Source: Terriglobia bacterium (GTDB lineage: Bacteria; Acidobacteriota; Terriglobia; Terriglobales; Acidobacteriaceae). Taken from it: 64,000 bases of DNA. The notes below the pieces were generated by a model. That model worked only from the letters and a program-made list of their open reading frames with translations. It was not told the origin of the DNA and ran no database searches. The stretch covers positions 1 through 64,000 of the forward strand of contig JAIQFO010000020.1 in the NCBI GenBank assembly GCA_020073215.1. Direction: 5' to 3'. A program made the position numbers and the translations under genes. Below are positions 1 to 64,000 of this stretch, in pieces (within the stretch, counting starts at the first letter, position 1; every line of letters starts with the position of its first letter).

Positions 1-1709
1 GCATCGGGCAGGGCAACCGCGGCCGCTTCTCCCCAGCGCAGTACCCGTGCTGCGATCCGGCCCCACTTGCCGCGCTGCCAGTCGAGACCCTGCACGGTGA
101 CCACGGTCTTCTTACCCGCAAGCCGCGGAAGAAAAGAGAACAACGCAGGTCCCAGGCAATGGTAATGGACGACATCGTAGTCCGACGTCATGGCGTGCGC
201 GGTGCTCAATAGAGTATGGACGACGGTTTCCAGATGCTTGGAGCGGATGGTTGGCAAACGCCGCACCCGCATGCCGTTGTGCGTGCTCATGAGAGGGGTG
301 AAATACGCTCGGCAATAGACGGTGACTTCATGCCCCAGGCGGGCCAGTTCGTGGCCTGCCTGCTCGTAATAGGATTCGATGCCGCTGTACTTGGAAACCA
401 GGCCGCGACCCCCGATGAACGCGACGCGGACGCCGCGGCGCGGAACGGGATGCTCCGGCGCGGCCGGGAAGGACAGAACCTTCTTAGCGGAGGTGAGCCG
501 GGAGTAGAGTTCCAACAGCTTCTCCATGTGCTGCTCGGGGTCGTGGTTTGCTTTCATGCGGCTGCGAGCGGCAGCGCCCATCTTCTGGATCAGATCGGGG
601 CGGTCAAACAGAAATCCAATGGAGCGAGCGAGTTGTTCGCGGTCCCCGTCGGCATAGAGGAGCCCGGTGACGCCATGTTGGACCACTTCGCGGCGCGAGC
701 CCAGATCGGAAGCGATGACCGGCCGTCCCCAGGCATAAGATTCCAGAATGGATTTTCCCAACGTCTCGTAGGCGTGAGACGGAAATATGGAGAAGCTGCA
801 ACCGGCGATCAGCTTCTGGAGTCTCTCGCCGTGGACCATGCCCGCGAACAAGACCTGCTTCAAGTTCAATTCCCGCGCCAGCGCTTCGAGCCGGGGTCCC
901 TCGGGGCCGTCTCCGGCAATGACCAGAGGAATGTGCGGCAGCCGCACCATGGCGCGCAAGAGTTCATAAACGCCTTTCTCGGGAGAAAGCCGACCAAAGT
1001 AGAGTAAATATCCCTCGTCGGTGGCAAGCTGATCGTCGCCGGGCAGAGCCTGGAAGTGGGGTAGGACTTCAATCCGTGCCGCCGGGAACCCAGCCGCGGT
1101 CAACTTGTCGCGCACGAATTCGCTGGGAGCCAGGAACACGTCCACGCAACGTTCGTAAGTTTGCAACCATCTGTGCACGTAGGCTTCGGCGGCAAGAACC
1201 ACGGCAGAGGAACACGGGCCGGCATAGCAACCCTTCGTAACCACGTTGTGGAAAGCGCCGTGACAGCAGAGGTCGCAAGGGTGGCCATTGGCGACAAAAT
1301 TGTAGGCCGGGCACAGAATCTTGAAATCGTTCAGGTGGTAGAGAACAGGGATCCCTCCGTGTTTCAGCTCCCAAAGAATCGAGGGCGACAAATGGTGGTA
1401 GATTCCGCGCACGTGGGCCAGATCGGGCGCAAAATCAGAAAGACACTTGCGCATCGCCCGCCGGGCCGATGGCGAATAGATCGCATGCGCCGCCATCTTG
1501 ACTTTCTTCAGGAAACTCGCGTTCGGGTCTTTGAAGTCAATATACGGAATGCGGTAAGTGCGGCCTGGGAAAGCGGGAGCACGGCCGTGGCCCATGCTGA
1601 ACAGAGCGGTTTCCTGGCCACGCTCGTCCATCCGGTGGATGAGGTCGAAGAGGTACGCTTCGGTGCCGCTAAACGGATAATCGTACTTGTTGCAATACAG
1701 GATGCGCAT
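1..1709 (-). CDS. Tandem-domain GT4-GT4 glycosyltransferase (3' end outside window)
   Basis: One open frame runs from the ATG at 1709 off the left edge, giving at least 569 residues. The first half is a complete GT4 enzyme: N-terminus MRILYCNKYDYPFSGTEAYL, a Cys-rich CPAYNFVANGHPCDLC stretch near residue 135, a YFGRLSPEKG nucleotide-sugar loop near 235 and an E-x7-E motif (ETLGKSILE) near 315. Near residue 425 a second GT4 N-terminal domain begins (VRVAFIGGRGLVSKYSGIES), followed by TVQGLDWQRGKWG. It is the last visible gene of the exopolysaccharide operon and overlaps the preceding GT4 gene by 41 bp. It probably adds two sugars to a lipid-linked repeat unit in the cytoplasm. The substrates cannot be told. 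Frame continuity was checked by hand over most of the length. Confidence 0.85.
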   Translation of the reverse strand, partial: MRILYCNKYDYPFSGTEAYLFDLIHRMDERGQETALFSMGHGRAPAFPGRTYRIPYIDFKDPNASFLKKVKMAAHAIYSPSARRAMRKCLSDFAPDLAHVRGIYHHLSPSILWELKHGGIPVLYHLNDFKILCPAYNFVANGHPCDLCCHGAFHNVVTKGCYAGPCSSAVVLAAEAYVHRWLQTYERCVDVFLAPSEFVRDKLTAAGFPAARIEVLPHFQALPGDDQLATDEGYLLYFGRLSPEKGVYELLRAMVRLPHIPLVIAGDGPEGPRLEALARELNLKQVLFAGMVHGERLQKLIAGCSFSIFPSHAYETLGKSILESYAWGRPVIASDLGSRREVVQHGVTGLLYADGDREQLARSIGFLFDRPDLIQKMGAAARSRMKANHDPEQHMEKLLELYSRLTSAKKVLSFPAAPEHPVPRRGVRVAFIGGRGLVSKYSGIESYYEQAGHELARLGHEVTVYCRAYFTPLMSTHNGMRVRRLPTIRSKHLETVVHTLLSTAHAMTSDYDVVHYHCLGPALFSFLPRLAGKKTVVTVQGLDWQRGKWGRIAARVLRWGEAAAVALPD

Positions 1710-2979
1710 GGTTACCGTCCGATGGGGAAATGCGAGTTAGGAATTGTTCCGCGAAAGCGCGTAGATTTCGCTGGCGATTGAAGGAAGCGGCGATGCTGGC
1801 CGCCGCCGCACGTTGGATCTCGGACAACGAAGCTTTGCGACCGTGAATCCACATGACCGCGCTGACGAAATCAGGCAAAGAAGCAGGTTGGTAAAGAAAT
1901 CCAGTGCGCCCGTGCTCGACCAGTTCGGGAATCCCGGTGATCGCGGGAGCCAGCACGACTTTGGCTTGAGACATGGCCTCCATCAGGACCACTGGGATTC
2001 CCTCGCTCTTGCTGGTCATGACCACCAGGTCGGCGTAGCGGTAATAGCTGCGCAGCGCAGAGCGAGGCACATGGCCGATCAGGCGAACTTCCCCCTGGAG
2101 TCCCCGCGTCACAATTTGCCGTTCGAGTGCCAGGCGCTCCGGCCCCTCGCCGACAATCCAACAGAGGAAGTCGAGACCTTGGTCGCGCAACGCGGCGCAG
2201 CCCTCTATGAGAAAGTGATAATCCTTGACCGGATGCAGACGTCCGACGGAGAGGAGGCAGAACCGCTGCTGGTGTGGTGACGGGACTTTGACCCGTTCAG
2301 CGTGCCCCAGATCCGCCTCAAAGTTCTCCTCGGCGGCGGGAGCGGACGTTGGCCAGGAACGCACGCGATCCACGCCCAGACGTTGCACCACGACTTTCTC
2401 CGGGGGCGTGGAAGGGTAGTTGCGAAGAATGTACCGGCGGTTGTACTCGGAAACGGTCACACAGAACTGGCATGCTCGCAGCTTGGCCGAGAGCAGATCC
2501 GCGCGCTGCAACAGATCGGAGCCGTGCAGCGTGAAGCTGAAGCCGGTTCCGAGCAGGCGGGCAGCGGTCAAGGCCATCCACGAAGCGAAGTATCCGTGAT
2601 GAGCGTGGATGTGTTCGACGTCAAGCGGTGTCAATTGTTCCGCCAGCGCAGCCCCCATTACCGTGTGGCCTAACGCACGAATGCGCCGGGCCGGGGAGGC
2701 GCCGCGCTCCCACACCAGGGGCCGCAACAGCTCCCAGAGGTTGCGACGGTTGGAGGCAAGCCGGCCGAGCGCCCGCAGAAGTTCATCGTCGGAGAGCGGC
2801 TGGAAATACCGTGTCTCTTTCCAGAAAGCGCGTTCGTTCAAGCTGAGAGAATCGGGCGAAACGCGCTTACCGCTGCAGCAGATCACCTGCATCCCGCGGC
2901 GGCGCAACTCCGTGATTTCATCCATCACGTAAGGTTCGAGGGGAGAAGGAAACTCGTTAGCAATGTAGGCGATGGTCAT
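1669..2979 (-). CDS. GT4 family glycosyltransferase
   Basis: This 436-aa protein is a GT-B fold retaining glycosyltransferase. The N-terminal domain carries HIHAHHGYFASWMALTAARL and TLHGSDLL. The C-terminal domain has SVGRLHPVKDY and the E-x7-E signature EGIPVVLME, followed by the GIPELVE stretch usual in GT4 enzymes. Its ATG overlaps the stop of the O-antigen-ligase gene by 4 bp (ATGA) and its own 3' end overlaps the next glycosyltransferase, so it is translationally coupled within the exopolysaccharide operon. It presumably acts in the cytoplasm on a polyprenyl-linked oligosaccharide. Donor and acceptor are unknown. Confidence 0.9.
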   Translation of the reverse strand: MTIAYIANEFPSPLEPYVMDEITELRRRGMQVICCSGKRVSPDSLSLNERAFWKETRYFQPLSDDELLRALGRLASNRRNLWELLRPLVWERGASPARRIRALGHTVMGAALAEQLTPLDVEHIHAHHGYFASWMALTAARLLGTGFSFTLHGSDLLQRADLLSAKLRACQFCVTVSEYNRRYILRNYPSTPPEKVVVQRLGVDRVRSWPTSAPAAEENFEADLGHAERVKVPSPHQQRFCLLSVGRLHPVKDYHFLIEGCAALRDQGLDFLCWIVGEGPERLALERQIVTRGLQGEVRLIGHVPRSALRSYYRYADLVVMTSKSEGIPVVLMEAMSQAKVVLAPAITGIPELVEHGRTGFLYQPASLPDFVSAVMWIHGRKASLSEIQRAAAASIAASFNRQRNLRAFAEQFLTRISPSDGNHAHPVLQQVRLSV

Positions 2980-4256
2980 GCGGCGGACTCCCTGGGCGCA
3001 CAGAGCATCCCGGCAACGGTGAACACGAGTCCAATCACAAACTGGTACGCCATGTCGACGAAGAAGGCGTTGAACAGATAAACACAGAGCAAAATCGGCC
3101 AGACCTTCCGCAGGGCAGCCACTGGGCCGGATTCACCGGGCGGACTGTGCCAGGAAAGGCGGAAAAGGTTGAAGAAGAGAATGCCGTATAAGGCCAACCC
3201 CGGCACTCCGAACTCCACCAGCAAAGCGAGGTAAGTGTTGTGCACGTAAAAGGTGCGGAGGTGGTAGCCCTCCATGCGGCGGGCGAGTTCGGCGTACATA
3301 CCTCTGGCAGCCCAGCCAGTGAGCGGCCGCTCCCGGAACATCGCCCAGCCGGCGTCGTACACAGCGAGGCGCGCCTCCACCGGGCCACGCTCTCCGGTGC
3401 GGTCCCAAAGAGCACTCTTCAGCGAGGTGTTGCCGACGCCAGTTGCCAGTCCCATCACCAGGCCCACAACCGCCAGGAAGGCGCACACCGCCTGCCGACG
3501 GTGTTCGACCAGGCGGAATCCGAGAACAATGGTGGTGACGGCAAACGAGGTCCAAACGGCTCGCGTCATGGTGGCGAGCACCGCCAGGGGCAAGATCATC
3601 CACAGCCCGGTGACGACGATTTTGCGTTTCTCGGACAGCGCAATGACAAGAATCCCCAGGATGTTCAACGAGACGCCATTGGCCACCGCCTGCAGAAACG
3701 GGCCGCGAGCGCGGTCCGGATGAAAACCCAGGCCCTCGTCAAGGATGAAACGCGGAAAGATGAGCGAGCGAGCGTCCACGAGAAAGGCAATGGCAATGAA
3801 CACAAGGTAGGCGAGGGCAAGAATGACGAAGATTTCAAAGTGCCTTCGCTGCGATGCGCCTCGGAAGACCAGCACCGCGATGTGAAACAGGGCAAAGGGG
3901 ACGATGTACTTGCTAGCGATGATGCTCCAGATTTGCGCGTCGAACGGCTCCCGAAGCACGCGCAACACGGCGAGCGCCGTCAGAGCGAGCATAGGCAGGC
4001 TGAGCCCGGCAAAGAAGGGAATCTTATCGCGGAGCGCCATGGTACGCAGGCCAACGAAGAAGACCAGAATGCCGAACGCGATTCGGTCTGCATAGAAAGA
4101 AAAAAGGTCCGGCGGCCGGAACAGAAAAACGCTCATTGCGGCCACATAAAGCACGGAGGGAAAAGCCAGTCCCAGGTGAAGGGGGCGAAGCAGCAGACCG
4201 GCAACTTGCCAAAGCGGGTTGTCGTCACTCTGCCAGGCTAGGGCGCGGCTGCTCAT
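2976..4256 (-). CDS. O-antigen ligase / polymerase-like membrane protein
   Basis: A 426-aa polytopic inner-membrane protein with about ten hydrophobic segments, the first near LAFPSVLYVAAMSVFLF. The periplasmic loop contains YDAGWAMFRERPLTGW and HNTYLALLVEFGVPG, the conserved features of the WaaL/Wzy_C family (PF04932). Members polymerise or ligate undecaprenyl-linked oligosaccharides at the periplasmic face. The frame is open further upstream, but that part lies inside the preceding gene. I chose the ATG at 4256 (MSSRALAW), 8 bp after the stop of the sugar-transferase gene. Whether it is a polymerase or a ligase cannot be decided from sequence. Confidence 0.85.
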   Translation of the reverse strand: MSSRALAWQSDDNPLWQVAGLLLRPLHLGLAFPSVLYVAAMSVFLFRPPDLFSFYADRIAFGILVFFVGLRTMALRDKIPFFAGLSLPMLALTALAVLRVLREPFDAQIWSIIASKYIVPFALFHIAVLVFRGASQRRHFEIFVILALAYLVFIAIAFLVDARSLIFPRFILDEGLGFHPDRARGPFLQAVANGVSLNILGILVIALSEKRKIVVTGLWMILPLAVLATMTRAVWTSFAVTTIVLGFRLVEHRRQAVCAFLAVVGLVMGLATGVGNTSLKSALWDRTGERGPVEARLAVYDAGWAMFRERPLTGWAARGMYAELARRMEGYHLRTFYVHNTYLALLVEFGVPGLALYGILFFNLFRLSWHSPPGESGPVAALRKVWPILLCVYLFNAFFVDMAYQFVIGLVFTVAGMLCAPRESAA

Positions 4257-4264
4257 GGTGGGAG

Positions 4265-5797
4265 TCAGGCGCCTTCCGGCACGAAGAGCACGCGAACCGT
4301 GCTGGCGAGGATGCGCAGGTCGAGAAGCAGACTCCAGTTCTCGATGTAAGTGAGATCGAGGTGCATGTTGAGTTCGAACGATGGACAGTCGCGCGCCGTA
4401 ACCTGCCACAGGCCCGTGATGCCGGGCTTCACGTCGAGGCGCCGATAGTGGTGAAGTTCGTAATGGTTGACCTCGTCGACGGGATGAGGCCGCGGTCCCA
4501 CCAGGCTCATCTCTCCGCGCAGCACGTTCCACAGCTGAGGGAGTTCGTCGAGGCTGTAGCGGCGGATAATCCGGCCGATGCGGGTAATTCGAGGGTCGTC
4601 GTCAATCTTGAAAATTGGACCTTCTCTTTGGTTGCGGGCGCGCAACTCTTCCTTGAGGTGCTCGGCGTTGCTTACCATGGAGCGAAACTTAAAACATCGG
4701 AAGCGGCGGCCCTTGGCGCCCGTGCGTTCCGCGGAATAGACGGCCAGACCGGGCGAGTCCAGCCGGATGAGCAGAGCGACGATCACCATGAGAGGACTGA
4801 CCAACACCAGACCGATGGCCGCGCCCGTGAAATCCAGCAAACGCTTCAGAAACAAGGCCGCGCTAGGTAAGGCTTCACGATGAAGGGTGACGACCGGCAC
4901 TTCTCCGATCTCATCGATGCCGGAGTCGGGCCACGGTCCCGGGGGCAGATCGGGGACGGCACGAATATCCAGGTGGTTGCGGAATGCGACCTCAGCCGCC
5001 TCACGCGCCTGGGCAGGCTGACCGGGAAGGACGAGGATGACCTCATCGATGAATTCGGAGCGGGCGAGCCAGTCCAGGTCTGCGATTCGCCCCAATACCA
5101 CCGGGGAAAGAGGTAGGTCGTCGTCCACGAATCCGCAGACGGTGGCGCGGTGCAACGGGTCATTGCGCAGTCCCCGGGCAAGGGCGCAAGCGATCGGGCC
5201 ACCGCCAACGATCAGTGTCTTGCGCGACTCCGCTTCACGTCGTCGCCCCTTCCACGCAAGCTGCTCCAATCGGCGCCACAGCACCAGCCCGGCTAGGCTG
5301 CTGGCAAAGGTCGCAAAGGCGGCGCGAAGATGCGGTTCGTCCCGCGCGATGAAGACCAGGCCGGCCGCGAATAACGTCGACCTCGCCAGGATCGGGATGA
5401 TCCCGGCGGGACACGGGTCCCCGGCACTCTTGTAGAGCCCTTCCGAGAAGCCGAAGAGCGTCACCAGAACGGCGAAGGCAGGCAGATACGCCCACGGCGG
5501 ACCCCAGGCGGGAGAGATGAGCCCCACCGCCCCGCACACGACTCCGAGAACCATCAAGTCGGCCGCGACCAACTGAAAAAGGAGGAGTCGATCGCCGGTG
5601 GGATGGGGCAGGAGTTCTTGAATCGGCATTCGCGCAGTCGCCCGTTTCGGGGTGGCTTCGTCGACCACCGGCGCGGCTGCGGCCGTTGCAACCCTGGGAT
5701 GCGGCATGGCGGACGTTCCCGGAATCATGCGGGCGTACTGCGACGGGCAATTTTTGGGTCCGGGGTCCCACAGCCGATTGGTGGTCAGTTCACCCAT
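4265..5797 (-). CDS. Polyprenyl-phosphate sugar phosphotransferase (WbaP/WcaJ type)
   Basis: Predicted 510-aa initiating enzyme of exopolysaccharide synthesis, which transfers a sugar-1-phosphate from a nucleotide sugar to undecaprenyl phosphate. The N-terminal half has several membrane segments (LFQLVAADLMVLGVVCGAVG onward) and a Rossmann-like cytoplasmic domain (LIVGGGPIACALARGL). The C-terminal ~190 residues form the bacterial sugar transferase domain (PF02397): KRLLDFTGAAIGLVLVSPLM, FRCFKFRSMV, RRYSLDELPQLWNVL, MSLVGPRPHPVDE and KPGITGLWQV. The frame extends to 6118, but that would overlap most of the neighbouring ATPase gene. The ATG at 5797 (MGELTTNRLW) lies 5 bp after that gene's stop and is preferred. 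Start confidence is moderate. Confidence 0.9.
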   Translation of the reverse strand: MGELTTNRLWDPGPKNCPSQYARMIPGTSAMPHPRVATAAAAPVVDEATPKRATARMPIQELLPHPTGDRLLLFQLVAADLMVLGVVCGAVGLISPAWGPPWAYLPAFAVLVTLFGFSEGLYKSAGDPCPAGIIPILARSTLFAAGLVFIARDEPHLRAAFATFASSLAGLVLWRRLEQLAWKGRRREAESRKTLIVGGGPIACALARGLRNDPLHRATVCGFVDDDLPLSPVVLGRIADLDWLARSEFIDEVILVLPGQPAQAREAAEVAFRNHLDIRAVPDLPPGPWPDSGIDEIGEVPVVTLHREALPSAALFLKRLLDFTGAAIGLVLVSPLMVIVALLIRLDSPGLAVYSAERTGAKGRRFRCFKFRSMVSNAEHLKEELRARNQREGPIFKIDDDPRITRIGRIIRRYSLDELPQLWNVLRGEMSLVGPRPHPVDEVNHYELHHYRRLDVKPGITGLWQVTARDCPSFELNMHLDLTYIENWSLLLDLRILASTVRVLFVPEGA

Positions 5798-5802
5798 AAA
5801 AT

Positions 5803-6495
5803 TCACAGACTCCGGTACAGACCTTGCGGCACCGGAAAACGACGTTCGGCCAGAACGGTCCCGAGTAGGGGAACCTGCGCCTTGGCAAGTTGATCCTTGA
5901 CCTGAGCTGCAACGAGGCGCCTTGTTTTGTTGGCCGTCAGCACCAGCACCAAGCCGTCGCAGGCCCGTCCAATGCTCGCCGTGAGCCAGGACACCGGAGC
6001 GCACCACAGAATGGAAAACTCGAATTCGGCTGTCACGTCGCGGAGCCGCGATAAGTTCTGGTCGGTGATCCGGTGCCCGCCCCCGTCCGGCAGCCAACTC
6101 TGGCGAGGAACGATCCACAGCCGTGGTGCGATCGGCCAGTTGGCCTCCGCGCGGCTGGGAGACGCTATCTGCAACTGCGCCTGCAGCGGGGCCGAATCCG
6201 GGTAAGCGTCAATGAGCCCGACATCGTACCGGTCTTCCTCGGCCAGGGCTTGGGCAACATCGAGGCATAATGCCGACGTCGGCGCCGAGGCTTCGACGCC
6301 GGCAAATCCGACGTGCCGCACCGTTCCCACTTCATGCCGGAAGAAAAGTTGCTGAACCAGCGCATGGATCTGCTCATCGTGAATCGATCCCGCCCGAGAG
6401 GCTGTGCGGCGCGGGAGTTGCTCGCGAATTCCGGTTAGGAGCCGCTGTTCAGCGGCAGGTGGGCTGTCGGCTAGAATCTCGCGGAAGGTGCTCAC
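5803..6495 (-). CDS. Degenerate CpsD/BY-kinase-like ATPase
   Basis: A 230-aa protein resembling the cytoplasmic kinase half of bacterial tyrosine autokinases, placed directly after the Wzz/GumC gene (4-bp overlap) as in split CpsC-CpsD systems. The C-terminus (VLVLTANKTRRLVAAQVKDQ, then LGTVLAERRFPVPQGLYRSL) matches the family. The expected P-loop is altered: the position reads GFAGVEASAPTSALCLDVA and lacks the Walker A lysine and GKS/T. The Walker A' region reads YDVGLIDAYPD and no tyrosine cluster is seen at the tail. It is probably a non-catalytic partner that regulates chain length through the Wzz protein. Confidence 0.75.
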   Translation of the reverse strand: MSTFREILADSPPAAEQRLLTGIREQLPRRTASRAGSIHDEQIHALVQQLFFRHEVGTVRHVGFAGVEASAPTSALCLDVAQALAEEDRYDVGLIDAYPDSAPLQAQLQIASPSRAEANWPIAPRLWIVPRQSWLPDGGGHRITDQNLSRLRDVTAEFEFSILWCAPVSWLTASIGRACDGLVLVLTANKTRRLVAAQVKDQLAKAQVPLLGTVLAERRFPVPQGLYRSL

Positions 6496-8012
6496 TGGAC
6501 CACCGCCTTGGGCCGTCCGATCCGATAGGATGAGGGCCGCAGAACTGCGGGCTCGGGCGCCGGCAGCCAGGCCAGCACCGGTACTTCCAGCAGGACGTGA
6601 GCCTCGGCGGGAGTGCGAATGGTCGGGTCAAAGTATTCCGTCGTAAAAGCGATGGCGACGCTGAACGCCATCGCCAGTCCGAAAGCGAGTACGAAATAAA
6701 GCGCCACGGAATGCATGGGCAAAGCCGGGGCTACGGGTTGCTCCACGATGGCGACGTTGAGGATGCGGCGCTCGTCGAGGGCGTCGCCGATGCGCGCTTC
6801 CTCGCGCTTGCGAAGGTAGAGAAGGTAGTTGTCTTCCTCGGCCTTGGCGGTGCGCATCAGATCCTGCTGATCGACCGAGTCGGATTGCATCTGCTGTGCG
6901 GCTTGGCGCAGCGAGGCAACCTGGGTGGCAGCGTCCGATTGCCGGGCCCGCAGGCCGTCCCGTTGCACCTGGGCCTTCTCCAATTCCATCCGAGCCCATT
7001 CGTAGTTGGGATCTTTGTCGCTGGTTTCGTCACGCACCGGCGTGAGCGCTTCGGCGGCAATCGACGCGCCTGTTTCAGCGATTTCCTGTTCCACTTCCTG
7101 CACCAGGCGGTAGGACGGCTCAAAGCGGCTGAGAAGCTCGGTGCGCTTGAGCTGGAGCTCCAGCAGGTGCGTTTTCATCTTTTCGAGAACCTCAGGATTA
7201 TCGGCCCAGCGCTTGAGGGTGACCGAGCGGGAGGGAAACGACTTGAGCTGTTCGCTGAGCGATGCAGTCCGGCGCTCTGTTTCGACGCGTTCCTGGTCGA
7301 TCTGACGGTAAGCCGCTTCCGCCTCGCCCAGCTTCTGCAGCGCGATATCACGCTCCAGCGCCGCCGAGACCACGCCCCGTGTACGAGTAAAGTGCACCAG
7401 TTCCGTTTCGGACCGATGCAGTCTCTTTTCGTACTCCGCGGTTTGCTGGTCGAAAAACTGAATCTCCCCCGGGGGACGCCGGAGTTTGGTGTGCCTTTGC
7501 ACGTAGAGGGTGGAAAGTGCGGCCAGGATGCGGGCCGCTCGCTCTGGACTGGTGTCCTTGTAACTGACCTGGATAAGGTTCGACTTCTTCAGGGCTCCGA
7601 CATCCAAGCCCCGTGCCAGCTTGCGAACCGCGTGTTCGATCTCGGCGGGGCGATCGCGATCCTGGGTCCCGGCGGGAACCAGCCCCGCCATTCTTACAAC
7701 TTGCTTCAGGAGATCTTCGTCACGCAAAAGCTCGACTTCGGAGTTGAGTTCTTCTTCGGTGATGTCGGGCCGGGTGAACTCCATGGCGTTGGCGGGTTGC
7801 GAAGAAACGACGGGGTCAAAGCGGTCCCGGCGCAGCAGTACCTTGAAGTGCGATTCATATCGCGCCGAGAAGAAGACGACGAACATCGTCGCCAGCAGCA
7901 CAAATCCAAAAGAAGCGGCGACGAGGCGCGGACGCCGGAACAGCGTGGCCGCCAGTTCGCGCGGTGTGGGAGATAGCTCGGTTTTCGAGTTTCCGATCAA
8001 TTCCGTGGACAT
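6492..8012 (-). CDS. Wzz/GumC-type polysaccharide chain-length protein
   Basis: Predicted 506-aa inner-membrane polysaccharide co-polymerase. TM1 lies near residues 30-50 (AASFGFVLLATMFVVFF) and TM2 near 440-465 (VALYFVLAFGLAMAFSVAIA). Between them is a long charged periplasmic region rich in coiled coil (roughly 190-400). The N-terminal Wzz domain shows the usual features after TM1 (YESHFKVLLRRDR), and a GNVR-like part precedes TM2. It controls polymer length and couples to export. The stop overlaps the start of the BY-kinase-like gene, so the two are co-translated. The cytoplasmic tail after TM2 is short and carries no kinase domain. Confidence 0.9.
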   Translation of the reverse strand: MSTELIGNSKTELSPTPRELAATLFRRPRLVAASFGFVLLATMFVVFFSARYESHFKVLLRRDRFDPVVSSQPANAMEFTRPDITEEELNSEVELLRDEDLLKQVVRMAGLVPAGTQDRDRPAEIEHAVRKLARGLDVGALKKSNLIQVSYKDTSPERAARILAALSTLYVQRHTKLRRPPGEIQFFDQQTAEYEKRLHRSETELVHFTRTRGVVSAALERDIALQKLGEAEAAYRQIDQERVETERRTASLSEQLKSFPSRSVTLKRWADNPEVLEKMKTHLLELQLKRTELLSRFEPSYRLVQEVEQEIAETGASIAAEALTPVRDETSDKDPNYEWARMELEKAQVQRDGLRARQSDAATQVASLRQAAQQMQSDSVDQQDLMRTAKAEEDNYLLYLRKREEARIGDALDERRILNVAIVEQPVAPALPMHSVALYFVLAFGLAMAFSVAIAFTTEYFDPTIRTPAEAHVLLEVPVLAWLPAPEPAVLRPSSYRIGRPKAVVQ

Positions 8013-8100
8013 GGGTCATACAGCGGCGATCAGACCAGGCGAGATTTACGGGAACCGGCCAGATTTTGGAGACGCAAGTGAACGCTGCCACTCCTTTCGG

Positions 8101-8925
8101 TTAGAACTGCAATGGGTTCATGTACCAACTCATGGCGTTGGTGGGAACATACCTGCGAATTTTTGAAATACGGCTCTGCGGCACAAAGATAAAGTCACCC
8201 GGCCGCAGGTGGAGATCCTCGCGAAGATCGCGGGAATCCAGCATTTTCTTCACATCGATCACGTGAGATTCGGCGATGTACGCCGATACCCGGCGAAACA
8301 GAATGACCTGCGAATGACGGGCCTCCTTCGTGAAGCCGCCGGCCATCGCCACCGCTTCATTTACCGTCAGATCCCCTCGCAGCTCATACTTCCCGGGCCG
8401 CGCCACCTCGCCCGAAGCCAGGAAGTAGGGTCTGTCAAAGTCTTTTAAGGTCACGGTGACCTCCGGCTGGTGCAGAAAACCCCGGTAGGCGGTTACGATC
8501 GCCTGTTGCACTTGGGGAATTGTGAGTCCTTCCGCCAACAGCGTGCCCGCGCCTTTCAGGGCCACAAAGCCATCGGGCTGCACCGTCAAGGTCTGATTGA
8601 AGTCGGGAGAAAAAGTGAAATTTACGTCCACGGTGTCCGATTTTGAAAGCCGGTAAAGCGGATGGCGTTCCCCTCCGAATGCAGGATCTCCCATGCCATC
8701 CGCTTTTCCGGGCTGTGTGATCGCTCCGCCGGCGGAACCGTCCGCGCCGAACCGGTCCGGGCTCTGCGAGCTCTCCGCCGCCACGATCTTGCCGGTTGAC
8801 GGAGCAGAGGGCCCAGGCACCGAAGCAGGCAACGGTGCAGTCTCCTGAGCGGTTGCGACCACAGCTAGCTGCAGGATGAGCATCCCCGCAGCCTCCAAAA
8901 CGACGTGTTTAGCAAATACATTCAT
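8101..8925 (-). CDS. Polysaccharide export protein (Wza/GumB-like, SLBB)
   Basis: A 274-aa secreted protein and the first gene of the exopolysaccharide operon. It has a signal peptide (MNVFAKHVVLEAAGMLILQL, cleavage near AVVATAQ). A Poly_export domain follows (YRLSKSDTVDVNFTFSPDFN, QPDGFVALKGAG), then an SLBB domain (YFLASGEVARPGKYELRGDL, TVNEAVAMAGGF). It should form or line the outer-membrane exit. No lipobox cysteine is visible, unlike Wza proper, and the protein is shorter than Wza, so another outer-membrane component may be needed. The 88-bp gap to the Wzz gene is the largest in the operon. Confidence 0.88.
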   Translation of the reverse strand: MNVFAKHVVLEAAGMLILQLAVVATAQETAPLPASVPGPSAPSTGKIVAAESSQSPDRFGADGSAGGAITQPGKADGMGDPAFGGERHPLYRLSKSDTVDVNFTFSPDFNQTLTVQPDGFVALKGAGTLLAEGLTIPQVQQAIVTAYRGFLHQPEVTVTLKDFDRPYFLASGEVARPGKYELRGDLTVNEAVAMAGGFTKEARHSQVILFRRVSAYIAESHVIDVKKMLDSRDLREDLHLRPGDFIFVPQSRISKIRRYVPTNAMSWYMNPLQF

Positions 8926-9267
8926 CTCCGGACTCTCACCGTTGCTCAGAACGGCGAACTAAGCAGCTCGATAATTTGAGCTGTTACCGGAAGCTACCGC
9001 TGCGTGTCGAGCACAACAAGTCATGGAAAGTACTGTCCACCGCGGTACCGGGCACGTTCCGGCTGTCGGAAAGGTGACCGAAATCAGCAGACAGGCTGCC
9101 TATGCATGGTTCCCGGTCCCGAACGTCCGCGAGAGTGGAGAGTCCTGCCACAAAAGTAGTGCACCAGAGTAGCCCTCCGAAAGTAGACATCGAGGGGCGG
9201 ATTCGTCACCAACAGAGTGTGACGGGGCCTACATACGGTCCGTGCGCCATTTGGGCATCATGGTCAC
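8926..9267. promoter_or_regulatory. Divergent intergenic control region, EPS operon / LuxR-type gene
   Basis: These 342 bp separate the minus-strand exopolysaccharide operon from the plus-strand regulator and must hold both promoters. A small inverted repeat (AGCTC, 8-nt loop, GAGCT) lies around 8968-8985 and could be an operator. A TACATA -10-like box lies near 9230. No open frame here looks coding. Apart from this I see nothing that can be assigned with confidence. Confidence 0.4.
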
Positions 9268-10011
9268 GTGAAAACCACACGTACCGCCGAACTCTCCACC
9301 GGCGTCCCTCCAGTCGAAGCCGAAGCCGTGAAAGTGCTGATCGCCGATTCCGGTCCGATTCAATCGCAACTCCTGACGCGGGCTTTGAAAAGCCGGCGCG
9401 AGTTCGACGTCTCCGCCGTCGCTTTGGAGACGGCCGCTCTCCACGATTTCATGCAGTCGAATCACGTCGACGTGGTCCTGGTCGCGGGGAACCACTTGCC
9501 GGATTTGAGTTTGCTGCGCTGGTTGCGGGTTTCCTATCCCCGAGCCGCTCCTGTGCTGCTGGCCGAAAGCGAAGACCGCGATCTGGTGGTGAATGCCTTG
9601 CGGGCGGGTGCGAAAGGCATCTTCCTTTTTACCCACACGCCTTTTTCGATGCTCTGCAAGTGCATTCACTGCGTTTTTCGGGGAGAGGTTTGGATCAACC
9701 GTCAGCAGATGAATTATGTGCTCGAAGCTTTATCGGAGGTGCCCACGCTGCGGGTGGTCAACTCCCGCGGCAGGTCCTTGTTGACGCCTCGCGAGGAGCA
9801 GGTGGTCGCACTCGTAGCCGACGGCTTGACCAACCGCGGCGTTGCCGGCGAACTGGGGCTGAGCGAACACACCATCAAGAAATATCTGTTGCGCATTTTC
9901 GACAAGATTGGGATTTCGAGCCGTGTGGAGCTGGTTCTCTACGCCATGTCGCACGGCGAGAATCGCCCGGCCGAATGGATGCCGAGCAATGCCCAGCAGC
10001 CCGTGGCGTAG
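9268..10011 (+). CDS. LuxR/NarL-type regulator with atypical receiver domain
   Basis: A 247-aa DNA-binding regulator starting at a GTG. The only nearby ATG (9260) is followed at once by a stop. Residues ~20-140 resemble a receiver domain (VKVLIADSGPIQSQLLTRAL; LLAESEDRDLVVNALRAGAK). However, the strand that should end in the phospho-accepting Asp reads DVVLVAGNHLPDLS, and the acidic pair is reduced to ADS. The C-terminal LuxR HTH is intact: LTPREEQVVALVADGLTNRG, then LGLSEHTIKKYLLRIFDKIG. It is transcribed divergently from the exopolysaccharide operon and is its likely regulator, probably phosphorylation-independent. That link is inference from position. Confidence 0.85.
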   Translation: MKTTRTAELSTGVPPVEAEAVKVLIADSGPIQSQLLTRALKSRREFDVSAVALETAALHDFMQSNHVDVVLVAGNHLPDLSLLRWLRVSYPRAAPVLLAESEDRDLVVNALRAGAKGIFLFTHTPFSMLCKCIHCVFRGEVWINRQQMNYVLEALSEVPTLRVVNSRGRSLLTPREEQVVALVADGLTNRGVAGELGLSEHTIKKYLLRIFDKIGISSRVELVLYAMSHGENRPAEWMPSNAQQPVA

Positions 10012-10154
10012 GTGCGCGCGATAATCGAGTCCGGAGGGACGAGCGAGTCCTCACGCAACCTCTATAGGGCCTGGGCATCGACTCCCGACTCTCTCCAATT
10101 CAGCACCGGCCAGCTCACCACCGATGCCTGAGCGCGAAACTCAAGGCCGGCGGA

Positions 10155-10160
10155 TACAAT
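10155..10160 (+). promoter_or_regulatory. -10 box (TACAAT) for the small membrane protein gene
   Basis: TACAAT at 10155-10160 is followed by an AGGAGA ribosome site at 10180-10185 and a GTG at 10193. Because the promoter lies inside a longer open frame that begins at 10124, it argues for the GTG start. Confidence 0.45.
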
Positions 10161-10192
10161 GGCGATATGCGAAATGGCCAGGAGACCGCCCG

Positions 10193-10597
10193 GTGACGGA
10201 TCCCGCGTCCCAGTCCCAATCGAAAGTCGCGCGCCGCTGGACCGTGATCGCTTCCGGCCTGCTTCTTCTGGCGCTCGCGCTGGTCGTGATCTACACCGGT
10301 CCCAATGCTTTTCTCAGCCCGGTGGCGTTGGTGGTGGTGGCCGCGATCGGGCTGGCCGCGCTGCTACTCCAGGTGTGGTTTCGCCGGGATCTTCCGATTC
10401 ATTCTCCGCTCTGGCTTAACACCCTCGGCATTCTCTGTGCCATGGTGTCGTTGTTCGCGGATTACCTCCGTATGACGCGCCGGGCGCTCGATCTCGTGGC
10501 GTTTGCCGCCGTGATCTGTTTCGGCATCAGCGGATCGCTCATCCTGCACGCCCTGCGACGGCGAGTACGAACGCCGCAATCCACCGAAGCCAAGTAG
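10193..10597 (+). CDS. Small integral membrane protein, function unknown
   Basis: Predicted 134 aa with about four transmembrane helices: VIASGLLLLALALVVIY, PVALVVVAAIGLAALLLQVW, LGILCAMVSLFADYL and VAFAAVICFGISGSLILHAL. A basic C-terminal tail (RRRVRTPQSTEAK) points to a cytoplasmic end. The open frame extends upstream to an ATG at 10124, but AGGAGA sits 7 nt before the GTG at 10193 and a TACAAT box lies at 10155, so I chose the GTG. I do not recognise the family. The neighbours (LuxR-type regulator upstream, rmlD downstream) give no firm clue. Confidence 0.7.
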   Translation: MTDPASQSQSKVARRWTVIASGLLLLALALVVIYTGPNAFLSPVALVVVAAIGLAALLLQVWFRRDLPIHSPLWLNTLGILCAMVSLFADYLRMTRRALDLVAFAAVICFGISGSLILHALRRRVRTPQSTEAK

Positions 10598-10616
10598 CTC
10601 GGGCGGCCTTCCCATT

Positions 10617-10622
10617 TACAAT
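10617..10622 (+). promoter_or_regulatory. -10 box (TACAAT) giving a leaderless or near-leaderless rmlD mRNA
   Basis: TACAAT ends 6 nt before the ATG at 10629, so transcription should begin at or next to the start codon. No Shine-Dalgarno sequence fits between them. The same geometry recurs at 24719-24724 (phoB) and 45952-45957 (sucA). Confidence 0.5.
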
Positions 10623-10628
10623 GTCCGC

Positions 10629-11507
10629 ATGCGTGTCACCTTGTTCGGTGCATCGGGACTGCTTGGCCATGAACTGGTTCACGAGTTGAGTGGTACCGGC
10701 CGGAACCGTGAGCAAGATCAGTTGACGGCGTTTTCCATCGAAGACGCCGATCTGCGCGATCACGCGCGCGTGCGCAACTTAGTTCGCGATTCCCGTCCCG
10801 AGTGGATTCTTCTGCTCGCCGCTTACACCGACGTGGATGGCTGCGAATCCAACCGCGATCTCGCCTTCGCGGTGAATTGTGACGGCGCCGTCAATGTGGC
10901 CGAAGCTGCGCGTGAAACCGGGTCGCGATTGCTGTTCGTGAGCACGGACTATGTTTTCGATGGCGGTAAACGCTCGCCTTACCAAACCAGCGATCCGAGA
11001 AATCCAACCAGCGTTTACGGTGAGAGTAAAGCCCGGGCCGAGCAGCGGCTTCTAGAGATTCTGCCCCAGGTCTGCATCGCCCGCACTTCGTGGCTCTTCG
11101 GCCACGCAGGCAAGTGCTTTCCAGCAACCATTCTGAAGCTGGCGTCAACCCGCCCCGAAATCTCCGTGGTGAACGATCAGCGGGGCAGCCCGACATTCAC
11201 CTGCGATCTCGCATCCGCTCTGGTCAAACTTTGCCGCGCGTCCGCGCAGGGAATCGTGCACGTCACCAACTCCGGCAACTGCACCTGGTACGAGTTTGCC
11301 ACGGAAATCGTTCGCCAGTCCGGATTGCCCGCCGCAGTCAAACCCGTGACCACCGCTGAATTCCCTCGCCCGGCGCGGCGTCCCGCCTACTCCGTTCTGT
11401 CGCCCGACAGCCTGCACGCGTACAACATTCACCTGCCGGACTGGCAGGATGCGTTGCGCCGCTATCTCGCGAGCGCGCAGGTTGTTCCTGCTCCCGCCGT
11501 CCCGTAG
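10629..11507 (+). CDS. rmlD: dTDP-4-dehydrorhamnose reductase
   Basis: A 292-aa extended SDR enzyme that reduces dTDP-4-keto-L-rhamnose with NAD(P)H in the last step of dTDP-L-rhamnose synthesis. The N-terminus has the nucleotide-binding GASGLLG. RmlD features follow: LLAAYTDVDGCESNRDLAFA, FVSTDYVFDGGKRSPYQTSD, the catalytic YGESK (Y-x3-K) and ARTSWLFGHAGKCF. Length is typical. It could feed rhamnose into the exopolysaccharide operon upstream, although the other rml genes are not in the window. Its promoter appears leaderless. Confidence 0.92.
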   Translation: MRVTLFGASGLLGHELVHELSGTGRNREQDQLTAFSIEDADLRDHARVRNLVRDSRPEWILLLAAYTDVDGCESNRDLAFAVNCDGAVNVAEAARETGSRLLFVSTDYVFDGGKRSPYQTSDPRNPTSVYGESKARAEQRLLEILPQVCIARTSWLFGHAGKCFPATILKLASTRPEISVVNDQRGSPTFTCDLASALVKLCRASAQGIVHVTNSGNCTWYEFATEIVRQSGLPAAVKPVTTAEFPRPARRPAYSVLSPDSLHAYNIHLPDWQDALRRYLASAQVVPAPAVP

Positions 11508-11575
11508 CGTCGACTTCTGCATCAGAGGCGCTACCAGACTCGCCCGAAGAAAACGGAATACGATCGCAGTGTTCG

Positions 11576-14500
11576 TCACCACGACCGCCCAACGTAAACA
11601 TTGAAAGTTCTCAGGACTCCATTCAGATTCGGATTCCAGTAATCTCTATAGCTGCCGTAGTAGAATATCAGCCCTCCTTCGAACTTGCGCGGAAACAAAT
11701 AGTAAACTTTCGATTGTCCAATCCATTGGGGAACGATCACCTGCGAGACCTGAGTCGCTCCCAGTTGCAGATTGCCAAGGGCCTGCTGGAAGAGCACCGG
11801 ATCGAAAGTATCCGACGAAATCAGCGACTGGTTGCCAAGCAGGGCCGCGTCGTTCGGATTCACATCGGGCCGCATTCCGCTGCGGGCCGAGTTATAGGTG
11901 AGCCTGAGATTGAGGCCCAAACGTTGCTTGACCGTGTAGGTGGACTCACCCCAGTAGGTCTGGCTGATCTGTTTGTAGGGGACAGCGGGTTCGTTTACCA
12001 CATATCCCACAGCGCTATCGTTCTGAAACGCCATGTACGTCGTCAGATTATTCTGTTGATACGAGTATCCCAACCCTAAGTTCCAGCTCGGCACAAACCG
12101 CAGCGTGGCACTAGCTGTGTCGGTGTAGAAACGGTTATGTCTCTGAAAGTCACTAGCGAGGCCTGTTCCATCCGATCTGAGGAGTGGGATGGCTGCAAAG
12201 GCGTTCTGCAGATTGATGCTGGTGTCGTTCGTGAAGACCAGCCATTTAGTCGGTGTAAGCGAGACATTTACGAATGCGCGGTTGTTGCTTTGCGGCACGA
12301 TTAAGTATCCAGGATTGTGAGTCCCCGTCCATTCATATCCGGCTCGTGCGCTCCAGTGGTCGCGATCGCGATAGCGGAGCGCCAGTCCGGTAGTGTTGCT
12401 AAATGAAGAAGGCACCACGGTCAGCAAGTCTGTGTTGTCAAAAGAGTAGATTTGCGGCCACAGCGAAGCATTGGAGCGGGTGATCCCGCTGCGCTTGTAA
12501 TGGGCTTCCACATCGAAGCCTTTTGGCAGCTCGTAGTCCAACCGCACGCCTTCCGAATGATTGTGGTACGAGACATTGCCGTACAGATTGTAGAAGGGCG
12601 TGAAGTTGTTGATGAGGTTCTGCTGATGGTAGTCGGCGGTCACGCGCAAGCGGTCAACCGGGCGCCAGTTCAGCGTCTCGTCCGAGTCAAACCCGTTCTG
12701 CGGGTTCCCGGTCAAGTTGTTACGTAAGCGGGTGTAATTCACGTTGCCGTTGAAACTGAGCTTAGGGGAAGCCGTCCAGTTCAAGCTCAAGCTGTCCGAC
12801 GACGACTGGTTCGGAGACGGAATATCCAGGAAGTAATTCCCGGCAGCAACAGGAGGTGGCACGGGTACCGGTGGAGGGGGCGGCTCATCCGCCGGCGTAA
12901 ACGGTCCTGCATAGGTTGCGATGGGAAATGTGAGCCGGTCATTGAAGCTAGTGAATTGGTGTTGGTACGTGAGCCGCACCGGACCCAGGTCAACATCCGC
13001 CCCTCCGGCAATATTTCGCGTCGTGTAGTTGACCGGCTGGAAATGGGAAGTGTAGTGACACAGTTCGCCGCAGGTGGTCGTGGTGTTCTCATCCAGGTAA
13101 GCGAGTTGGGTTACGCCGCTCCTCGCTTGCCAACCCCCTTTCACGAACAGATGGACCGGCAGCTTTGGCACTTTGAGTTGCGCATACGCATTGCCCAGTC
13201 TTCTCTTCACTCCAAACGTAGTGTGGGACGGGATGAGATCCGTGATGGGCAGGAGGTCCGGCGACATTACGCCCGCGTAGAAGGGGTAATTGTCTTGTTG
13301 TTGAACGAAGCTGCGTGTATCAAAGCCGGCCCGCAAATGTTTGCCAACGGTGAGCTGGGACGCGGCGGAGTAATCGTCCCCGGTGAGAACATTGCCTCGG
13401 GAAATAATGGTCACGTGGTTCTGTGGTGAGACATACGCGGTCGCGACATCGGCGCCCGCCGACTGTTGCAGGCTGTCATACTCGCCGACTCGGCCCAAGA
13501 AGCCCGAACCGTCGAGAAACCGGTAAGAGCCGGGAGTAATGGAATAAGCGGAAGAGGCAGCGCCCAACTGCGTCTCCGTGCCCGTGGGATCACTGTTCCC
13601 ACCCGGCATATTCCCGCCTGACATATTCCCACCTGACAACGGCGCGAGATATGCGGAAACTGCCGCGAGACCGCCGCTAGCGGCGCCAGCCCCATACACC
13701 GGCATGTGAGACGGAGCCGGATGTACGGAGGCCGACATCGGCGAATGGGAAGGTACCAGTGTTGCAGCGGTGTGCGCGGAGAGCGACTGAGAGGGCTGAA
13801 CAGGCACGCCATAAGGACCTTTGTCTACAAATCTGCTCCCGCCGCTCGGAGTGGCGACATCGCTGCCATGAATCGACCCATGGCAGTTGGTGCAACGATC
13901 AACCAGAGGAAGACCGGCTCCGTTGTGGTGGCCGGTATGACACTGCAAGCACAGTGCGGGAACACTCACGGACAACAGGTTGGTGTTTGGCGAGCCATGG
14001 GCGCTGTGACAGCTCATGCAATTTTCCGTGACCGGGGGGTGCTGGTAGGCAAACGGCCCGCGATACTGCGCATGGCAACCCAGACAGAGTTGATTCACGT
14101 TTGCCGTCCGCAGGTTGTTACCGGCCGCTCCGCCATGCGGGTCGTGGCAGTCGGCACAGCTCATCTTTCCTTCCCGCAGTGGGTGGTGATAAGGCAAGCT
14201 CATTTCTCCGCGCTGGCGTTGGTGACAGCTCAGGCAAGCATCATTGCCCTGCCATCGCGGCTGCATAATTGCTTTGCTTTCCGGCACGAGGTTCTCAACG
14301 GCGGCTACGCGGCCCGGAGTCATCACGTCGATCATCGCCTCGGCTTTGTGCCCGGCCTTGGCCCCGTAGGTGTGAGTCTGATGGCAATCAATGCAGCGGA
14401 CTTTATTCGACGCATGAGTGCCGGCCATCCAGTTCCGGATTTTGGCATCCTGTGCATGACAACTGAGGCACACGCCATTCGCATCTGTGGCGGATCGGTG

Positions 14501-14800
14501 GGAGAAGGAAATAATCTTCGCAATATCCCCGCCGCCCTCGACGTGCAGGCTGCCAGGACCGTGGCATGCTTCGCAATCAAGACCCTGCTGAGCATGAAAG
14601 GCATGCCGGAAATCGGTGGCGATATCGGAGTGGCATGCCGTGCAGGCCTCGGCACCGACCGGCGTGGCGCCTGGAATTTGCACATACTTTGCGAACGACG
14701 CCATCCCGTAGGCAGACTTTTTCTCTGCTGAGGATGGCGCTGGCGTGAACAGGAAAGAAGTGGAGAAGAAAACAGCGAGGAGCAAAGCGCGTCGCCGCAT
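11576..14800 (-). CDS. Decaheme c-type cytochrome fused to MtrB/PioB-like outer-membrane barrel
   Basis: A 1074-aa protein with a signal peptide (residues 1-25) and ten CxxCH heme sites at about residues 53, 76, 111, 136, 189, 215, 239, 261, 284 and 303, spaced as in DmsE/MtrA-type decaheme cytochromes. A low-complexity Ser/Pro/Gly-Asn linker (~310-415, with GGNM repeats) leads into ~650 residues of alternating-hydrophobic beta-strand sequence. The protein ends in VYVGRSW, and the terminal aromatic residue is the usual outer-membrane barrel signal. An additional CGELCH (C-x3-CH) lies near residue 577. In MtrAB-type conduits these two parts are separate proteins that carry electrons across the outer membrane. 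Here they form one chain. GGGAGG precedes the ATG at 14800. No extracellular MtrC-like partner is in the window. Confidence 0.88.
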   Translation of the reverse strand: MRRRALLLAVFFSTSFLFTPAPSSAEKKSAYGMASFAKYVQIPGATPVGAEACTACHSDIATDFRHAFHAQQGLDCEACHGPGSLHVEGGGDIAKIISFSHRSATDANGVCLSCHAQDAKIRNWMAGTHASNKVRCIDCHQTHTYGAKAGHKAEAMIDVMTPGRVAAVENLVPESKAIMQPRWQGNDACLSCHQRQRGEMSLPYHHPLREGKMSCADCHDPHGGAAGNNLRTANVNQLCLGCHAQYRGPFAYQHPPVTENCMSCHSAHGSPNTNLLSVSVPALCLQCHTGHHNGAGLPLVDRCTNCHGSIHGSDVATPSGGSRFVDKGPYGVPVQPSQSLSAHTAATLVPSHSPMSASVHPAPSHMPVYGAGAASGGLAAVSAYLAPLSGGNMSGGNMPGGNSDPTGTETQLGAASSAYSITPGSYRFLDGSGFLGRVGEYDSLQQSAGADVATAYVSPQNHVTIISRGNVLTGDDYSAASQLTVGKHLRAGFDTRSFVQQQDNYPFYAGVMSPDLLPITDLIPSHTTFGVKRRLGNAYAQLKVPKLPVHLFVKGGWQARSGVTQLAYLDENTTTTCGELCHYTSHFQPVNYTTRNIAGGADVDLGPVRLTYQHQFTSFNDRLTFPIATYAGPFTPADEPPPPPVPVPPPVAAGNYFLDIPSPNQSSSDSLSLNWTASPKLSFNGNVNYTRLRNNLTGNPQNGFDSDETLNWRPVDRLRVTADYHQQNLINNFTPFYNLYGNVSYHNHSEGVRLDYELPKGFDVEAHYKRSGITRSNASLWPQIYSFDNTDLLTVVPSSFSNTTGLALRYRDRDHWSARAGYEWTGTHNPGYLIVPQSNNRAFVNVSLTPTKWLVFTNDTSINLQNAFAAIPLLRSDGTGLASDFQRHNRFYTDTASATLRFVPSWNLGLGYSYQQNNLTTYMAFQNDSAVGYVVNEPAVPYKQISQTYWGESTYTVKQRLGLNLRLTYNSARSGMRPDVNPNDAALLGNQSLISSDTFDPVLFQQALGNLQLGATQVSQVIVPQWIGQSKVYYLFPRKFEGGLIFYYGSYRDYWNPNLNGVLRTFNVYVGRSW

Positions 14801-14941
14801 AGCGACCTCCCAAAAGTCGCCGTTCAGTCTAGTAGACTTACCGCAAGCATAATGTGATCCCCACTACATACATAGGTGATATATCTCTACTGCGGCAGTG
14901 ACGCTCCGCAGCCTCACGGTTAAGTCACCGCCCATCGGAGG

Positions 14942-15090
14942 CTGACCCGCCACCCTGAAGCAGGTGCGCCGTCCAACCCCCGCTGCCGTGGCTTATCCTT
15001 AAGTTTTTTTGAGGATTAATCGTGCCTTCTTTCGAGGATTAACCGTGAACCAGCGACGTTCTTGGATTCTGCTCGCTTCGCTCGGCTCGC
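14942..15090 (+). pseudogene. Truncated duplicate of the 5' region of the VPS10-like gene
   Basis: This stretch aligns with 17891-18013, the promoter, leader and first codons of the VPS10-like gene. Both share CTGACCCG near the start, a CGCTGC(C/T)GTG..TTATCCTTA block, TTCTTTCGAGGAT(T/C)AACCGTGAAC around the GTG start, and TGGATTCTGCTCGCTTCGCT in the signal-peptide codons. Similarity is lost after about 15080, just before the 3' end of the convergent patatin gene. The leader is itself partly duplicated here (two GAGGATTAA..GTG blocks at 15012-15046). The remnant would encode MNQRRSWILLASLGSR and then nothing recognisable. Confidence 0.65.
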
Positions 15091-15094
15091 GGTT

Positions 15095-16063
15095 TCAGTC
15101 CGCTGGCATGGGTGTTGGTCTCGCGACCAGAGCAGGCGTTTTTAGAGGGGCGGCCGTTTCCGCGGGAGCCGCCAGCCATTTGCGTACGTCCGGCAGCACG
15201 CGGCGCATCGCCAGTTCGCCCACGCGGATCAATTCGTCTGCGCGTTTGAAGTCGTCATAGTCAAAACCCGCTACATCGGGCTCGATTACGACATCGGCGG
15301 CGCTTCTCCACATGGAACTCATCATCTCCTGCGCGATGGCGAACGACTGCCCGATCACGTCAAAGTAATGCCGGGGCGCGCTCGTCTTCGACCACTGCCC
15401 TTTCAACTGCACGGCCAGCACGCGTTCCGCGCCCATTTCGCGGAGAGGAACTGTCGGCACGGGATAAGAGAGCATGCCATCCACCAACCAGCTCCCGCGA
15501 ATCTCCACCGGCAGGAACATCCCTGGATAAGCGCAACTCGCCCGCACCGGATCGATGATCGGACCGGAGGTAAAGACCGTTCCTTTCCCGGTGTTGAAGT
15601 CGGTGGCGGTCACGCCCAGAGGAATGCGCATTTCTTCAAAAGTCTGCACCTTCAAAGTTTGTTTCAGAAACGAGACCATGCGGTCGTTCGAGGCAAAGCC
15701 GTAACGCGAGAGCGTCCAGCGTGCGAAGGTTGTGAAGCGAACTTTGTGGGCGAGTTCTTCCAGTTCCGCGATCGTGAGTCCGCTGCAATACGCGGCGCCC
15801 ATGATTGCGCCCACACTGGTGCCAGCAATCATGCGAACCGGGACGCCTTCTTCTTCGAGGACTTTGAGAACCCCAATGTGCGCGATGCCGCGAGCAAAGC
15901 CGCCGCCCAAGGCGACACCAATGGCGGGGATACGCTTCGCCTCGGCTCCATTTGGTCGGCGGGAAAGTCCGCGGCCGAAGGCTTGCACAGACCGGATAAC
16001 CCTGTCCAGACTCTTCATCGGAACCCCACGTTCCGGGTTTGCCGGGGGGCGCAAACCCCACAT
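15095..16063 (-). CDS. Patatin-like phospholipase (RssA-type)
   Basis: A 322-aa patatin-family serine hydrolase with a Ser-Asp dyad. The oxyanion hole is GVALGGGFARGIAHIGVL, the nucleophile elbow is GTSVG (IAGTSVGAIMGAAYCSG) and the catalytic Asp lies in SWLVDGMLSYPVP. The usual DG(G/A) is DGM here. Family members release fatty acids from membrane lipids. No signal peptide is seen, so it is probably cytoplasmic or membrane-associated. An alternative start is the ATG at 16018 (MKSLDRVIR), which would remove 15 residues. The stop lies next to a truncated duplicate of the VPS10-like gene start. Confidence 0.88.
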   Translation of the reverse strand: MWGLRPPANPERGVPMKSLDRVIRSVQAFGRGLSRRPNGAEAKRIPAIGVALGGGFARGIAHIGVLKVLEEEGVPVRMIAGTSVGAIMGAAYCSGLTIAELEELAHKVRFTTFARWTLSRYGFASNDRMVSFLKQTLKVQTFEEMRIPLGVTATDFNTGKGTVFTSGPIIDPVRASCAYPGMFLPVEIRGSWLVDGMLSYPVPTVPLREMGAERVLAVQLKGQWSKTSAPRHYFDVIGQSFAIAQEMMSSMWRSAADVVIEPDVAGFDYDDFKRADELIRVGELAMRRVLPDVRKWLAAPAETAAPLKTPALVARPTPMPAD

Positions 16064-16310
16064 CCTACAAATGTTAAGATGCTATAAATCCGCTCCCGGA
16101 TACAAGGCACGTTTGTGCTATCTGGCAGTTACGGGAGATTCCACCTGTTAGTACCCGATGTAATCTCCCGATCTACAGTCGTGACTAAGGCCCTGTAATG
16201 CTGATAACTTACAGTCCTAACATGCAGTGGACGCCCGGCCGCCAGGTAAGGGGTATATCCAGGGCACCACGAAACCGGTGAAACAAGAATCACTGGCCAG
16301 AAGTGCAGCG

Positions 16311-17888
16311 ATGAATCGAACCGACATGTGGCGCCGCATCGACGCCCATCCCAAAAGGTGGGACATGCTGGTTGTAGGCGGGGGCGCGACCGGCGTAGGG
16401 GTTGCGATCGATGCCGCGGCGCGCGGCTACGATGTGCTGCTGCTCGAGCAGAGCGACTTCGGCAAAGGCACGTCGAGTCGCAGCACCAAGCTGGCACACG
16501 GCGGCGTGCGCTATCTGGAGCAGGGCAATATCGGGCTGGTCATGGAGGCGCTGAACGAGCGGGGTTTGCTCCTGCAAAACGCGCCCCACATCGTGCACGA
16601 TCGTGCCTTCGTCGTGCCGAACTACGATTGGTGGGAGGCTCCATTCTATGGTCTTGGCCTGAAGCTCTATGAGTTGCTGGCTGGCAAATATGGTTTTGGC
16701 GCCTCACGCATTCTTTCGAGGGAAGAGACTCTTGAACATCTACCCACCCTCAAGACCGAAGGCCTGCGCGGCGGCGCCGTTTACTACGACGGACAATTCG
16801 ACGACGCGCGCCTGCTCATCCACATGGTGGCCACGGCTTTCGAGCAAGGCGCCACGTTGCTGAACTATGTCGAAGTCACGGGGCTGACGAAGGACGCTCA
16901 GGGATTTGTCGATGGTGTCAGCGCCCGCGATGTAGAAACCGGCAACCAGTTCCGTGCCGCCGCCAAAGTTGTGGTCAACGCCACCGGCGCTTTCAGCGAC
17001 TTGCTTCGGCGGAAGGCCGAACCCGGCGCCACGTCGATGATCGCGCCCAGCCAAGGCATTCATCTGGTCTTCGATTCCAGCTTCTTGCGGGGTGAAAGCG
17101 CGGTCATGGTTCCTCACACCAGCGATGGCCGTGTGTTATTCGCAATTCCATGGCACGGCCACACACTAGTCGGGACCACGGACACGCCCATCGCGGCCGC
17201 CACGCTAGAGCCGGTCGCCATGGACGAGGAAATCGATTTTATTCTCGCGACTGCCGGCCAATACCTGACCAAAGCCCCTACGCGCGACGACGTGTTGAGC
17301 GTGTTCGCCGGCATTCGGCCGCTGGTGCGCGCTGCGGGCGCAGCCAGCGGCGTTGTCAGGTCCGCGGCGCTGGCGCGCGATCACGTGATCCACATCGACC
17401 GCTCCGGTCTGGTTACCGTCTGCGGCGGAAAATGGACGACCTATCGGCATATGGCCGAGGATTGCGTCGATCAGGCGGCCACGCTCGCGCAGTTGCCCGA
17501 CAAGCCCTGTGCGACCCACCAGTTGCACATTCACGGCTTTCACCCTGCAGCGAAAGGATTCGGCTCGCTGGCAGTCTATGGTTCAGACGCGGACGAGATT
17601 CGCAAGCTGATTGAGACTCATCCTGGACTCGGCGAACCGCTGCACGCGGCATTGCCCTACGTGAAGGCGGAGGTCGTCTGGGCGGCGCGACACGAAATGG
17701 CGCGCACCGTGGAAGACACGCTCGCCAGGCGCACGCGCGCCCTGTTCTTGAATGCGCGCGCAGCCATCGCCATGGCGCCCGCCGTGGCGGACTTGATGGC
17801 TGCGGAACTGGGCTGGGACGAGGTCGCCCGGACGAAGCAGCTGGCTGCGTTTCGTGACGTCGCTTTGAACTACGTACTCCATCGCTGA
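16311..17888 (+). CDS. glpD: Aerobic glycerol-3-phosphate dehydrogenase
   Basis: Predicted 525-aa FAD enzyme that oxidises sn-glycerol-3-phosphate to dihydroxyacetone phosphate at the inner membrane and passes electrons to quinone. The FAD-binding N-terminus is DMLVVGGGATGVGVAIDAAA, followed by the GlpD signatures GKGTSSRSTKLAHGGVRYLE and VRAAGAASGVVRSAALARDH. The C-terminal DAO_C domain includes EVVWAARHEMARTVEDTLAR. The frame is open from 16227, but the ATG at 16311 fits the family N-terminus (MNRTDMWRRIDAHPKRWDML). The 247 bp upstream (16064-16310) hold no other gene. No glpK or glpF neighbour is visible. Confidence 0.92.
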   Translation: MNRTDMWRRIDAHPKRWDMLVVGGGATGVGVAIDAAARGYDVLLLEQSDFGKGTSSRSTKLAHGGVRYLEQGNIGLVMEALNERGLLLQNAPHIVHDRAFVVPNYDWWEAPFYGLGLKLYELLAGKYGFGASRILSREETLEHLPTLKTEGLRGGAVYYDGQFDDARLLIHMVATAFEQGATLLNYVEVTGLTKDAQGFVDGVSARDVETGNQFRAAAKVVVNATGAFSDLLRRKAEPGATSMIAPSQGIHLVFDSSFLRGESAVMVPHTSDGRVLFAIPWHGHTLVGTTDTPIAAATLEPVAMDEEIDFILATAGQYLTKAPTRDDVLSVFAGIRPLVRAAGAASGVVRSAALARDHVIHIDRSGLVTVCGGKWTTYRHMAEDCVDQAATLAQLPDKPCATHQLHIHGFHPAAKGFGSLAVYGSDADEIRKLIETHPGLGEPLHAALPYVKAEVVWAARHEMARTVEDTLARRTRALFLNARAAIAMAPAVADLMAAELGWDEVARTKQLAAFRDVALNYVLHR

Positions 17889-17972
17889 AGACTGACCCGG
17901 GAACCTCTAGCGCCTGCCCTGTCCAATCCCCGCTGCTGTGATTTATCCTTAGCATTCTTTCGAGGATCAACC

Positions 17973-20900
17973 GTGAACAAACAGCTCTTGTGGATTCTGC
18001 TCGCTTCGCTCTGCCTCTTGCTTTTCCCTTTCGCGCTTTCCGCCCAGCCCTATGACCCGGCGATGTACCAGGACCTTCACTGGCGCATGATTGGCCCGTT
18101 TCGCGCGGGTCGCACCGTGGCGATTTCGGGCGTTCCAGGCCAGCCAAATGTTTTTTATATGGCGCCGAACAACGGCGGAGTCTGGAAGACGACGGACTTC
18201 GGCCGCACCTGGAATCCGATCTTCGATGGTCAGCCCTCCGGTTCAATCGGTGCCCTGGCCGTGGCGCCGTCAAGTCCAAGCACCATCTATGTCGGCAGTG
18301 GTGAAGGCCTGCGTCGCCCCGATCTTTCCGTAGGCGACGGTATCTACAAGTCAACCGATGCGGGCCGCACCTGGCGGCATCTCGGACTCCGCGACGCCCA
18401 GCAGATTGCCTCCATCCTCGTCGATCCCAAAGATGCAAACCGGGTTTTTGTTGGCACACTCGGACATCCCTATGGTCCGAATGCCGAGCGTGGCGTGTAC
18501 CGCTCGCTCGACGGCGGCGAGACGTGGCAAAAAGTTCTTTATAAGGATGAAAACACCGGTGCGATCGAACTGGTGTTCGATCCGCGAAACTCGCACGTGA
18601 TCTTTGCCGACATGTGGGCCTCGCGCCGGCCGCCGTGGACAACCGGCAACAGCTACGATGGCCCGGGCAGCGGCCTCTACAAATCCACCGACGGCGGCAA
18701 CCACTGGCGGCAGATCACAAAAGGCTTGCCCAGTGAGGCCGATAAGCTCGGACGCATCGGCCTGGCCGTTTCGCCGAGCAATCCCGATCGCATGTACGCC
18801 TGGGTCGACGCGCGGGGTGACGCGCAGATGCCCGGAGGCATCTACCGTTCCGACGATGCCGGTGAAAGCTGGCTGCTCGTGAACACCGAAGATAGAGTTT
18901 GGGGACGCGGCTCCGACTTCGCCTGCGTCCGCGTCGATCCACGAAATAAAGATGTGATCTATGTGGCCAACACTTCCACCTACCGATCCACCGACGCCGG
19001 CAAGAACTTCACGGCCATCAAAGGCGCGCCCGGAGGCGACGACTATCACACCATCTGGATCAATCCCGAAAACCCCGACATCATCGCCATGGGCGTAGAT
19101 CAGGGCGCGACCATCAGCGTCAACGGCGGCCAATCCTGGAGTTCCTGGTACAACCAGCCCACCGCGCAGTTCTATCACGTAATCACTGACAACCAGTTCC
19201 CCTACTGGGTTTATGGTGGCCAGCAGGAAAGCGGCTCCGTCGGCACCGCCAGCCGCAGCGACTTCGGCGAGATCACCTTTCGCGATTGGACCACGGTCGG
19301 AACCGAAGAGTACGGCTACGTCGCGCCCGATCCCCTGCATCCCAATCTGATTTATGGCGGCAAGGTTACGGTGTTCGACCGCAACACGGGTCAAACGCGC
19401 GACGTTTCGCCGGTGGTTCTGCACACCGGCCAATATCGCTTCAATCGCACCGCGCCCTTGATTTTCTCGGCGGCGGATCCGCACGTGCTCTATCTCGGCT
19501 CGAACGTCCTGTTTGAAACCCGTGACGGCGGCAACAGTTGGCAGATCGTCAGCCCCGACCTGACCCGCGAAACTCCGGGCGCTCCAGCCACTCTAGGCCC
19601 GTTTGTCGAGGCCGATCCGGCGAAGGGCAAGCATCGCGGCGTGATCTATTCGATCGCTCCGTCGCCGAAGGACGCAAACCTGATCTGGGTCGGCACCGAC
19701 GATGGCGTCATTCAAGTAACGCAAGACGGCGGCAAGAACTGGCGGAACGTGACGCCGCCAAAATTGACTCCCTGGAGCAAGCTGGCGCAGATGGACGCGT
19801 CACATTTCGATACCCCAACTGCCTATGCCGCAGTGAACCGCTTCCGCCTCGATGATCTGCATCCCTATATTTATCGCACGCACGACGGCGGCAAGAGTTG
19901 GCAGAAGATCGTAACCGGCTTGCCCGAGAACGAGCCCGTCAACACGGTGCGGGAAGATCCAGAGCGCAAGGGACTGCTTTTTGCCGGAACCGAACGCACC
20001 GTCTATGTGTCCTGGGATGACGGCGACCATTGGCAGTCGCTGAAAATGAATCTGCCGCCGACGTCGATCCGCGACCTCGTCGTGCATCATGACGATGTTG
20101 TGGTGGGCACTCACGGCCGCTCCTTCTGGATCCTCGACAACGTTACGCCGCTGCGCCAGTTCAGCCCGGAAATGGCGGCGGCTCCCGCGCATCTTTTCGC
20201 GCCGCAGCTAACCTATCGCGTGCGCCGCAATAACAACACCGACACACCTCTGCCGCCGGAAGAACCTGCCGGACAGAATCCGCCGGATGGCGCGATGATC
20301 GACTACTGGCTCCAGACCAAGAACGCGGCGGCCTCGGCGGTCACGCTCGAAATCGTCGATGCCGCGGGTCACGCCGTGCGCCATTTCTCAAGCGACGACA
20401 AGCCCGAACCGGTGAACGCAAAAGAACTGAATGTTCCGACCTACTGGGTGCGTCCGGCACGAACCTTGTCGGCCGCGCCTGGAATGCATCGGTTCATCTG
20501 GAATCTGACGTATCCCGAACCCGACGTGCTCTCGCATGACTACCCGATCTCCGCCATCTACCACGACACGCCGCGCTATCCGCTCGGCGCCACCGTGTTG
20601 CCCGGAGCGTACAAAGTTGTGCTCACAGTTGGCGGCAAGAGCTACACACAGCCGCTGAACATTCGCATGGATCCGCGGGTGAAGACCTTGCCGGAAGACC
20701 TGGCCAAGCAATTCGACCTCGACCGGAAGATTGCCGGCGCGCTTCACCAGGACTACGAAGCCCTGCAACAGGTGCGCAGCCTGCGAGCGCAGTTGAAATC
20801 GCTCACTGGACATATTCCCGATGCTGTCACAAAAACAGCGTCCGAACTGGAAGGGAAAGCCGCGGCCATCGAAGGCGAAGAAGGCGGCTACGGCACGCGT

Positions 20901-21206
20901 TACTTGAGCACGCCCGAAGGCCGCAGCCTGGCTCGCCTCAACGGCGGCTTCAACGCACTCGTCAGCGCTCTCGATACCGCCGACGCCGCGCCGGCGACCC
21001 AGCAAACCGCGATGTTCGTGGAACTGGAGAAGGCGCTGGAGCAGCAGTTGTCCGCGTGGGGCCAGCTCAAGTCGAAAGATATTCCGGAACTGAACGAGCA
21101 ACTGAAGAAAGCAGGATTGCCGCCGATCGATTTGCAGAAGGCGATTCCGGGCGCAGCCGATGCGGCCGAGACAACCTCGCAGGACCGGGACAGAAACGAG
21201 GAGTAG
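17973..21206 (+). CDS. Secreted VPS10/sortilin-like BNR (Asp-box) repeat protein
   Basis: A 1077-aa exported protein. The GTG start at 17973 follows CGAGGAT and opens a signal peptide (MNKQLLWILLASLCLLLFPF, cleavage near ALSAQ). It contains about eleven Asp-box motifs (S/T-x-D-x-G-x-x-W), for example TTDFGRTW, STDAGRTW, SLDGGETW, STDGGNHW, SDDAGESW, TRDGGNSW, TQDGGKNW and THDGGKSW, marking two beta-propellers of the sortilin/VPS10 type over residues ~35-720. The last 300 residues form a separate domain ending in a helical stretch. Such proteins are common and multi-copy in acidobacteria and are often called glycosyl hydrolases without proof of activity. Catalytic function is unassigned. Confidence 0.85.
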   Translation: MNKQLLWILLASLCLLLFPFALSAQPYDPAMYQDLHWRMIGPFRAGRTVAISGVPGQPNVFYMAPNNGGVWKTTDFGRTWNPIFDGQPSGSIGALAVAPSSPSTIYVGSGEGLRRPDLSVGDGIYKSTDAGRTWRHLGLRDAQQIASILVDPKDANRVFVGTLGHPYGPNAERGVYRSLDGGETWQKVLYKDENTGAIELVFDPRNSHVIFADMWASRRPPWTTGNSYDGPGSGLYKSTDGGNHWRQITKGLPSEADKLGRIGLAVSPSNPDRMYAWVDARGDAQMPGGIYRSDDAGESWLLVNTEDRVWGRGSDFACVRVDPRNKDVIYVANTSTYRSTDAGKNFTAIKGAPGGDDYHTIWINPENPDIIAMGVDQGATISVNGGQSWSSWYNQPTAQFYHVITDNQFPYWVYGGQQESGSVGTASRSDFGEITFRDWTTVGTEEYGYVAPDPLHPNLIYGGKVTVFDRNTGQTRDVSPVVLHTGQYRFNRTAPLIFSAADPHVLYLGSNVLFETRDGGNSWQIVSPDLTRETPGAPATLGPFVEADPAKGKHRGVIYSIAPSPKDANLIWVGTDDGVIQVTQDGGKNWRNVTPPKLTPWSKLAQMDASHFDTPTAYAAVNRFRLDDLHPYIYRTHDGGKSWQKIVTGLPENEPVNTVREDPERKGLLFAGTERTVYVSWDDGDHWQSLKMNLPPTSIRDLVVHHDDVVVGTHGRSFWILDNVTPLRQFSPEMAAAPAHLFAPQLTYRVRRNNNTDTPLPPEEPAGQNPPDGAMIDYWLQTKNAAASAVTLEIVDAAGHAVRHFSSDDKPEPVNAKELNVPTYWVRPARTLSAAPGMHRFIWNLTYPEPDVLSHDYPISAIYHDTPRYPLGATVLPGAYKVVLTVGGKSYTQPLNIRMDPRVKTLPEDLAKQFDLDRKIAGALHQDYEALQQVRSLRAQLKSLTGHIPDAVTKTASELEGKAAAIEGEEGGYGTRYLSTPEGRSLARLNGGFNALVSALDTADAAPATQQTAMFVELEKALEQQLSAWGQLKSKDIPELNEQLKKAGLPPIDLQKAIPGAADAAETTSQDRDRNEE

Positions 21207-21662
21207 GCTTTTGTAGCTCGTGTCCACAGTTTTCTCCGGGGCTCAGGTGGTTGGAATGGGCTTGGACCCCTCTGGTCGCGGTCTTTCAGAATGAAAGACT
21301 TAGTGTGTGAGAGGCGCTAGGTCTTTGAGAAATAAGGACTTAGTTGTAAAGTATTTACAAATCAATAGCTTAGGTCACATTTCAGGTTTGTTATTAGGTT
21401 CGTTTCCCGCTAGGTCTTTGAGAAATAAATACTTTAGTGGTCATGAGGGGCTGGCGGCGCGCGCAAGAATCCGCGAGAGTGGGCGGACAGGAGTGTCCTC
21501 GCCACACCGTCCAAGAGGGCCGAGATTAGGTCGAATTTCAGGTTTGTTATTAGGTTCGTTTCCCGCCAGGTCTTTGAGGAATAAATACTTTAGTGGTCAT
21601 GAGGGGCTGGCGACGTGCGCAAGAATCCGCGAGAGTGGGCGGGCAGGGGTGTCCACGCCACA
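21207..21662. repeat. Gene-free region with 156-bp-period tandem direct repeat
   Basis: A unit beginning TTCAGGTTTGTTATTAGG at 21381 recurs at 21537 (period 156 bp), near-identical over ~125 bp. It includes AGGTCTTTGAG(A/G)AATAAATAC, TTTAGTGGTCATGAGGGG and GCAAGAATCCGCGAGAGTG. A partial third copy (AGGTCTTTGAGAAATAAGGA) lies at 21318-21340. The region separates the VPS10-like gene from the convergent cca gene. The open frame across it (21307-21783) only translates the repeat twice and is not regarded as a gene. Confidence 0.85.
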
Positions 21663-23060
21663 CTACCCCGGAAACTCCCGCAGCACAAATTCCATCGCCG
21701 CCTCGCGCGATGCGAGTCGACCTTCGAGTTGCGCGTCCTCGACTGCGGTTAGGATTTCCTTGAAGTGCGGACCGGGCTCATAACCTGCGTCGATCAGGTC
21801 GCGGCCGGTGATCAGCGGAGCCGGACGAATTGCCTCAGGCGGGAACGAGCGTAGCTGCTCTTGCGAGTATTCGTAGGAGTCGAGTTGGCCGTGGCTGGAA
21901 AGACAGTCGATGCGGTGCAACTCCAGGTGTTCGTCGAAGGCAGGCAAGCGGAGAAACTTTTTCAGCGTGGATTGCTTCATGCGCTCGACGTCGGCAAAGC
22001 GCATGTGATTCGCGACCAGCGCCAGAATTTGCTCGGTTTCGTCATTGGAGAAGCGCAGGCGACGGCAGATTTCGGCGGCCATCTTTACCCCAACTTCCAC
22101 GTGCCCATCGAAGCGGATGCGGTCGGGCGCGACACGGAAGGTTGGCGGCTTGCCCACGTCGTGCAGCAGGGCTCCCCAGGCCAGCGTCTTTGACACGGAA
22201 CCGGAAACACCGGGCTGAAGTTTCTCCAGCAGAAGCAGCGTGTGCACGAAGACGTCACCTTCGGGATGGAATTGCGGCGGCTGCTCCACCCCTTTCATGG
22301 CGGCGATTTCCTTCAGAACTTCTGGCAAGAGGCGGCTCGAATCCAGCAGCTGAAAGGCGCGGCGGGCGCGGCCTTCGGTGAGCATCTTCGTCAGCTCTTC
22401 GCGCACTCGTTCACAGGAGACCTGGTGAATTTGAGGCGCTAACTTTTGAATTGCTGCCATGGTTGCTGGCTCGATCGTGTAATCGAAGCGCGCCGCAAAA
22501 CGCACGGCGCGGAGCATACGCAGTTTATCTTCGGCGAAGCGGCGTTCGGGATCGCCGATGGCGCGCACGATTCCGGCCTTCAGGTCGTCGCGGCCTCCGA
22601 CGAAATCCAGAATCCCGTTGGTTGTCCTATCAAACACCATGGGATCGAGCATCATGCCGTTGATGGTGAAATCGCGGCGCTGCGCGTCTTCGCGCGGGTC
22701 TTTGCTGAAGCGAACTTCGTCGGGATGACGGCCGTCGGAGTAGCCGACGTCCGAGCGGAACGTTGCGACCTCGACGATCGCAGCGCGACGGGCGGGAGCC
22801 TGCCCTGAGCTTGTCGAAGGGGCGCCCGTCTCTCCACTATATTGTGGGACCAGCACGACTCCAAACTGCTCCCCGACGGCGAACGTCTGCGGAAAGATTT
22901 GCATGACCTGATGCGGAGTCGCATCGGTGGCTACGTCGTAGTCGGCGGGCTCGCGACGGAGGAGAAGATCGCGGACACATCCACCGGCGAAGTAGGCCTG
23001 GTGTCCGCGCTCGCGCAGGGCGCGGACGATTTCGGCGGCGTGTTGTTTGGCGTCCTTCAT
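21663..23060 (-). CDS. cca: CCA tRNA nucleotidyltransferase / poly(A) polymerase family
   Basis: A 465-aa class II tRNA nucleotidyltransferase with an HD-type C-terminal domain. The head domain has YFAGGCVRDLLL (the GGxVRD loop) followed by ADYDVATDATP (catalytic DxD). Next come RRDFTINGMMLDP, the neck with RRFAEDKLRMLRAVRFAARF, and an HD motif LLHDVGKPPTFRV. It adds or repairs the 3' CCA of tRNAs. Near residues 78-92 the reading frame contains an in-frame insertion, GAPSTSSGQAPARRA, that is encoded by a dispersed short repeat and is not expected in the family. The protein ends at 21663, right beside a tandem repeat region. Confidence 0.9.
   Translation of the reverse strand: MKDAKQHAAEIVRALRERGHQAYFAGGCVRDLLLRREPADYDVATDATPHQVMQIFPQTFAVGEQFGVVLVPQYSGETGAPSTSSGQAPARRAAIVEVATFRSDVGYSDGRHPDEVRFSKDPREDAQRRDFTINGMMLDPMVFDRTTNGILDFVGGRDDLKAGIVRAIGDPERRFAEDKLRMLRAVRFAARFDYTIEPATMAAIQKLAPQIHQVSCERVREELTKMLTEGRARRAFQLLDSSRLLPEVLKEIAAMKGVEQPPQFHPEGDVFVHTLLLLEKLQPGVSGSVSKTLAWGALLHDVGKPPTFRVAPDRIRFDGHVEVGVKMAAEICRRLRFSNDETEQILALVANHMRFADVERMKQSTLKKFLRLPAFDEHLELHRIDCLSSHGQLDSYEYSQEQLRSFPPEAIRPAPLITGRDLIDAGYEPGPHFKEILTAVEDAQLEGRLASREAAMEFVLREFPG
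22798..22822. repeat. Short dispersed repeat inserted in cca
   Basis: The string CCTGCCCTGAGCTTGTCGAA and its following GGG match the short interspersed element also seen, as a variant (CCTGCCCTGAGCGAAGTCGA), at 28124-28147. It lies in frame inside cca and supplies the residues STSSGQA. The translation of this repeat is a familiar sign of insertion into a coding sequence. Confidence 0.6.
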
Positions 23061-23103
23061 TTAAACTGGTCTTTCGTCCGCAAGTTCGTGGCGTAAGCAG
23101 CGG

Positions 23104-23185
23104 TTGTCATCCTTAGCGAAGCGAAAGACCTGCTTTCTTGCCGACGCGATAGACAGCAGGTCCTTCGCTTCGCTCAGGATGACAA
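23104..23185. repeat. REP-like long palindrome
   Basis: An imperfect inverted repeat. The left arm TTGTCATCCTTAGCGAAGCG..GACCTGCT pairs with the right arm AGCAGGTCCTTCGCTTCGCT..GGATGACAA around a ~20-nt loop. A second copy lies at 46931-47006. It sits between the divergent cca and tsaD genes. Confidence 0.75.
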
Positions 23186-23239
23186 AAACATTTTCTGTGG
23201 ATGACAAAATCATTTTCTGTGTTTGCAGATGCCATCATT

Positions 23240-24466
23240 ATGCCTGACGCGTACATCCTCGGCATCGAGAGCTCCTGTGATGAGACAGGCGCGGCGGTGG
23301 TCGGTTCGGGGCAGCGGATTCTGTCGAACGTGGTGGCTTCGCAGATCTCGACGCACCAGCCTTATGGCGGCGTGGTTCCGGAACTCGCCTCGCGCGAGCA
23401 CTTGCGCGCGATTGTTCCGGTGGTGCGTACAGCCTTGTCCGAAGCCGGACAGACTTATCAATCCGTCGACGCCATCGCGGTCACGCAAGGTCCGGGACTG
23501 GCGGGCGCTCTGCTGGTCGGCATCAGCTTTGCCAAGGCGCTGGCGTTCGCGCTGGAGAAACCGCTGATCGCCGTGAACCATCTTGAGGGACACATTCATG
23601 CCGTATTGCTGGAGCAGCGGCAAAACGAGCAGCGGCAAAGCGAAAATGGCGACCTGCATTTTCCGGTGCTGGCGCTGGTGGTCTCAGGCGGTCACACGCA
23701 TCTTTATCTTGCCGAGGTGCAGGAAAATCTTTGGACCTACCGGAACATCGGCCACACCCGCGACGACGCCGCCGGAGAGGCGTTCGATAAAGTCGCGAAG
23801 CTGCTCGCGCTCGGCTATCCCGGCGGGCCGATCATCGACCGACTGGCGCCGCACGGCGATCCGCACGCGGTTAAGTTCCAGATGGCGCAGATCAAACATC
23901 GCGACCGGCGCGATTACAAGCAGGGCGATCGTTTTCAGGGCGGACTTTTGCAGGGTGATCATGAGCAAGCACGAGCCGAAGACGGCCGGCCGCACTTCGA
24001 TTTTTCCTATAGTGGAATCAAGACGGCGGTTCTGCGATACGTTGAGACGGAGAAGCTGAAGCCTGCGATTGAAACTCGCCGCCAGGCGCTCGCGCGGCAG
24101 ATTCCGACCGGCAAAGACAAGCTCGCGCTCGAAGAGATTCGCGGACTCTGCGACCGGCAGACGCTCAATTTGGTGGCTTCCTTCCAGCGTACGATGGTCA
24201 ACGATCTGGTCATGAAGACGCTGGCTGCGGCGCGCGAGTATGACGTTCAGACTCTCTTTGTCAGCGGCGGCGTGGCCGCCAATCGGGAATTGCGGGCGGC
24301 GTTTGAACGCGAGGCGGGGATCGAGGGGCTTCCCGTTTTCTTTCCTTCGCGGGCGCTTTCCACTGACAATGCGGCCATGATCGCGGCGGCGGCGTTTCCG
24401 AAATTTGTGCGCCGCGAATTTGTGGCGATGGATTTCTCCGCCGAGGCGGGAATGCGGCTGCGCTAG
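23240..24466 (+). CDS. tsaD: tRNA N6-adenosine threonylcarbamoyltransferase
   Basis: Predicted 408-aa TsaD (Kae1/YgjD family), which transfers threonylcarbamoyl to A37 of ANN-decoding tRNAs together with TsaB and TsaE. It shows [16 protein letters not shown], the metal-binding [22 protein letters not shown], the phosphate loop [31 protein letters not shown] and [14 protein letters not shown]. The frame begins at 23201, but the ATG at 23240 ([11 protein letters not shown]) matches the family start. It is longer than the usual ~340 aa because of charged insertions (around [31 protein letters not shown] and [15 protein letters not shown]). Confidence 0.93.
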
Positions 24467-24607
24467 TGGTCCGTGGCGAAAGTCCCGTCCCGATCCAAGC
24501 GCCTGAGCCGCTGGCCGAACAATTCCTTGTCTCGATGCCCAGCCCCTAAGGTGTGTGTGAGAGTAATCGGTCGTCCCTCCGGGACTTGGGTCAATTCTTC
24601 CGCTTTT

Positions 24608-24627
24608 CCCAGCGCTGAAGCGCTGGG
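24608..24627. terminator. Stem-loop downstream of tsaD
   Basis: CCCAGCGC-TGAA-GCGCTGGG forms a perfect 8-bp stem with a tetraloop, followed at 24640-24652 by a second GC-rich hairpin (GCCCC..GGGGC). There is no T-run, so this may equally be a dispersed palindromic repeat. The rest of 24467-24730 shows only the phoB promoter. Confidence 0.4.
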
Positions 24628-24696
24628 CTAAGTTAGGTCGCCCCTCCGGGGCTGTCACGGAATCCGACCTGCGCCTGATATCGCCCGCTCCTGGGG

Positions 24697-24724
24697 TTGA
24701 ATTGAAACACTTCCCAGCTACAAT
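24697..24724 (+). promoter_or_regulatory. phoB promoter, TTGAAT-N16-TACAAT
   Basis: A -35-like TTGAAT (24697-24702) and a -10 TACAAT (24719-24724) end 6 nt before the GTG start at 24731. A leaderless or near-leaderless transcript is implied, and no Shine-Dalgarno sequence is present. Confidence 0.5.
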
Positions 24725-24730
24725 GGTCGC

Positions 24731-25423
24731 GTGAAACCGACAATTTACGTAGTGGAAGACGACCCGGATATCTCCCGCCTGGTTCGCCATCATCTTGAAG
24801 GTGCGAGCTTCAACGTGCGACTCTATGCGACCGGAAATCTGGTCGTGGCCGATGCCGAACGGCAGCGTCCGGCGCTGTTTCTGCTGGATATCATGGTGCC
24901 GGGAAAGGACGGGCTGGAACTGTGCCGCCAGATCCGGCAGTCAGTGTCGCTGGCGCCGGTGCCGGTGATTTTCCTGACCGCCAAGAGCAGCGAGGCGGAT
25001 CGCGTTTTGGGGCTGGAGTTGGGGGCCGACGATTACATCCCGAAGCCCTTTAGCCCGCGCGAACTGGTGGCTCGGGTGAAGGCGGTGCTGCGGCGTTTTG
25101 AGCGGCCGCTGCCGCCGCAGCCAACCAAGATTGACGACGTCCACATCGACCCCGGTGCGATGACGTTGACGGTGCGCGGAAAGCAGGTGCCGACCACGGC
25201 CACCGAATTCCGGCTGCTCGACCACTTCATGCGGCACGCCGGGCGCGTTTTCACTCGCGATCAGTTGCTCGACTCGGTGTGGCGCGATACGGCGTATGTG
25301 ACGCCGCGCTCGGTCGACGTTTATGTGCGACGCATCCGGGAAAAGATCGAGCCCGATCCGGAAAACCCGCGCTACCTGAAGACGGTACGGGGCGCGGGCT
25401 ACCGCTTTGAGGTTGCGCGTTGA
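24731..25423 (+). CDS. phoB: PhoB-like response regulator (OmpR family)
   Basis: A 230-aa two-component regulator starting at GTG. The receiver domain has acidic residues VVEDDPD near 9-11, phospho-acceptor Asp53 in LFLLDIMVPGKDG, and the switch and Lys region VIFLTAK..GADDYIPKPFSPRELV. The winged-helix domain has TATEFRLLDHFMRHAGRVFT, RDQLLDSVWRD, VDVYVRRIREKIE and LKTVRGAGYRFE. It overlaps the following kinase gene, and phoU follows, so phosphate signalling is likely. The pst transporter genes are not in the window, so the PhoB name is by context. Confidence 0.88.
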   Translation: MKPTIYVVEDDPDISRLVRHHLEGASFNVRLYATGNLVVADAERQRPALFLLDIMVPGKDGLELCRQIRQSVSLAPVPVIFLTAKSSEADRVLGLELGADDYIPKPFSPRELVARVKAVLRRFERPLPPQPTKIDDVHIDPGAMTLTVRGKQVPTTATEFRLLDHFMRHAGRVFTRDQLLDSVWRDTAYVTPRSVDVYVRRIREKIEPDPENPRYLKTVRGAGYRFEVAR

Positions 25424-27156
25424 GAAGCCGCATCTTCGCGAAATTGATGGTTGTGTTTCTGCTGGTGATTGGCGTAACCGCGATCACGTTGCAGTTGACC
25501 GTGCGCGGGGTTTGGGAACGCACGCTGCACGAGCAGATCGAGCGCAATCTCAAAGAGAAGGCTTTGATGTTCGCCTATCGCGTGGAGGCGGACCGGCAAC
25601 ACTCCCTGGCCGACATTACCGCGCAGGAGGGTCAGGCGGCGGGAGCCCGCGCCACCGTTATCGATCCCACCGGCAAGGTACTGGCCGATTCGGAGGCCGA
25701 TGCCGGCTCGATGGAGAATCACGCGCATCGCCGGGAATTTGTTTCCGCCCTCGCCGGCAAAATCGGGGTGGATGAACGCAAGAGCCACACCCTGGGCATA
25801 CCCTTCTTGTACGTGGCGGCGCCGGTATCGGGAGGAGCGGTGCGCCTGGCGTATCCTTTGCCGGAGATCGAAATTACGAATCGTCCGCTGGGAGTGGCTC
25901 TGTTCTGGGGATCGCTCAGCGCCTTCGTTTTCGCGATGATGGTGGCGGGGTTCACTTCCCATTATGTTGGCCGGCGTCTGCATCGGATCGTGACTTTTGC
26001 CGAGCGCGTGGCTGGCGGGGATCTGACGGCCAGAATCGCGTCCGCTTCGACGGACGAAATCGGACAGGTGGCGGCAGCGCTTGATAAAACGGCGCGCCGC
26101 GTGGAAGAAAGCTACGCCCGCGTTCAAACCAGCCAGCGAGAGCTGGAAACTCTTCTCAACAGCATGCAGGACGCCGTGATTGCGGTCGATGCCGAGGGGC
26201 GTGTGCAGTGGGCGAATCGGGGCATGAACCGTCTGCTGCTGCATGTACCCCGCTTGAATGCGCCGCTGATTGACAGTGTCCGCGACCCGGATTTTCTGGC
26301 GGCGATTCAAGAAGCGGCGCGCGACCAGGCGGTCAGGTCGGCGCGCTCGAACACCATCGTTTCCGGCCGCACCTTCGATGTCACCGCGGCGCCCATGCCC
26401 GGAGGCGGAGCCGTCGCCGTGCTCCGCGATCTGACCGAGACCGCGCGCATGGAAAAGAGCCGCCGCGATTTCATCGCCAACGTTTCCCACGAGCTGCGCA
26501 CTCCGCTGACCTCCATCCAGGGATACACGGAGACGCTGCTCGATAGCCCTCTCGCGGACAATCACGTGCGCGAGTTCCTGGAAATCATCCGCAAGAACTC
26601 GGCCCGCATGTCGCGCCTTACCGAAGATCTGCTGACTCTGACCCGCGTCGAATCGGGAGAGCAGCGGTTTGCCATTCAGCGGGTCGGTACCGAAGAACTG
26701 CTGCAGGACGCTCTGGAAAGCTTCCAGGAAGTGGCGCGCTCTTATGGAGTCGAACTAGCGATCGAGAACTCGGTTCCGGCTGGCCAGGTGAATGCAGACC
26801 GGGAAGCCGTCCACCAGATTTTTTCGAATCTGATCGAGAACGCGTTGAAGTACGCGGCGTCGGGGAAGAAAGTGATTCTCGGGGCCCGCGGGGCCGAGCG
26901 CGGCGCCGAAGTCGTCGAATTTTACGTCCGCGACTTCGGGCCCGGCATTTTCTCTGAGCATCTGCCCCGTCTTTTTGAGCGTTTCTATCGCGTCGATAAG
27001 GCGCGCTCGCGGGAATCGGGAGGCACAGGGCTGGGACTCGCCATCGCCAAGCATATCGTTCTCGCGCACGGAGGTACGATTTGCGCCGAGAGCGAACTCA
27101 ATCACGGCTCGACCTTCTTATTCACCTTGACGCCCGCCGTGCCCGATTCAGCCTAG
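25420..27156 (+). CDS. phoR: PhoR-like sensor histidine kinase
   Basis: A 578-aa membrane kinase starting at a TTG that overlaps the stop of the regulator gene (TTGA). TM1 is near residues 6-24 (LMVVFLLVIGVTAITLQL), then an extracytoplasmic sensor region follows, and TM2 is near 155-180 (ALFWGSLSAFVFAMMVAGF). Next are HAMP (RIVTFAERVAGGDLTARIAS), a PAS-like domain (LLNSMQDAVIAVDAEGRVQW), HisKA with the phospho-His in FIANVSHELRTPLTSIQGY, and HATPase_c (N-box IFSNLIENALKYA, DFGPGIF, GTGLGLAIAKHIV). The domain order matches PhoR. It presumably phosphorylates the adjacent PhoB-like regulator. Confidence 0.9.
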   Translation: MRSRIFAKLMVVFLLVIGVTAITLQLTVRGVWERTLHEQIERNLKEKALMFAYRVEADRQHSLADITAQEGQAAGARATVIDPTGKVLADSEADAGSMENHAHRREFVSALAGKIGVDERKSHTLGIPFLYVAAPVSGGAVRLAYPLPEIEITNRPLGVALFWGSLSAFVFAMMVAGFTSHYVGRRLHRIVTFAERVAGGDLTARIASASTDEIGQVAAALDKTARRVEESYARVQTSQRELETLLNSMQDAVIAVDAEGRVQWANRGMNRLLLHVPRLNAPLIDSVRDPDFLAAIQEAARDQAVRSARSNTIVSGRTFDVTAAPMPGGGAVAVLRDLTETARMEKSRRDFIANVSHELRTPLTSIQGYTETLLDSPLADNHVREFLEIIRKNSARMSRLTEDLLTLTRVESGEQRFAIQRVGTEELLQDALESFQEVARSYGVELAIENSVPAGQVNADREAVHQIFSNLIENALKYAASGKKVILGARGAERGAEVVEFYVRDFGPGIFSEHLPRLFERFYRVDKARSRESGGTGLGLAIAKHIVLAHGGTICAESELNHGSTFLFTLTPAVPDSA

Positions 27157-27352
27157 ATACCCATAAGCCGGCAGTTTCCGAATAGGCTTCGTTTCTCGCG
27201 GATTTAGCGCCGACCAGAAATTCACCGCCTTGTAACCTGTTCCGTGACGCCAGGAATTATGATTTTGTTGGGATTGTGCGCTCCACTCCGGGTCGATCGC
27301 TCGCGTCCACCAGAGCGGATCCGGCATCTAAAGAAGGAGGGTGGTTTTGCCT

Positions 27353-28078
27353 ATGAGCACAGCCAGCGTAAGAACGCCTCCGCCCGAACCCTCGCACACT
27401 CGCCTGGCACAGCGAACGGTGGAAGCCTGCGAACTTGCTCGCGAAGCCGCAGCCATTGCGGCCGAGGGAATTGCCACCGGTTCCATGTCCCGCCTGAACG
27501 CCATCCGGCAGTGTGAAAAAGAGCTCGATGCCATTGATGTGGAAGTAGATATCGGCGTGACCTCGACCATCACCCACGTCCCGGAGGCCGAGACCGGGCA
27601 ACTGCTGGCGTGCATGAAAGTCATGATCGGACTCGAGCGCATTGGGGACCTGCTATTGAGCTTTGCCACCAGCGCGCAGGCTGCGGGCGCCCGCCTCGAT
27701 TCGGAGGATGCGCGCGACTTGACCCACATGGCCACGGTACTGGAGAAAATGCTGGCTGACGTCGGACAGTCTTTCTCCCAGAAGGATGTCAAGAAGGCCA
27801 TCGATGTGCTTCGTGCCGACGCCGAGATGGACCGCTTGCGCAACATCATTTTCCTACGCCACATCGAGAATCCAGAGAACGTCGCGCACCACTCCAGTCT
27901 GCAGGTTATTTTCATGACACAGTCTCTCGAGCGCGCCGGCGACCATGCCAAGAACCTGGCCGAAGAAGTCTGCCATTTTGTCAGTGGACGCAGCATTCGC
28001 CACCTGCTCATGGCCTACGACAAACCAAAAGAGCAGATGTTCATCGAATGGCTGCGGCACAAGGACGACAAGTCGTAG
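27353..28078 (+). CDS. phoU: PhoU-like phosphate signalling regulator
   Basis: Predicted 241-aa all-helical PhoU-domain protein. The two PhoU half-repeats are visible: MKVMIGLERIGDLLLSFA and VIFMTQSLERAGDHAKNLAE, each with the E-R-x-G-D metal-binding signature. PhoU links the Pst transporter to PhoR and keeps the Pho regulon off at high phosphate. AAGGAGGGTGG ends about 9 nt before the ATG at 27353. A GTG at 27341 lies inside the ribosome site and is rejected. It follows phoB-phoR by 196 bp, and its 3' flank is the insertion point of the casposon. Confidence 0.88.
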   Translation: MSTASVRTPPPEPSHTRLAQRTVEACELAREAAAIAAEGIATGSMSRLNAIRQCEKELDAIDVEVDIGVTSTITHVPEAETGQLLACMKVMIGLERIGDLLLSFATSAQAAGARLDSEDARDLTHMATVLEKMLADVGQSFSQKDVKKAIDVLRADAEMDRLRNIIFLRHIENPENVAHHSSLQVIFMTQSLERAGDHAKNLAEEVCHFVSGRSIRHLLMAYDKPKEQMFIEWLRHKDDKS

Positions 28079-28196
28079 CAGCGTCCGCACGTGTTCATGT
28101 GGTGGAGCGCCGGGTTTCTCGAGCCTGCCCTGAGCGAAGTCGAAGGGTCCCGTCGGAAGGGGACGCATGGCTCTCCCCAAGCAAATCAGCAATCCC
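28079..28196. other. phoU 3' flank, no gene
   Basis: This short non-coding stretch holds one copy of the CCTGCCCTGAGCGAAGTCGA dispersed repeat (28124-28147) and runs into the left target-site repeat of the casposon. Confidence 0.6.
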
Positions 28197-28210
28197 CTCC
28201 AGCCCTTGAC
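28197..28210 (+). repeat. Left 14-bp target-site duplication (CTCCAGCCCTTGAC)
   Basis: The 14-mer is identical to 41602-41615 and abuts the left terminal inverted repeat directly. It is in direct orientation at both ends, while the adjoining 36-bp repeats are inverted, as expected for a target duplication. Casposons are known to make duplications of 14-15 bp. Confidence 0.9.
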
Positions 28211-28246
28211 GGGGTAGTACACTTCGGGAAAAATTGTCGACCCCCC
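28211..28246 (+). repeat. Left terminal inverted repeat of casposon (36 bp)
   Basis: The repeat begins GGGGTAGTACACTTCGGGAA and ends in TCGACCCCCC. Its reverse complement is identical base for base to 41566-41601. The match is lost directly inside (CTCTG here versus TCCGC on the other end). Confidence 0.92.
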
Positions 28247-28388
28247 CTCTGTTAACGACGGAATTTGACCTAGGCCGGGGCGCGCTGGCAAGTGAGGTGG
28301 GCAAGTGCTATTTCTAACGACCTCATGAGGTTGAAAAGCTGATATAAGGGTGGGCCTAGGTGTGGAAGGTACGCAGCAGCGGTGTGCG

Positions 28389-30638
28389 CTAGTCGGCAGG
28401 GCGCACCGTGTGCTCGGTTCCTTCACGCGCTTTGGGCAGCGCTTTTACTGGCTGAGCAAATGGTTGTGCTATCTCAGCTCCGGTCGCTTCTTTGTAGATA
28501 ACCTTGAAGTTAGGATCCAGTTCTTGGCGGGAAATGTGGGCCAACGTCAGAACCACAACTAGGCCTGGCGCAAAAAGGTGTCCGTTTCCCGCACGGTCCC
28601 TCATCACGCGATACGCGGCGGATTCTAACAATTGCTCGCATTGTGGACCGGCTTGCTTGCAGTCTGCTAAAGCTTTGCTGCTGGTAACTATAACCGTGGC
28701 TGCAAACCAGTCAAGAAAAGTGCGGCGATACCATGACTCATTGGGTGCCGCTCCAGTATCTTTGACTCGGAGTACTATCTCTTTGGCGGTCGACACTTGG
28801 GATACCTCATTGATCACGCGGACTAACTCCAAGAAGCCCAGTTCCTCAGCAATTTGTCGCACCTTTTGCAGCGGCTCAACAGTAGAACGTTCATCTAATT
28901 GACTTAAAAGCACCTGCTGCAAGTGCCAAGCTTTAGAGTACTGTGTATACCAAGGTTCGGGCAATTGCTGAATGGCCCATGCTATCGCGCGGCTTAATGG
29001 CTCCGAAGGAAGCAAGTGTTTATCAGCTATCAACGTGTTGACCAACCACCGACGTACTTCGGGAGATGAACCGTATCTTTCTGCGATATTTCGTTGAAGA
29101 ACATTTGTGTCCTCCGCCGTCGAAACCAACGCCATTAGCTGGTCACTCTCTGCTGAGATAAGGGATTCCTCGGGCAGATCGGCAACTGACTCGTTAAAGT
29201 AGGAAAATGTCCAGTCCTTCGTTAGTTTATGTTCTTTGTCCAATCTGACGGGTTTACTGTGAAATGCAAGAACGCCCGCCCAATTAGGATACTCAGCCTG
29301 ACGCTGGAAAAAAGTTCGTCGACATTCGTCGTACAGCCAGATTTCAACTGGGGACGATAAATTGGCCTTCGCGATCGGCTGGGCACCATGCGCAGCTGGC
29401 CAGTGTTGCATCGCTTGATTCATAAAACTCAGTGACTGAGCTTCGCCTGCGGTGCCATTCAGTATGGCTGAAGACACTTTCGCCAGCAGGACGCGATTCC
29501 GGGCGCGTTCAATCTCAGACGGAGCATACTCGTACGCTGATTCCAAGGTATCAACAGCAGTTTCCAAGTCGCCGCGTGCTGCGGCGGAAAGAGCAACATC
29601 CAAATAAGATACATACAATGCTGATCTGCTGCCCTCCACCGGATCGTAGATAACCGCCTGCCAAGGCAATCCTGGCTTATCAATCGCCTTGTGCACATAC
29701 CTCACAATCGAAACGTACAGAACCCCAAACGCTACGGTGACGTTTCTTTTCTGAGGGCTTGCATTAACCTCCACTGTAGGTCCGTAATAAGCAAGACGGA
29801 GTTCCTCTGCCGGGCTAACGCTACCAGTGCTGGAGACCGTATGTATTACGGCATCTTTCAACGGAATGAGGATTGCGTGCTGCCCGTAATCCTCACGCCT
29901 TTCAACAAAAATGATCTGGTGGAATAGTGTCTGAACGATTCGCTTGATTATTTTCGAATTGCGAACTGGATCTGTAATGTAGAAAACGTGGCCGAGAGTC
30001 TTCCCCGAGCCAATTTGGAGTACTTCGGCCTTCAGTGGGCTTATTGTGTCCGACGAATAGCAGTAGAGCGGTTTTCCTAAAACAACAAACAAGCCAAGCG
30101 CTGCCCAAGCAATTCCTGCCAGCACAATCACAATGCTCGCAATGACAAAGTGGCGCCGACCTTGGTGAAAGCCAAACCAGCCCAACGCTATGGATGAGCA
30201 TATTGCAATTGCTGCCGGAACTGACGTGAGTAACCTAAAGGGAAAGAAAACCAACCCTGCAATCACGTTTAGAATAACGATAGCAACAGGCTGCAGGGCC
30301 AACTTCACGAAGGTGAGGAGCATCCCCCCGCGTGATTTGTCCGCTTCGACCTGCTCGATCCCAGAATGTGAAATCGTGTATGTTTTTGCGTCTGCGCTCT
30401 CCGTTGTTCCGGGAATAGTCCAGATCCTAGGATGCTCGACGATTTCCCTTACCAGACCCTTGAGCACAAGGTAATCCAGATTGCTGGCTACTTTACGGTC
30501 ATCGTACCCTTTCTTCTTCAGCCCCTCTGACAGCTGATTGATCGCAAGTCCAGCGTTCGCCGCAGTTGCTTCTTGTTGATGGATTGCGTACAGATGCCGC
30601 AGTATTGCAACCCTGATAGCATCGTTTGGGTTCGCCAT
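28389..30638 (-). CDS. Winged-helix membrane protein of unknown function (casposon cargo)
   Basis: A 749-aa protein I do not recognise. Residues ~1-100 look like a winged-helix domain (AILRHLYAIHQQEATAANAG, KKGYDDRKVASNLDYLVLKG, TYTISHSGIEQVE). Three transmembrane helices follow at about 114-135, 138-156 and 163-186. The remaining ~560 residues are soluble and partly helical, with a TPR-like stretch near 350-400 (AARGDLETAVDTLESAYEYA). The layout, a cytoplasmic DNA-binding-like head, a membrane anchor and a large further domain, suggests sensing or effector activity at the membrane. It is the leftmost gene in the element and may be cargo with a defence role, which is inference from context only. 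Confidence 0.8.
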   Translation of the reverse strand: MANPNDAIRVAILRHLYAIHQQEATAANAGLAINQLSEGLKKKGYDDRKVASNLDYLVLKGLVREIVEHPRIWTIPGTTESADAKTYTISHSGIEQVEADKSRGGMLLTFVKLALQPVAIVILNVIAGLVFFPFRLLTSVPAAIAICSSIALGWFGFHQGRRHFVIASIVIVLAGIAWAALGLFVVLGKPLYCYSSDTISPLKAEVLQIGSGKTLGHVFYITDPVRNSKIIKRIVQTLFHQIIFVERREDYGQHAILIPLKDAVIHTVSSTGSVSPAEELRLAYYGPTVEVNASPQKRNVTVAFGVLYVSIVRYVHKAIDKPGLPWQAVIYDPVEGSRSALYVSYLDVALSAAARGDLETAVDTLESAYEYAPSEIERARNRVLLAKVSSAILNGTAGEAQSLSFMNQAMQHWPAAHGAQPIAKANLSSPVEIWLYDECRRTFFQRQAEYPNWAGVLAFHSKPVRLDKEHKLTKDWTFSYFNESVADLPEESLISAESDQLMALVSTAEDTNVLQRNIAERYGSSPEVRRWLVNTLIADKHLLPSEPLSRAIAWAIQQLPEPWYTQYSKAWHLQQVLLSQLDERSTVEPLQKVRQIAEELGFLELVRVINEVSQVSTAKEIVLRVKDTGAAPNESWYRRTFLDWFAATVIVTSSKALADCKQAGPQCEQLLESAAYRVMRDRAGNGHLFAPGLVVVLTLAHISRQELDPNFKVIYKEATGAEIAQPFAQPVKALPKAREGTEHTVRPAD

Positions 30639-30821
30639 ACGCTAAGGATTATCCCACTTCCCATTCTTGTGAGAGACAAGAATATGCGTTGAGACCCTCC
30701 CGGAGGCGCGTTCATCTTCCCGAGTTTTCCCGATCTGGACAGTGAATCTATATCAACCCATCAAGCAGCTGCATTGATAGCGGCCAGGTAGCACAAGCTC
30801 TACGTGTGTTCTGTGTCAGTT
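30639..30821. other. Intergenic spacer inside the casposon
   Basis: These 183 bp between the polymerase remnant and the membrane-protein gene must contain the latter's promoter on the minus strand. I see no clear boxes and no gene. Confidence 0.4.
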
Positions 30822-32979
30822 CTATTTCGATTGTATTCGGATCGCTTCCCGCTCTAGCTCTTGCACTATTTTTGCCAGTTGGATGCAGGTGGAAGGGTGA
30901 ACCCGTTCCCCGCGACGCGCCCGGATGATTGTGTCGCGAGTCAGACCTGACCGCTCCAGTTGGCGGAGCGAAAATCGATTGATCCTTTTCACAAGTTCAG
31001 GAGCGCAAGGACGAGTTTTGAGCGTTTGGCGTTGACTATATTGAATAGGTCCAACGTTTTCGAGAACACTTATTTCTTCGCCCTCTTGGCCTCTGCGTTC
31101 AATTTCCTTTCCGATCAGTACAAATGGCAGCAATGCCCTAATGGGCCGACGTTGCAAAAGACCACGCGTGTAATGGCTACACAACGTCCCATCAGGCGCA
31201 AGCGATTTATCTTCCGGATGCAGGTAGTGACGCCAGAGGACGCTCGAAAGAGTTTGTGGAGTTAGTGTATGGCCGTCGTATTTTTCGGACAGCTTTACGG
31301 TCCTTCCCGTGTGAATCTCTGTGTAATCGCGTGTCAACCACTCTCGGGGGTGCTTGCTGATGGGTGCGACCAGTGTGCAACCGGGAACCGGCTGGGCAAG
31401 GATTGGCGAATGTGCAAAATTGTAGGGCTTTGCGGCTCCGGGATCGCGCTTGCGCAGGGCTTTTAGTACATTTGGCGTGGTGACTCGCACGCGCATGATG
31501 GCGGGCAGATTATCAAACCATAGTTTGTGTGAAACGAGCGCGTTTTCGGGATTTTCTGTGTTTTTGAAGTGATCTTCCAGGATCCGTTCCCACGCTTCTG
31601 CAATCCATCGTGCGTAATCGGTTTTCTGGTCTTTGCAATCTTTGGGTTTGTAGCGCGTACGTTTGTCAGGAACGTACACAATCCCTAAACCATGCTCGCT
31701 GGGTTTGATAATTTCTATGTCGTCCTTCTTGCGTGCATACACAACATAGCGTTTTGCGGAGACCGCGAGGCCCCACAACTGCCGCTGAGCGCCATGCTGA
31801 TCGAAGTTGCAGTCCTCTATTTTCAGGATATCTGCGATCACAGTTGGGTTGTATGGGTTAAGGCGATTTAACCTCGCGCAAATTGCCCTAACCTGCTTCC
31901 ATGTAATGGCTTTTATCGCGGCGGTGCCGTTTGCCAATTTGTGCTCACCTCCTGGACACGGAACCAATCCGCCCCTCTTGGACGCCACAAAAAGCATTGA
32001 ATCCGTGTCAGTTAACAAGTAGGTCCCGCCGAGATCGTTGACCATGCGCTCCAAGAGTGCCAACATCAGCCTTCCCCCCGCCGTAATTAGCGCAGCTGCG
32101 GGAGGAAATTGAAATTTTCCGGGGCGCTCAACCACGAAAGTCGTCTGTTGGCGTTTGAGTTCCCCTGAGAATATGTCCAGTTGCTTGGCGTTATTCTTGC
32201 CGTATTCATCCTTGTTTATCTCCGTTTGACCTCAGCCGGTTGGCGCTCGAATATCGCGAAGCGCAAAGCAAGAATACAGGATGGTCGATGGTGTTGTGGA
32301 CGCGCAAAGGTGGGGCCGACGTGTTCCGGCCAAAATTAAGAATTAAGCCGAAGGATTCGCGCTCAGCTTTTATCAGCCTCGCAGGCGGCGACCCGGACAA
32401 TCGCGCCGTATATCGCGGACGTTTCCTTGACCTTTCCGTTCTGGGTTGGGCTTTAAGAAACAGGCATATGGACCTGAACGGATTCCTGCGCTCCTTTGGA
32501 CTCAAGCCGAAGATGGATCACGAGCCCACGGGAGCGTTAAAGCAGACGATGACTGCCCCAGCTTGTATCGCCTGCCAGAATTCACCGTCTACAAATTCCG
32601 TGCGCGATTGCACGAGGATGTCTTTGGGGCATTCGTCCTCGACCTCAGCGGGCTTGTAGTACGCGAAGTTGCGAATCAACTGAATTGATTTGGCATCCAG
32701 ATTGTCGGCATAGACGAGACCTTCTTGCTGACAGATGTACCTACCCTCTTTCAGCTCGCAAAATCTCCACCAAAGAAAATTGAGGTCCTGGCGGATATCG
32801 GTTGTAGTTTCGCAATCGAAGACAAGCGCGAAGTTGGCCCACTTATCTGGCAGCTTTCCTTCGCTACTTTGGCGGGGCTTTTCATCCGCTACGCGTGAAT
32901 GGATGCGCAGAAAAATCGGTGAAAGCTCGGGATGGATTTTCGGTAGATTGCGGTTTTCGACGGCGGGTTTGTCCGGCAT
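30822..32979 (-). pseudogene. polB: Family-B DNA polymerase, rearranged and truncated
   Basis: Three pieces of one gene are present. Piece 1 (minus, 32979 down to 32531) starts at the ATG at 32979 and contains the exonuclease I motif FALVFDCETT, ending at VIVCFNAP before reading into VGS and a stop. The continuation FDLSRLALEYREAQ..GRFLDLSVLGWALRNRHMDL lies on the opposite strand at 32224-32530. Piece 3 (minus, 32222 down to 30822) has YGKNNAKQLDIFSGEL, FPPAAALITAGGRLMLALLE and the catalytic motif C GGTYLLTDTDSMLFVA, and ends in an XRE-like HTH (LRQLERSGLTRDTIIRARRG). Exo III and palm motif A (DxxSLYP) are absent, so a few hundred residues were deleted. The gene cannot make an active polymerase as read here. 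Casposon polymerases are thought to aid element replication. Confidence 0.85.
32224..32530 (+). other. Inverted internal segment of polB
   Basis: On the plus strand these ~307 bp read in frame as family-B exonuclease sequence (FDLSRLALEYREAQSKNTGW ... FLRSFGLKPKMDHEPT), although the rest of the gene is on the minus strand. Joining minus-strand AACGCTCC to plus-strand GTTTGACCTC restores NAPFDLS exactly in frame. The segment is bounded by a CTCC / GGAG microhomology (32220-32223 and 32531-32534). Confidence 0.85.
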
Positions 32980-33053
32980 CAGCTCTCAGTGACTGCTGCG
33001 CAGTAAGTGAAACTCGACTGACAGTTCCGGGGATCGGGCGCAGAGTCACCTAA

Positions 33054-33461
33054 TCATAACGCTTGCGCTTTACGGCGCAGGGACGCCGCTCTCGCTTTAT
33101 CAGCGGAGACGATTAACTCCGTGGGGGTATTAGGTGCGCGTTGCAGCAGCTCCGCCTGGGACTCCTCATCTTCAGCCATGAGAAGTAGATATCGACGCAA
33201 GGCCTCGCGCATCGATTCCTTGGTTCGATGCTTGCCGTTCTTTGTGAGGCCCTTCGTATCCCGTCTCATCTCCAATTTCCGATGACAATTCCGGCAAACC
33301 GCTCGCTCAAATTCCTCGTCCAATTCGTGGGAAACAGGATGATCCATTTCGAAACAGAAAATGTCCGACTCTTCGCAATAGAAACAGCGGGTCGCGTACC
33401 CCACGTCCTTCCGGCGTTTCTCGATGCGCCGAGCTCGCAGGATGGGGTACGGATTGCTCAC
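33054..33461 (-). CDS. HNH nuclease-like protein (casposon)
   Basis: A 135-aa protein with an HNH/zinc-finger core: CFYCEESDIFCFEMDHPVSH followed by FERAVCRNCHRKLEMRRD. The two C-x2-C pairs and the DH..NCH pattern fit a treble-clef HNH endonuclease. The C-terminal half is helical and charged. The start is GTG, overlapping the stop of the upstream gene by 4 bp (GTGA), and polB follows 74 bp downstream, forming one minus-strand operon. HNH proteins are recurrent casposon genes of unclear role, possibly processing of ends or the target. Confidence 0.78.
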   Translation of the reverse strand: MSNPYPILRARRIEKRRKDVGYATRCFYCEESDIFCFEMDHPVSHELDEEFERAVCRNCHRKLEMRRDTKGLTKNGKHRTKESMREALRRYLLLMAEDEESQAELLQRAPNTPTELIVSADKARAASLRRKAQAL

Positions 33462-34045
33462 ACGCTGGCGTCCGGAGTGACATAGAGAGCGTCGAGTTGG
33501 CCGACATCGCCTGCCTGCGCGTACGAGGACAGCAACTCGAAATCGCTAATCAGTTCATGGCCGCCAATCTTCTTCCCGCGATACTGTTCTAGGGCTGATG
33601 GCGGCTCGTTGCCCTGAAGGACCCGAAGGAACGTGGCGCGGTGTTGGCCTGCAAGCTCGCGCTGGCGAGAACCACGCGCTGTTACAACACGCGCGCCCTC
33701 TGTCGTCATCACTTCCACTTTCGCCGAGTATCCGTCGCTCTTCTTAACGCGAATCCGCCCGCCGGGTCGATCCTGAATGAGTGCATCGGGTATTTCTTTC
33801 CGTATTGCTCTCAGGGTGGTTCCTTCGGCACGTGCGGCTGACGACAATGACGGGGACTGACCTCGACGAACTCGATTGACAGCGGCGAGGCATCGCACAT
33901 TTGTCTCTTGTTGCTGTCTTGACGCTCGCCGTGAACGATAGGAAACGCGATGTTTCGTGCCACTTTTGTGGGAAAGGGCTGATCGACGCTTGCTTGTTTG
34001 CCCCGAGCCTCGTTTTTTCTTCCGACTTCGATTTAGGCGCGTCAT
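33458..34045 (-). CDS. Basic hypothetical protein, first gene of casposon polB operon
   Basis: Predicted 195 aa and not recognised. The N-terminal ~60 residues are very basic (RLNRSRKKKRGSGQTSKRRS), suggesting nucleic-acid binding. A helix-turn-helix-like stretch follows (LSSAARAEGTTLRAIRKEIP), then a beta-rich middle (GGRIRVKKSDGYSAKVEVMT) and an acidic helical C-terminus. I chose the ATG at 34045 because AGAGAGAGG lies about 9 nt upstream. An in-frame TTG at 34069 is inside that ribosome site. It is coupled to the HNH gene by a GTGA overlap, so it is probably an accessory DNA-binding protein of the element. Confidence 0.65.
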   Translation of the reverse strand: MTRLNRSRKKKRGSGQTSKRRSALSHKSGTKHRVSYRSRRASRQQQETNVRCLAAVNRVRRGQSPSLSSAARAEGTTLRAIRKEIPDALIQDRPGGRIRVKKSDGYSAKVEVMTTEGARVVTARGSRQRELAGQHRATFLRVLQGNEPPSALEQYRGKKIGGHELISDFELLSSYAQAGDVGQLDALYVTPDASV

Positions 34046-34127
34046 AAACTGCAACCTCTCTCTCTCCAAGCGATCTCGTATTTGTGCGTACTATCAGATT
34101 ATGACCGCTTATTTTCCTACCAAGCCT

Positions 34128-34133
34128 ATTATA
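34128..34133 (-). promoter_or_regulatory. -10 box (TATAAT) for the casposon polB operon
   Basis: A consensus TATAAT reads leftward in the AT-rich gap 34046-34269. Its start site would lie near 34121, about 76 nt before the ATG at 34045. The -35 is not clear. The gap also holds short GTAGTAG/GATAGATA direct repeats (34155-34180). Confidence 0.5.
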
Positions 34134-34232
34134 TGGGGTGTATGAGATAAGTCATTGTAGTAGTTGTAGATAGATACAGATCTTCCAGTAATTAGACGCG
34201 CGTAATTATGTAGCTTTTTCTGGATAGTTACG

Positions 34233-34238
34233 TATAAT
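34233..34238 (+). promoter_or_regulatory. -10 box (TATAAT) for the casposon cas1 side
   Basis: A consensus TATAAT reads rightward, 31 nt before the ATG at 34270, and is divergent from the opposite TATAAT at 34128-34133. The two operons of the element therefore share one AT-rich control region, a natural place for an HTH protein of the element to act. Confidence 0.5.
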
Positions 34239-34269
34239 AAGGCTGGGAGCGATCCAATATTCCGCAGAT

Positions 34270-34818
34270 ATGGAAAAGCTAAGAAATAGGCAAGCCCAGT
34301 CAGAAAATGCTCTTGACAAGGTTCCTGAAAAGCAGCGTAGGGGCCCGAAGCGTCGGATGAGACCAGAGTCGGTGGTCGGCAACGCGGGTACTTACAACGT
34401 CCAGTTCACCAATGTCTGGGAGAGGGTGGGACATCAATTGTTGGAAGCTCCATCCCCCGAGCAGGTACTGAATCTTCTGACTCAGCTTGGTGGGCGGATC
34501 AGCGGCACGATTGATCTCAAATTTGCCAGGCGTGTTTTCACTATTCTCCGCGAATCCAAGTTTCCGGGAGCCAGGGGAAAGGCCCAAGTCCGCTTCTTGG
34601 CTGACTCGCTTGGTGGGGGCGATCTCCTAACACCTCGCCGCTCGCGCGATATATGTGCGGAGTATCGGGCGAAAATGAAACGGGCTAACCACATCTTGCG
34701 GTACGAGTTCTATATCGAATGTTCCTGTGGTCGCAAAGGCCACTCAATCGATCATGCTTGCCCAAAGTGCGGAGCGGAGATTCAGTTTCCAGTGCACCTA
34801 AGCAGCGCGTTCGTATAA
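34270..34818 (+). CDS. Zinc-ribbon hypothetical protein upstream of cas1
   Basis: A 182-aa protein of unknown family. The C-terminus is a zinc ribbon: CSCGRKGHSIDHACPKCGAE (C-x-C...C-x2-C). The N-terminal ~40 residues are basic and rich in Arg/Lys (PEKQRRGPKRRMRPE). The middle is helical (LLEAPSPEQVLNLLTQLGGR; FLADSLGGGDLLTPRRSRDI). It precedes cas1 by 71 bp on the same strand and probably shares its promoter. It may bind DNA or act as a partner of the Cas1 integrase, but this is only inference. Confidence 0.7.
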   Translation: MEKLRNRQAQSENALDKVPEKQRRGPKRRMRPESVVGNAGTYNVQFTNVWERVGHQLLEAPSPEQVLNLLTQLGGRISGTIDLKFARRVFTILRESKFPGARGKAQVRFLADSLGGGDLLTPRRSRDICAEYRAKMKRANHILRYEFYIECSCGRKGHSIDHACPKCGAEIQFPVHLSSAFV

Positions 34819-34889
34819 AACAAGAACGGGCCTGCCGACTGTTACGAGCAGCCGACAAGCCCTGACTACCAATCGGAGGAGTGCTCCAA

Positions 34890-36425
34890 ATGGCAGCTGC
34901 GAAAAACGTATACCAACTCCCGGAATCTCACAATTCAGTTCCGCGTCATGGCGTCCTTACCCTCTTCGGCTATGGCATTCAGGTATTCATCGACCGTGGA
35001 CACCTGTCAATTGAAGATGGAATTGGCACCGAGCGCTACCGTTACCGCCTGCCTCGCATCGGCCATGGTTTACGAAGATTGGTCGTCATTGGCTCGGACG
35101 GCATGGTGTCGCTCGCCGCCCTTCGATGGCTGGCCGATCAGGACGTTGCATTCGTCATGCTGGACCGTGACGGGTCCGTTCTCGTGACAACGGGTCCAGT
35201 TCGCGCATCGGATGCAAGGCTTAGGCGTGCTCAAGCTCTAGCGAGCCAGTCCGGGACCGCTATACGAGTTGCTCGTGAGCTGATCGACAAGAAACTTGCT
35301 GGACAAGAGCAGGTTGCACGCCACAAGTTGCTTGCTCCCGAGAACGCCGCTGCCATTCATCGCTACCGGTCTGAGCTGGCGGAAGCCGAAACGCCTGAGC
35401 GTGTGCGGCTGATCGAATCCCAGGCAGCTAGCGCGTACTGGGCAGCCTGGCGCACTCTGACCATAACCTTCCCCCGAAAAGACGAAGCACGGGTGCCAGA
35501 TCACTGGCGTGTATTCGGAGCACGGATTTCACCTCTCACGGGATCACCGCGATTGGCGGCGAACCCAGCCAACGCAATCCTGAACTACCTCTATGCGGTC
35601 CTCGAATCGGAGTCGCGGCTCGCTGCTGCCTCTCTCGGTTTGGACCCCGGTATTGGTGTGCTCCACGTTGACGCACCCTATCGGGACAGCCTCGCTTGCG
35701 ATCTCATGGAGCCGGTACGAGCACAAATCGACGCCTTTTTGCTTGATTGGGTATCCCGCGAACCGCTCAAGAGGGAATGGTTTTTCGAGCAGCGTGATGG
35801 CAACTGTCGCTTGAGGGGGTCGTTCGCTGCTCAGCTCTCCGAGACCGCCCCGACCTGGGGCCGTGCCGTCGCACCGTTTGCGGAGTGGGTTGCGCAAAGT
35901 CTGAGGACACCTGGACGCAAGCCCGCGAGTAAAGATCAGACCGTACCGACACGTCTGACTCAACGTCGGAGAGGTGAGGGTAGAGGCAACGAGTTCGTTC
36001 CAAGTTCGCCAATCGCACAACGCCCTCCAAAGATCTGTGCCGTTTGCGGTGTGTCCCTGAAAAGAGGCAGGTATTGCGGTACCTGTGCAAGTGAGGTGTC
36101 TCGGGAGAAGCTCATTGCGTTCGGGCCAGTGGCACGAGTTACAGCACAGTCTGAGGAAGCCCAAAAGGCCCGCACGGAAACACAAAAGATACATGCCGCA
36201 GAGATTCGGCTTTGGATCGATTCCGGAAGTCGAACCCAAGTGGATGAAACTACATATCTAACGAAGGTTCAGCCCAAGCTCGCTTCTGTGACCGTTTCCG
36301 CAATTTCATTGGCTCTTCGAATATCGGAGCCCTACGCTCGGGACATCCGCGCGGGTCGACGCCGCCCGCACCTGAGGCATTGGCAGGCGCTGGCGAAGCT
36401 GATCAGGATCGATGCAAGTGATTAA
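34890..36425 (+). CDS. cas1: Casposase: solo Cas1 with zinc finger and C-terminal HTH
   Basis: Predicted 511-aa Cas1-family integrase. The family core is clear: LIESQAASAYWAAW carries the catalytic Glu (~E176), NPANAILNYLYAVLESE is the conserved Cas1 helix, and GVLHVDAPYRDSLACDLMEP carries the catalytic His (~H259) and Glu (~E274). All three active-site residues are present. A C-x2-C...C-x2-C zinc finger follows (CAVCG..YCGTC, ~383-399), and then an XRE-like HTH at the end (ISEPYARDIRAGRRRPHLRH). CRISPR Cas1 proteins are shorter and lack these additions, while casposases carry a C-terminal HTH. GGAGGA at 34875-34880 selects the ATG at 34890 over the GTG at 34881. No cas2 or array is nearby. 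Confidence 0.9.
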   Translation: MAAAKNVYQLPESHNSVPRHGVLTLFGYGIQVFIDRGHLSIEDGIGTERYRYRLPRIGHGLRRLVVIGSDGMVSLAALRWLADQDVAFVMLDRDGSVLVTTGPVRASDARLRRAQALASQSGTAIRVARELIDKKLAGQEQVARHKLLAPENAAAIHRYRSELAEAETPERVRLIESQAASAYWAAWRTLTITFPRKDEARVPDHWRVFGARISPLTGSPRLAANPANAILNYLYAVLESESRLAAASLGLDPGIGVLHVDAPYRDSLACDLMEPVRAQIDAFLLDWVSREPLKREWFFEQRDGNCRLRGSFAAQLSETAPTWGRAVAPFAEWVAQSLRTPGRKPASKDQTVPTRLTQRRRGEGRGNEFVPSSPIAQRPPKICAVCGVSLKRGRYCGTCASEVSREKLIAFGPVARVTAQSEEAQKARTETQKIHAAEIRLWIDSGSRTQVDETTYLTKVQPKLASVTVSAISLALRISEPYARDIRAGRRRPHLRHWQALAKLIRIDASD

Positions 36426-36432
36426 ACGTGGC

Positions 36433-39400
36433 TTACCGCACTGCTTGGTCTAATTTGAACGTCAGACGAAGCGCATCAGGCCACCCCGCGCGAACGAAAA
36501 GATCCAAAATCTCTCCGAGCGCACTTGCGACTGATGGGTCCTTCAATGAATTCTTATAGTCGGCCAGACTATGCTCAACAAGCTTCACGACTTCACTTAT
36601 TGCCATGGCATCGAACTGGTAGTTCAGAGCTGAGGCTGCTTTACATGTTTGAGCCGCAAACTTGATGACCTCTCCCGGCTCGTACTGAAGGACTCCGTTG
36701 AGAGTCTCTAGTAGGTAGTGAGCAGTACGAGGAAGGAGATAATGCCGAGCAATTCCTCCACTACCTGTCGCGAGTGCAGCAATCAATGGTCTGAGCTCAA
36801 AGTAGAGCTGTCTTCGAGTTTCTTCCACTAACGTTCGTTCCGGGGTTCGCAATTCAGCTTTGAGATCAAGTGAAAAGTAGATTCGCGTAGCAACTTCATC
36901 AACATGACTCATCAGCGCTTTGATTGACTTTGCCTTGTCTTCCGAGTCGGCTAGATCGTTTGCCTTTCGCAAATGTTCATAGCATGACGACAACACGCGG
37001 CTGAACAAATCGCGTGCTCTACTCCTCACGGCTTCGTCAGCATTGTTGGGAATCAGGTAATGAGACGCTGTGAAAATCTCGTTTGCAATTTCGCTTGCGT
37101 AGCGAACAGGCTCTGCTTCAAATCGAGCCAACTGCTCTCCTGCACCTAAGTGGTTTCGGACTGCATACAGCCCCGTGAGAATCTGCACCAGTGCCCGCGT
37201 AACTTCGGTTCGGTCCGTTGCTGGAAGGCCACGTTTGACTGCCCTCACCAGCAACTCGACAACGTGCTCCGGGTCTGGACCGGCAACTCGCCCTAGAGTA
37301 CCAACCAATCCGAGCATCACACCAGGAGTTGTCTCGGTATCAATCATTTCAGTTGCAAGATCCCAAAACCTCTGCTCAGCGTGATGTTTATAGAAACCAG
37401 GAAGCCCAACAGCGATTTGATATCTGACTGCGGGAACAGGATCTTGGCTCAGCTTCGTAATAGCGCTCACGATCTCATCATCAGGGCCGTAGTTCCAGAG
37501 AAAATGAGATACACCTTGTGCGGCTTCGATTCGAGGAACAGGGCTGCCCCACGACGGCATATCAAAGGACGTATGGTATGCCGGGTCGAATTTGGGAGAC
37601 GGATCGGCTGCGCCCTCAAGAAGTAACAATTTGCACAATTGAGTCAGGGGATGTTGGCTGCTTAGCTCCGAATTCTTTACAGCAGATTCCGCAGCCGCAT
37701 ATAACACTCCTCTCGCATGTTCAGAGATGTGGGGATCAACGTCGTCCTTGCCCTTTTGCAGCAGCTCGTGCAACCGCGTCAAGAGCGGCTCGACACCGAG
37801 GCAGTCTTCTACAGACGGCACCGCATTAAGAAACTTATGCTCAAACTCAGTAAGGGGCTTGATAGCCTCCAGAATCTCGACGTTCTCTTTTTTCGTGGTG
37901 TCTGAGCCTCGGTCTCTTAGCCAGTCTTCCGTCGAGTAACTCATTGCGCCGCCGCTCATTCTGACGTACGGCTCATTCGCAAATTGCGGCTTTTCTTTTG
38001 ACAGCTGTTCAACTCGTTCTCGCAATACAGACGACAACAGCTGATCTGGGCCGATGCAGAGAAGGAGTCGATTCTGGATCGACTCAGCTTTCTCATAGCG
38101 CTTGATGTAGCGGCTTCGCGGTATGCACTCTATTGCGTTTTCGATCTTCTCCTTCTGCCCCTTGTTGGGTAACGATTCGGCGTATGCAGCTTTCAAGACG
38201 TTGCCAGCGACAACGGCTATCTCTGGAGCAGCGAGAAAACGCGGAATGGTCAAAAGGGCGCTGACATGTGGGAAAAAGCTTTTGATGCTGCGAGAAGCAG
38301 CCTCAAGCAGTCGCTTCCAGCAGACTGCAACGCGGGCATATTGAGCGATCACTTTCACGATTTCGCGTTGTGCGGATGGGGTCATCTCGCCCGCTTGTTG
38401 CAGGACCGCGTTTAGCAATTGAAGGCTCAAATATTCCTGTGCGCCATGATCCCAAATCTCGCTGAAATCTGACACATAGGTCGATGAAACATTCACAAAC
38501 CGAAAGGTAAATTTCTTCGGAACTTTCGACGGTTCGTTCTCTGAGATCTCTCGTCTGGACACCTCGGCGTTAGTGGCCTTAACGGCAGCGAGGGTGGCGT
38601 GAAGGGGCGAATGTTCAAGAAAATAGGGAAACGCTTGCTGCAAACCATACAGAGCGGTTTCAAAATCCTGTTTTCGAGTGCTCGTCATAGTGAAAACAGG
38701 GCTTCCCCCCATGACGGTGGTTTCGTCGGATTGTTCAAAATAGGAAAACATTTGTTCATACACACGGACGGCTAATTCGCTGTCGTTTGCAATGATGTGT
38801 CGGATCTCATGTGCGAGCCAAAAGGCGTCATGGGAAGAGGAAGACTGTGAGCCAAGTCGATTCAAAACCGATTCAACAATCTGATGTGACGCAGCACGAT
38901 CGGTCGCATACAACTGCATCACGATCGGCATGACGCGACCAGCCGCAATGCCGGTCAGTTGGGTTCCCTGATACTTTGGCAGCGCATCGGCTGTGTTCCA
39001 CATCCAAGCAAGAAGACTCCTAGATATCGAACCGATCTGAAGGTTCTCGACGTTGCGTCTTTTTTGATTGATGATTCCCACGACGGAAACAAACTCGTTG
39101 ATGAATTCCAGTTCTATCTCGGAACTCAGCTTTTCCAAGAAGTCGAGCCAGAGTGAGCGCTGCCGCGTTTCCAGGGTGCCGAGGGCCTGTACTGCTCGCA
39201 GAATCATGGGAACGGCCAACTTTCGCGTGTCTTCGTCTACCAAGATAGGTTCGACATCCGACAGAGAGCGGGACGCTTCTGTGACAACAATTGCAGGTAT
39301 GACCTTTGCTCTCTCCGGGAGTTCAGCCGCCCTGAGAAATCGAAATGCGAGATTCCAAAACACGTTTCGGTCATTCCACCAAAGATGATGAAAGAAGTGG

Positions 39401-40389
39401 AGAACGGACGGTCGAAAGAAAATGATCCTACTCGAATCAGAGTTAAGAAAACTAAAGATCTCTTCCTCATCCAAAAGCAGGCGGGCGACTGCATAGTCAA
39501 ACAGGATGTTGTGTGAGAATGAGATTCGATCCGTCACGCTCTCCCTCAGCACCTCCGCACTTCGCAAGGCCCTGAGAGCGTTGGCATATCCTACGGAGTA
39601 TGCTACCTCTTCTCTAACGGACAGCGCTTTTCTATCAACCATCCCTCGGACAATCTGCCGAAGTAGCCCTTTGCGATCAGTGGCGTCGGAAGCGCTCTCC
39701 ACTCGCATGAACCAGTACCGTTGCAGAAGTTGTACTTGAGAGTGAATGGTCGAAAATTCATCGATTCCTGTACCAGCTTCGAGAATGTCCACTGCTAAAC
39801 GTAAGTTGAAAGGAGTTCTTAGCAGCTCTCGAATCTCCGTCGGGGCTGTGCTACTGAGCACGGATTGTAGTGACGGCACTTGCTGCGCTGCTACGTTCAG
39901 ATCATCATCAGAAAATGGCGGGGTCGTAACGCTCTCAAAGCGGCGGGCATTCCGAAAATCGAAAAAAAGACGTTGCAGCTCGGATGATTGCTGCAAATCG
40001 AAGGTTCTAACCGTCGCCAGGATAGTACACGTTGGCAACTGGGCATTTACACTTTCCATTAGATCGCGGAATGCTTTTTGCGAAGCGTCCCCACGTAGCG
40101 CATCTAGCCCGTCGATGACCAAGAGTGACTCGGGCCCGAAAGATGCCAGTACAGAAAGCAAATCAGTCTTAAACCCGATGGACTCATTTAGTTCGGCGAC
40201 CGAGCTGACGTCGAAGTCCTCGGCTGCTAGAGAGAGGACTTTTCGGTTCTCCAGTTTGCATTTCCTGATGATCTGGCCGATGGTCCAGGTTTTGCCAACT
40301 CCCGGCGACCCCGTAAGGACAACCGATTTGGACTTGGTGAGATCCCAGACGCGAGAAACGAAATCAGGGCGTTGTACGTTAAACACCAT
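36433..40389 (-). CDS. Large STAND/NACHT-like P-loop NTPase with helical-repeat C-terminus
   Basis: A 1318-aa protein. Walker A is GSPGVGKT at 27-34 and Walker B is LLVIDGLDAL at 89-98, the DGLD form typical of NACHT/STAND NTPases, followed by a sensor-like ILATVRTF. A winged-helix-like region contains ISFSHNILFDYAVARLLL (~310). The remaining ~900 residues are helical and look like HEAT/TPR-type repeats, the usual ligand-recognition part of STAND sensors. Its ATG overlaps the stop of the SIR2 gene by 11 bp, so the two are co-expressed. Antiviral Avs proteins combine such NTPases with effector domains. This one would use SIR2 as a separate effector. No nuclease or protease domain is visible in the chain itself. 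Confidence 0.8.
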   Translation of the reverse strand: MVFNVQRPDFVSRVWDLTKSKSVVLTGSPGVGKTWTIGQIIRKCKLENRKVLSLAAEDFDVSSVAELNESIGFKTDLLSVLASFGPESLLVIDGLDALRGDASQKAFRDLMESVNAQLPTCTILATVRTFDLQQSSELQRLFFDFRNARRFESVTTPPFSDDDLNVAAQQVPSLQSVLSSTAPTEIRELLRTPFNLRLAVDILEAGTGIDEFSTIHSQVQLLQRYWFMRVESASDATDRKGLLRQIVRGMVDRKALSVREEVAYSVGYANALRALRSAEVLRESVTDRISFSHNILFDYAVARLLLDEEEIFSFLNSDSSRIIFFRPSVLHFFHHLWWNDRNVFWNLAFRFLRAAELPERAKVIPAIVVTEASRSLSDVEPILVDEDTRKLAVPMILRAVQALGTLETRQRSLWLDFLEKLSSEIELEFINEFVSVVGIINQKRRNVENLQIGSISRSLLAWMWNTADALPKYQGTQLTGIAAGRVMPIVMQLYATDRAASHQIVESVLNRLGSQSSSSHDAFWLAHEIRHIIANDSELAVRVYEQMFSYFEQSDETTVMGGSPVFTMTSTRKQDFETALYGLQQAFPYFLEHSPLHATLAAVKATNAEVSRREISENEPSKVPKKFTFRFVNVSSTYVSDFSEIWDHGAQEYLSLQLLNAVLQQAGEMTPSAQREIVKVIAQYARVAVCWKRLLEAASRSIKSFFPHVSALLTIPRFLAAPEIAVVAGNVLKAAYAESLPNKGQKEKIENAIECIPRSRYIKRYEKAESIQNRLLLCIGPDQLLSSVLRERVEQLSKEKPQFANEPYVRMSGGAMSYSTEDWLRDRGSDTTKKENVEILEAIKPLTEFEHKFLNAVPSVEDCLGVEPLLTRLHELLQKGKDDVDPHISEHARGVLYAAAESAVKNSELSSQHPLTQLCKLLLLEGAADPSPKFDPAYHTSFDMPSWGSPVPRIEAAQGVSHFLWNYGPDDEIVSAITKLSQDPVPAVRYQIAVGLPGFYKHHAEQRFWDLATEMIDTETTPGVMLGLVGTLGRVAGPDPEHVVELLVRAVKRGLPATDRTEVTRALVQILTGLYAVRNHLGAGEQLARFEAEPVRYASEIANEIFTASHYLIPNNADEAVRSRARDLFSRVLSSCYEHLRKANDLADSEDKAKSIKALMSHVDEVATRIYFSLDLKAELRTPERTLVEETRRQLYFELRPLIAALATGSGGIARHYLLPRTAHYLLETLNGVLQYEPGEVIKFAAQTCKAASALNYQFDAMAISEVVKLVEHSLADYKNSLKDPSVASALGEILDLFVRAGWPDALRLTFKLDQAVR

Positions 40390-41494
40390 TGCCTCCAGGA
40401 TCGATTCTGCGGAGCAGTCGCTGGTTCAGTTCTTCCGCGCGTCGCTCATCGTCCGGGCCCACGGGAACTGCAGGAGCGGGAGCAACCGGAAACCCAAGTG
40501 CTGGCGCTGGTTCAGGCATACCCAAAGCAACCGATATCGCATTGATGATACCGACAAACTCGTCGTGATTAGGTTGGCCGTCCGCATTGATGACAACGTT
40601 GTAGAAGATCGGATCGACGAGATATCGGTCGTTTAGCAAAGTGCGCATTTGACCGTCGTTTTCTTCGGGCCGAAGTCCAACCAAAGCGAAATGATGCAGG
40701 CCAATTCCGTTCAGATCCCTAGCACAATCACGCAAGATGTTGGTGAAATCTGTGTCTGTAAAGCCGAACCCGAGGAACAAAAGATGCTTAGTTGCTGCCA
40801 CGGTCCAGACGAAGTTCTTGAAAAGCGCATTGTTCCGGTAGAGTTCCGTATAACCGGTTTCGGTTAGGGCAATCCTTTCGATCGGATCATCGTATTTCCC
40901 GTGAAGGTGTACCGCATGTTTTGGATAGGCCGGGTCATCCAAATCGCGGAGAAATCGCGCCATTGCCCGTCGATCACAGGAGGAAATGGTTCGGCAATCT
41001 GCCCCGCGTAGCGCGTGTGCATTTTCGTAGGAGTGCTCGAAATTGAGCGTCAGCGCGTGACGGAGAGGTAGAGCGGATATCCGTAAAAGAACGTCATGTA
41101 CTGGTCCATCCTGGGGGCCGAACTCTGTGCGAATGAAATTCGTAAACGCTGGTTCACCAAGGTCGTTCCCGAGTCTTCTTGCACACAGCAGCAGGTCCGC
41201 TCCATGATTCTGGATTACGAGCTGTGTGTCTACTTCACCGTGTCTTCTCAACTCGACTTCTGCCGCGAGTCGATCTATTACCCCCTTCCAGGATCGATAC
41301 CCAGCCCAAACCGACACCCCTGCACCAATGCATCCGATCAGGCGGCCCGTTTGGAGTTGCGCAATCAGACGTCCGCGTGCGCTGTTGTTCTCGTCGATGT
41401 TGTTGATTGCCAATCGTTGATCTCGATTCGAATCGAGCGTAGCGCTGCCTTCACTCAGTGTAAAGGACTCAAAACCCGCAGCCAACGCTCGCAC
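40379..41494 (-). CDS. SIR2-family protein (probable NADase effector)
   Basis: Predicted 371 aa with a SIR2_2-type Rossmann domain: IGCIGAGVSVWAGYRSWKGV (GAGxS NAD loop, ~56-70), LTLNFEHSYENAHA (the usual TxNxD reads TLNFE), AVHLHGKYDDP (catalytic-type His) and LLFLGFGFTDTDF. In phage-defence systems this domain depletes NAD. The frame stays open to 42076, but that part is antisense to the GAF gene and crosses the terminal repeat, so the true start must lie left of 41566. The GTG at 41494 is a guess, and a TTG at 41413 is an alternative. It overlaps the STAND-like NTPase gene. Together they look like a split version of the SIR2-STAND protein Avs5. Confidence 0.8.
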   Translation of the reverse strand: MRALAAGFESFTLSEGSATLDSNRDQRLAINNIDENNSARGRLIAQLQTGRLIGCIGAGVSVWAGYRSWKGVIDRLAAEVELRRHGEVDTQLVIQNHGADLLLCARRLGNDLGEPAFTNFIRTEFGPQDGPVHDVLLRISALPLRHALTLNFEHSYENAHALRGADCRTISSCDRRAMARFLRDLDDPAYPKHAVHLHGKYDDPIERIALTETGYTELYRNNALFKNFVWTVAATKHLLFLGFGFTDTDFTNILRDCARDLNGIGLHHFALVGLRPEENDGQMRTLLNDRYLVDPIFYNVVINADGQPNHDEFVGIINAISVALGMPEPAPALGFPVAPAPAVPVGPDDERRAEELNQRLLRRIDPGGNGV

Positions 41495-41565
41495 GCCCTG
41501 ATACCATCGCGCGGGCCGGGCGCGCCCCGGCCCCACGGTCCCGTCCTGGATCCAAATCGTGCGGA

Positions 41566-41601
41566 GGGGGGTCGACAATTTTTCCCGAAGTGTACTACCC
41601 C
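41566..41601 (-). repeat. Right terminal inverted repeat of casposon (36 bp)
   Basis: This is the exact reverse complement of 28211-28246. It reads GGGGGGTCGACAATTTTTCC and ends GTGTACTACCCC on the plus strand. The outer edge abuts the right 14-bp target duplication. Confidence 0.92.
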
Positions 41602-41615
41602 CTCCAGCCCTTGAC
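41602..41615 (+). repeat. Right 14-bp target-site duplication (CTCCAGCCCTTGAC)
   Basis: Identical in sequence and orientation to 28197-28210. It lies 42 bp upstream of the GAF gene start, so the insertion replaced that gene's upstream region. Confidence 0.9.
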
Positions 41616-41657
41616 AGCCAGAGTCTCCAAGGCGAGACTCGGTTCAGCCCTGTCGCT

Positions 41658-42812
41658 ATGCACGGATCCACCCAACCCGAAGAGGCATTCCCCGCGGCGA
41701 ATACCGCGGACACGGTTAGCGGAACAGGCCGATCTTCCTCCGTTTCAGTCGACCCAGTGGGCACCGCCGGCGGCAGGCCCAATGGAGGGCGCGGGCTTGA
41801 AGAAACAGAATTGGACTCCGCACTGCAGTTGCTCGTGGAGCGGGCACAGTACATTACCGGCGCGACTGGCACTGCCCTTGCTCTCCCCCAGGGTGAGGAA
41901 ATGGTCTGCCGCGCCAGCGCTGGTTCTTCCGCGCCGGCAGTCGGGGCGCGCCTGCAGGTTCGGTCCGGATTGACCGGCGAAAGCATAGCCCGCCGGCAGT
42001 TGCTGCGCTGTGACAACGCCGAAGCCGATCCGCGCGTGAACCTCGAAACTTGCCGGGCCCTGGGCATTGCATCCATCGTCGTTTTGCCGTTGCTGCGGCG
42101 TAACGGCGAGGTGCGCGGCTTGTTCGAGCTGTTTTCCGACCACCCCTACGCTTTCGAAGAGCGCGATCTGATCGCGCTCGAACGCATGGCCGACCTCACT
42201 GCGACAGCCCTCGATCTGGCCGAGCAGCGCCAGAACATCGTGCCCGCGCCAGCGCAACGGCGCGAACCGGAAAAGCCCGTCGAATCTCCTACGGCAACGG
42301 CAACGGCAACGACAATGATCGCGCCGCCAGCTTCCGCGGTTCCCGTTAGCATTCCACCTCAAGATCCCCTGCCGGTTCCCCTTAACGTTTCTCCTGACTC
42401 AGAGCTCGCCAAACCAGAGCTCGCCGAGGCCCCGGTCGTTCCCGCCGAGCTGCCCCCGAGTCCGTCGTCGCCTGCGTTAGCTCCAGCTTCCGTCCCGGAG
42501 GCGATGCTCCGGGTGGAAAAATGCGCTTCCTGCGGATTCCCCGTTTCCGAGGGGAGAACGCTCTGCCTCGATTGCGAGCAGAAGGATGTCGCCAAGAAGG
42601 CGCGGGAGAAGGAGCTAGGCGGGATGGCGCAACGCGAACCCGGGCAGGACCCAGCGTCGGACTCAGGGGTTCCGATGGCGGAGGAATTCGTGCCAGCCTT
42701 CCTGGCCAACGCGGTGCCGGTGAAGGAATCTTGGCTCGCGAACCACGTCAATCTGTTGGCGATCCTCGTAGTGATCCTGGGCATCCTGGTTGCCCTCGTG
42801 GTGTTTCGATAA
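41658..42812 (+). CDS. GAF-domain protein with zinc-ribbon-like motif and C-terminal membrane anchor
   Basis: Predicted 384 aa. A GAF domain spans ~50-200 (LDSALQLLVERAQYITGATG, GSSAPAVGARLQVRSGLTGE, IVVLPLLRRNGEVRGLFELF, EERDLIALERMADLTATALD). A Pro/Ala-rich linker follows, then a short zinc-ribbon-like segment CASCGFPVSEGRTLCLDCEQ, and a single terminal helix (HVNLLAILVVILGILVALVV) that should anchor it in the membrane with a cytoplasmic GAF. The open frame begins at 41559 inside the casposon end, so that start is rejected in favour of the ATG at 41658. The ligand is unknown. Insertion of the element upstream may have changed its expression. Confidence 0.78.
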   Translation: MHGSTQPEEAFPAANTADTVSGTGRSSSVSVDPVGTAGGRPNGGRGLEETELDSALQLLVERAQYITGATGTALALPQGEEMVCRASAGSSAPAVGARLQVRSGLTGESIARRQLLRCDNAEADPRVNLETCRALGIASIVVLPLLRRNGEVRGLFELFSDHPYAFEERDLIALERMADLTATALDLAEQRQNIVPAPAQRREPEKPVESPTATATATTMIAPPASAVPVSIPPQDPLPVPLNVSPDSELAKPELAEAPVVPAELPPSPSSPALAPASVPEAMLRVEKCASCGFPVSEGRTLCLDCEQKDVAKKAREKELGGMAQREPGQDPASDSGVPMAEEFVPAFLANAVPVKESWLANHVNLLAILVVILGILVALVVFR

Positions 42813-42843
42813 CCACCTTTGTACCCGGGGGGGCCTGTTTCCC

Positions 42844-42873
42844 TTGACAGAGGGCCCGTGGAACCCATACTCT
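42844..42873 (+). promoter_or_regulatory. Sigma70-type promoter TTGACA-N18-TACTCT
   Basis: A consensus -35 (42844-42849) and a -10 TACTCT (42868-42873) lie 37 nt before the ATG of the small coiled-coil gene at 42911. ACAGGTGCCCAGG provides a weak ribosome site. Confidence 0.6.
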
Positions 42874-42910
42874 GCGCTTAATCGCTGTTCCAACACACAG
42901 GTGCCCAGGC

Positions 42911-43168
42911 ATGAAAAATGTGTATGAAGTTTTACGGCAAAAAGAACTTGAACTGACCCGGCTGGAAAAGGAAGTTGAGGCCTTGCGGGTCGCCGCCCCG
43001 TTGCTTTCGGACGAAAAAGAGCAGTTGGCCGAAGTGCCCAAGCCGAGCTTGTCGGCCACCGCGCCACCACAACAACCGGTTCGGATTCCTCCGGTGGTTG
43101 CCGCCCAGGCCACAAACGCCCCGTCACGCGTTGCGGGTTGGGAAGAAGCGGCCAAGCGCTGGCCGTAG
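42911..43168 (+). CDS. Small coiled-coil protein typical of acidobacteria
   Basis: An 85-aa protein. The N-terminal 35 residues form a short charged coiled coil (MKNVYEVLRQKELELTRLEK, EVEALRVAAPLL), and the rest is Pro/Ala-rich and probably disordered, ending AGWEEAAKRWP. Proteins with this N-terminus recur in acidobacterial genomes without known function. It has its own good promoter (42844-42873) and a strong downstream terminator, so it is monocistronic and probably well expressed. Confidence 0.75.
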   Translation: MKNVYEVLRQKELELTRLEKEVEALRVAAPLLSDEKEQLAEVPKPSLSATAPPQQPVRIPPVVAAQATNAPSRVAGWEEAAKRWP

Positions 43169-43222
43169 CCGATCGCTGGTCGCGGTAGAGAGACGGGGCT
43201 TGCCCTGTCTACCCGTCATTGC

Positions 43223-43264
43223 AATAGCCCGGGATTGAAGATCGCTCTTCGACCCCGGGCTATT
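43223..43264. terminator. Bidirectional intrinsic terminator
   Basis: AATAGCCCGGG (43223-43233) pairs with CCCGGGCTATT (43254-43264), with an inner GAAG/CTTC stem and a following ATTTT. It lies between the small coiled-coil gene and the convergent sucA gene and can serve the former directly. Confidence 0.75.
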
Positions 43265-43373
43265 ATTTTGCTCTCTAGCAGGGCAGGCGTTTCGAGTGTT
43301 CATGAAAGCTGGGTCGTCCCGCCGATTGGCGGCGAGGAATAGTCAGTGGCAAATGAGTCCGTACGCACGCACT

Positions 43374-45944
43374 TCAGTCTTGCGTTGCGAAGGCCAGGGC
43401 CAACAACGTCTTCTGCTCGAGTTCGTGCGCCTTCGCCGAACCCGTTGCCGGACTCGCACTCCCCGAGCGTTTCACCGAATGCACCGGCCGGTCGCTTACG
43501 ATGTGTCTTAAGCGTGGCAGCATATAGGACAGCGCACCCATGTTGGCCGGCTCTTCCTGCACCCACACGATGTCGCGCGCCGTTCCATGACGCTCCAATT
43601 CCGCCGTCAGCTCCTCCTCGGGAAACGGGTACATCTGCTCCAGGAAAACGATGGCGGTACTCAAGGCTCTATCCTTGTCTTTGTCTTTGCGCTTCTGCCG
43701 TTCAGCGCGCAGTTCGTGGCCGATCTTGCCGGTGCAGAGCAGAATCCGCTGGGCATCCTGCACTTCGGTATCTGGAATCACGGGCAGAAACTTCTGGTGC
43801 GTCAGATCCTCCAGCGGAGACAGGGCGTCGGGATGCCGCAGCATACTTTTCGGCGTGAAGACGACCAGCGGCTTTCTCCAGCTGCGTAGCGCCTGCCGCC
43901 GCAACAGGTGGAAATACTGGCCGGCATTCGAGGGCTGACAAATCTGGATATTGTCGCGCGCCGCCAACTGCAAGAAGCGCTCGATGCGCGCACTCGAATG
44001 CTCGGGGCCCTGGCCTTCGTAGCCGTGAGGCAGCAAGAGCACGAGTCCTGACAGCAATAACCACTTGTCCTCGCCTGCGCACACGAACTGGTCAATTACC
44101 GCCTGCGCCACGTTGGCAAAATCGCCAAACTGAGCTTCCCACAGCACCAGAGCCTCGGGGTAATCGCGGCTGTAGCCGTATTCAAACCCCATCACGCCCG
44201 CTTCCGAAAGCGTCGAGTTGTAGATCTCGCACGCCGCCTGGCCGGGGGCTATGTGCCGCAGGGGCATATATTCGCTCTCATCCTCAATATCCAGCAGCAC
44301 CGAGTGCCGCTGATTGAAGGTCGCGCGCCGCGAGTCCTGTCCGCTGAGGCGCACCGGAATCCCCTGCTTCCCCAAGTTAGGCTTGACCAGGCTGGCAAAG
44401 GCCAGCGCTTCGGCCATCCCGTAGTCGACCGGCTTCTTGCCCGTCCCCATCTCCTGCCGTTGTTCCAGCAACTTCTTCACCTTGGGATGGATGTGGAAGC
44501 CTTCGGGATACGTGGTCAGGCGCGCGGTGAGTTCCGCCAATTCGTCGCGCGCTACTCCCGTGGGCTGCTCGTAATCCGGCTTGTAGCGGCCGCCAAAGTA
44601 GTTATCCCAGTACTTGGGCAGATCGCGCATCAGCGGCTTCTTGGTGACTTGCAGGGCGCTTTTCTGCGCGGCCTCGTACTCGCTCTTGATCGCGGCCGCC
44701 CGCGCGACAATATTGTCATCATCCATGCCGATTTGCTTGGCGTAGATCTGATACAACGGCGGATGCTGTTTGATCGCCTTATACATCAGGGGCTGGGTTA
44801 CGGTGGGATCGTCGACCTCACTGTGCCCGTGGCGCCGGTAGCCGATCAGGTCCACGACTACGTCGGCGCCGAATTGGTAGCGGTACTCGGCCGCGATGCG
44901 TGCGATCCGCATCACCGCATCCACGTCTTCACCGTTCACGTGAAAGATGGGAACGGCCTGACGCCGCGCGAGCTGTGCGGAGAAGCGCGAGGAATACTCT
45001 TCGCGGGCATTGGTCGTGAACCCGATCAGGTTATTGACGATGACGTGGATCGTGCCGCCCACGGAGTAGCCGGGCAGGTCCGCATAATTCAGCGTTTCGG
45101 CTGTGATGCCTTGCCCCGCGAACGCGGCGTCGCCATGCACCAGCAGCGGCAAATACTTGGCTCGCCCGCCTTCACCGGCGCGGTCCTGCTTGGCGCGAGT
45201 GCGTCCCACCGTCACCGGATTTACCGCTTCCAGGTGGCTGGGATTCGACACCAGATGAATATGAATCTTCTTCCCGCTCCGGGTAACGTACTCGCCGGTC
45301 GCGCCCATGTGGTACTTCACGTCGCCTGAGCCGAGAACGCTGCGTGGGTCCACATCTTCAAATTCCGCAAATACCTGCTCCGCGGGACGCTTGGCAATGT
45401 GAATGATGACATTCAGCCGTCCGCGATGACTCATGCCCATCACCAGTTCCACCGCGCCGCGTTCGCCGGCGACGTCGAGGATCTGGTCCACAAACGGCAA
45501 CAAGGAAGTGTTGCCTTCGAGGGAGAATCGCTTGTTGCCCAGATAGCGCTGCTGCAGCGTCTGCTCGAACAGATCGGCGCGCACCAGCAGGTCAAGCGCG
45601 CGTTCTTTATTATTCTTGTCGATGTTCTTGTCGACGTCGACGGCAGCCGGTTCCGCTTCGATGCGGTCCTGAATCCAGTGGCGCCGCTCCGGGTCGGCGA
45701 TGTGCATGAACTCCACGCCCACCGTTCCGCAATAAATGCGCCGTGCCTGGCGCGCCCATTCGTTGTCGTCAGTGTCATCAAACCGCAGGTCGGGATGAGG
45801 TTGCGGAGGCAGCAGGCCGAGCGGGTTCAGTTCGGCCTCGAGGTATCCAAATTGCCGGAACAGCCCAAACACCCGTTCGCGCTCGTAATTTTCAAGGATG
45901 GCAGGAGACGGGCTCCCGTTCGTATGCCGAGTCGAAGTAGCCAT
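43374..45944 (-). CDS. sucA: 2-oxoglutarate dehydrogenase E1 component
   Basis: An 856-aa thiamine-diphosphate enzyme of the TCA cycle that decarboxylates 2-oxoglutarate and passes the succinyl group to E2 (SucB). Family landmarks in order: RFSLEGNTSLLPFVDQILDV, ELVMGMSHRGRLNVIIHIAK, YHMGATGEYVTRSGKKIHIH, NPSHLEAVNPVTVGRTRAKQ, VHGDAAFAGQGITAETLNYA (ThDP region), VNNLIGFTTNAREEYSSRFS, DVVVDLIGYRRHGHSEVDDP, and later LPHGYEGQGPEHSSARIERF. sucB is not adjacent. A TATATA box 7 nt before the ATG suggests a leaderless transcript. Confidence 0.95.
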   Translation of the reverse strand: MATSTRHTNGSPSPAILENYERERVFGLFRQFGYLEAELNPLGLLPPQPHPDLRFDDTDDNEWARQARRIYCGTVGVEFMHIADPERRHWIQDRIEAEPAAVDVDKNIDKNNKERALDLLVRADLFEQTLQQRYLGNKRFSLEGNTSLLPFVDQILDVAGERGAVELVMGMSHRGRLNVIIHIAKRPAEQVFAEFEDVDPRSVLGSGDVKYHMGATGEYVTRSGKKIHIHLVSNPSHLEAVNPVTVGRTRAKQDRAGEGGRAKYLPLLVHGDAAFAGQGITAETLNYADLPGYSVGGTIHVIVNNLIGFTTNAREEYSSRFSAQLARRQAVPIFHVNGEDVDAVMRIARIAAEYRYQFGADVVVDLIGYRRHGHSEVDDPTVTQPLMYKAIKQHPPLYQIYAKQIGMDDDNIVARAAAIKSEYEAAQKSALQVTKKPLMRDLPKYWDNYFGGRYKPDYEQPTGVARDELAELTARLTTYPEGFHIHPKVKKLLEQRQEMGTGKKPVDYGMAEALAFASLVKPNLGKQGIPVRLSGQDSRRATFNQRHSVLLDIEDESEYMPLRHIAPGQAACEIYNSTLSEAGVMGFEYGYSRDYPEALVLWEAQFGDFANVAQAVIDQFVCAGEDKWLLLSGLVLLLPHGYEGQGPEHSSARIERFLQLAARDNIQICQPSNAGQYFHLLRRQALRSWRKPLVVFTPKSMLRHPDALSPLEDLTHQKFLPVIPDTEVQDAQRILLCTGKIGHELRAERQKRKDKDKDRALSTAIVFLEQMYPFPEEELTAELERHGTARDIVWVQEEPANMGALSYMLPRLRHIVSDRPVHSVKRSGSASPATGSAKAHELEQKTLLALAFATQD

Positions 45945-45951
45945 AGAAGTC

Positions 45952-45957
45952 TATATA
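45952..45957 (-). promoter_or_regulatory. -10 box (TATATA) for sucA, near-leaderless
   Basis: Reading leftward, TATATA ends 7 nt before the ATG at 45944, with no Shine-Dalgarno sequence between. The geometry matches that at rmlD and phoB. Confidence 0.4.
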
Positions 45958-46076
45958 GAATAACGGATGCGCCGGCCTGGGTGGCCGATTCAGCCGGAAA
46001 ACAATGGGGCTGTGTGGTGGCGTGGCATAGCTCCGTGACCACACAACGATTATTCTGAGGCAGGAGGAATACTCCC

Positions 46077-46898
46077 ATGACGCTTCGTCCCAATGCGGCT
46101 AAGCCCGGCACCCCGGTCATTCTGGGCATTCCATTCGATGCCAACTCTTCCTGGTTGCGCGGAGCGGCCGGAGCGCCGCCGATCATCCGCGTGTCCTTGC
46201 ATTCCATCGCGTCGAACTCGTGGACGGAAACTGGCGTCGACCTCGGCGCGGAAGGCATGTACTCGGATGCCGGCGACTTGAAGTTCACCTTTCAGGAGCC
46301 CTTCCCGGCCATCGAAACCAAAATCGGCGAACTGCTGGACCATGGCTTGCGTCCGGTAAGCCTGGGTGGCGACCACTCGATTACGCTGCCCATCGTCCGC
46401 GCTTTCGGCGCGCACATCCCCGGCCTGACCATACTTCACTTTGACGCCCATCCTGACCTCTACGACGAACTCGAAGGCAACCGGCTATCGCACGCCTGCC
46501 CCTTCGCCCGCATCATGGAGGAGGGCGCGGCCCAGCGCTTGATCCAGATCGGCATTCGGGCCATGACGGGACACCAACGCGAGCAGGCCAAGAAGTTCGG
46601 TGTCGAGGTGATCGAGATGCGCCACTTGCCCGCGCTTGATCGCATGAAAATCGATGGTCCTATCTACATCTCGTTCGACATGGACGCGCTCGATCCCGCC
46701 TTTGCTCCCGGCATTTCGCATCGCGAGCCCGGAGGAATGTCGGTGCGAGAAGCGATCGCGCACCTGCACGCCATCACCGGAAAGATCGCGGGCGCCGACA
46801 TCGTGGAGTTCAATCCCGCGCAAGACAACACGCAAATCACCGCAACGGTGGCGGCCAAACTGCTCAAAGAGATCATGGGGAAGATGATTCTGAACTAG
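46077..46898 (+). CDS. speB: Agmatinase / arginase family ureohydrolase
   Basis: A 273-aa binuclear manganese hydrolase, most likely agmatinase (agmatine to putrescine and urea). The metal-binding motifs are complete: SLGGDHSITLP (His), LHFDAHPDLYD (D-x-H-x-D) and ISFDMDALDPAFAPG (D-x-D), plus GADIVEFNPAQD near the end. AGGAGG at 46061-46066 sits upstream of the ATG. The family also includes guanidinobutyrase and formimidoglutamase, and the first loop (SSWLRGAAGAPPIIR) does not settle the substrate. It is divergent from sucA. Confidence 0.85.
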   Translation: MTLRPNAAKPGTPVILGIPFDANSSWLRGAAGAPPIIRVSLHSIASNSWTETGVDLGAEGMYSDAGDLKFTFQEPFPAIETKIGELLDHGLRPVSLGGDHSITLPIVRAFGAHIPGLTILHFDAHPDLYDELEGNRLSHACPFARIMEEGAAQRLIQIGIRAMTGHQREQAKKFGVEVIEMRHLPALDRMKIDGPIYISFDMDALDPAFAPGISHREPGGMSVREAIAHLHAITGKIAGADIVEFNPAQDNTQITATVAAKLLKEIMGKMILN

Positions 46899-46930
46899 GG
46901 TCGTGCCCAGTAGATTCGTAACAGTTCGGG

Positions 46931-47006
46931 TTGTCATCCTGAGCGAAGCGAAGGACCTGCTCTTGGCGAGCGCATAAGACAGCAGGTCCTTCGCTCAGGA
47001 TGACAA
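46931..47006. repeat. REP-like long palindrome, second copy
   Basis: TTGTCATCCTGAGCGAAGCG..GACCTGCT is followed after ~20 nt by AGCAGGTCCTTCGCTCAGGA..TGACAA. It is the same element as at 23104-23185, with 5 bp fewer in the right arm. It lies between speB and the DUF302 gene and could act as a terminator. Confidence 0.75.
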
Positions 47007-47027
47007 AATCTAAATTGGAGGGATCCA

Positions 47028-47411
47028 ATGGCCGGCGGAATCGTCGATGTGCCCAGTCGCTACTCCGTGCCCGAGACGTTGGCGCGGCTGCAGTCGATCC
47101 TCAAAGAGAAAGGCGTGAAGGTATTTGCTCTTATCGATCATAGCGGTGAGGCAGAGAAGGCCGGCCTCGCCATGCGCCCAACGCAGGTGCTGGTCTTTGG
47201 CAGTCCCAAAGGTGGCACGCCCTTGATGGTCGCCGCGCCCCGGTTGGCCATCGACCTTCCACTGAAAGCGCTCGCCTGGCAAGACGAGCAGGGCCAGGTG
47301 TGGCTCTCCTACAATTCACCGGAATACCTGCGCGAGCGGCACGGCTTTCCGGTGGAGCTTTTGAAAAACATTGCCGGAATCGCTGCGCTGGTCGAGAAGG
47401 CTGTGGAATAA
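47028..47411 (+). CDS. DUF302 family protein
   Basis: A 127-aa small cytoplasmic protein of the TT1751-like DUF302 fold. The core VKVFALIDHSGEAEKAGLAM, TQVLVFGSPKGGTPLMVAAP and AIDLPLKALAWQDEQGQVWL is complete and of normal length. GGAGGG lies 8 nt before the ATG at 47028. The function is unknown in general, and a role in stress or metal response is sometimes proposed. It is followed by rpiA after 31 bp and may be cotranscribed with it. Confidence 0.88.
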   Translation: MAGGIVDVPSRYSVPETLARLQSILKEKGVKVFALIDHSGEAEKAGLAMRPTQVLVFGSPKGGTPLMVAAPRLAIDLPLKALAWQDEQGQVWLSYNSPEYLRERHGFPVELLKNIAGIAALVEKAVE

Positions 47412-47442
47412 TAGCGGGCTCGCAGAGTTCAGCAAGGAATCC

Positions 47443-48126
47443 ATGGCCAAGGCAAATTCGCAGGAAAAAGAAGCCGCCGGTCGCGCTGCCGCCAAGTTAG
47501 TGCGTGACGGAGACGTCGTCGGACTGGGCACCGGTTCCACCGCCTACTTCGCGGTCGTTGCTCTAGGTGAGCGCGTAAAAGCGGGGCTGAAGATCATCGG
47601 AATCCCAACCTCCATCCAGACCGCCGATCTGGCGCGCACGCTCGGCATACCGCTGACTACGCTCGACGAACATCCGGAGATCGACATCACCATCGACGGC
47701 GCCGATGAAGTCGACCCCAAACTGAACCTGATCAAAGGCGGCGGCGGCGCGCTGCTGCGTGAGAAGGTGGTTGCGTCAGTCACAAAGAAGATGGTCGTGG
47801 TCGCGGACTCGGGCAAGGTCGTCGCGACGCTCGGAAAATTTCCCTTGCCGGTCGAAGTGATTTCGTTTGCGCGGACCGTGGTCGAGAAAAAGATCGTGTC
47901 GCTCGGTGCGACGCCCAAATTGCGGACGAAGCCTGACGGCAGTCATTACCTTACCGACAATGGCAATCAGATTCTGGATTGCAGCTTTGGGAAGATCGTG
48001 GATCCGGCGGCGCTGGCTCAGGAGCTGAACGGAATGTCAGGCGTGGTTGAGCACGGCCTGTTTATAGGGCTGGCAAAGCTGGTTTTGGTAGGACGCGGAG
48101 ACCGCGTGGAAGAACTGCGCTCCTAG
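47443..48126 (+). CDS. rpiA: Ribose-5-phosphate isomerase A
   Basis: Predicted 227-aa enzyme that interconverts ribose-5-phosphate and ribulose-5-phosphate in the pentose phosphate pathway. Signatures are VVGLGTGSTAYFAV, IDITIDGADEVDPKLNLIKG, GGGALLREKVVA, and FPLPVEVISFA. The frame opens at 47371 inside the DUF302 gene. The ATG at 47443 (MAKANSQEKEAAG), preceded by AAGGA, gives the usual length and is preferred. Confidence 0.94.
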   Translation: MAKANSQEKEAAGRAAAKLVRDGDVVGLGTGSTAYFAVVALGERVKAGLKIIGIPTSIQTADLARTLGIPLTTLDEHPEIDITIDGADEVDPKLNLIKGGGGALLREKVVASVTKKMVVVADSGKVVATLGKFPLPVEVISFARTVVEKKIVSLGATPKLRTKPDGSHYLTDNGNQILDCSFGKIVDPAALAQELNGMSGVVEHGLFIGLAKLVLVGRGDRVEELRS

Positions 48127-48136
48127 CGCCTGCACG

Positions 48137-48176
48137 GTCGGGCTTCGCCCGACTGGACAGCCGAGGGCGGCTGTCC
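48137..48176. terminator. Two stem-loops between convergent rpiA and cysteine desulfurase-like gene
   Basis: GTCGGGCTTCGCCCGAC (48137-48153) and GGACAGCC..GGCTGTCC (48155-48176) are adjacent perfect hairpins. They lack T-runs and could be dispersed repeats, but their position between convergent 3' ends fits termination. Confidence 0.5.
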
Positions 48177-48199
48177 CTACGTGACGTGCTTTCGTCCGC

Positions 48200-49501
48200 T
48201 CAACCCACAATCTCCCGCAGGGCCCCCAGCAGCCTCTCCACTTCCTCCATCGTGTTGTAGTGCACCAGCCCGATGCGCAGAAATCCTCCCAGCCGTTCGA
48301 CGTCTAACTGTTCGGTGAGGTTCAGCGCATAGTAATTCCCGTCCCACGTGAAGAAGCCGCGCTCGCCGAGCTTCGTCGCCAGTTCCAGCGGCGTGTGGCC
48401 TTCGATGCGGACCACAAACGTCGCGCATCTCTCCTCGAAGCGGTGCGGATCGGTGATGCCGTAAATCCTCAGTCCAGGGATCGCCAGCAGACCCGCAACC
48501 ATCTTCTCCGTCATCTTGCGCTCATGTTCCTGGATCGCTTCGTGCGCCGCCATGATCGCGGCGCACCGGGTCGCGACCGCGGGATTCGCGCGCCGCCCAA
48601 GTGCTTCCCAGTAATCCACGCAGGCCTTGATGCCCGCGATGCACTCGTGGTTCAGCGTCCCCCATTCCCAACGGTTAGGAATGTTGTCGGTGTTGGGCCG
48701 GACTTTATACGGATCCAACTTCTTCAGGTGCTCGCGCTTGCCGTAGAGCACGCCCATGTGCGGACCGAAAAACTTGTAAGTCGAGCAGACCAGGAAATCG
48801 CAGTCGAGTGCGCGCACGTCAATCAGTCCGTGCGGAGCGTAGTGGACGGCATCGATGTAACTCAAAGCTCCCACTTGCCGCGCCAGGCGCACCACTTCAG
48901 CGACGTTGTTGATCGTGCCCACCGCGTTCGACGCGTATCCAACGGCCACCAGCCGCGTGCGCTTTCCGGCCTTTATCGTTAACTTTGCCGCCAGGTCTTG
49001 CATGTCGAGCGTGCAATCGTCCTGGTTAAACTTCACCGCGCGGATCGTCACGCCCTTTTCCTCCAACGCTTTCCACGGCGAGAAATTTGCGTCGTGGTCG
49101 AGCAGCGTGAGCACGATCTCGTCGCCGGAGCCGAGTTCCCGTCCGAGGGCGCGGCTCATGGCGAATGTCAGGGTCGTCATGTTCGGTCCGAACACGATTT
49201 CATCCGCGTCGCAATTCAGGAAGGTGCCCATGGCCGAGCGCGCTTCCGCGATCATGCGGTCGGTGTTCTGGCTGGTGCGGTAAGCGCCGCCGGTGTTGGC
49301 GTTGTTGCGCGCCAGATAGTCGGCGATGGCGTCCATCACGCGCTGAGGCACTTGCGTGCCGCCCGGGCCATCCAGAAAAACCGCAGGATGCCCGTTGACG
49401 GTTTGCGTGAGCGCGGGGAACTGCGAGCGAACCCACCGAAGGTCAATCGCTGTGGAAGAAGATGAGGAAGGAGGCTGCTCAAGGATGGCCATAGCAGACA
49501 T
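48200..49501 (-). CDS. Cysteine desulfurase-like PLP aminotransferase (class V)
   Basis: Predicted 433-aa class V aminotransferase fold protein of the cysteine-desulfurase-like subfamily (TIGR01976 type). The N-terminal DLRWVRSQFPALTQTVNGHP and LDGPGGTQVPQRVMDAIADY, the cofactor-contact region SYIDAVHYAPHGLIDV and the PLP lysine in VCSTYKFFGPHMGVLYG are clear. The active-site cysteine loop of true IscS/SufS is not evident, so the activity is uncertain. The frame runs up to 49543. I chose the ATG at 49501 (MSAMAILEQ), though the ATG at 49492 is equally possible. It is monocistronic, and no suf or isc genes are nearby. Confidence 0.85.
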   Translation of the reverse strand: MSAMAILEQPPSSSSSTAIDLRWVRSQFPALTQTVNGHPAVFLDGPGGTQVPQRVMDAIADYLARNNANTGGAYRTSQNTDRMIAEARSAMGTFLNCDADEIVFGPNMTTLTFAMSRALGRELGSGDEIVLTLLDHDANFSPWKALEEKGVTIRAVKFNQDDCTLDMQDLAAKLTIKAGKRTRLVAVGYASNAVGTINNVAEVVRLARQVGALSYIDAVHYAPHGLIDVRALDCDFLVCSTYKFFGPHMGVLYGKREHLKKLDPYKVRPNTDNIPNRWEWGTLNHECIAGIKACVDYWEALGRRANPAVATRCAAIMAAHEAIQEHERKMTEKMVAGLLAIPGLRIYGITDPHRFEERCATFVVRIEGHTPLELATKLGERGFFTWDGNYYALNLTEQLDVERLGGFLRIGLVHYNTMEEVERLLGALREIVG

Positions 49502-49618
49502 TCTAATTCGGGGACACACGATCGACGGCGCGGTTTCGCGCATGGGGGTGGAAACCGGGCGGGTGCGGCGCGATTGGGGAAGTTGCTGCGAAGCCCAACC
49601 TCTTCGGCCGCGTGCGAA

Positions 49619-49975
49619 TCAGGCGGCGCGTTCGGGAGGCTTGGGGTGTTTGCCCTTATTGGCGGCATCCAGCCGGATGCGCGTGACGCGCGCCGTCTCT
49701 TGCACCAAATCCTCGGGGGCGCGACTGCCGTCTCCGGCCATCACGGAACCTGCGGCGAGGGCGAAACGGAGGGCATCCGCCTGGTCGTCAAAATACAACA
49801 CTACTTGTCCCGACATAGGTACTTCTCCCGAGTCTGACTTCGCAGGGCCCACCTGGAGCAGGCGCAACTGGGAAGGATCAATTAAGACGCAGGTGGCGCT
49901 GCCAGACTTCTTTTCCAATTCTAGTGATTGTCCGAGAATGCCGGTCCAGGTAATAGTGCTTCTATTGGTTCTCAC
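49619..49975 (-). CDS. Hypothetical protein downstream of homoserine dehydrogenase
   Basis: A 118-aa protein starting at GTG 5 bp after the homoserine dehydrogenase stop, so probably the second gene of that operon. It has an alternating hydrophobic/polar pattern in the first half (ATCVLIDPSQLRLLQVGPAK; GQVVLYFDDQADALRFALAA) and a charged C-terminus. I recognise no family. Coding is supported by codon usage like its neighbours and by tight spacing, not by homology. Confidence 0.5.
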   Translation of the reverse strand: MRTNRSTITWTGILGQSLELEKKSGSATCVLIDPSQLRLLQVGPAKSDSGEVPMSGQVVLYFDDQADALRFALAAGSVMAGDGSRAPEDLVQETARVTRIRLDAANKGKHPKPPERAA

Positions 49976-49980
49976 CCCGG

Positions 49981-51003
49981 CTACGAGCCCGCGGCCCGGA
50001 CAAAATCCGCCAGCATGCCGTAGGCCGTCGCATAGAGCCCGGGATTTTCCTCGGTGATCGTGAGCCCGGGGAAGATGTCGGTTTCAAACTGGATGATCGA
50101 CGATGTTCCCCCGACCAGAGCCATCGCGTCGGTAAGCGGGATCTGCTCCGGGCGGACGCTGGCGAATACCCCCGATTCCGTGCGCTGGGCGCGGCACATC
50201 AGTTTGTAGGGTGTACCCGCATTTCGAGCGGAGCGTACCGCTTCTCCCGTGAGGCCGCGGATTCCCTCGCGCTTCACTTCTTGTGGCAGCAAGCGCACGC
50301 CCATAATCACGTTCACCAGGACGGCAACTTTCACGGCGGCGTCCCATCCATCGATGTCGTAGCTGGCATCGGTTTCGGCCACGCCCAGTTGCTGTGCCTG
50401 TTGCAGAGATTCGTCAAAGCTCAACCCGCGTTCCATGCCGGTCAGGATCACGTTGGTGGTCGAGTTGAGGATTCCCTTGAAACCCCTGACTTCGATCGCC
50501 GGCAGCGAGTTGCGGAAAAGCGAAAAGATGGGGACGCCGTCCATGACGGTAGATTCAAACAGAAACTGAACGCCGTGCCGGGCCGCGAGATCGCGCAGTT
50601 CGGCCCAGGCGTGAACGACGGGGCCTTTGTTAGCCGTGATCGCGTGCGCTCCGTGTTCGAGCGCCGCACGGATATGTTCGATGGCCGGCTGTCCGCTTTC
50701 GACGTTGAGAGAAGTGGCTTCGAACACGACGTCCGGCTGGGCCGCATCGAGCCAGTCGCCGTAACCTGGGCACTGTTTTCCGCGCATTCCCGCGAATCCG
50801 TCTGAACTCCGCGCACCCAGGAGTTCGGCAACTCCAAAGCCGGCCGCGTTTACGCGCCAGCCAATGCGCCGCGAGGCGACTCCCGTGATGCTCCACACGA
50901 TGCCGTGGCGCTCGCGCAGTTCGGTGTTTTTGCGTTGCAACAGATCAACTAACGTCCGGTTGACGTTGCCCAAGCCCAGCAAGCCGATCCGAAGAGATTT
51001 CAT
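49981..51003 (-). CDS. hom: Homoserine dehydrogenase
   Basis: A 340-aa NAD(P)-dependent oxidoreductase that reduces aspartate semialdehyde to homoserine for threonine and methionine synthesis. The N-terminal nucleotide-binding loop is RIGLLGLGNVNRTLVDLL. The catalytic domain has ALEHGAHAITANKGPVVHAW, FLFESTVMDGVPIFSLFRNS, GFKGILNSTTNVILTGME and ETDASYDIDGWDAAVKVAVL. It lacks a C-terminal ACT domain, so it is the short unregulated form. A few residues in the catalytic region vary from the ThrA type, as in many short homologues. Confidence 0.88.
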   Translation of the reverse strand: MKSLRIGLLGLGNVNRTLVDLLQRKNTELRERHGIVWSITGVASRRIGWRVNAAGFGVAELLGARSSDGFAGMRGKQCPGYGDWLDAAQPDVVFEATSLNVESGQPAIEHIRAALEHGAHAITANKGPVVHAWAELRDLAARHGVQFLFESTVMDGVPIFSLFRNSLPAIEVRGFKGILNSTTNVILTGMERGLSFDESLQQAQQLGVAETDASYDIDGWDAAVKVAVLVNVIMGVRLLPQEVKREGIRGLTGEAVRSARNAGTPYKLMCRAQRTESGVFASVRPEQIPLTDAMALVGGTSSIIQFETDIFPGLTITEENPGLYATAYGMLADFVRAAGS

Positions 51004-51158
51004 GGGTGCGACTGCGAGAGTATACCGTCTAAACCCGGTATCCGAGTTTTTCGGCAGCCTGGAAAGGCGTGATCACAACCTGCCGCCTGCGGAATGCCTG
51101 TGGACATATCCTGATACGCCCCTTCCTTTCACCACGGGATGCACCGGACTCCGCGTCT

Positions 51159-54053
51159 CTACTGCAGTTTCGCGTATTCCGCTTTCGCTTCGTGGAGGAG
51201 CGGGACGTCGGGATCGGCGTCTTTCCAGGCGGCGAGAAAATTCTGGTACGCGATGCGGGCTTTGGCGGTGTCGCCCTGCTTCTGATAGACGCGGCCGAGT
51301 TCGAGTTGCGCGGCTACTACCAGGAAGTCGGGGCCACGGGTTTTCAACTCGAGGATCTTTTGGAAATCCTGCTGCGCTTCGGCGAGACGCCCGGCCTGCT
51401 GGTAGGCCATGCCCCGGCCGAAGAAAACGGCGGCGTTGGCGCGGGCGTAGAGGGCGGCGGTATTTTCGAGATCGATGGCCTTGGTGGGATCGGCCTTGCC
51501 AGGACTGGCGGGGAATAGATAGGCGATGGCGCGAATTGTGGGAACGGCGACGTTTTGCGCGATTGTGTCGTTCGGACGGGTCCGCTGGATCTCGTCGGCG
51601 ATGCTGAGCGCCTTCTGTCCCTGGCCGGCGAGCGCGAGGGCGATGGCGCTATTCCACTGCACATCTAATATCTTGGAGGATCCGAGAGCCGCATTGGCTT
51701 CGCGAATCCCTTCACTTTTGTTTCCAACAAAAGCCTCAAAGGCGGCCAACTGGGCTTCCACTTTGGCGCGGCCCTGCAGGTGGAGGCGATCGAAGGCATC
51801 TCCCGCCTGGCGTGCGAATTCGCGGGCTTGGCGAACCTGTCCGCGCGTCGTGGCCAGTCCACCGCGGAACGAGAGAACCGCCAACTCTCCATCAGGGGTC
51901 ACGGAGGCACTCTGCAACTCCTTCTCCATGTCGGCGTTTTTGCCTTCGGCCCAGTCCAACGAGGCCAGCTCTACATGGAAGCCCGCAGGCGATGCCTTGT
52001 GCTGGAGTGCGGCGTTCAGGGTGGCGCGTGCCTCCTCGATCCGGTTGAGTCCGGCGTACGCTTGAGCGGCATTCTCATAGCCGCTCACCATCTCGGGATC
52101 GAGCTCGACGGCGCGCTTCGCGTTCTCTAGCGCGTTGTCGGACTGTCCGAGCTGGTTATAGATCGCCGCCAGATTGTTGAGGGGGATGGGATCCCGCGGG
52201 TAGGTCTGACGATAAAGTTCGTAGGCGGTAATGCCTTTGTCGAGCTGCCCGCCGTCGGCGTAGTAGTGCGACATGATGTAGAGCTTCTCGCGCTCGCTGG
52301 CCCGGTCGCGAAGCTCAAAGGCCTTCTGGCGATTTTGTTCCGACAGTTCGGTCTGCCCCAGGTTGCTGTAAACCGTGCCGACCCTGGCGTAGGCCATGGC
52401 GAAATTAGGATCGATCTCGATGGCGTGCTGGTAGTTGGGGACCGCCGCCAGCTCGTCGCCCATGTTGTGTTTGGCGTCGCCCAAGCTGAACGCCTTCAGC
52501 GCGTCGAGCGATGAAGTGGTGGCTTGGGAAAGAGACATGTCGTATTTCTGCACCATGGACAGCGACTCGCCGAGTTGCCCGCGCAGTTTGCTGGCGGCGC
52601 CATGCAGTGCATTCAGGACGTCTTCTTTTCGCTCGGCCTGCGTCTGCTGGCGTCCTAGCGAATCGCCGGACGAAACATTGGTCGCTTCCAGAGTGATAAC
52701 GTACTGGCCTCCGACGCTATCGATGCTGCCGTTGAGCATGGCCTTGATGCCATCGCGCTGGCAGATTTCACGGCCGACGTCGCTGGTGATGCGGTCACCA
52801 GGGCTGCGGCCCATGAACTGCAACGTCTGGCGGATCTTCTGTTCGGGGAAGACGTTCAAATACGGGGATTGCCCCAAATCGACGGCCAGCGCCTTCTTCA
52901 GCGTGCCATCGAACACGGGGTCGGCCGTGGTGTTTACGAAGTCGGCAATCAGGATGGAATCTTTTTCGGTAAGTGCGTGGCCGCGCTTGAGAGTCACGAA
53001 GCCAACGCCGGCGGCGACGAGCGCGACAATCAGAGACGGGATCAGCCACAGCGGTAGCTTGCGGCTTGGCGTGGGAGTTTTGCGCAGCGACGAACTTGAC
53101 GAACCCGCGGCCAGAATCGTGCCCGATTCGGAGTCGCGCTTGAGGCGCTTCAAGTCGGAACGCACCTCGGCTGCGCTCTGGTAGCGCAGGTCCCGGTCCT
53201 TTTCGAGCAGCTTGTTCAATATCTCTTCAAACTGCGGAGGCAGGTCGGGGTTCAGGCGAAGCGGCGGCGCCGGAGGGCGATTCAGAATGGCGTCGAAAAT
53301 CACGGCGGACGTGTCTCCGCGGAAAGGCAGGGCGCCGGTCGCCATCTCGTAGAGCACGGCGCCAAACGAGAATAGATCGGTGCGAGCATCGAGATCCTTG
53401 CCCCGCGCCTGTTCCGGAGACATGTAGGCCACGGTGCCGACGGTCGATCCCGGGCTGGTCAGGAAGGGTTCGTCCACGGTCGCAGCCGAGCCGATGGTGG
53501 CGGCGGACAGAACGGAAGGCTTGGCCGTGCGCTTGGCCAGTCCGAAATCGAGAATCTTGGACTGGTTGCGGCTGGTCACGAAAATGTTTGCCGGTTTGAT
53601 GTCGCGGTGGATGATTCCCTTGGCATGGGCGGCGTCGAGGGCGTCGGCGATCTGGGTGCCCAGATTGAGCAATTGCTCCAGGTCCATCGGCTGATTGTGG
53701 ATTCGGGTCTTAAGGGTCTCGCCTTCCAGCAACTCCATGGCGATGAAGTGACGCCCGCTGTCTTCGGCAACCTCGTAGATGGTGCAGATGTTTGGGTGGT
53801 TCAGCGCCGAAGCCGCGCGCGCTTCGCGCTGAAACCGGTCGAGCGCGAGCGGATCTTTCTCCGTCTCGGGAGGCAGGAACTTAAGCGCGACACGGCGACC
53901 CAGGTTGAGGTCCTCGGCTTCGTACACCACGCCCATCCCTCCACCCCCCAACTGGGAGAGAACGCGGTAGTGCGAGAACGTCTGGCCGATCATTCCGGGA
54001 AACACTCCTGGGAGAGAGTTATTCATGTTAGGCTCGCAGTTCTGGCAAGTCAA
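51159..54053 (-). CDS. Transmembrane Ser/Thr protein kinase with TPR repeats
   Basis: A 964-aa PknB-type receptor kinase. The kinase domain spans ~28-305: [26 protein letters not shown] (catalytic Lys), [14 protein letters not shown] (catalytic loop), ILDFGLAKR (DFG) and [14 protein letters not shown] single TM helix follows near 340-358 ([20 protein letters not shown]). The extracytoplasmic part begins with a beta-rich segment ([20 protein letters not shown]) and continues with about eight TPR units ([40 protein letters not shown]). This kinase-TPR architecture is expanded in acidobacteria. An in-frame ATG at 54026 (MNNSLPGVF) is an alternative start. The substrates are unknown. Confidence 0.92.
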
Positions 54054-54331
54054 ACCTACCGGCTTTTTTGATTATACGAGGCGACAGGTGGGGAAGTTCA
54101 GGGCTTGCCGTGGCAGTGCTTGCCCCTGTATTTTCTTTGGCTTAAAGCTTGCGTCTACTCACTCGGAGGGGTGACGCGCTGGCCAAAAGTCACGGCCTCC
54201 CCGTTACGGAAGTTTACCTCCAAATATCCGAATGCTTCTCTGCCTGCCCGGTGCCTGCTATGAATAAGTGTTCCCTCATTTTTCCCCTGGGAACTGCAGT
54301 CCCCGCTTCCCCGGGGAGGAGTTCGTCCGAA

Positions 54332-57109
54332 GTGAAACTTCGACCGCAATCGTGGAGGGAAATGAGCGCGGCGCCTCGCTTCTTTGTCGCCGTGGTCGTG
54401 CTCTGTGGGACGACCGTGTTGACCTACGCCGTCTTTCACGGCTGGAGCGAAAATCCGCTCAAATTTCTTTGTTATCTGGTGATTGCGCTGGCGGCCTCAC
54501 GGCTCAAGGTGAATCTGCCCGGCATTGCCGGAACGATGTCGGTGAACTTTCTGTTTCTGCTGTTGGCGGTGCTGGAACTGAGCTTGTCGGAGGCCATGGT
54601 ACTAGGCTGCGCCGCGGTAGTGGTGCAGTGCCTGGGTGATCGTCCGATCCCGCTTCAGGTCGCCTTCAACGTCTGCTCGACCGCCCTCGCCATCGCGCTG
54701 ACGTTCGTCGTCTATCACTACTCCTTGTCGCGTTATCCGATGGGGAATCCCACCACAATGTTGTTGTTGGCGACGTGCGTTTACTTCGCCGCCAACACGG
54801 TTCCGCTGGCCTCGGTCATCTCGCTGACCGAACGCCGGTCGCTACGAAAGATCTGGTCCGACTGCTACTTCTGGAGCTTCCCCTACTACCTGGTCGGTGC
54901 GGGCGTGGCCGGCATGATGAGCTGGCTCCACGGATTTACCGACTGGCAGACGTCGTTGCTGACCCTTCCGGTGATGTACCTCATCTACCGTTCCTACCGC
55001 CTTTACTTTGGCAAATTAGAAGACGAGAAGCGGCACGTGGAAGAGATCGCCGACTTGCACATGCGCACGATCGAGGCCCTTGCGCTCGCCATCGAGGCCA
55101 AGGACCAGACCACGCACGACCATTTACAGAGGGTTCGAGTTTACGCCGTTGAGGTGGCTAAGGAACTCAAGATTGACCGGGAGGGAATGGATGCCCTACA
55201 GGCCGCCGCCTTGTTGCATGACATCGGCAAGCTGGCGATTCCCGAGCACATCATCTCGAAGCCGGGGCGCCTGACGCCGGAAGAATTCGAGAAAATGAAG
55301 ATTCATCCGCTGGTGGGAGCGGAAATTCTGGAACGGGTGCGCTTTCCCTACCCGGTGGTGCCCATTGTGCGGGCGCACCACGAAAAGTTCAACGGGACTG
55401 GCTATCCACTGGGCTTGCGCGGAAGCGAGATTCCGATTGGCGCCCGCATTCTGGCGGCAGTGGATTTTCTGGATGCGCTGGCTTCCGACCGGCAATATCG
55501 GCGAGCGCTGCCCTTGCAGGAAGCCATGGCACGGCTGTCGGAGGAATCGGGGAAATCGTTTGATCCGCAAGTGGTCAGCGTGCTGGAACGAAGATATGTG
55601 GAACTGGAGCGCTTGGTCCACGCGCGCACGGATAGCTTGAGCGGGGAGAAATTGTTGCCGGAAGTCAAAGACAAAGACGCAGGGGTGGAGCGCGACATCA
55701 AGCCCGCAACCGGTTACGAGGCGCAAGGACAGCGGCAAACGTCGGAGCACAGCTTTCTGGGTTCGATCGCGGCGGCCCGTCAGGAGGCGCAGACTCTTTT
55801 CGAACTCAGCCAGGATCTGGGGGCGTCGCTCAGTCTGGGAGAAACACTTTCGGTTTTTGCCATGAAGCTGCGCCACGCGATCTCGTACGATGCGATTGCG
55901 ATCTACGTGCGTCACGGCGGTGAACTGGTGCCGGAATATGTGAATGGCGATAACTTCCGGCTGTTCGCCTCGCTGCGCATTCCCATCGGACAGGGGCTGT
56001 CGGGTTGGGTGGCGCAAAACCTCAAGCCAATCTTGAATGGCAATCCGTCGGTCGAGCCGGGTTATCTGAACGATGCTTCGAAGTACAGCACCCTGACCTC
56101 GGCGCTGGCCGTGCCTCTGGAGGGCTTGCAGGGCGTGGTCGGTGTAGTGGCGCTGTACCACGCGGAAAAGGATTTCTTCAGCTCTGACCACCTGCGGATT
56201 CTGCTGGCAGTAAGCTCCAGGATGGCGCTCGCCATCGAGAACGCGATGAAGTACGAGCAGGCGGAGAATTCCGCGGTAACCGATTACCTCACCGGCCTAC
56301 CCAATGCGCGCTCGCTCTTCCTGCAACTCGACCGCGAACTGGCGCGCTGCAAGCGCGACAACAAAACGTTGACCGTGATGGTCGCCGACATGAACGGCTT
56401 CAAGCAGATCAACGACCGCTTCGGACACCTGGAAGGAAACCGCGTGCTGCAGTTGTTTGCGCACTCCTTGAAGGAAACCAGCCGTGAGTACGACTATGTC
56501 GCACGCATGGGCGGCGACGAATTCGTGGTGATCGCCCCTGGACTGACGCCCGACGCGGCTGCGCGCAAAGCGGAACAGATGCGAGACCTGGCGCGACGGG
56601 CGGGGAAGGAAGTCTGTAACGAGGACATTCTGTCGCTGAGCGTTGGCAAGTCGGTCTATCCGGAGGATGGGATGGACGCCGAAAAGCTGCTCTCGGAAGC
56701 CGACAAGCGCATGTATCTGCAAAAACAGAGTCGGGCGGCGCAGAAGAACCGCCGTCTGTATCCGCGGGTCCGGGGACGGCTGACCACCGAAATCTTGGGA
56801 AACGGTCAGGAAGTGGCGATGCTGGGCATTGTTACCAACCTGAGCCTGGGTGGTTGCTACGTCGAAACCAGCGGCCTGCTGTTGCCGGGATCGCTGTTGA
56901 AACTCACCTTCGGGTACGAACATACCAACGTTACCGTAGAATGCGAGGTCGTGCGTCTGGACATGGGCATTGGATCGGCCCTCAAGTTCAGGGAAGCGAC
57001 GCATGAGGTCCGCGCCGCCTTGCAGGGCATCTTGGAGCAGTTGGCCAGCGCGGAAGCGGTCGTCGACTTGAAGCGCAGCCACAACGCTGCTGCCGCAAGC
57101 AAACAATAA
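54332..57109 (+). CDS. Membrane HD-GYP / GAF / GGDEF / PilZ c-di-GMP protein
   Basis: Predicted ~925 aa combining four c-di-GMP modules. An N-terminal membrane domain has about seven helices (residues ~15-230). HD-GYP follows, with HDIGK (LLHDIGKLAIP), HHEKFNGTGYP and ARILAAVDFLDAL. Then comes GAF (LSLGETLSVFAMKLRHAISY; VVGVVALYHAEKDFFSSDHL), and GGDEF with the intact active motif (RMGGDEFVVIAPG, also DYLTGLPNARSLF). The C-terminal PilZ domain has RLYPRVRG and IVTNLSLGGCYVET. It should both make and hydrolyse c-di-GMP, with a built-in receptor. The frame is open from 54149. GGGGAGGAG at 54313-54321 followed by GTG at 54332 is my choice of start, with moderate confidence. Confidence 0.87.
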   Translation: MKLRPQSWREMSAAPRFFVAVVVLCGTTVLTYAVFHGWSENPLKFLCYLVIALAASRLKVNLPGIAGTMSVNFLFLLLAVLELSLSEAMVLGCAAVVVQCLGDRPIPLQVAFNVCSTALAIALTFVVYHYSLSRYPMGNPTTMLLLATCVYFAANTVPLASVISLTERRSLRKIWSDCYFWSFPYYLVGAGVAGMMSWLHGFTDWQTSLLTLPVMYLIYRSYRLYFGKLEDEKRHVEEIADLHMRTIEALALAIEAKDQTTHDHLQRVRVYAVEVAKELKIDREGMDALQAAALLHDIGKLAIPEHIISKPGRLTPEEFEKMKIHPLVGAEILERVRFPYPVVPIVRAHHEKFNGTGYPLGLRGSEIPIGARILAAVDFLDALASDRQYRRALPLQEAMARLSEESGKSFDPQVVSVLERRYVELERLVHARTDSLSGEKLLPEVKDKDAGVERDIKPATGYEAQGQRQTSEHSFLGSIAAARQEAQTLFELSQDLGASLSLGETLSVFAMKLRHAISYDAIAIYVRHGGELVPEYVNGDNFRLFASLRIPIGQGLSGWVAQNLKPILNGNPSVEPGYLNDASKYSTLTSALAVPLEGLQGVVGVVALYHAEKDFFSSDHLRILLAVSSRMALAIENAMKYEQAENSAVTDYLTGLPNARSLFLQLDRELARCKRDNKTLTVMVADMNGFKQINDRFGHLEGNRVLQLFAHSLKETSREYDYVARMGGDEFVVIAPGLTPDAAARKAEQMRDLARRAGKEVCNEDILSLSVGKSVYPEDGMDAEKLLSEADKRMYLQKQSRAAQKNRRLYPRVRGRLTTEILGNGQEVAMLGIVTNLSLGGCYVETSGLLLPGSLLKLTFGYEHTNVTVECEVVRLDMGIGSALKFREATHEVRAALQGILEQLASAEAVVDLKRSHNAAAASKQ

Positions 57110-57252
57110 GAGGCTGCAGAAAGAGTTATCGAGCGCGCAAAAAGCTCACGAAGCGCCGACGCAGGCACGAGTAACTCGTGCCCTTCCCAAAACCCGCACG
57201 AATCGCACTTTTTCCGCAGCCTGCTAACGCCCATCCAAGTTTGCGAGTGGAG

Positions 57253-57274
57253 AGCCGGGCGTCCCCGCCCGGCT
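57253..57274. terminator. GC-rich stem-loop between convergent genes
   Basis: AGCCGGGCG-TCCC-CGCCCGGCT is a perfect 9-bp stem with a 4-nt loop between the convergent c-di-GMP gene and radical SAM gene. A second inverted repeat around 57165-57182 (GCACGAGT/ACTCGTGC) lies upstream. No gene was seen in 57110-57319. Confidence 0.55.
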
Positions 57275-57319
57275 ACCGAGTTGCGGAAGGACGGGCGAGG
57301 CGCTCGTCGCTCCACCGAA

Positions 57320-58438
57320 TCAAGCGGGAACGGCGAGCGGGCGAATCTGGATCAGTGGTAGCCGATTGGACGATGAGGTACGCGGCTTCGACAGTCCTTG
57401 CCGCAGCATGTTCGCCGTCGGCATGCCGGTCCGGTAGAACGACTTCTCGCAATCCGCAGTGGAGGGGCCGCGCATGCTTCCTTCCATATAGGCCAGTCCC
57501 GGACAACGCGAGCAGCTTGCGACGTGCGAGCACGACGAGCAGACGGTGAGATCTTTGGCCTGGATCGAGCGAACTTCGTTCATTTCCGGGGAATGGTTCC
57601 AGATATCCAAGAACTTCTGCCGTCGGATATTTCCGGTGGGAAGCGGAAACTGCACGCAGGGGAAAACGTCGCCGTAGGGCGAAATGTAGCAGAAGGAATG
57701 GCCCGCGCTGCACGAGTAACTCTCAAGGTCATCCTCGGTCGGCGGCTTGGGAGGAGCGCAGAACTCCTCCTGGCTGCCGACCAGCGCGGGGTTGTGGAAT
57801 ATCTCCGGAAGCTCTTCTCCCGGGATGCGCAGCGACAAAACGGACGTGTCGCCGTCCATCATGGGCGTGATCGTAGGATCGAGCGTGTAATGCACGCCGA
57901 GTTCGGCGGCCAGTTTTTGCACGCCGGCGTGATCGGCCGAGTTCACGGTCATCAGCACGTTGGCGATGGTGACCCGGAGCCCCTGTTCGCGTAAGAAGCG
58001 GATGGACCTGATAGTCCGCTCGAACGAGTGCGGCAGTTTGGTGATGGCATCGTGCACTTCGGGACGATGCGAGTAGACGCTGATCTGGATGGAGTCTACG
58101 TCCAGTTCCCGAATTCTCCGCGCTTCCTTTTCGTGGATCATGACCGCGTTGGTCTTGATCTTGACGTTGAACATGAGACGCCGGGCGTGCTCGACAAGTT
58201 CAAAGAAGTCGCGGCGCATAAAGACCTCGCCGCCGCTGAAGGTGAGAAAGAAAACGCCCGCCTCGGCCAGCTGGTCGAGCACATCGTTGATTTCGGCGGT
58301 CGTCATCTCGCCGTGGTCGTCGTGGTCGAGATAACAATGCACGCAGCGCTCGTTGCAGCGATACGTGACATCCAGATGCACGGCAAGGGGCACGCCGAGA
58401 TTAAAGGCCTTCTGGCCCACCTCGCTCATCAGGCTCAT
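57320..58438 (-). CDS. Radical SAM/SPASM peptide-maturase-like enzyme
   Basis: A 372-aa radical SAM enzyme. The [4Fe-4S] motif C-x3-C-x2-C is TYRCNERCVHCYLDH (Cys28, 32, 35), followed by FLTFSGGEVFMRRDFFEL (GGE motif). The SPASM C-terminus has multiple cysteines (YSCSAGHSFCYISPYGDVFP, then CSSCSHVASCSRCPG, ending ADCEKSF) for auxiliary clusters. Its start overlaps the PqqD-domain gene by 4 bp (ATGA). Such pairs install crosslinks or other changes on ribosomal peptides, with PqqD presenting the leader. The nearby 60-aa peptide is the obvious substrate candidate. Confidence 0.88.
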   Translation of the reverse strand: MSLMSEVGQKAFNLGVPLAVHLDVTYRCNERCVHCYLDHDDHGEMTTAEINDVLDQLAEAGVFFLTFSGGEVFMRRDFFELVEHARRLMFNVKIKTNAVMIHEKEARRIRELDVDSIQISVYSHRPEVHDAITKLPHSFERTIRSIRFLREQGLRVTIANVLMTVNSADHAGVQKLAAELGVHYTLDPTITPMMDGDTSVLSLRIPGEELPEIFHNPALVGSQEEFCAPPKPPTEDDLESYSCSAGHSFCYISPYGDVFPCVQFPLPTGNIRRQKFLDIWNHSPEMNEVRSIQAKDLTVCSSCSHVASCSRCPGLAYMEGSMRGPSTADCEKSFYRTGMPTANMLRQGLSKPRTSSSNRLPLIQIRPLAVPA

Positions 58439-58743
58439 CGGGGCGTCTCCGTGGCCAGAGGTTGATTGGAAACGAGAAGAATTCCATGGCCAGACAGCTC
58501 GGTGACGAATTGCTCGGCATCGGCCTGGGCCTGTTCGGGATCGACGTCAAACTGCTCGCACACCCGGCCGCGGACAATTTCCCGCAGCGGAGTGCGGCCG
58601 TCGGCCGCTTGAAAGATGGCGGTTGCGACTTCGTTCAGCGTGAAGAAGGTCGAATCGGCCGAGTTCATGACCATCATTTCGCCGGCCAGTGCGCGCGCGG
58701 CGATGGCGGAACTGCGCGCAATGTAGATGCAATTCTCAGACAT
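58435..58743 (-). CDS. PqqD-domain peptide chaperone
   Basis: Predicted 102-aa PqqD-like RRE protein (PF05402). The core is AGEMMVMNSADSTFFTLNEV, ATAIFQAADGRTPLREIVRG and VDPEQAQADAEQFVTELSGH. It binds leader peptides and delivers them to the radical SAM enzyme. The frame starts earlier, at 58803, but the ATG at 58743 (MSENCIYIARS) gives the normal length and overlaps the kinase-like gene by only 8 bp. It is coupled at both ends within the minus-strand operon. Confidence 0.88.
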   Translation of the reverse strand: MSENCIYIARSSAIAARALAGEMMVMNSADSTFFTLNEVATAIFQAADGRTPLREIVRGRVCEQFDVDPEQAQADAEQFVTELSGHGILLVSNQPLATETPR

Positions 58744-59602
58744 GTTGGTGCACCCCGTGGAAGTTCCGGTCGAAATTTCGAACCAGGTCCCACACCCTGG
58801 CATCAGGATAGAACGTTAGGCGGCGAATGGGAACCCTGTCGACGAACTCGCACGCGGTGGCGAAGAGCTTTTCCACCAAGCCACGGTCTTCGGCGAAAAA
58901 CAGAATATTGCGCATGAGGCGGCGCGCGCCTTCCGCCGCCGGCACCTCCGCGACGCGGTTCTCCGGGCCCTGTTCCAGAAAAAACAGAGCCGAGACCGGG
59001 GCGTCGCAATTCTCACCGACCTTGGCCAGTTCTCCGGCGAATGGAGTGCCGAACGCCCGGTACCCGCGGTCGCTCGGGCGGTCGTTGCTCGGACGTACGT
59101 TGCTCGGACGTACGTAGGAAATTTCGTCGGTAAGCAGGGTGATGTCCGCTGGTGCCAGCCTCGTCATCGTGGTTTTGCCCGCACCCGATACGCCCGAAAA
59201 CAGATACGCCCGGCCATCGCAAATCGCGCTGGCCGAGTGCAGCAGGAATCCTCCGCGCTCGGCAAGAATCAGGCTGTGCACAATGCGCAGCACCGAATCG
59301 ACGGAATAAGGGTTGGCATCTTGCCGCACCCTGCCCTGTCCGGTGCAGGGGTTCCAGCGGGCGTGGAAGTCTCCGCGCCGCAGGATCCACTCGTCGCCTT
59401 CGCGGCGGACCTGAACGTCATCGTCGGAAGCCGGTCCCGCACTGGTGAGGTCAAACTCCAGCGCAAACTCGGGACGCGAAGAGCTCAGGAATCCTTCATA
59501 ACGCTGGCGCAGAAGATTGAGGAAGCCTTCGTCCGAGGTGGACAAGGCAATCGGAATTCCCCCGATCTCGACGCACGCCACGTTTCGAAGCCCGCCTATC
59601 AC
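58736..59602 (-). CDS. HprK-like P-loop kinase/ATPase
   Basis: Predicted 288 aa starting at a GTG that overlaps the stop of the S26-like gene (GTGA). The frame reaches 59752, but the extra N-terminus lies wholly inside that gene. The fold resembles the HPr kinase catalytic core: LHSASAICDGRAYLFSGVSG ending in AGKTT gives Walker A near 137-145, and LLTDEISYVRPS gives a Walker B-like acidic site. A short duplicated RPSN segment (VRPSNVRPSNDRPSDRG), encoded by a tandem DNA repeat at 59074-59118, is inserted after it. Homologues in lasso-peptide and other RiPP clusters phosphorylate peptides. Confidence 0.8.
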   Translation of the reverse strand: MIGGLRNVACVEIGGIPIALSTSDEGFLNLLRQRYEGFLSSSRPEFALEFDLTSAGPASDDDVQVRREGDEWILRRGDFHARWNPCTGQGRVRQDANPYSVDSVLRIVHSLILAERGGFLLHSASAICDGRAYLFSGVSGAGKTTMTRLAPADITLLTDEISYVRPSNVRPSNDRPSDRGYRAFGTPFAGELAKVGENCDAPVSALFFLEQGPENRVAEVPAAEGARRLMRNILFFAEDRGLVEKLFATACEFVDRVPIRRLTFYPDARVWDLVRNFDRNFHGVHQHV

Positions 59603-60147
59603 AAGACTCCCGGCTCTGCGGCAGTTGCGGACCTTCGAGATTCGTCCGCCGTTACCCTCCGTCGGCTGTGAAGTTTCAGAGCGAGGCGGCGTGCCAAGGT
59701 GCAATGACAGAGCAGCATTCCCAGCGCGCGTGAGCAGTTCGCGCCAATCCAATTTACATCTAACCCAGTGCGCAAAGCAGCCGCAGAGGCGCCTGGCCTT
59801 TCGTCAGCCCAGCTCACCAACCGGCCCAGCAACGCATCGGGAGGAAACGAATCCGAGCGAGGCACGGAATCGCCGCGCAGCAGGAAGCCATTCGCCGTGC
59901 ACGGGGCAACCAGGCGATGGAGGAACAGGCGGTCTTCGCGCAGCGCCAACACGATCTCACCGGGGCGGACATCTTCGGGCGAGCAGCCTTCGATCTCGAC
60001 CATATCGCCCGGCCAAAGACGGGGCAGCATACTTTCCCCGTGAACGCGCAGACGCAGATGACCATGTCCACGCAGAGCGTCCGCCACCAATGCGATACGT
60101 GCCGCGCTCCACCTCGAATGCGCCGCACTTGTGGTGCCTTCCAGCAT
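59599..60147 (-). CDS. S24/S26 signal-peptidase-like protein
   Basis: A 182-aa protein with a signal peptidase I-like core. GESMLPRLWPGDMVEIEG holds the catalytic Ser, and the second catalytic position reads RLFLHRLVAP with His where bacterial enzymes have Lys, as in archaeal/ER-type signal peptidases. FLLRGDSVPRSD is the conserved RGD region. No strong transmembrane helix is visible, which is unusual for a leader peptidase and suggests a cytoplasmic leader-removing or regulatory role. Its start directly abuts the stop of the 60-aa peptide gene, and its stop overlaps the HprK-like gene. Confidence 0.75.
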   Translation of the reverse strand: MLEGTTSAAHSRWSAARIALVADALRGHGHLRLRVHGESMLPRLWPGDMVEIEGCSPEDVRPGEIVLALREDRLFLHRLVAPCTANGFLLRGDSVPRSDSFPPDALLGRLVSWADERPGASAAALRTGLDVNWIGANCSRALGMLLCHCTLARRLALKLHSRRRVTADESRRSATAAEPGVL

Positions 60148-60330
60148 TTAGGAAGTCTTCTTCGACAAATTACATTGATGACGAGTGTCGTGGACGAGTT
60201 TGCCGCACGATAGAGCGATGGTCTCGAATACCCGTTCGTAGCGGAACGCCGGCTTCTGGTAAACCTTCTTGGCCTTACCGAGGTTATCCAGGTCCTGCTG
60301 TTTCTGGCGAGGAGCCTGATCTCTGGTCAT
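60148..60330 (-). CDS. Candidate RiPP precursor peptide (60 aa)
   Basis: A short basic peptide, first of the modification operon. The leader-like N-terminus is MTRDQAPRQKQQDLDNLGKA. The second half is KPAFRYERVFETIALSCGKL followed by a Cys/His-containing tail (Cys42, His47, His51, Cys53). The motif of Tyr-x-Lys-Pro, then a VFET segment and an ALSCGK stretch is reminiscent of short peptides encoded beside PqqD/radical SAM genes. It has its own promoter upstream and abuts the peptidase gene without a gap. The identification is by size, context and pattern, and the modified residues are unknown. Confidence 0.65.
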   Translation of the reverse strand: MTRDQAPRQKQQDLDNLGKAKKVYQKPAFRYERVFETIALSCGKLVHDTRHQCNLSKKTS

Positions 60331-60389
60331 AGTTGGTCAAGCCAGAACGAAAACCGGCTTATCCCCCAGTTTTTGGTACGAATGAACGC

Positions 60390-60419
60390 AGTGTACTACA
60401 CGTCTTTCCCCGGTGCCAA
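60390..60419 (-). promoter_or_regulatory. Promoter TTGGCA-N18-TACACT for the RiPP-like operon
   Basis: Reading leftward, TTGGCA (60419-60414) and TACACT (60395-60390) are 18 bp apart and would start transcription about 50 nt before the peptide gene's ATG at 60330. The region 60331-60457 separates it from the exporter permease gene. Confidence 0.5.
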
Positions 60420-60457
60420 CCAACTAACCAGCAACTTAGAAGAGCAAATCAAAATAC

Positions 60458-61258
60458 TCAATAGAATGAAAGAGTTCCATTTTGCCGGGCTCGCCGCAAA
60501 CTTAGCGACAGGCCGGCCAGGGCAAGTGGAAGCAAGACCACGCTAAACCCTGCGAGGACCGCAAGGGTTCGAACTAGCGCAGTCATTGATTGTCCTTCAA
60601 TCAGCGCCCGGCGCATTCCGTCGATGGCATAAGTGAGAGGAACGGCGCGCGCGAGAAGTTCGAGCGGGTGGGGCAAGCTCTGGATCGGGAACATGGTTCC
60701 GCTCAGAAACCAGAGCCCGGAACCGAGCAGCCACAGCACGGCCGAACCTTTCTGGAACGCGACCTGCAGCGCAGCCGCGGCGACCCCCAGGGCCAAGGCG
60801 ATGGCCAGAGAAAGAGCCAATACTGCCACGCACGAGAAGAAGTTGGCGTGGGTCGATGCCCGGAAAACCGCCACCCCCGCGAAAAGATAGACCAGCAGAT
60901 TGACCAGGTTTCCGGCAAAGGCGGAAATGGAGCTGAGGATAACGAGTTCAGACGGGGCGGTCGAGGTCGTCATCAGAACTTCCAGGGTCCCTGTCTGTTG
61001 CGCTTCCTGCACTGCGCCCAGGAAGCTTTGGGCGCTCATGACGAAGAAGGTATAGATGCCGGTGCCGACCAATAGAAAAGGAAAATACTCGACGCCGCCA
61101 GGTCGAAAGCCGGGACCGATGGCGCGCGACAGAAAATAAAAGGCCGCGAGTTCCGTGAACACTCCGACCAGCACCACAATGAAACCGCTGCGGTGGCGGA
61201 CGGCTGTCAGCAGATCGCGCCGCAGGATGGCATAGAGCTTATCGATGGTCGAAGTCAT
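60458..61258 (-). CDS. ABC-2 type exporter permease
   Basis: Predicted 266-aa membrane protein with six hydrophobic segments (FIVVLVGVFTELAAFYFL; FPFLLVGTGIYTFFVMSAQS; LVNLLVYLFAGVAVF; VLALSLAIALALGVAAAAL; AVLWLLGSGLWFLSGTMF; LAVLAGFSVVLLPLALAGL), typical of ABC-2 transporters. The frame begins at 61285, but the ATG at 61258 (MTSTIDKLYAI) is preferred, since TACAAA lies 6 nt upstream as in the other near-leaderless genes. It pairs with the ATPase gene upstream and precedes the candidate peptide, so it probably exports the product. Confidence 0.85.
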   Translation of the reverse strand: MTSTIDKLYAILRRDLLTAVRHRSGFIVVLVGVFTELAAFYFLSRAIGPGFRPGGVEYFPFLLVGTGIYTFFVMSAQSFLGAVQEAQQTGTLEVLMTTSTAPSELVILSSISAFAGNLVNLLVYLFAGVAVFRASTHANFFSCVAVLALSLAIALALGVAAAALQVAFQKGSAVLWLLGSGLWFLSGTMFPIQSLPHPLELLARAVPLTYAIDGMRRALIEGQSMTALVRTLAVLAGFSVVLLPLALAGLSLSLRRARQNGTLSFY

Positions 61259-61365
61259 AGAGGATTTGTAATTTGTAATTTCCAAATTGTAATTTCAAGC
61301 ATGGGCACGGTGTGCGACAAATTCCGAAACACAGTTGCAAATTACAAATCACCTATCGCAATTCT

Positions 61366-62151
61366 TTAGCGCTTGAGCACGGCCTCATCAATTTCACCGG
61401 TCATGCGAAAGTAGAAAGACCGCAGAACCTCGGCGCTTTCGCCGTCGCTCACCGGGCGGTCGGCGAGCAATTCGCCGCGATGCAACAGAAGCAGGCGGTC
61501 GGCAACGGCGGCCGCCTCCGCGAAATTGTGAGTGGCAAGCAGAACCGTCGTCTCTTGCCGTGCCAGGCCACGAATCGTCGCCCAGAAGTGCGCCGTGGTG
61601 GCGGCGTCGAGGCTGCGGGTCGGTTCGTCGAGCAACAATACGCTGGGGTGCTTGACCAGGGCGCGCGCAATCCCCAGTCGCTGGTACATGCCGCTGGAGA
61701 ATTTCATGACCAGCGTGTCGGCCTGATCTTCAAGACCGGTATCGCGGAGAACTTCGTTGATTCTTAGCGCGCGGTCGCGGCGCGACACTTCGTCAAGTGC
61801 GGCAAAGAAATCCAGGTTCTCGCGAGCCGAGAGACGAGGGAAAAACGAGCGCTCCGCCGCGACTGCGATGCCGACCTGCCGCCGCACTTCTCCGGCGTTG
61901 CGTCGCGCATCGAAGCCGCCCACGCGCACCGTTCCGGCATCGGGCAGCAGCATGGTCGAGATCAGCTTAAGCGCCGTAGTTTTTCCGCTGCCATTTGGGC
62001 CCAGTACCACCAACACCTCGGCGCGGGCAGCCGAAAAAGAAACGTCTCTTAAGGCAATGGTTTCACCGCCCCGTTCCCTCCCCAGCCAATTGAACAGAGC
62101 TGGACGATGGTGAAAGATCTTGCAAACGGATTCGAAGACGATTCGGTCCAT
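61366..62151 (-). CDS. ABC exporter ATP-binding protein
   Basis: Predicted 261-aa ABC ATPase. Walker A is GPNGSGKTT, the Q-loop region follows RRQVGIAVAAERSFFPRLSA, the signature is KFSSGMYQRLGIARAL (FSSGM instead of LSGGQ), Walker B is SVLLLDEPTRSLD, and the switch His is in LLATHNFAEAA. The frame opens at 62316, but the ATG at 62151 (MDRIVFESVCKIF) fits the family. It forms the transporter with the permease encoded 107 bp downstream. A consensus TATAAT sits 54 bp upstream. Confidence 0.9.
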   Translation of the reverse strand: MDRIVFESVCKIFHHRPALFNWLGRERGGETIALRDVSFSAARAEVLVVLGPNGSGKTTALKLISTMLLPDAGTVRVGGFDARRNAGEVRRQVGIAVAAERSFFPRLSARENLDFFAALDEVSRRDRALRINEVLRDTGLEDQADTLVMKFSSGMYQRLGIARALVKHPSVLLLDEPTRSLDAATTAHFWATIRGLARQETTVLLATHNFAEAAAVADRLLLLHRGELLADRPVSDGESAEVLRSFYFRMTGEIDEAVLKR

Positions 62152-62205
62152 AAAAGCGGGACAACGAAAGCGTGAACTAAACTTCGGGCGTGCTGAGGAC
62201 TCTGT

Positions 62206-62211
62206 ATTATA
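62206..62211 (-). promoter_or_regulatory. -10 box (TATAAT) for the ABC exporter genes
   Basis: A perfect TATAAT reads leftward in the short gap between the exporter ATPase gene and the divergent nucleotidyltransferase gene. The leader would be about 48 nt. The -35 is weak. Confidence 0.5.
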
Positions 62212-62278
62212 GTGGCGATTCGCGATCCCATTGGTTCCGGCTTGCAGTCGCTTGTCTATCCGTCGGGACCCGCCGTTC

Positions 62279-63478
62279 ATGACCGAAGTCTTGCCTACAT
62301 CTCCTGCGTCAAGCACCGTGCCGCAGGGGGGAAACGAATTCGAGTTCTTGTGCGCGCTGACTGGCGTGGAGTTGGGTCAGGCGCGTGTCGAGCGGATTGC
62401 GAACTGGAATCTCTCAAAACTCGACTGGAGCGAAGTCCTTCGCTTGGCGGAGCACCATGGAGTGGTTCCGCTCGCGGCGCGGAATCTGATCGAACATCGC
62501 TGCGTTGAAAGCGGTCGCGGCCTTCCGGGGGAAATTGAGCGCTCGCTGCGATCTGCGTACGATGCGAACCTGCGGCGCAGCCTGTGGTTCACCGCCGAAC
62601 TGGCGCGCATCATGCAGTACTTCGAGCGCGGGCAGTTGCGCGCAGTCCCGTACAAAGGGCCAGTGCTGGCGCAATCGGCCTACCGCGACGTGGGTCTGCG
62701 AAGTTTTTCCGATCTCGACTTCTTGCTTTCTCCCGCCGACTTCAACCGAGCGAAGCAGCTTCTTGCGGAAATCGGATATCGTCCTTCCGCGCATTTCACT
62801 CCGGCCGTCGAGCGATTGTGGCTGCGTAAAGGCTACGAGCGTTCGTTTGACAGCGCGGTGGGGCCGAACCTGGTGGAACTGCAGTGGGCGTTGCTGCCGC
62901 ATTTCTATGCCGTGGATCTGCGTGTAGAGGATCTGCTCGCGCGCGCGGGAAACACCGTCGTGGGCGGATGTGAAGTGCCTTGCCTGTCTCCCGAAGATTC
63001 GCTCCTGATGCTGTGTCTGCATGCCGCCAAGCATCTTTGGACGCGGTTGATCTGGCTTGCAGACATTGCGGAGACTTTGCGATCCCAGACCATCGACCAC
63101 GCGCGCGTGTTCTCTCGAGCGCGCTCTCTGGGGATCGTGCGTATTCTCGGCGTCAGTTTCTGGCTGGCGAAGAACGTGCTTCGGGCGGAGCTTCCGAAAG
63201 GCGCAGAGGAAACGATTGCGGCCGATCCTCGGGTGCCCGTTCTCGGCAGCGAATTTGCCGGCCGACTGGCTCGGGGCGCGGCGTATGACTTCGAATCGAC
63301 GGAATACTTCCGCCGGGTCATGAACCTGCGCGAGCGGCGCGGCGATCGTTGGCGATATCTCTGGCGGCTGGTCTGGACTCCGGGCGCGGGAGATGTTGCA
63401 GCGGTGCGATTGCCGGAAGCGCTTTTTCCTTTTTATCGAATCGTTCGGGTGGGCCGGCTGATACGGAAGCTTTACTGA
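62279..63478 (+). CDS. Nucleotidyltransferase family protein (NTP_transf_5)
   Basis: Predicted 399-aa protein of the PF14907 family. The nucleotidyltransferase core is RAVPYKGPVLAQSAYRDVGL then RSFSDLDFLLSPADFNRAKQ (the S-D-x-D-x metal motif). Later landmarks are VELQWALLPHFYAVDLRVED, CEVPCLSPEDSLLMLCLHAA and KHLWTRLIWLADIAE. The frame opens at 62231, and the ATG at 62279 (MTEVLPTSPASS) is preferred. These proteins occur beside HprK-like kinases and PqqD genes in lasso-peptide and related RiPP clusters, where they may nucleotidylate or phosphorylate the product. It is divergent from the exporter genes here. Confidence 0.82.
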   Translation: MTEVLPTSPASSTVPQGGNEFEFLCALTGVELGQARVERIANWNLSKLDWSEVLRLAEHHGVVPLAARNLIEHRCVESGRGLPGEIERSLRSAYDANLRRSLWFTAELARIMQYFERGQLRAVPYKGPVLAQSAYRDVGLRSFSDLDFLLSPADFNRAKQLLAEIGYRPSAHFTPAVERLWLRKGYERSFDSAVGPNLVELQWALLPHFYAVDLRVEDLLARAGNTVVGGCEVPCLSPEDSLLMLCLHAAKHLWTRLIWLADIAETLRSQTIDHARVFSRARSLGIVRILGVSFWLAKNVLRAELPKGAEETIAADPRVPVLGSEFAGRLARGAAYDFESTEYFRRVMNLRERRGDRWRYLWRLVWTPGAGDVAAVRLPEALFPFYRIVRVGRLIRKLY

Positions 63479-63508
63479 AAACTGATAGTTGAAAGCTGAC
63501 AGCTGGGT

Positions 63509-64000
63509 TTAGTGCGTTTCTCCGTCCCCAGGCGCAACGTCTGGCGTGTCAACTTTCTTCTGCGCAACCCCCGTGTTCGCTGGCGCCGGCGCCGCCGGAA
63601 AATCACCGGGCTCCTTGCCGGCCAGCGCGACGTTCATAAACTGCATCCAGATGGGTAGGGCGGCGCGGGCTCCGGTCTCTTTTTCGCCTAGCGATTTCTT
63701 TTCGTCGTAGCCAATCCACACGCCGCAGGTGAGCGTCGGAGAAAAGCCCACGAACCAGGCGTCGGTGAAATCGTTGGTCGTTCCGGTCTTGCCCGCCAGC
63801 GGATACGGCATTCTGGCGGCTGCGGCCGCGGTACCGTGAAGCACGACCTCGCGCAACATCGAAGTCATGATGCGCGCGGTGCGCGAACTGATGGCGTCCT
63901 TAATGTCGGAAAAGTCCTCTTCCAGAATGCGGCCTTCGTAGTCGGTCACCTTGGTGATATAGCGCGGGGCGACGCGTACGCCGTCGTTGGGGAACACGCT
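63509..64000 (-). CDS. Class A penicillin-binding protein, C-terminal part (5' end outside window)
   Basis: The last ~163 residues of a PBP1A-like bifunctional peptidoglycan synthase. The transpeptidase end is visible: VRVAPRYITKVTDYEGRIL, REVVLHGTAAAAARM, the KTGTT box (PYPLAGKTGTTNDFTDAWFV) and GVWIGYDEKKSLGEKETGAR. A Pro/Ala-rich tail follows. The frame continues beyond 64000, so the glycosyltransferase domain and the SxxK motif lie outside. It is convergent with the NTP_transf_5 gene. Confidence 0.88.
   Translation of the reverse strand, partial: SVFPNDGVRVAPRYITKVTDYEGRILEEDFSDIKDAISSRTARIMTSMLREVVLHGTAAAAARMPYPLAGKTGTTNDFTDAWFVGFSPTLTCGVWIGYDEKKSLGEKETGARAALPIWMQFMNVALAGKEPGDFPAAPAPANTGVAQKKVDTPDVAPGDGETH

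Follow-up and report, generated by a model that had tools for sequence, protein, structure and literature searches.

Known electron conduits of the MtrAB type consist of two or three proteins. In MtrAB, as described in the available text of PMC7198977, MtrA has its N terminus in the periplasm and its C terminus toward the outside, the hemes form a chain of 80 Å, and MtrB is a barrel of 26 strands, the first four of which are shorter, and has a helix in the loop that joins strands 1 and 2. Geobacter GSU2203 and GSU2204 were raised 2.68- and 2.36-fold with hematite and 1.65- and 1.53-fold with magnetite (PMC4070692). Fusions of the Cyc2 type carry a single heme, as the original prediction for the present locus had stated and as the accessible parts of PMC9040806 and PMC10734462 agree.

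The DNA analyzed here (the window, 64,000 nucleotides from a Terriglobia bacterium) had been predicted to encode both halves of an MtrAB-type conduit in one polypeptide at 11576-14800. The frame was confirmed: it is uninterrupted and runs from 14800 to 11576 on the minus strand, a strand that the original prediction did not give, and the ATG at 14800 opens a single 1074-residue protein whose C terminus reads ...GRSW. In the features below, split relatives are those with the two parts in separate genes.

11576..14800, minus strand: whole fused gene, 1074 aa plus stop, with 18 fused relatives
14726..14800, minus strand: signal-peptide-like N terminus, residues ~1-25, judged by eye from the sequence
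13880..14644, minus strand: decaheme MtrA/DmsE-like domain, ten CXXCH, residues 53-307, from the TIGR03508 match and conserved non-motif His
13547..13819, minus strand: linker, residues 328-418, rich in P, A, S, G and T, in place of the stop, gap and second signal-peptide-like start of split relatives
11579..13564, minus strand: MtrB-like 26-strand outer-membrane barrel, residues 413-1074, C-terminal Trp, from the predicted model and fold matches
13055..13072, minus strand: CGELCH, residues 577-582, probable eleventh heme site in the outer loop between strands 7 and 8, from conservation and topology
12959..12961, minus strand: His614, putative distal ligand of the eleventh heme, in 25/25 fused and split barrels
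12557..12565, minus strand: His746 and His748, putative distal ligands at the outer end of a strand, each in 24/25 fused and split barrels

The ten CXXCH motifs start at residues 53, 76, 111, 136, 189, 215, 239, 261, 284 and 303 and thus fall, as predicted, within the first 310 residues. Among 2000 shuffled versions of the protein, the average count of CXXCH was 0.02 and the maximum 2; the six frames of the rest of the 64 kb together hold six scattered CXXCH, and within the window no CXXCH gene lies near the fused gene. The protein scores 211.7 bits against the NCBIfam profile TIGR03508 of MtrA/DmsE decaheme cytochromes (cut-off 192.2), whose ten CXXCH it shares, and 232.4 bits against NF041028, the GSU2203 decaheme family, which is below that family's cut-off of 325. 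Among solved structures, the cytochrome half comes closest to 6r2q chain A (E 1.7e-39), in an entry entitled as the Mtr complex; although the molecule name listed for this chain is that of another protein, we take it to be MtrA. Twelve His residues outside the motifs are conserved in at least 24 of 25 cytochrome rows. By its TIGR03508 score the N-terminal part falls in the MtrA/DmsE group.

The barrel half matches NF041027, the GSU2204 barrel family, over residues 416-633 (E 4.5e-17, 62 bits against a cut-off of 350), and by this match it reads as a distant relative of that family. The window protein has no match to TIGR03509 (MtrB/PioB) at E 1, and this profile matches one of 36 aligned barrels at 1e-5. 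The full-length AlphaFold model is poor (pLDDT 56.1, pTM 0.47, residues 141-413 below 50), so a wire within the barrel is not visible in it, and AlphaFold models contain no hemes; a Foldseek search with this model nevertheless ranked MtrB first. The model was too poor to place the cytochrome. The barrel was then folded alone from the 36-row alignment, which gave fair to good confidence (pLDDT 81.5, pTM 0.72) and 26 main strands by our own count, four short and then 22 long, with a short helix before strand 2; an extra strand piece at model positions 14-21 was counted with strand 1. The predicted model thereby has the 26 strands and short first four of the MtrB/PioB type. VIA-align placed 6r2q_B first (Z 21.1, 3.7 Å over 550 residues, 10% identity), the next row having Z 17.6 at 23 Å, and Foldseek matched the barrel alone to the same chain with E 5.3e-20, TM 0.67 and rmsd 7.2, the next match being at E 1.1e-8. 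The beta-barrel-like C terminus with an aromatic end, proposed from the letters of the sequence, was thus borne out as a predicted 26-strand barrel ending in Trp; a model without a barrel, which would have spoken against the proposal, was not obtained. With TIGR03508 over its cut-off and MtrB far ahead of all other fold matches, the reading of the two halves as MtrAB-type is likewise supported.

A proposed conduit and its partners in the genome

We consider it likely that the protein is an MtrAB-type conduit made of a single chain, with its outermost heme built in, and that one protein would thus do the work of both MtrA and MtrB. After export, the decaheme domain would lie as a wire within the 26-strand outer-membrane barrel of its own C-terminal half, with the first hemes in the periplasm and the tenth near the outside, and the long flexible linker would carry the chain from the wire's outer end back to the periplasm, where strand 1 starts. 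Held by CGELCH in an outer loop, an eleventh heme would exchange electrons with heme 10 and face the outside in place of a separate MtrC. Since the C terminus of MtrA faces outward in MtrAB, the linker would have to come back through or beside the wire, which we counted against the proposal; the 60-111 residues of the linkers in the fused rows are ample for a membrane of 40 Å. The strongest form of the proposal, a natural eleven-heme wire in which the decaheme domain passes through its own barrel, the linker crosses the membrane again within the lumen, the CX3CH heme serves as the terminal exit replacing MtrC, and one gene makes the outer membrane conductive, could in our judgment equally well be right or wrong.

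Contig C50 of the same genome (L104:646-2133) encodes a 496-residue NapC/NirT-type protein that is ImcH-like, having one CX3CH (CGKTCH) and five CXXCH, and its gene is followed by a frame with five CXXCH. The protein fits most of the ImcH description in the available text of PMC6295460, with two clear membrane stretches by hydropathy against the three expected, and reaches no NCBIfam cut-off. Electrons may be pictured as passing from quinol to the ImcH-like protein, a periplasmic cytochrome, the fused conduit and the outside. It is possible, if doubtful, that the conduit works inward and takes up electrons, as in an iron-oxidizing organism with PioAB or MtoAB, a reading that differs on direction alone. 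The two matches to TIGR03507 (MtrC/OmcA) in the genome are weak and below cut-off, which would suit uptake, as PioAB and MtoAB are described in the accessible part of PMC5566968 as likewise lacking an extracellular cytochrome; however, the nearest studied relatives, GSU2203 and GSU2204, come from Geobacter and respond to iron oxides (PMC4070692), and the presence of the ImcH-like protein also argues for outward flow.

The genome holds two further decaheme genes, at L030:1531-2550 (contig C8) and L031:2791-3726 (contig C107). Neither is fused, and each is adjoined by a long CXXCH-free frame that possibly encodes a PioB-like barrel.

The heme motif within the barrel

CGELCH near residue 577 had been put forward as a possible eleventh heme site near the outer surface, and this prediction has been strengthened by the conservation of the site and by its assignment, through strand topology, to an outer loop. 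Cys581 and His582 occur in all 25 fused and split barrels, rows that were not selected by motif, and Cys577 occurs in 24, the exception being L079. CX3CH, an unusual spacing for a heme motif, is found in 12 of the 19 fused rows (CGELCH, CGQLCH, CGDTCH, CGAQCH and others), which form one group (SH-aLRT 99), and the other seven fused rows and all six split pairs have CXXCH at this site. Constant Cys, Cys and His with varying residues between them would be expected of a covalent heme site.

In the 36-barrel alignment the CXXCH of 11 GSU2204-type rows aligns on residues 577-582, so that the single heme motif of NF041027-type barrels and that of the window protein share one place, with CX3CH instead of CXXCH in the latter. 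Because these 11 rows were chosen by hand from frames picked by the motif C..CH[VI], the unselected count is that of the 30 loci read, where 29 of 30 separate GSU2204-type barrels have exactly one CXXCH and one (L064) has none. By these counts, a putative heme motif within the barrel is not special to the fusion.

Counting strands from the periplasmic C terminus, loop 158-170 of the barrel model (residues 570-582, including CGELCH) lies on the outer side, and the turns that flank it (131-137 and 192-196) are short, as periplasmic turns are; the position of the motif is thus predicted from topology rather than measured. His614, His746 and His748 are present in 25, 24 and 24 of the 25 fused and split barrels, respectively, whereas the corresponding counts among the 11 GSU2204-type rows are 0, 0 and 1. 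In the model these residues lie on strands, at the outer side or toward it, and we regard them as candidate distal ligands.

It seems unlikely that the barrel Cys-Cys-His forms a disulfide or metal site instead of holding heme, a reading that would be compatible with a fused ten-heme conduit. The loop has low confidence in the full-length AlphaFold model (residues 571-581 below 50), the distal ligands are candidates only, and CX3CH is termed "atypical" (PMC6295460). Against this, 24 of 25 fused and split barrels retain all three residues, as CXXCH outside the CX3CH group, the His would be superfluous for a disulfide, and NCBI names the GSU2204 family as CXXCH-containing. A membrane-adjacent CX3CH is also described for ImcH homologues in the available text of PMC6295460.

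In the exceptional L079 (genome G406), a split pair, the cytochrome lies in two frames and the barrel lacks the first heme Cys; the pair is possibly decaying.

Linker, relatives and locus

The linkers of 18 fused rows are 60-111 residues long, contain 53-71% P, A, S, G and T and one to nine charged residues, and are poorly conserved. In all seven pairs compared, linker changes are commonest at third codon positions; this excess, together with the variability of the linkers, indicates that the linker is translated and loosely constrained. A hydrophobic segment that might be a relic of an old signal peptide exceeds shuffles only slightly (Fisher 52.9 on 36 degrees, from rows that are not independent), and we make no claim for it.

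The one translated chain might be cut within the linker in the periplasm to give an ordinary two-protein MtrAB-like complex, the fusion serving only to fix the ratio of the parts. Such cutting would suit a long, poorly conserved linker with few charges, and two proteins suffice in the split relatives, whose barrel starts with a signal-peptide-like stretch of its own, but the linker alignment, judged by eye, has no conserved cleavage motif, and we hold cutting to be quite improbable. The calculated mass is ~114 kDa plus hemes for one chain and ~32-38 and 74 kDa for two separate parts.

A search for the same fusion in other genomes, suggested in the original prediction, gave 18 further distinct fused ORFs. 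After removal of repeats between searches, 19 full-length fused ORFs including that of the window are known (1040-1101 aa for the other 18; L072 and L073 are almost the same), all of them having ten CXXCH in their cytochrome parts, and two more (L081, L082) are cut at contig ends in genome G440. With the barrel as query, matches were found in 16 of 250 genomes of the window's taxonomic family (ten open frames longer than 1000 aa, four barrel-only frames of 682-730 aa and two fragments), and a draw of 396 genomes from the phylum gave seven matches, four of them fused. The whole-protein search of 61 genomes (the own genome and relatives) returned the window, two fused genes (G041, G053), five split pairs and a short barrel end in G018. 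A named-genome scan yielded 17 loci, all titled as Acidobacteria-type MAGs, one of them as Candidatus Sulfotelmatobacter, a genus assigned by NCBI to Terriglobales, Acidobacteriota. Genome G440 holds several copies or pieces of the fused gene (L067, L081, L082, L083).

Six split pairs (L094-L099) have a cytochrome ending in ...GGSKFIDK and a stop (TAG in five), followed by a barrel with its own start and, in those read, a signal-peptide-like stretch after it; a split pair is carried by contig C37 of the same-genus genome G008 and by PKUV01000021.1. Of 297 genomes of the phylum, 67 match the NF041027 profile, 27 of them over the cut-off, and no fused frame occurs among the best 30 loci.

Trees were quick ones, calculated without bootstrap and, for the barrel, with the heme motif X-masked. 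GSU2203-type frames were included if they had exactly ten CXXCH, a neighbor present in 26 of the 28 GSU2204-type loci used, and GSU2204-type barrels if they had one C..CH[VI] (28/28); L052, L064, the partial frames L074 and L081-L083 and the split pair L115 were left out of both trees, and the broken L079 cytochrome was left out of the cytochrome tree. In the barrel tree a single group comprises the 19 fused rows (SH-aLRT 99), with seven split rows nearest and the GSU2204-type rows outside; the closest relatives outside the fused group, some of the same genus, thus have the two parts in adjacent separate genes. Relatives that were consistently split, with a stop in the linker, would have counted against the original prediction; this was not the outcome, as 18 are fused, and the split pairs L094-L099 stand closest outside the fused group. 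In the cytochrome tree, fused and split pairs form one group (100), the fused L075 is not separable from the split pairs, and the fused rows need two changes; given the placement of L075, fusion may have occurred twice, or once with a subsequent split.

Several further candidates for fusions were rejected. L109-L114, picked as long frames with weak NF041027 matches that might be fusions of other origin, are stop-to-stop frames of 946-1126 aa without CXXCH, each with a separate ten-CXXCH frame in its region; L115 has decaheme and barrel in separate frames, and L116 has a barrel end and no CXXCH frame longer than 280 aa.

That an assembly slip or recent stop loss joined two genes, as congeners with two genes and a TAG after ...GGSKFIDK might suggest, is next to inconceivable in view of 18 other fused ORFs in one barrel-tree group, in-frame linkers of differing length with a third-position excess, and the own start of the second gene in split pairs.

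The fused gene lies between an RmlD-type gene (10629) and a sortilin-like gene (17973), with a patatin-like gene and an FAD dehydrogenase gene of the glycerol-3-phosphate oxidase type between it and the latter. Among 17 loci of the genus with the RmlD-type gene, nine have the sortilin-like gene 0.2-1.4 kb further on, with no match to a fused or split conduit between, two (the window and G004) have a conduit, and six have neither within the available stretch; G007, G008 and G011 carry a split pair on contigs other than that of the RmlD-type gene. The RmlD-sortilin junction (window 10629-21206) is thus a gain site. In G004 a split pair lies between the same two genes, and three flanking proteins are 88-92% identical to those of the window, whereas the barrels are 42-47% identical. 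Such similar flanks and dissimilar barrels imply separate gains of the fused and split forms at one site, or replacement, and either history suggests horizontal spread and like function.

Elsewhere in the window, an intergenic ORF at 21307-21783 has a translation that repeats a block of ~50 residues twice (SLRNKYFSGHEGLA...) and looks like a non-coding repeat, and positions 28001-42000 have a GC content of 0.51-0.57 against ~0.60 on both sides, possibly an island.

Comparison with known systems

Word searches of the open literature, covering titles and the starts of abstracts, found no report of a decaheme-barrel fusion. The words "fused" and "fusion" are absent from the available text of PMC4245776 and PMC8805035, and in that of PMC13264449 and PMC13212322 "fused" occurs once each, in reference to Cyc2. 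For connecting other bacteria to electrodes, a conduit encoded by one gene would be a simple component, and it would show how the wire and the barrel come together. These Acidobacteriota join the candidates for electron exchange with minerals or humics, and the barrel heme offers a testable idea of how MtrC-less conduits pass electrons to the outside.

The split pairs L094-L099 resemble the window gene in having the same two parts in the same order, a ten-CXXCH cytochrome and one barrel CXXCH at the same site; they differ in being two genes, with a stop after the cytochrome and a second signal-peptide-like start, and their barrels are 44-48% identical to that of the window. Geobacter GSU2203-GSU2204 and relatives (NF041028, NF041027) likewise combine a decaheme cytochrome with a barrel containing one CXXCH, but none of 30 loci read is fused and the 11 aligned barrels are 13-18% identical; some GSU2204-type relatives are selenoproteins by NCBI family name. 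Shewanella MtrAB (6r2q) shares the decaheme wire and the 26-strand barrel, whereas it is made of two chains and, as described in the available text of PMC7198977, carries hemes in MtrA and MtrC alone, with MtrC outside. Cyc2 also joins cytochrome and barrel in one chain, but it has one heme and a small barrel (PMC9040806 and PMC10734462, in their accessible parts), in contrast to the ten plus one motifs of the window protein, whose ten CXXCH precede a predicted 26-strand barrel. Both parts, and the CXXCH of the GSU2204 barrel through its NCBIfam name, are already known; new, as far as our searches go, are the CX3CH group and the stable union of both parts in one chain with ten plus one heme motifs.
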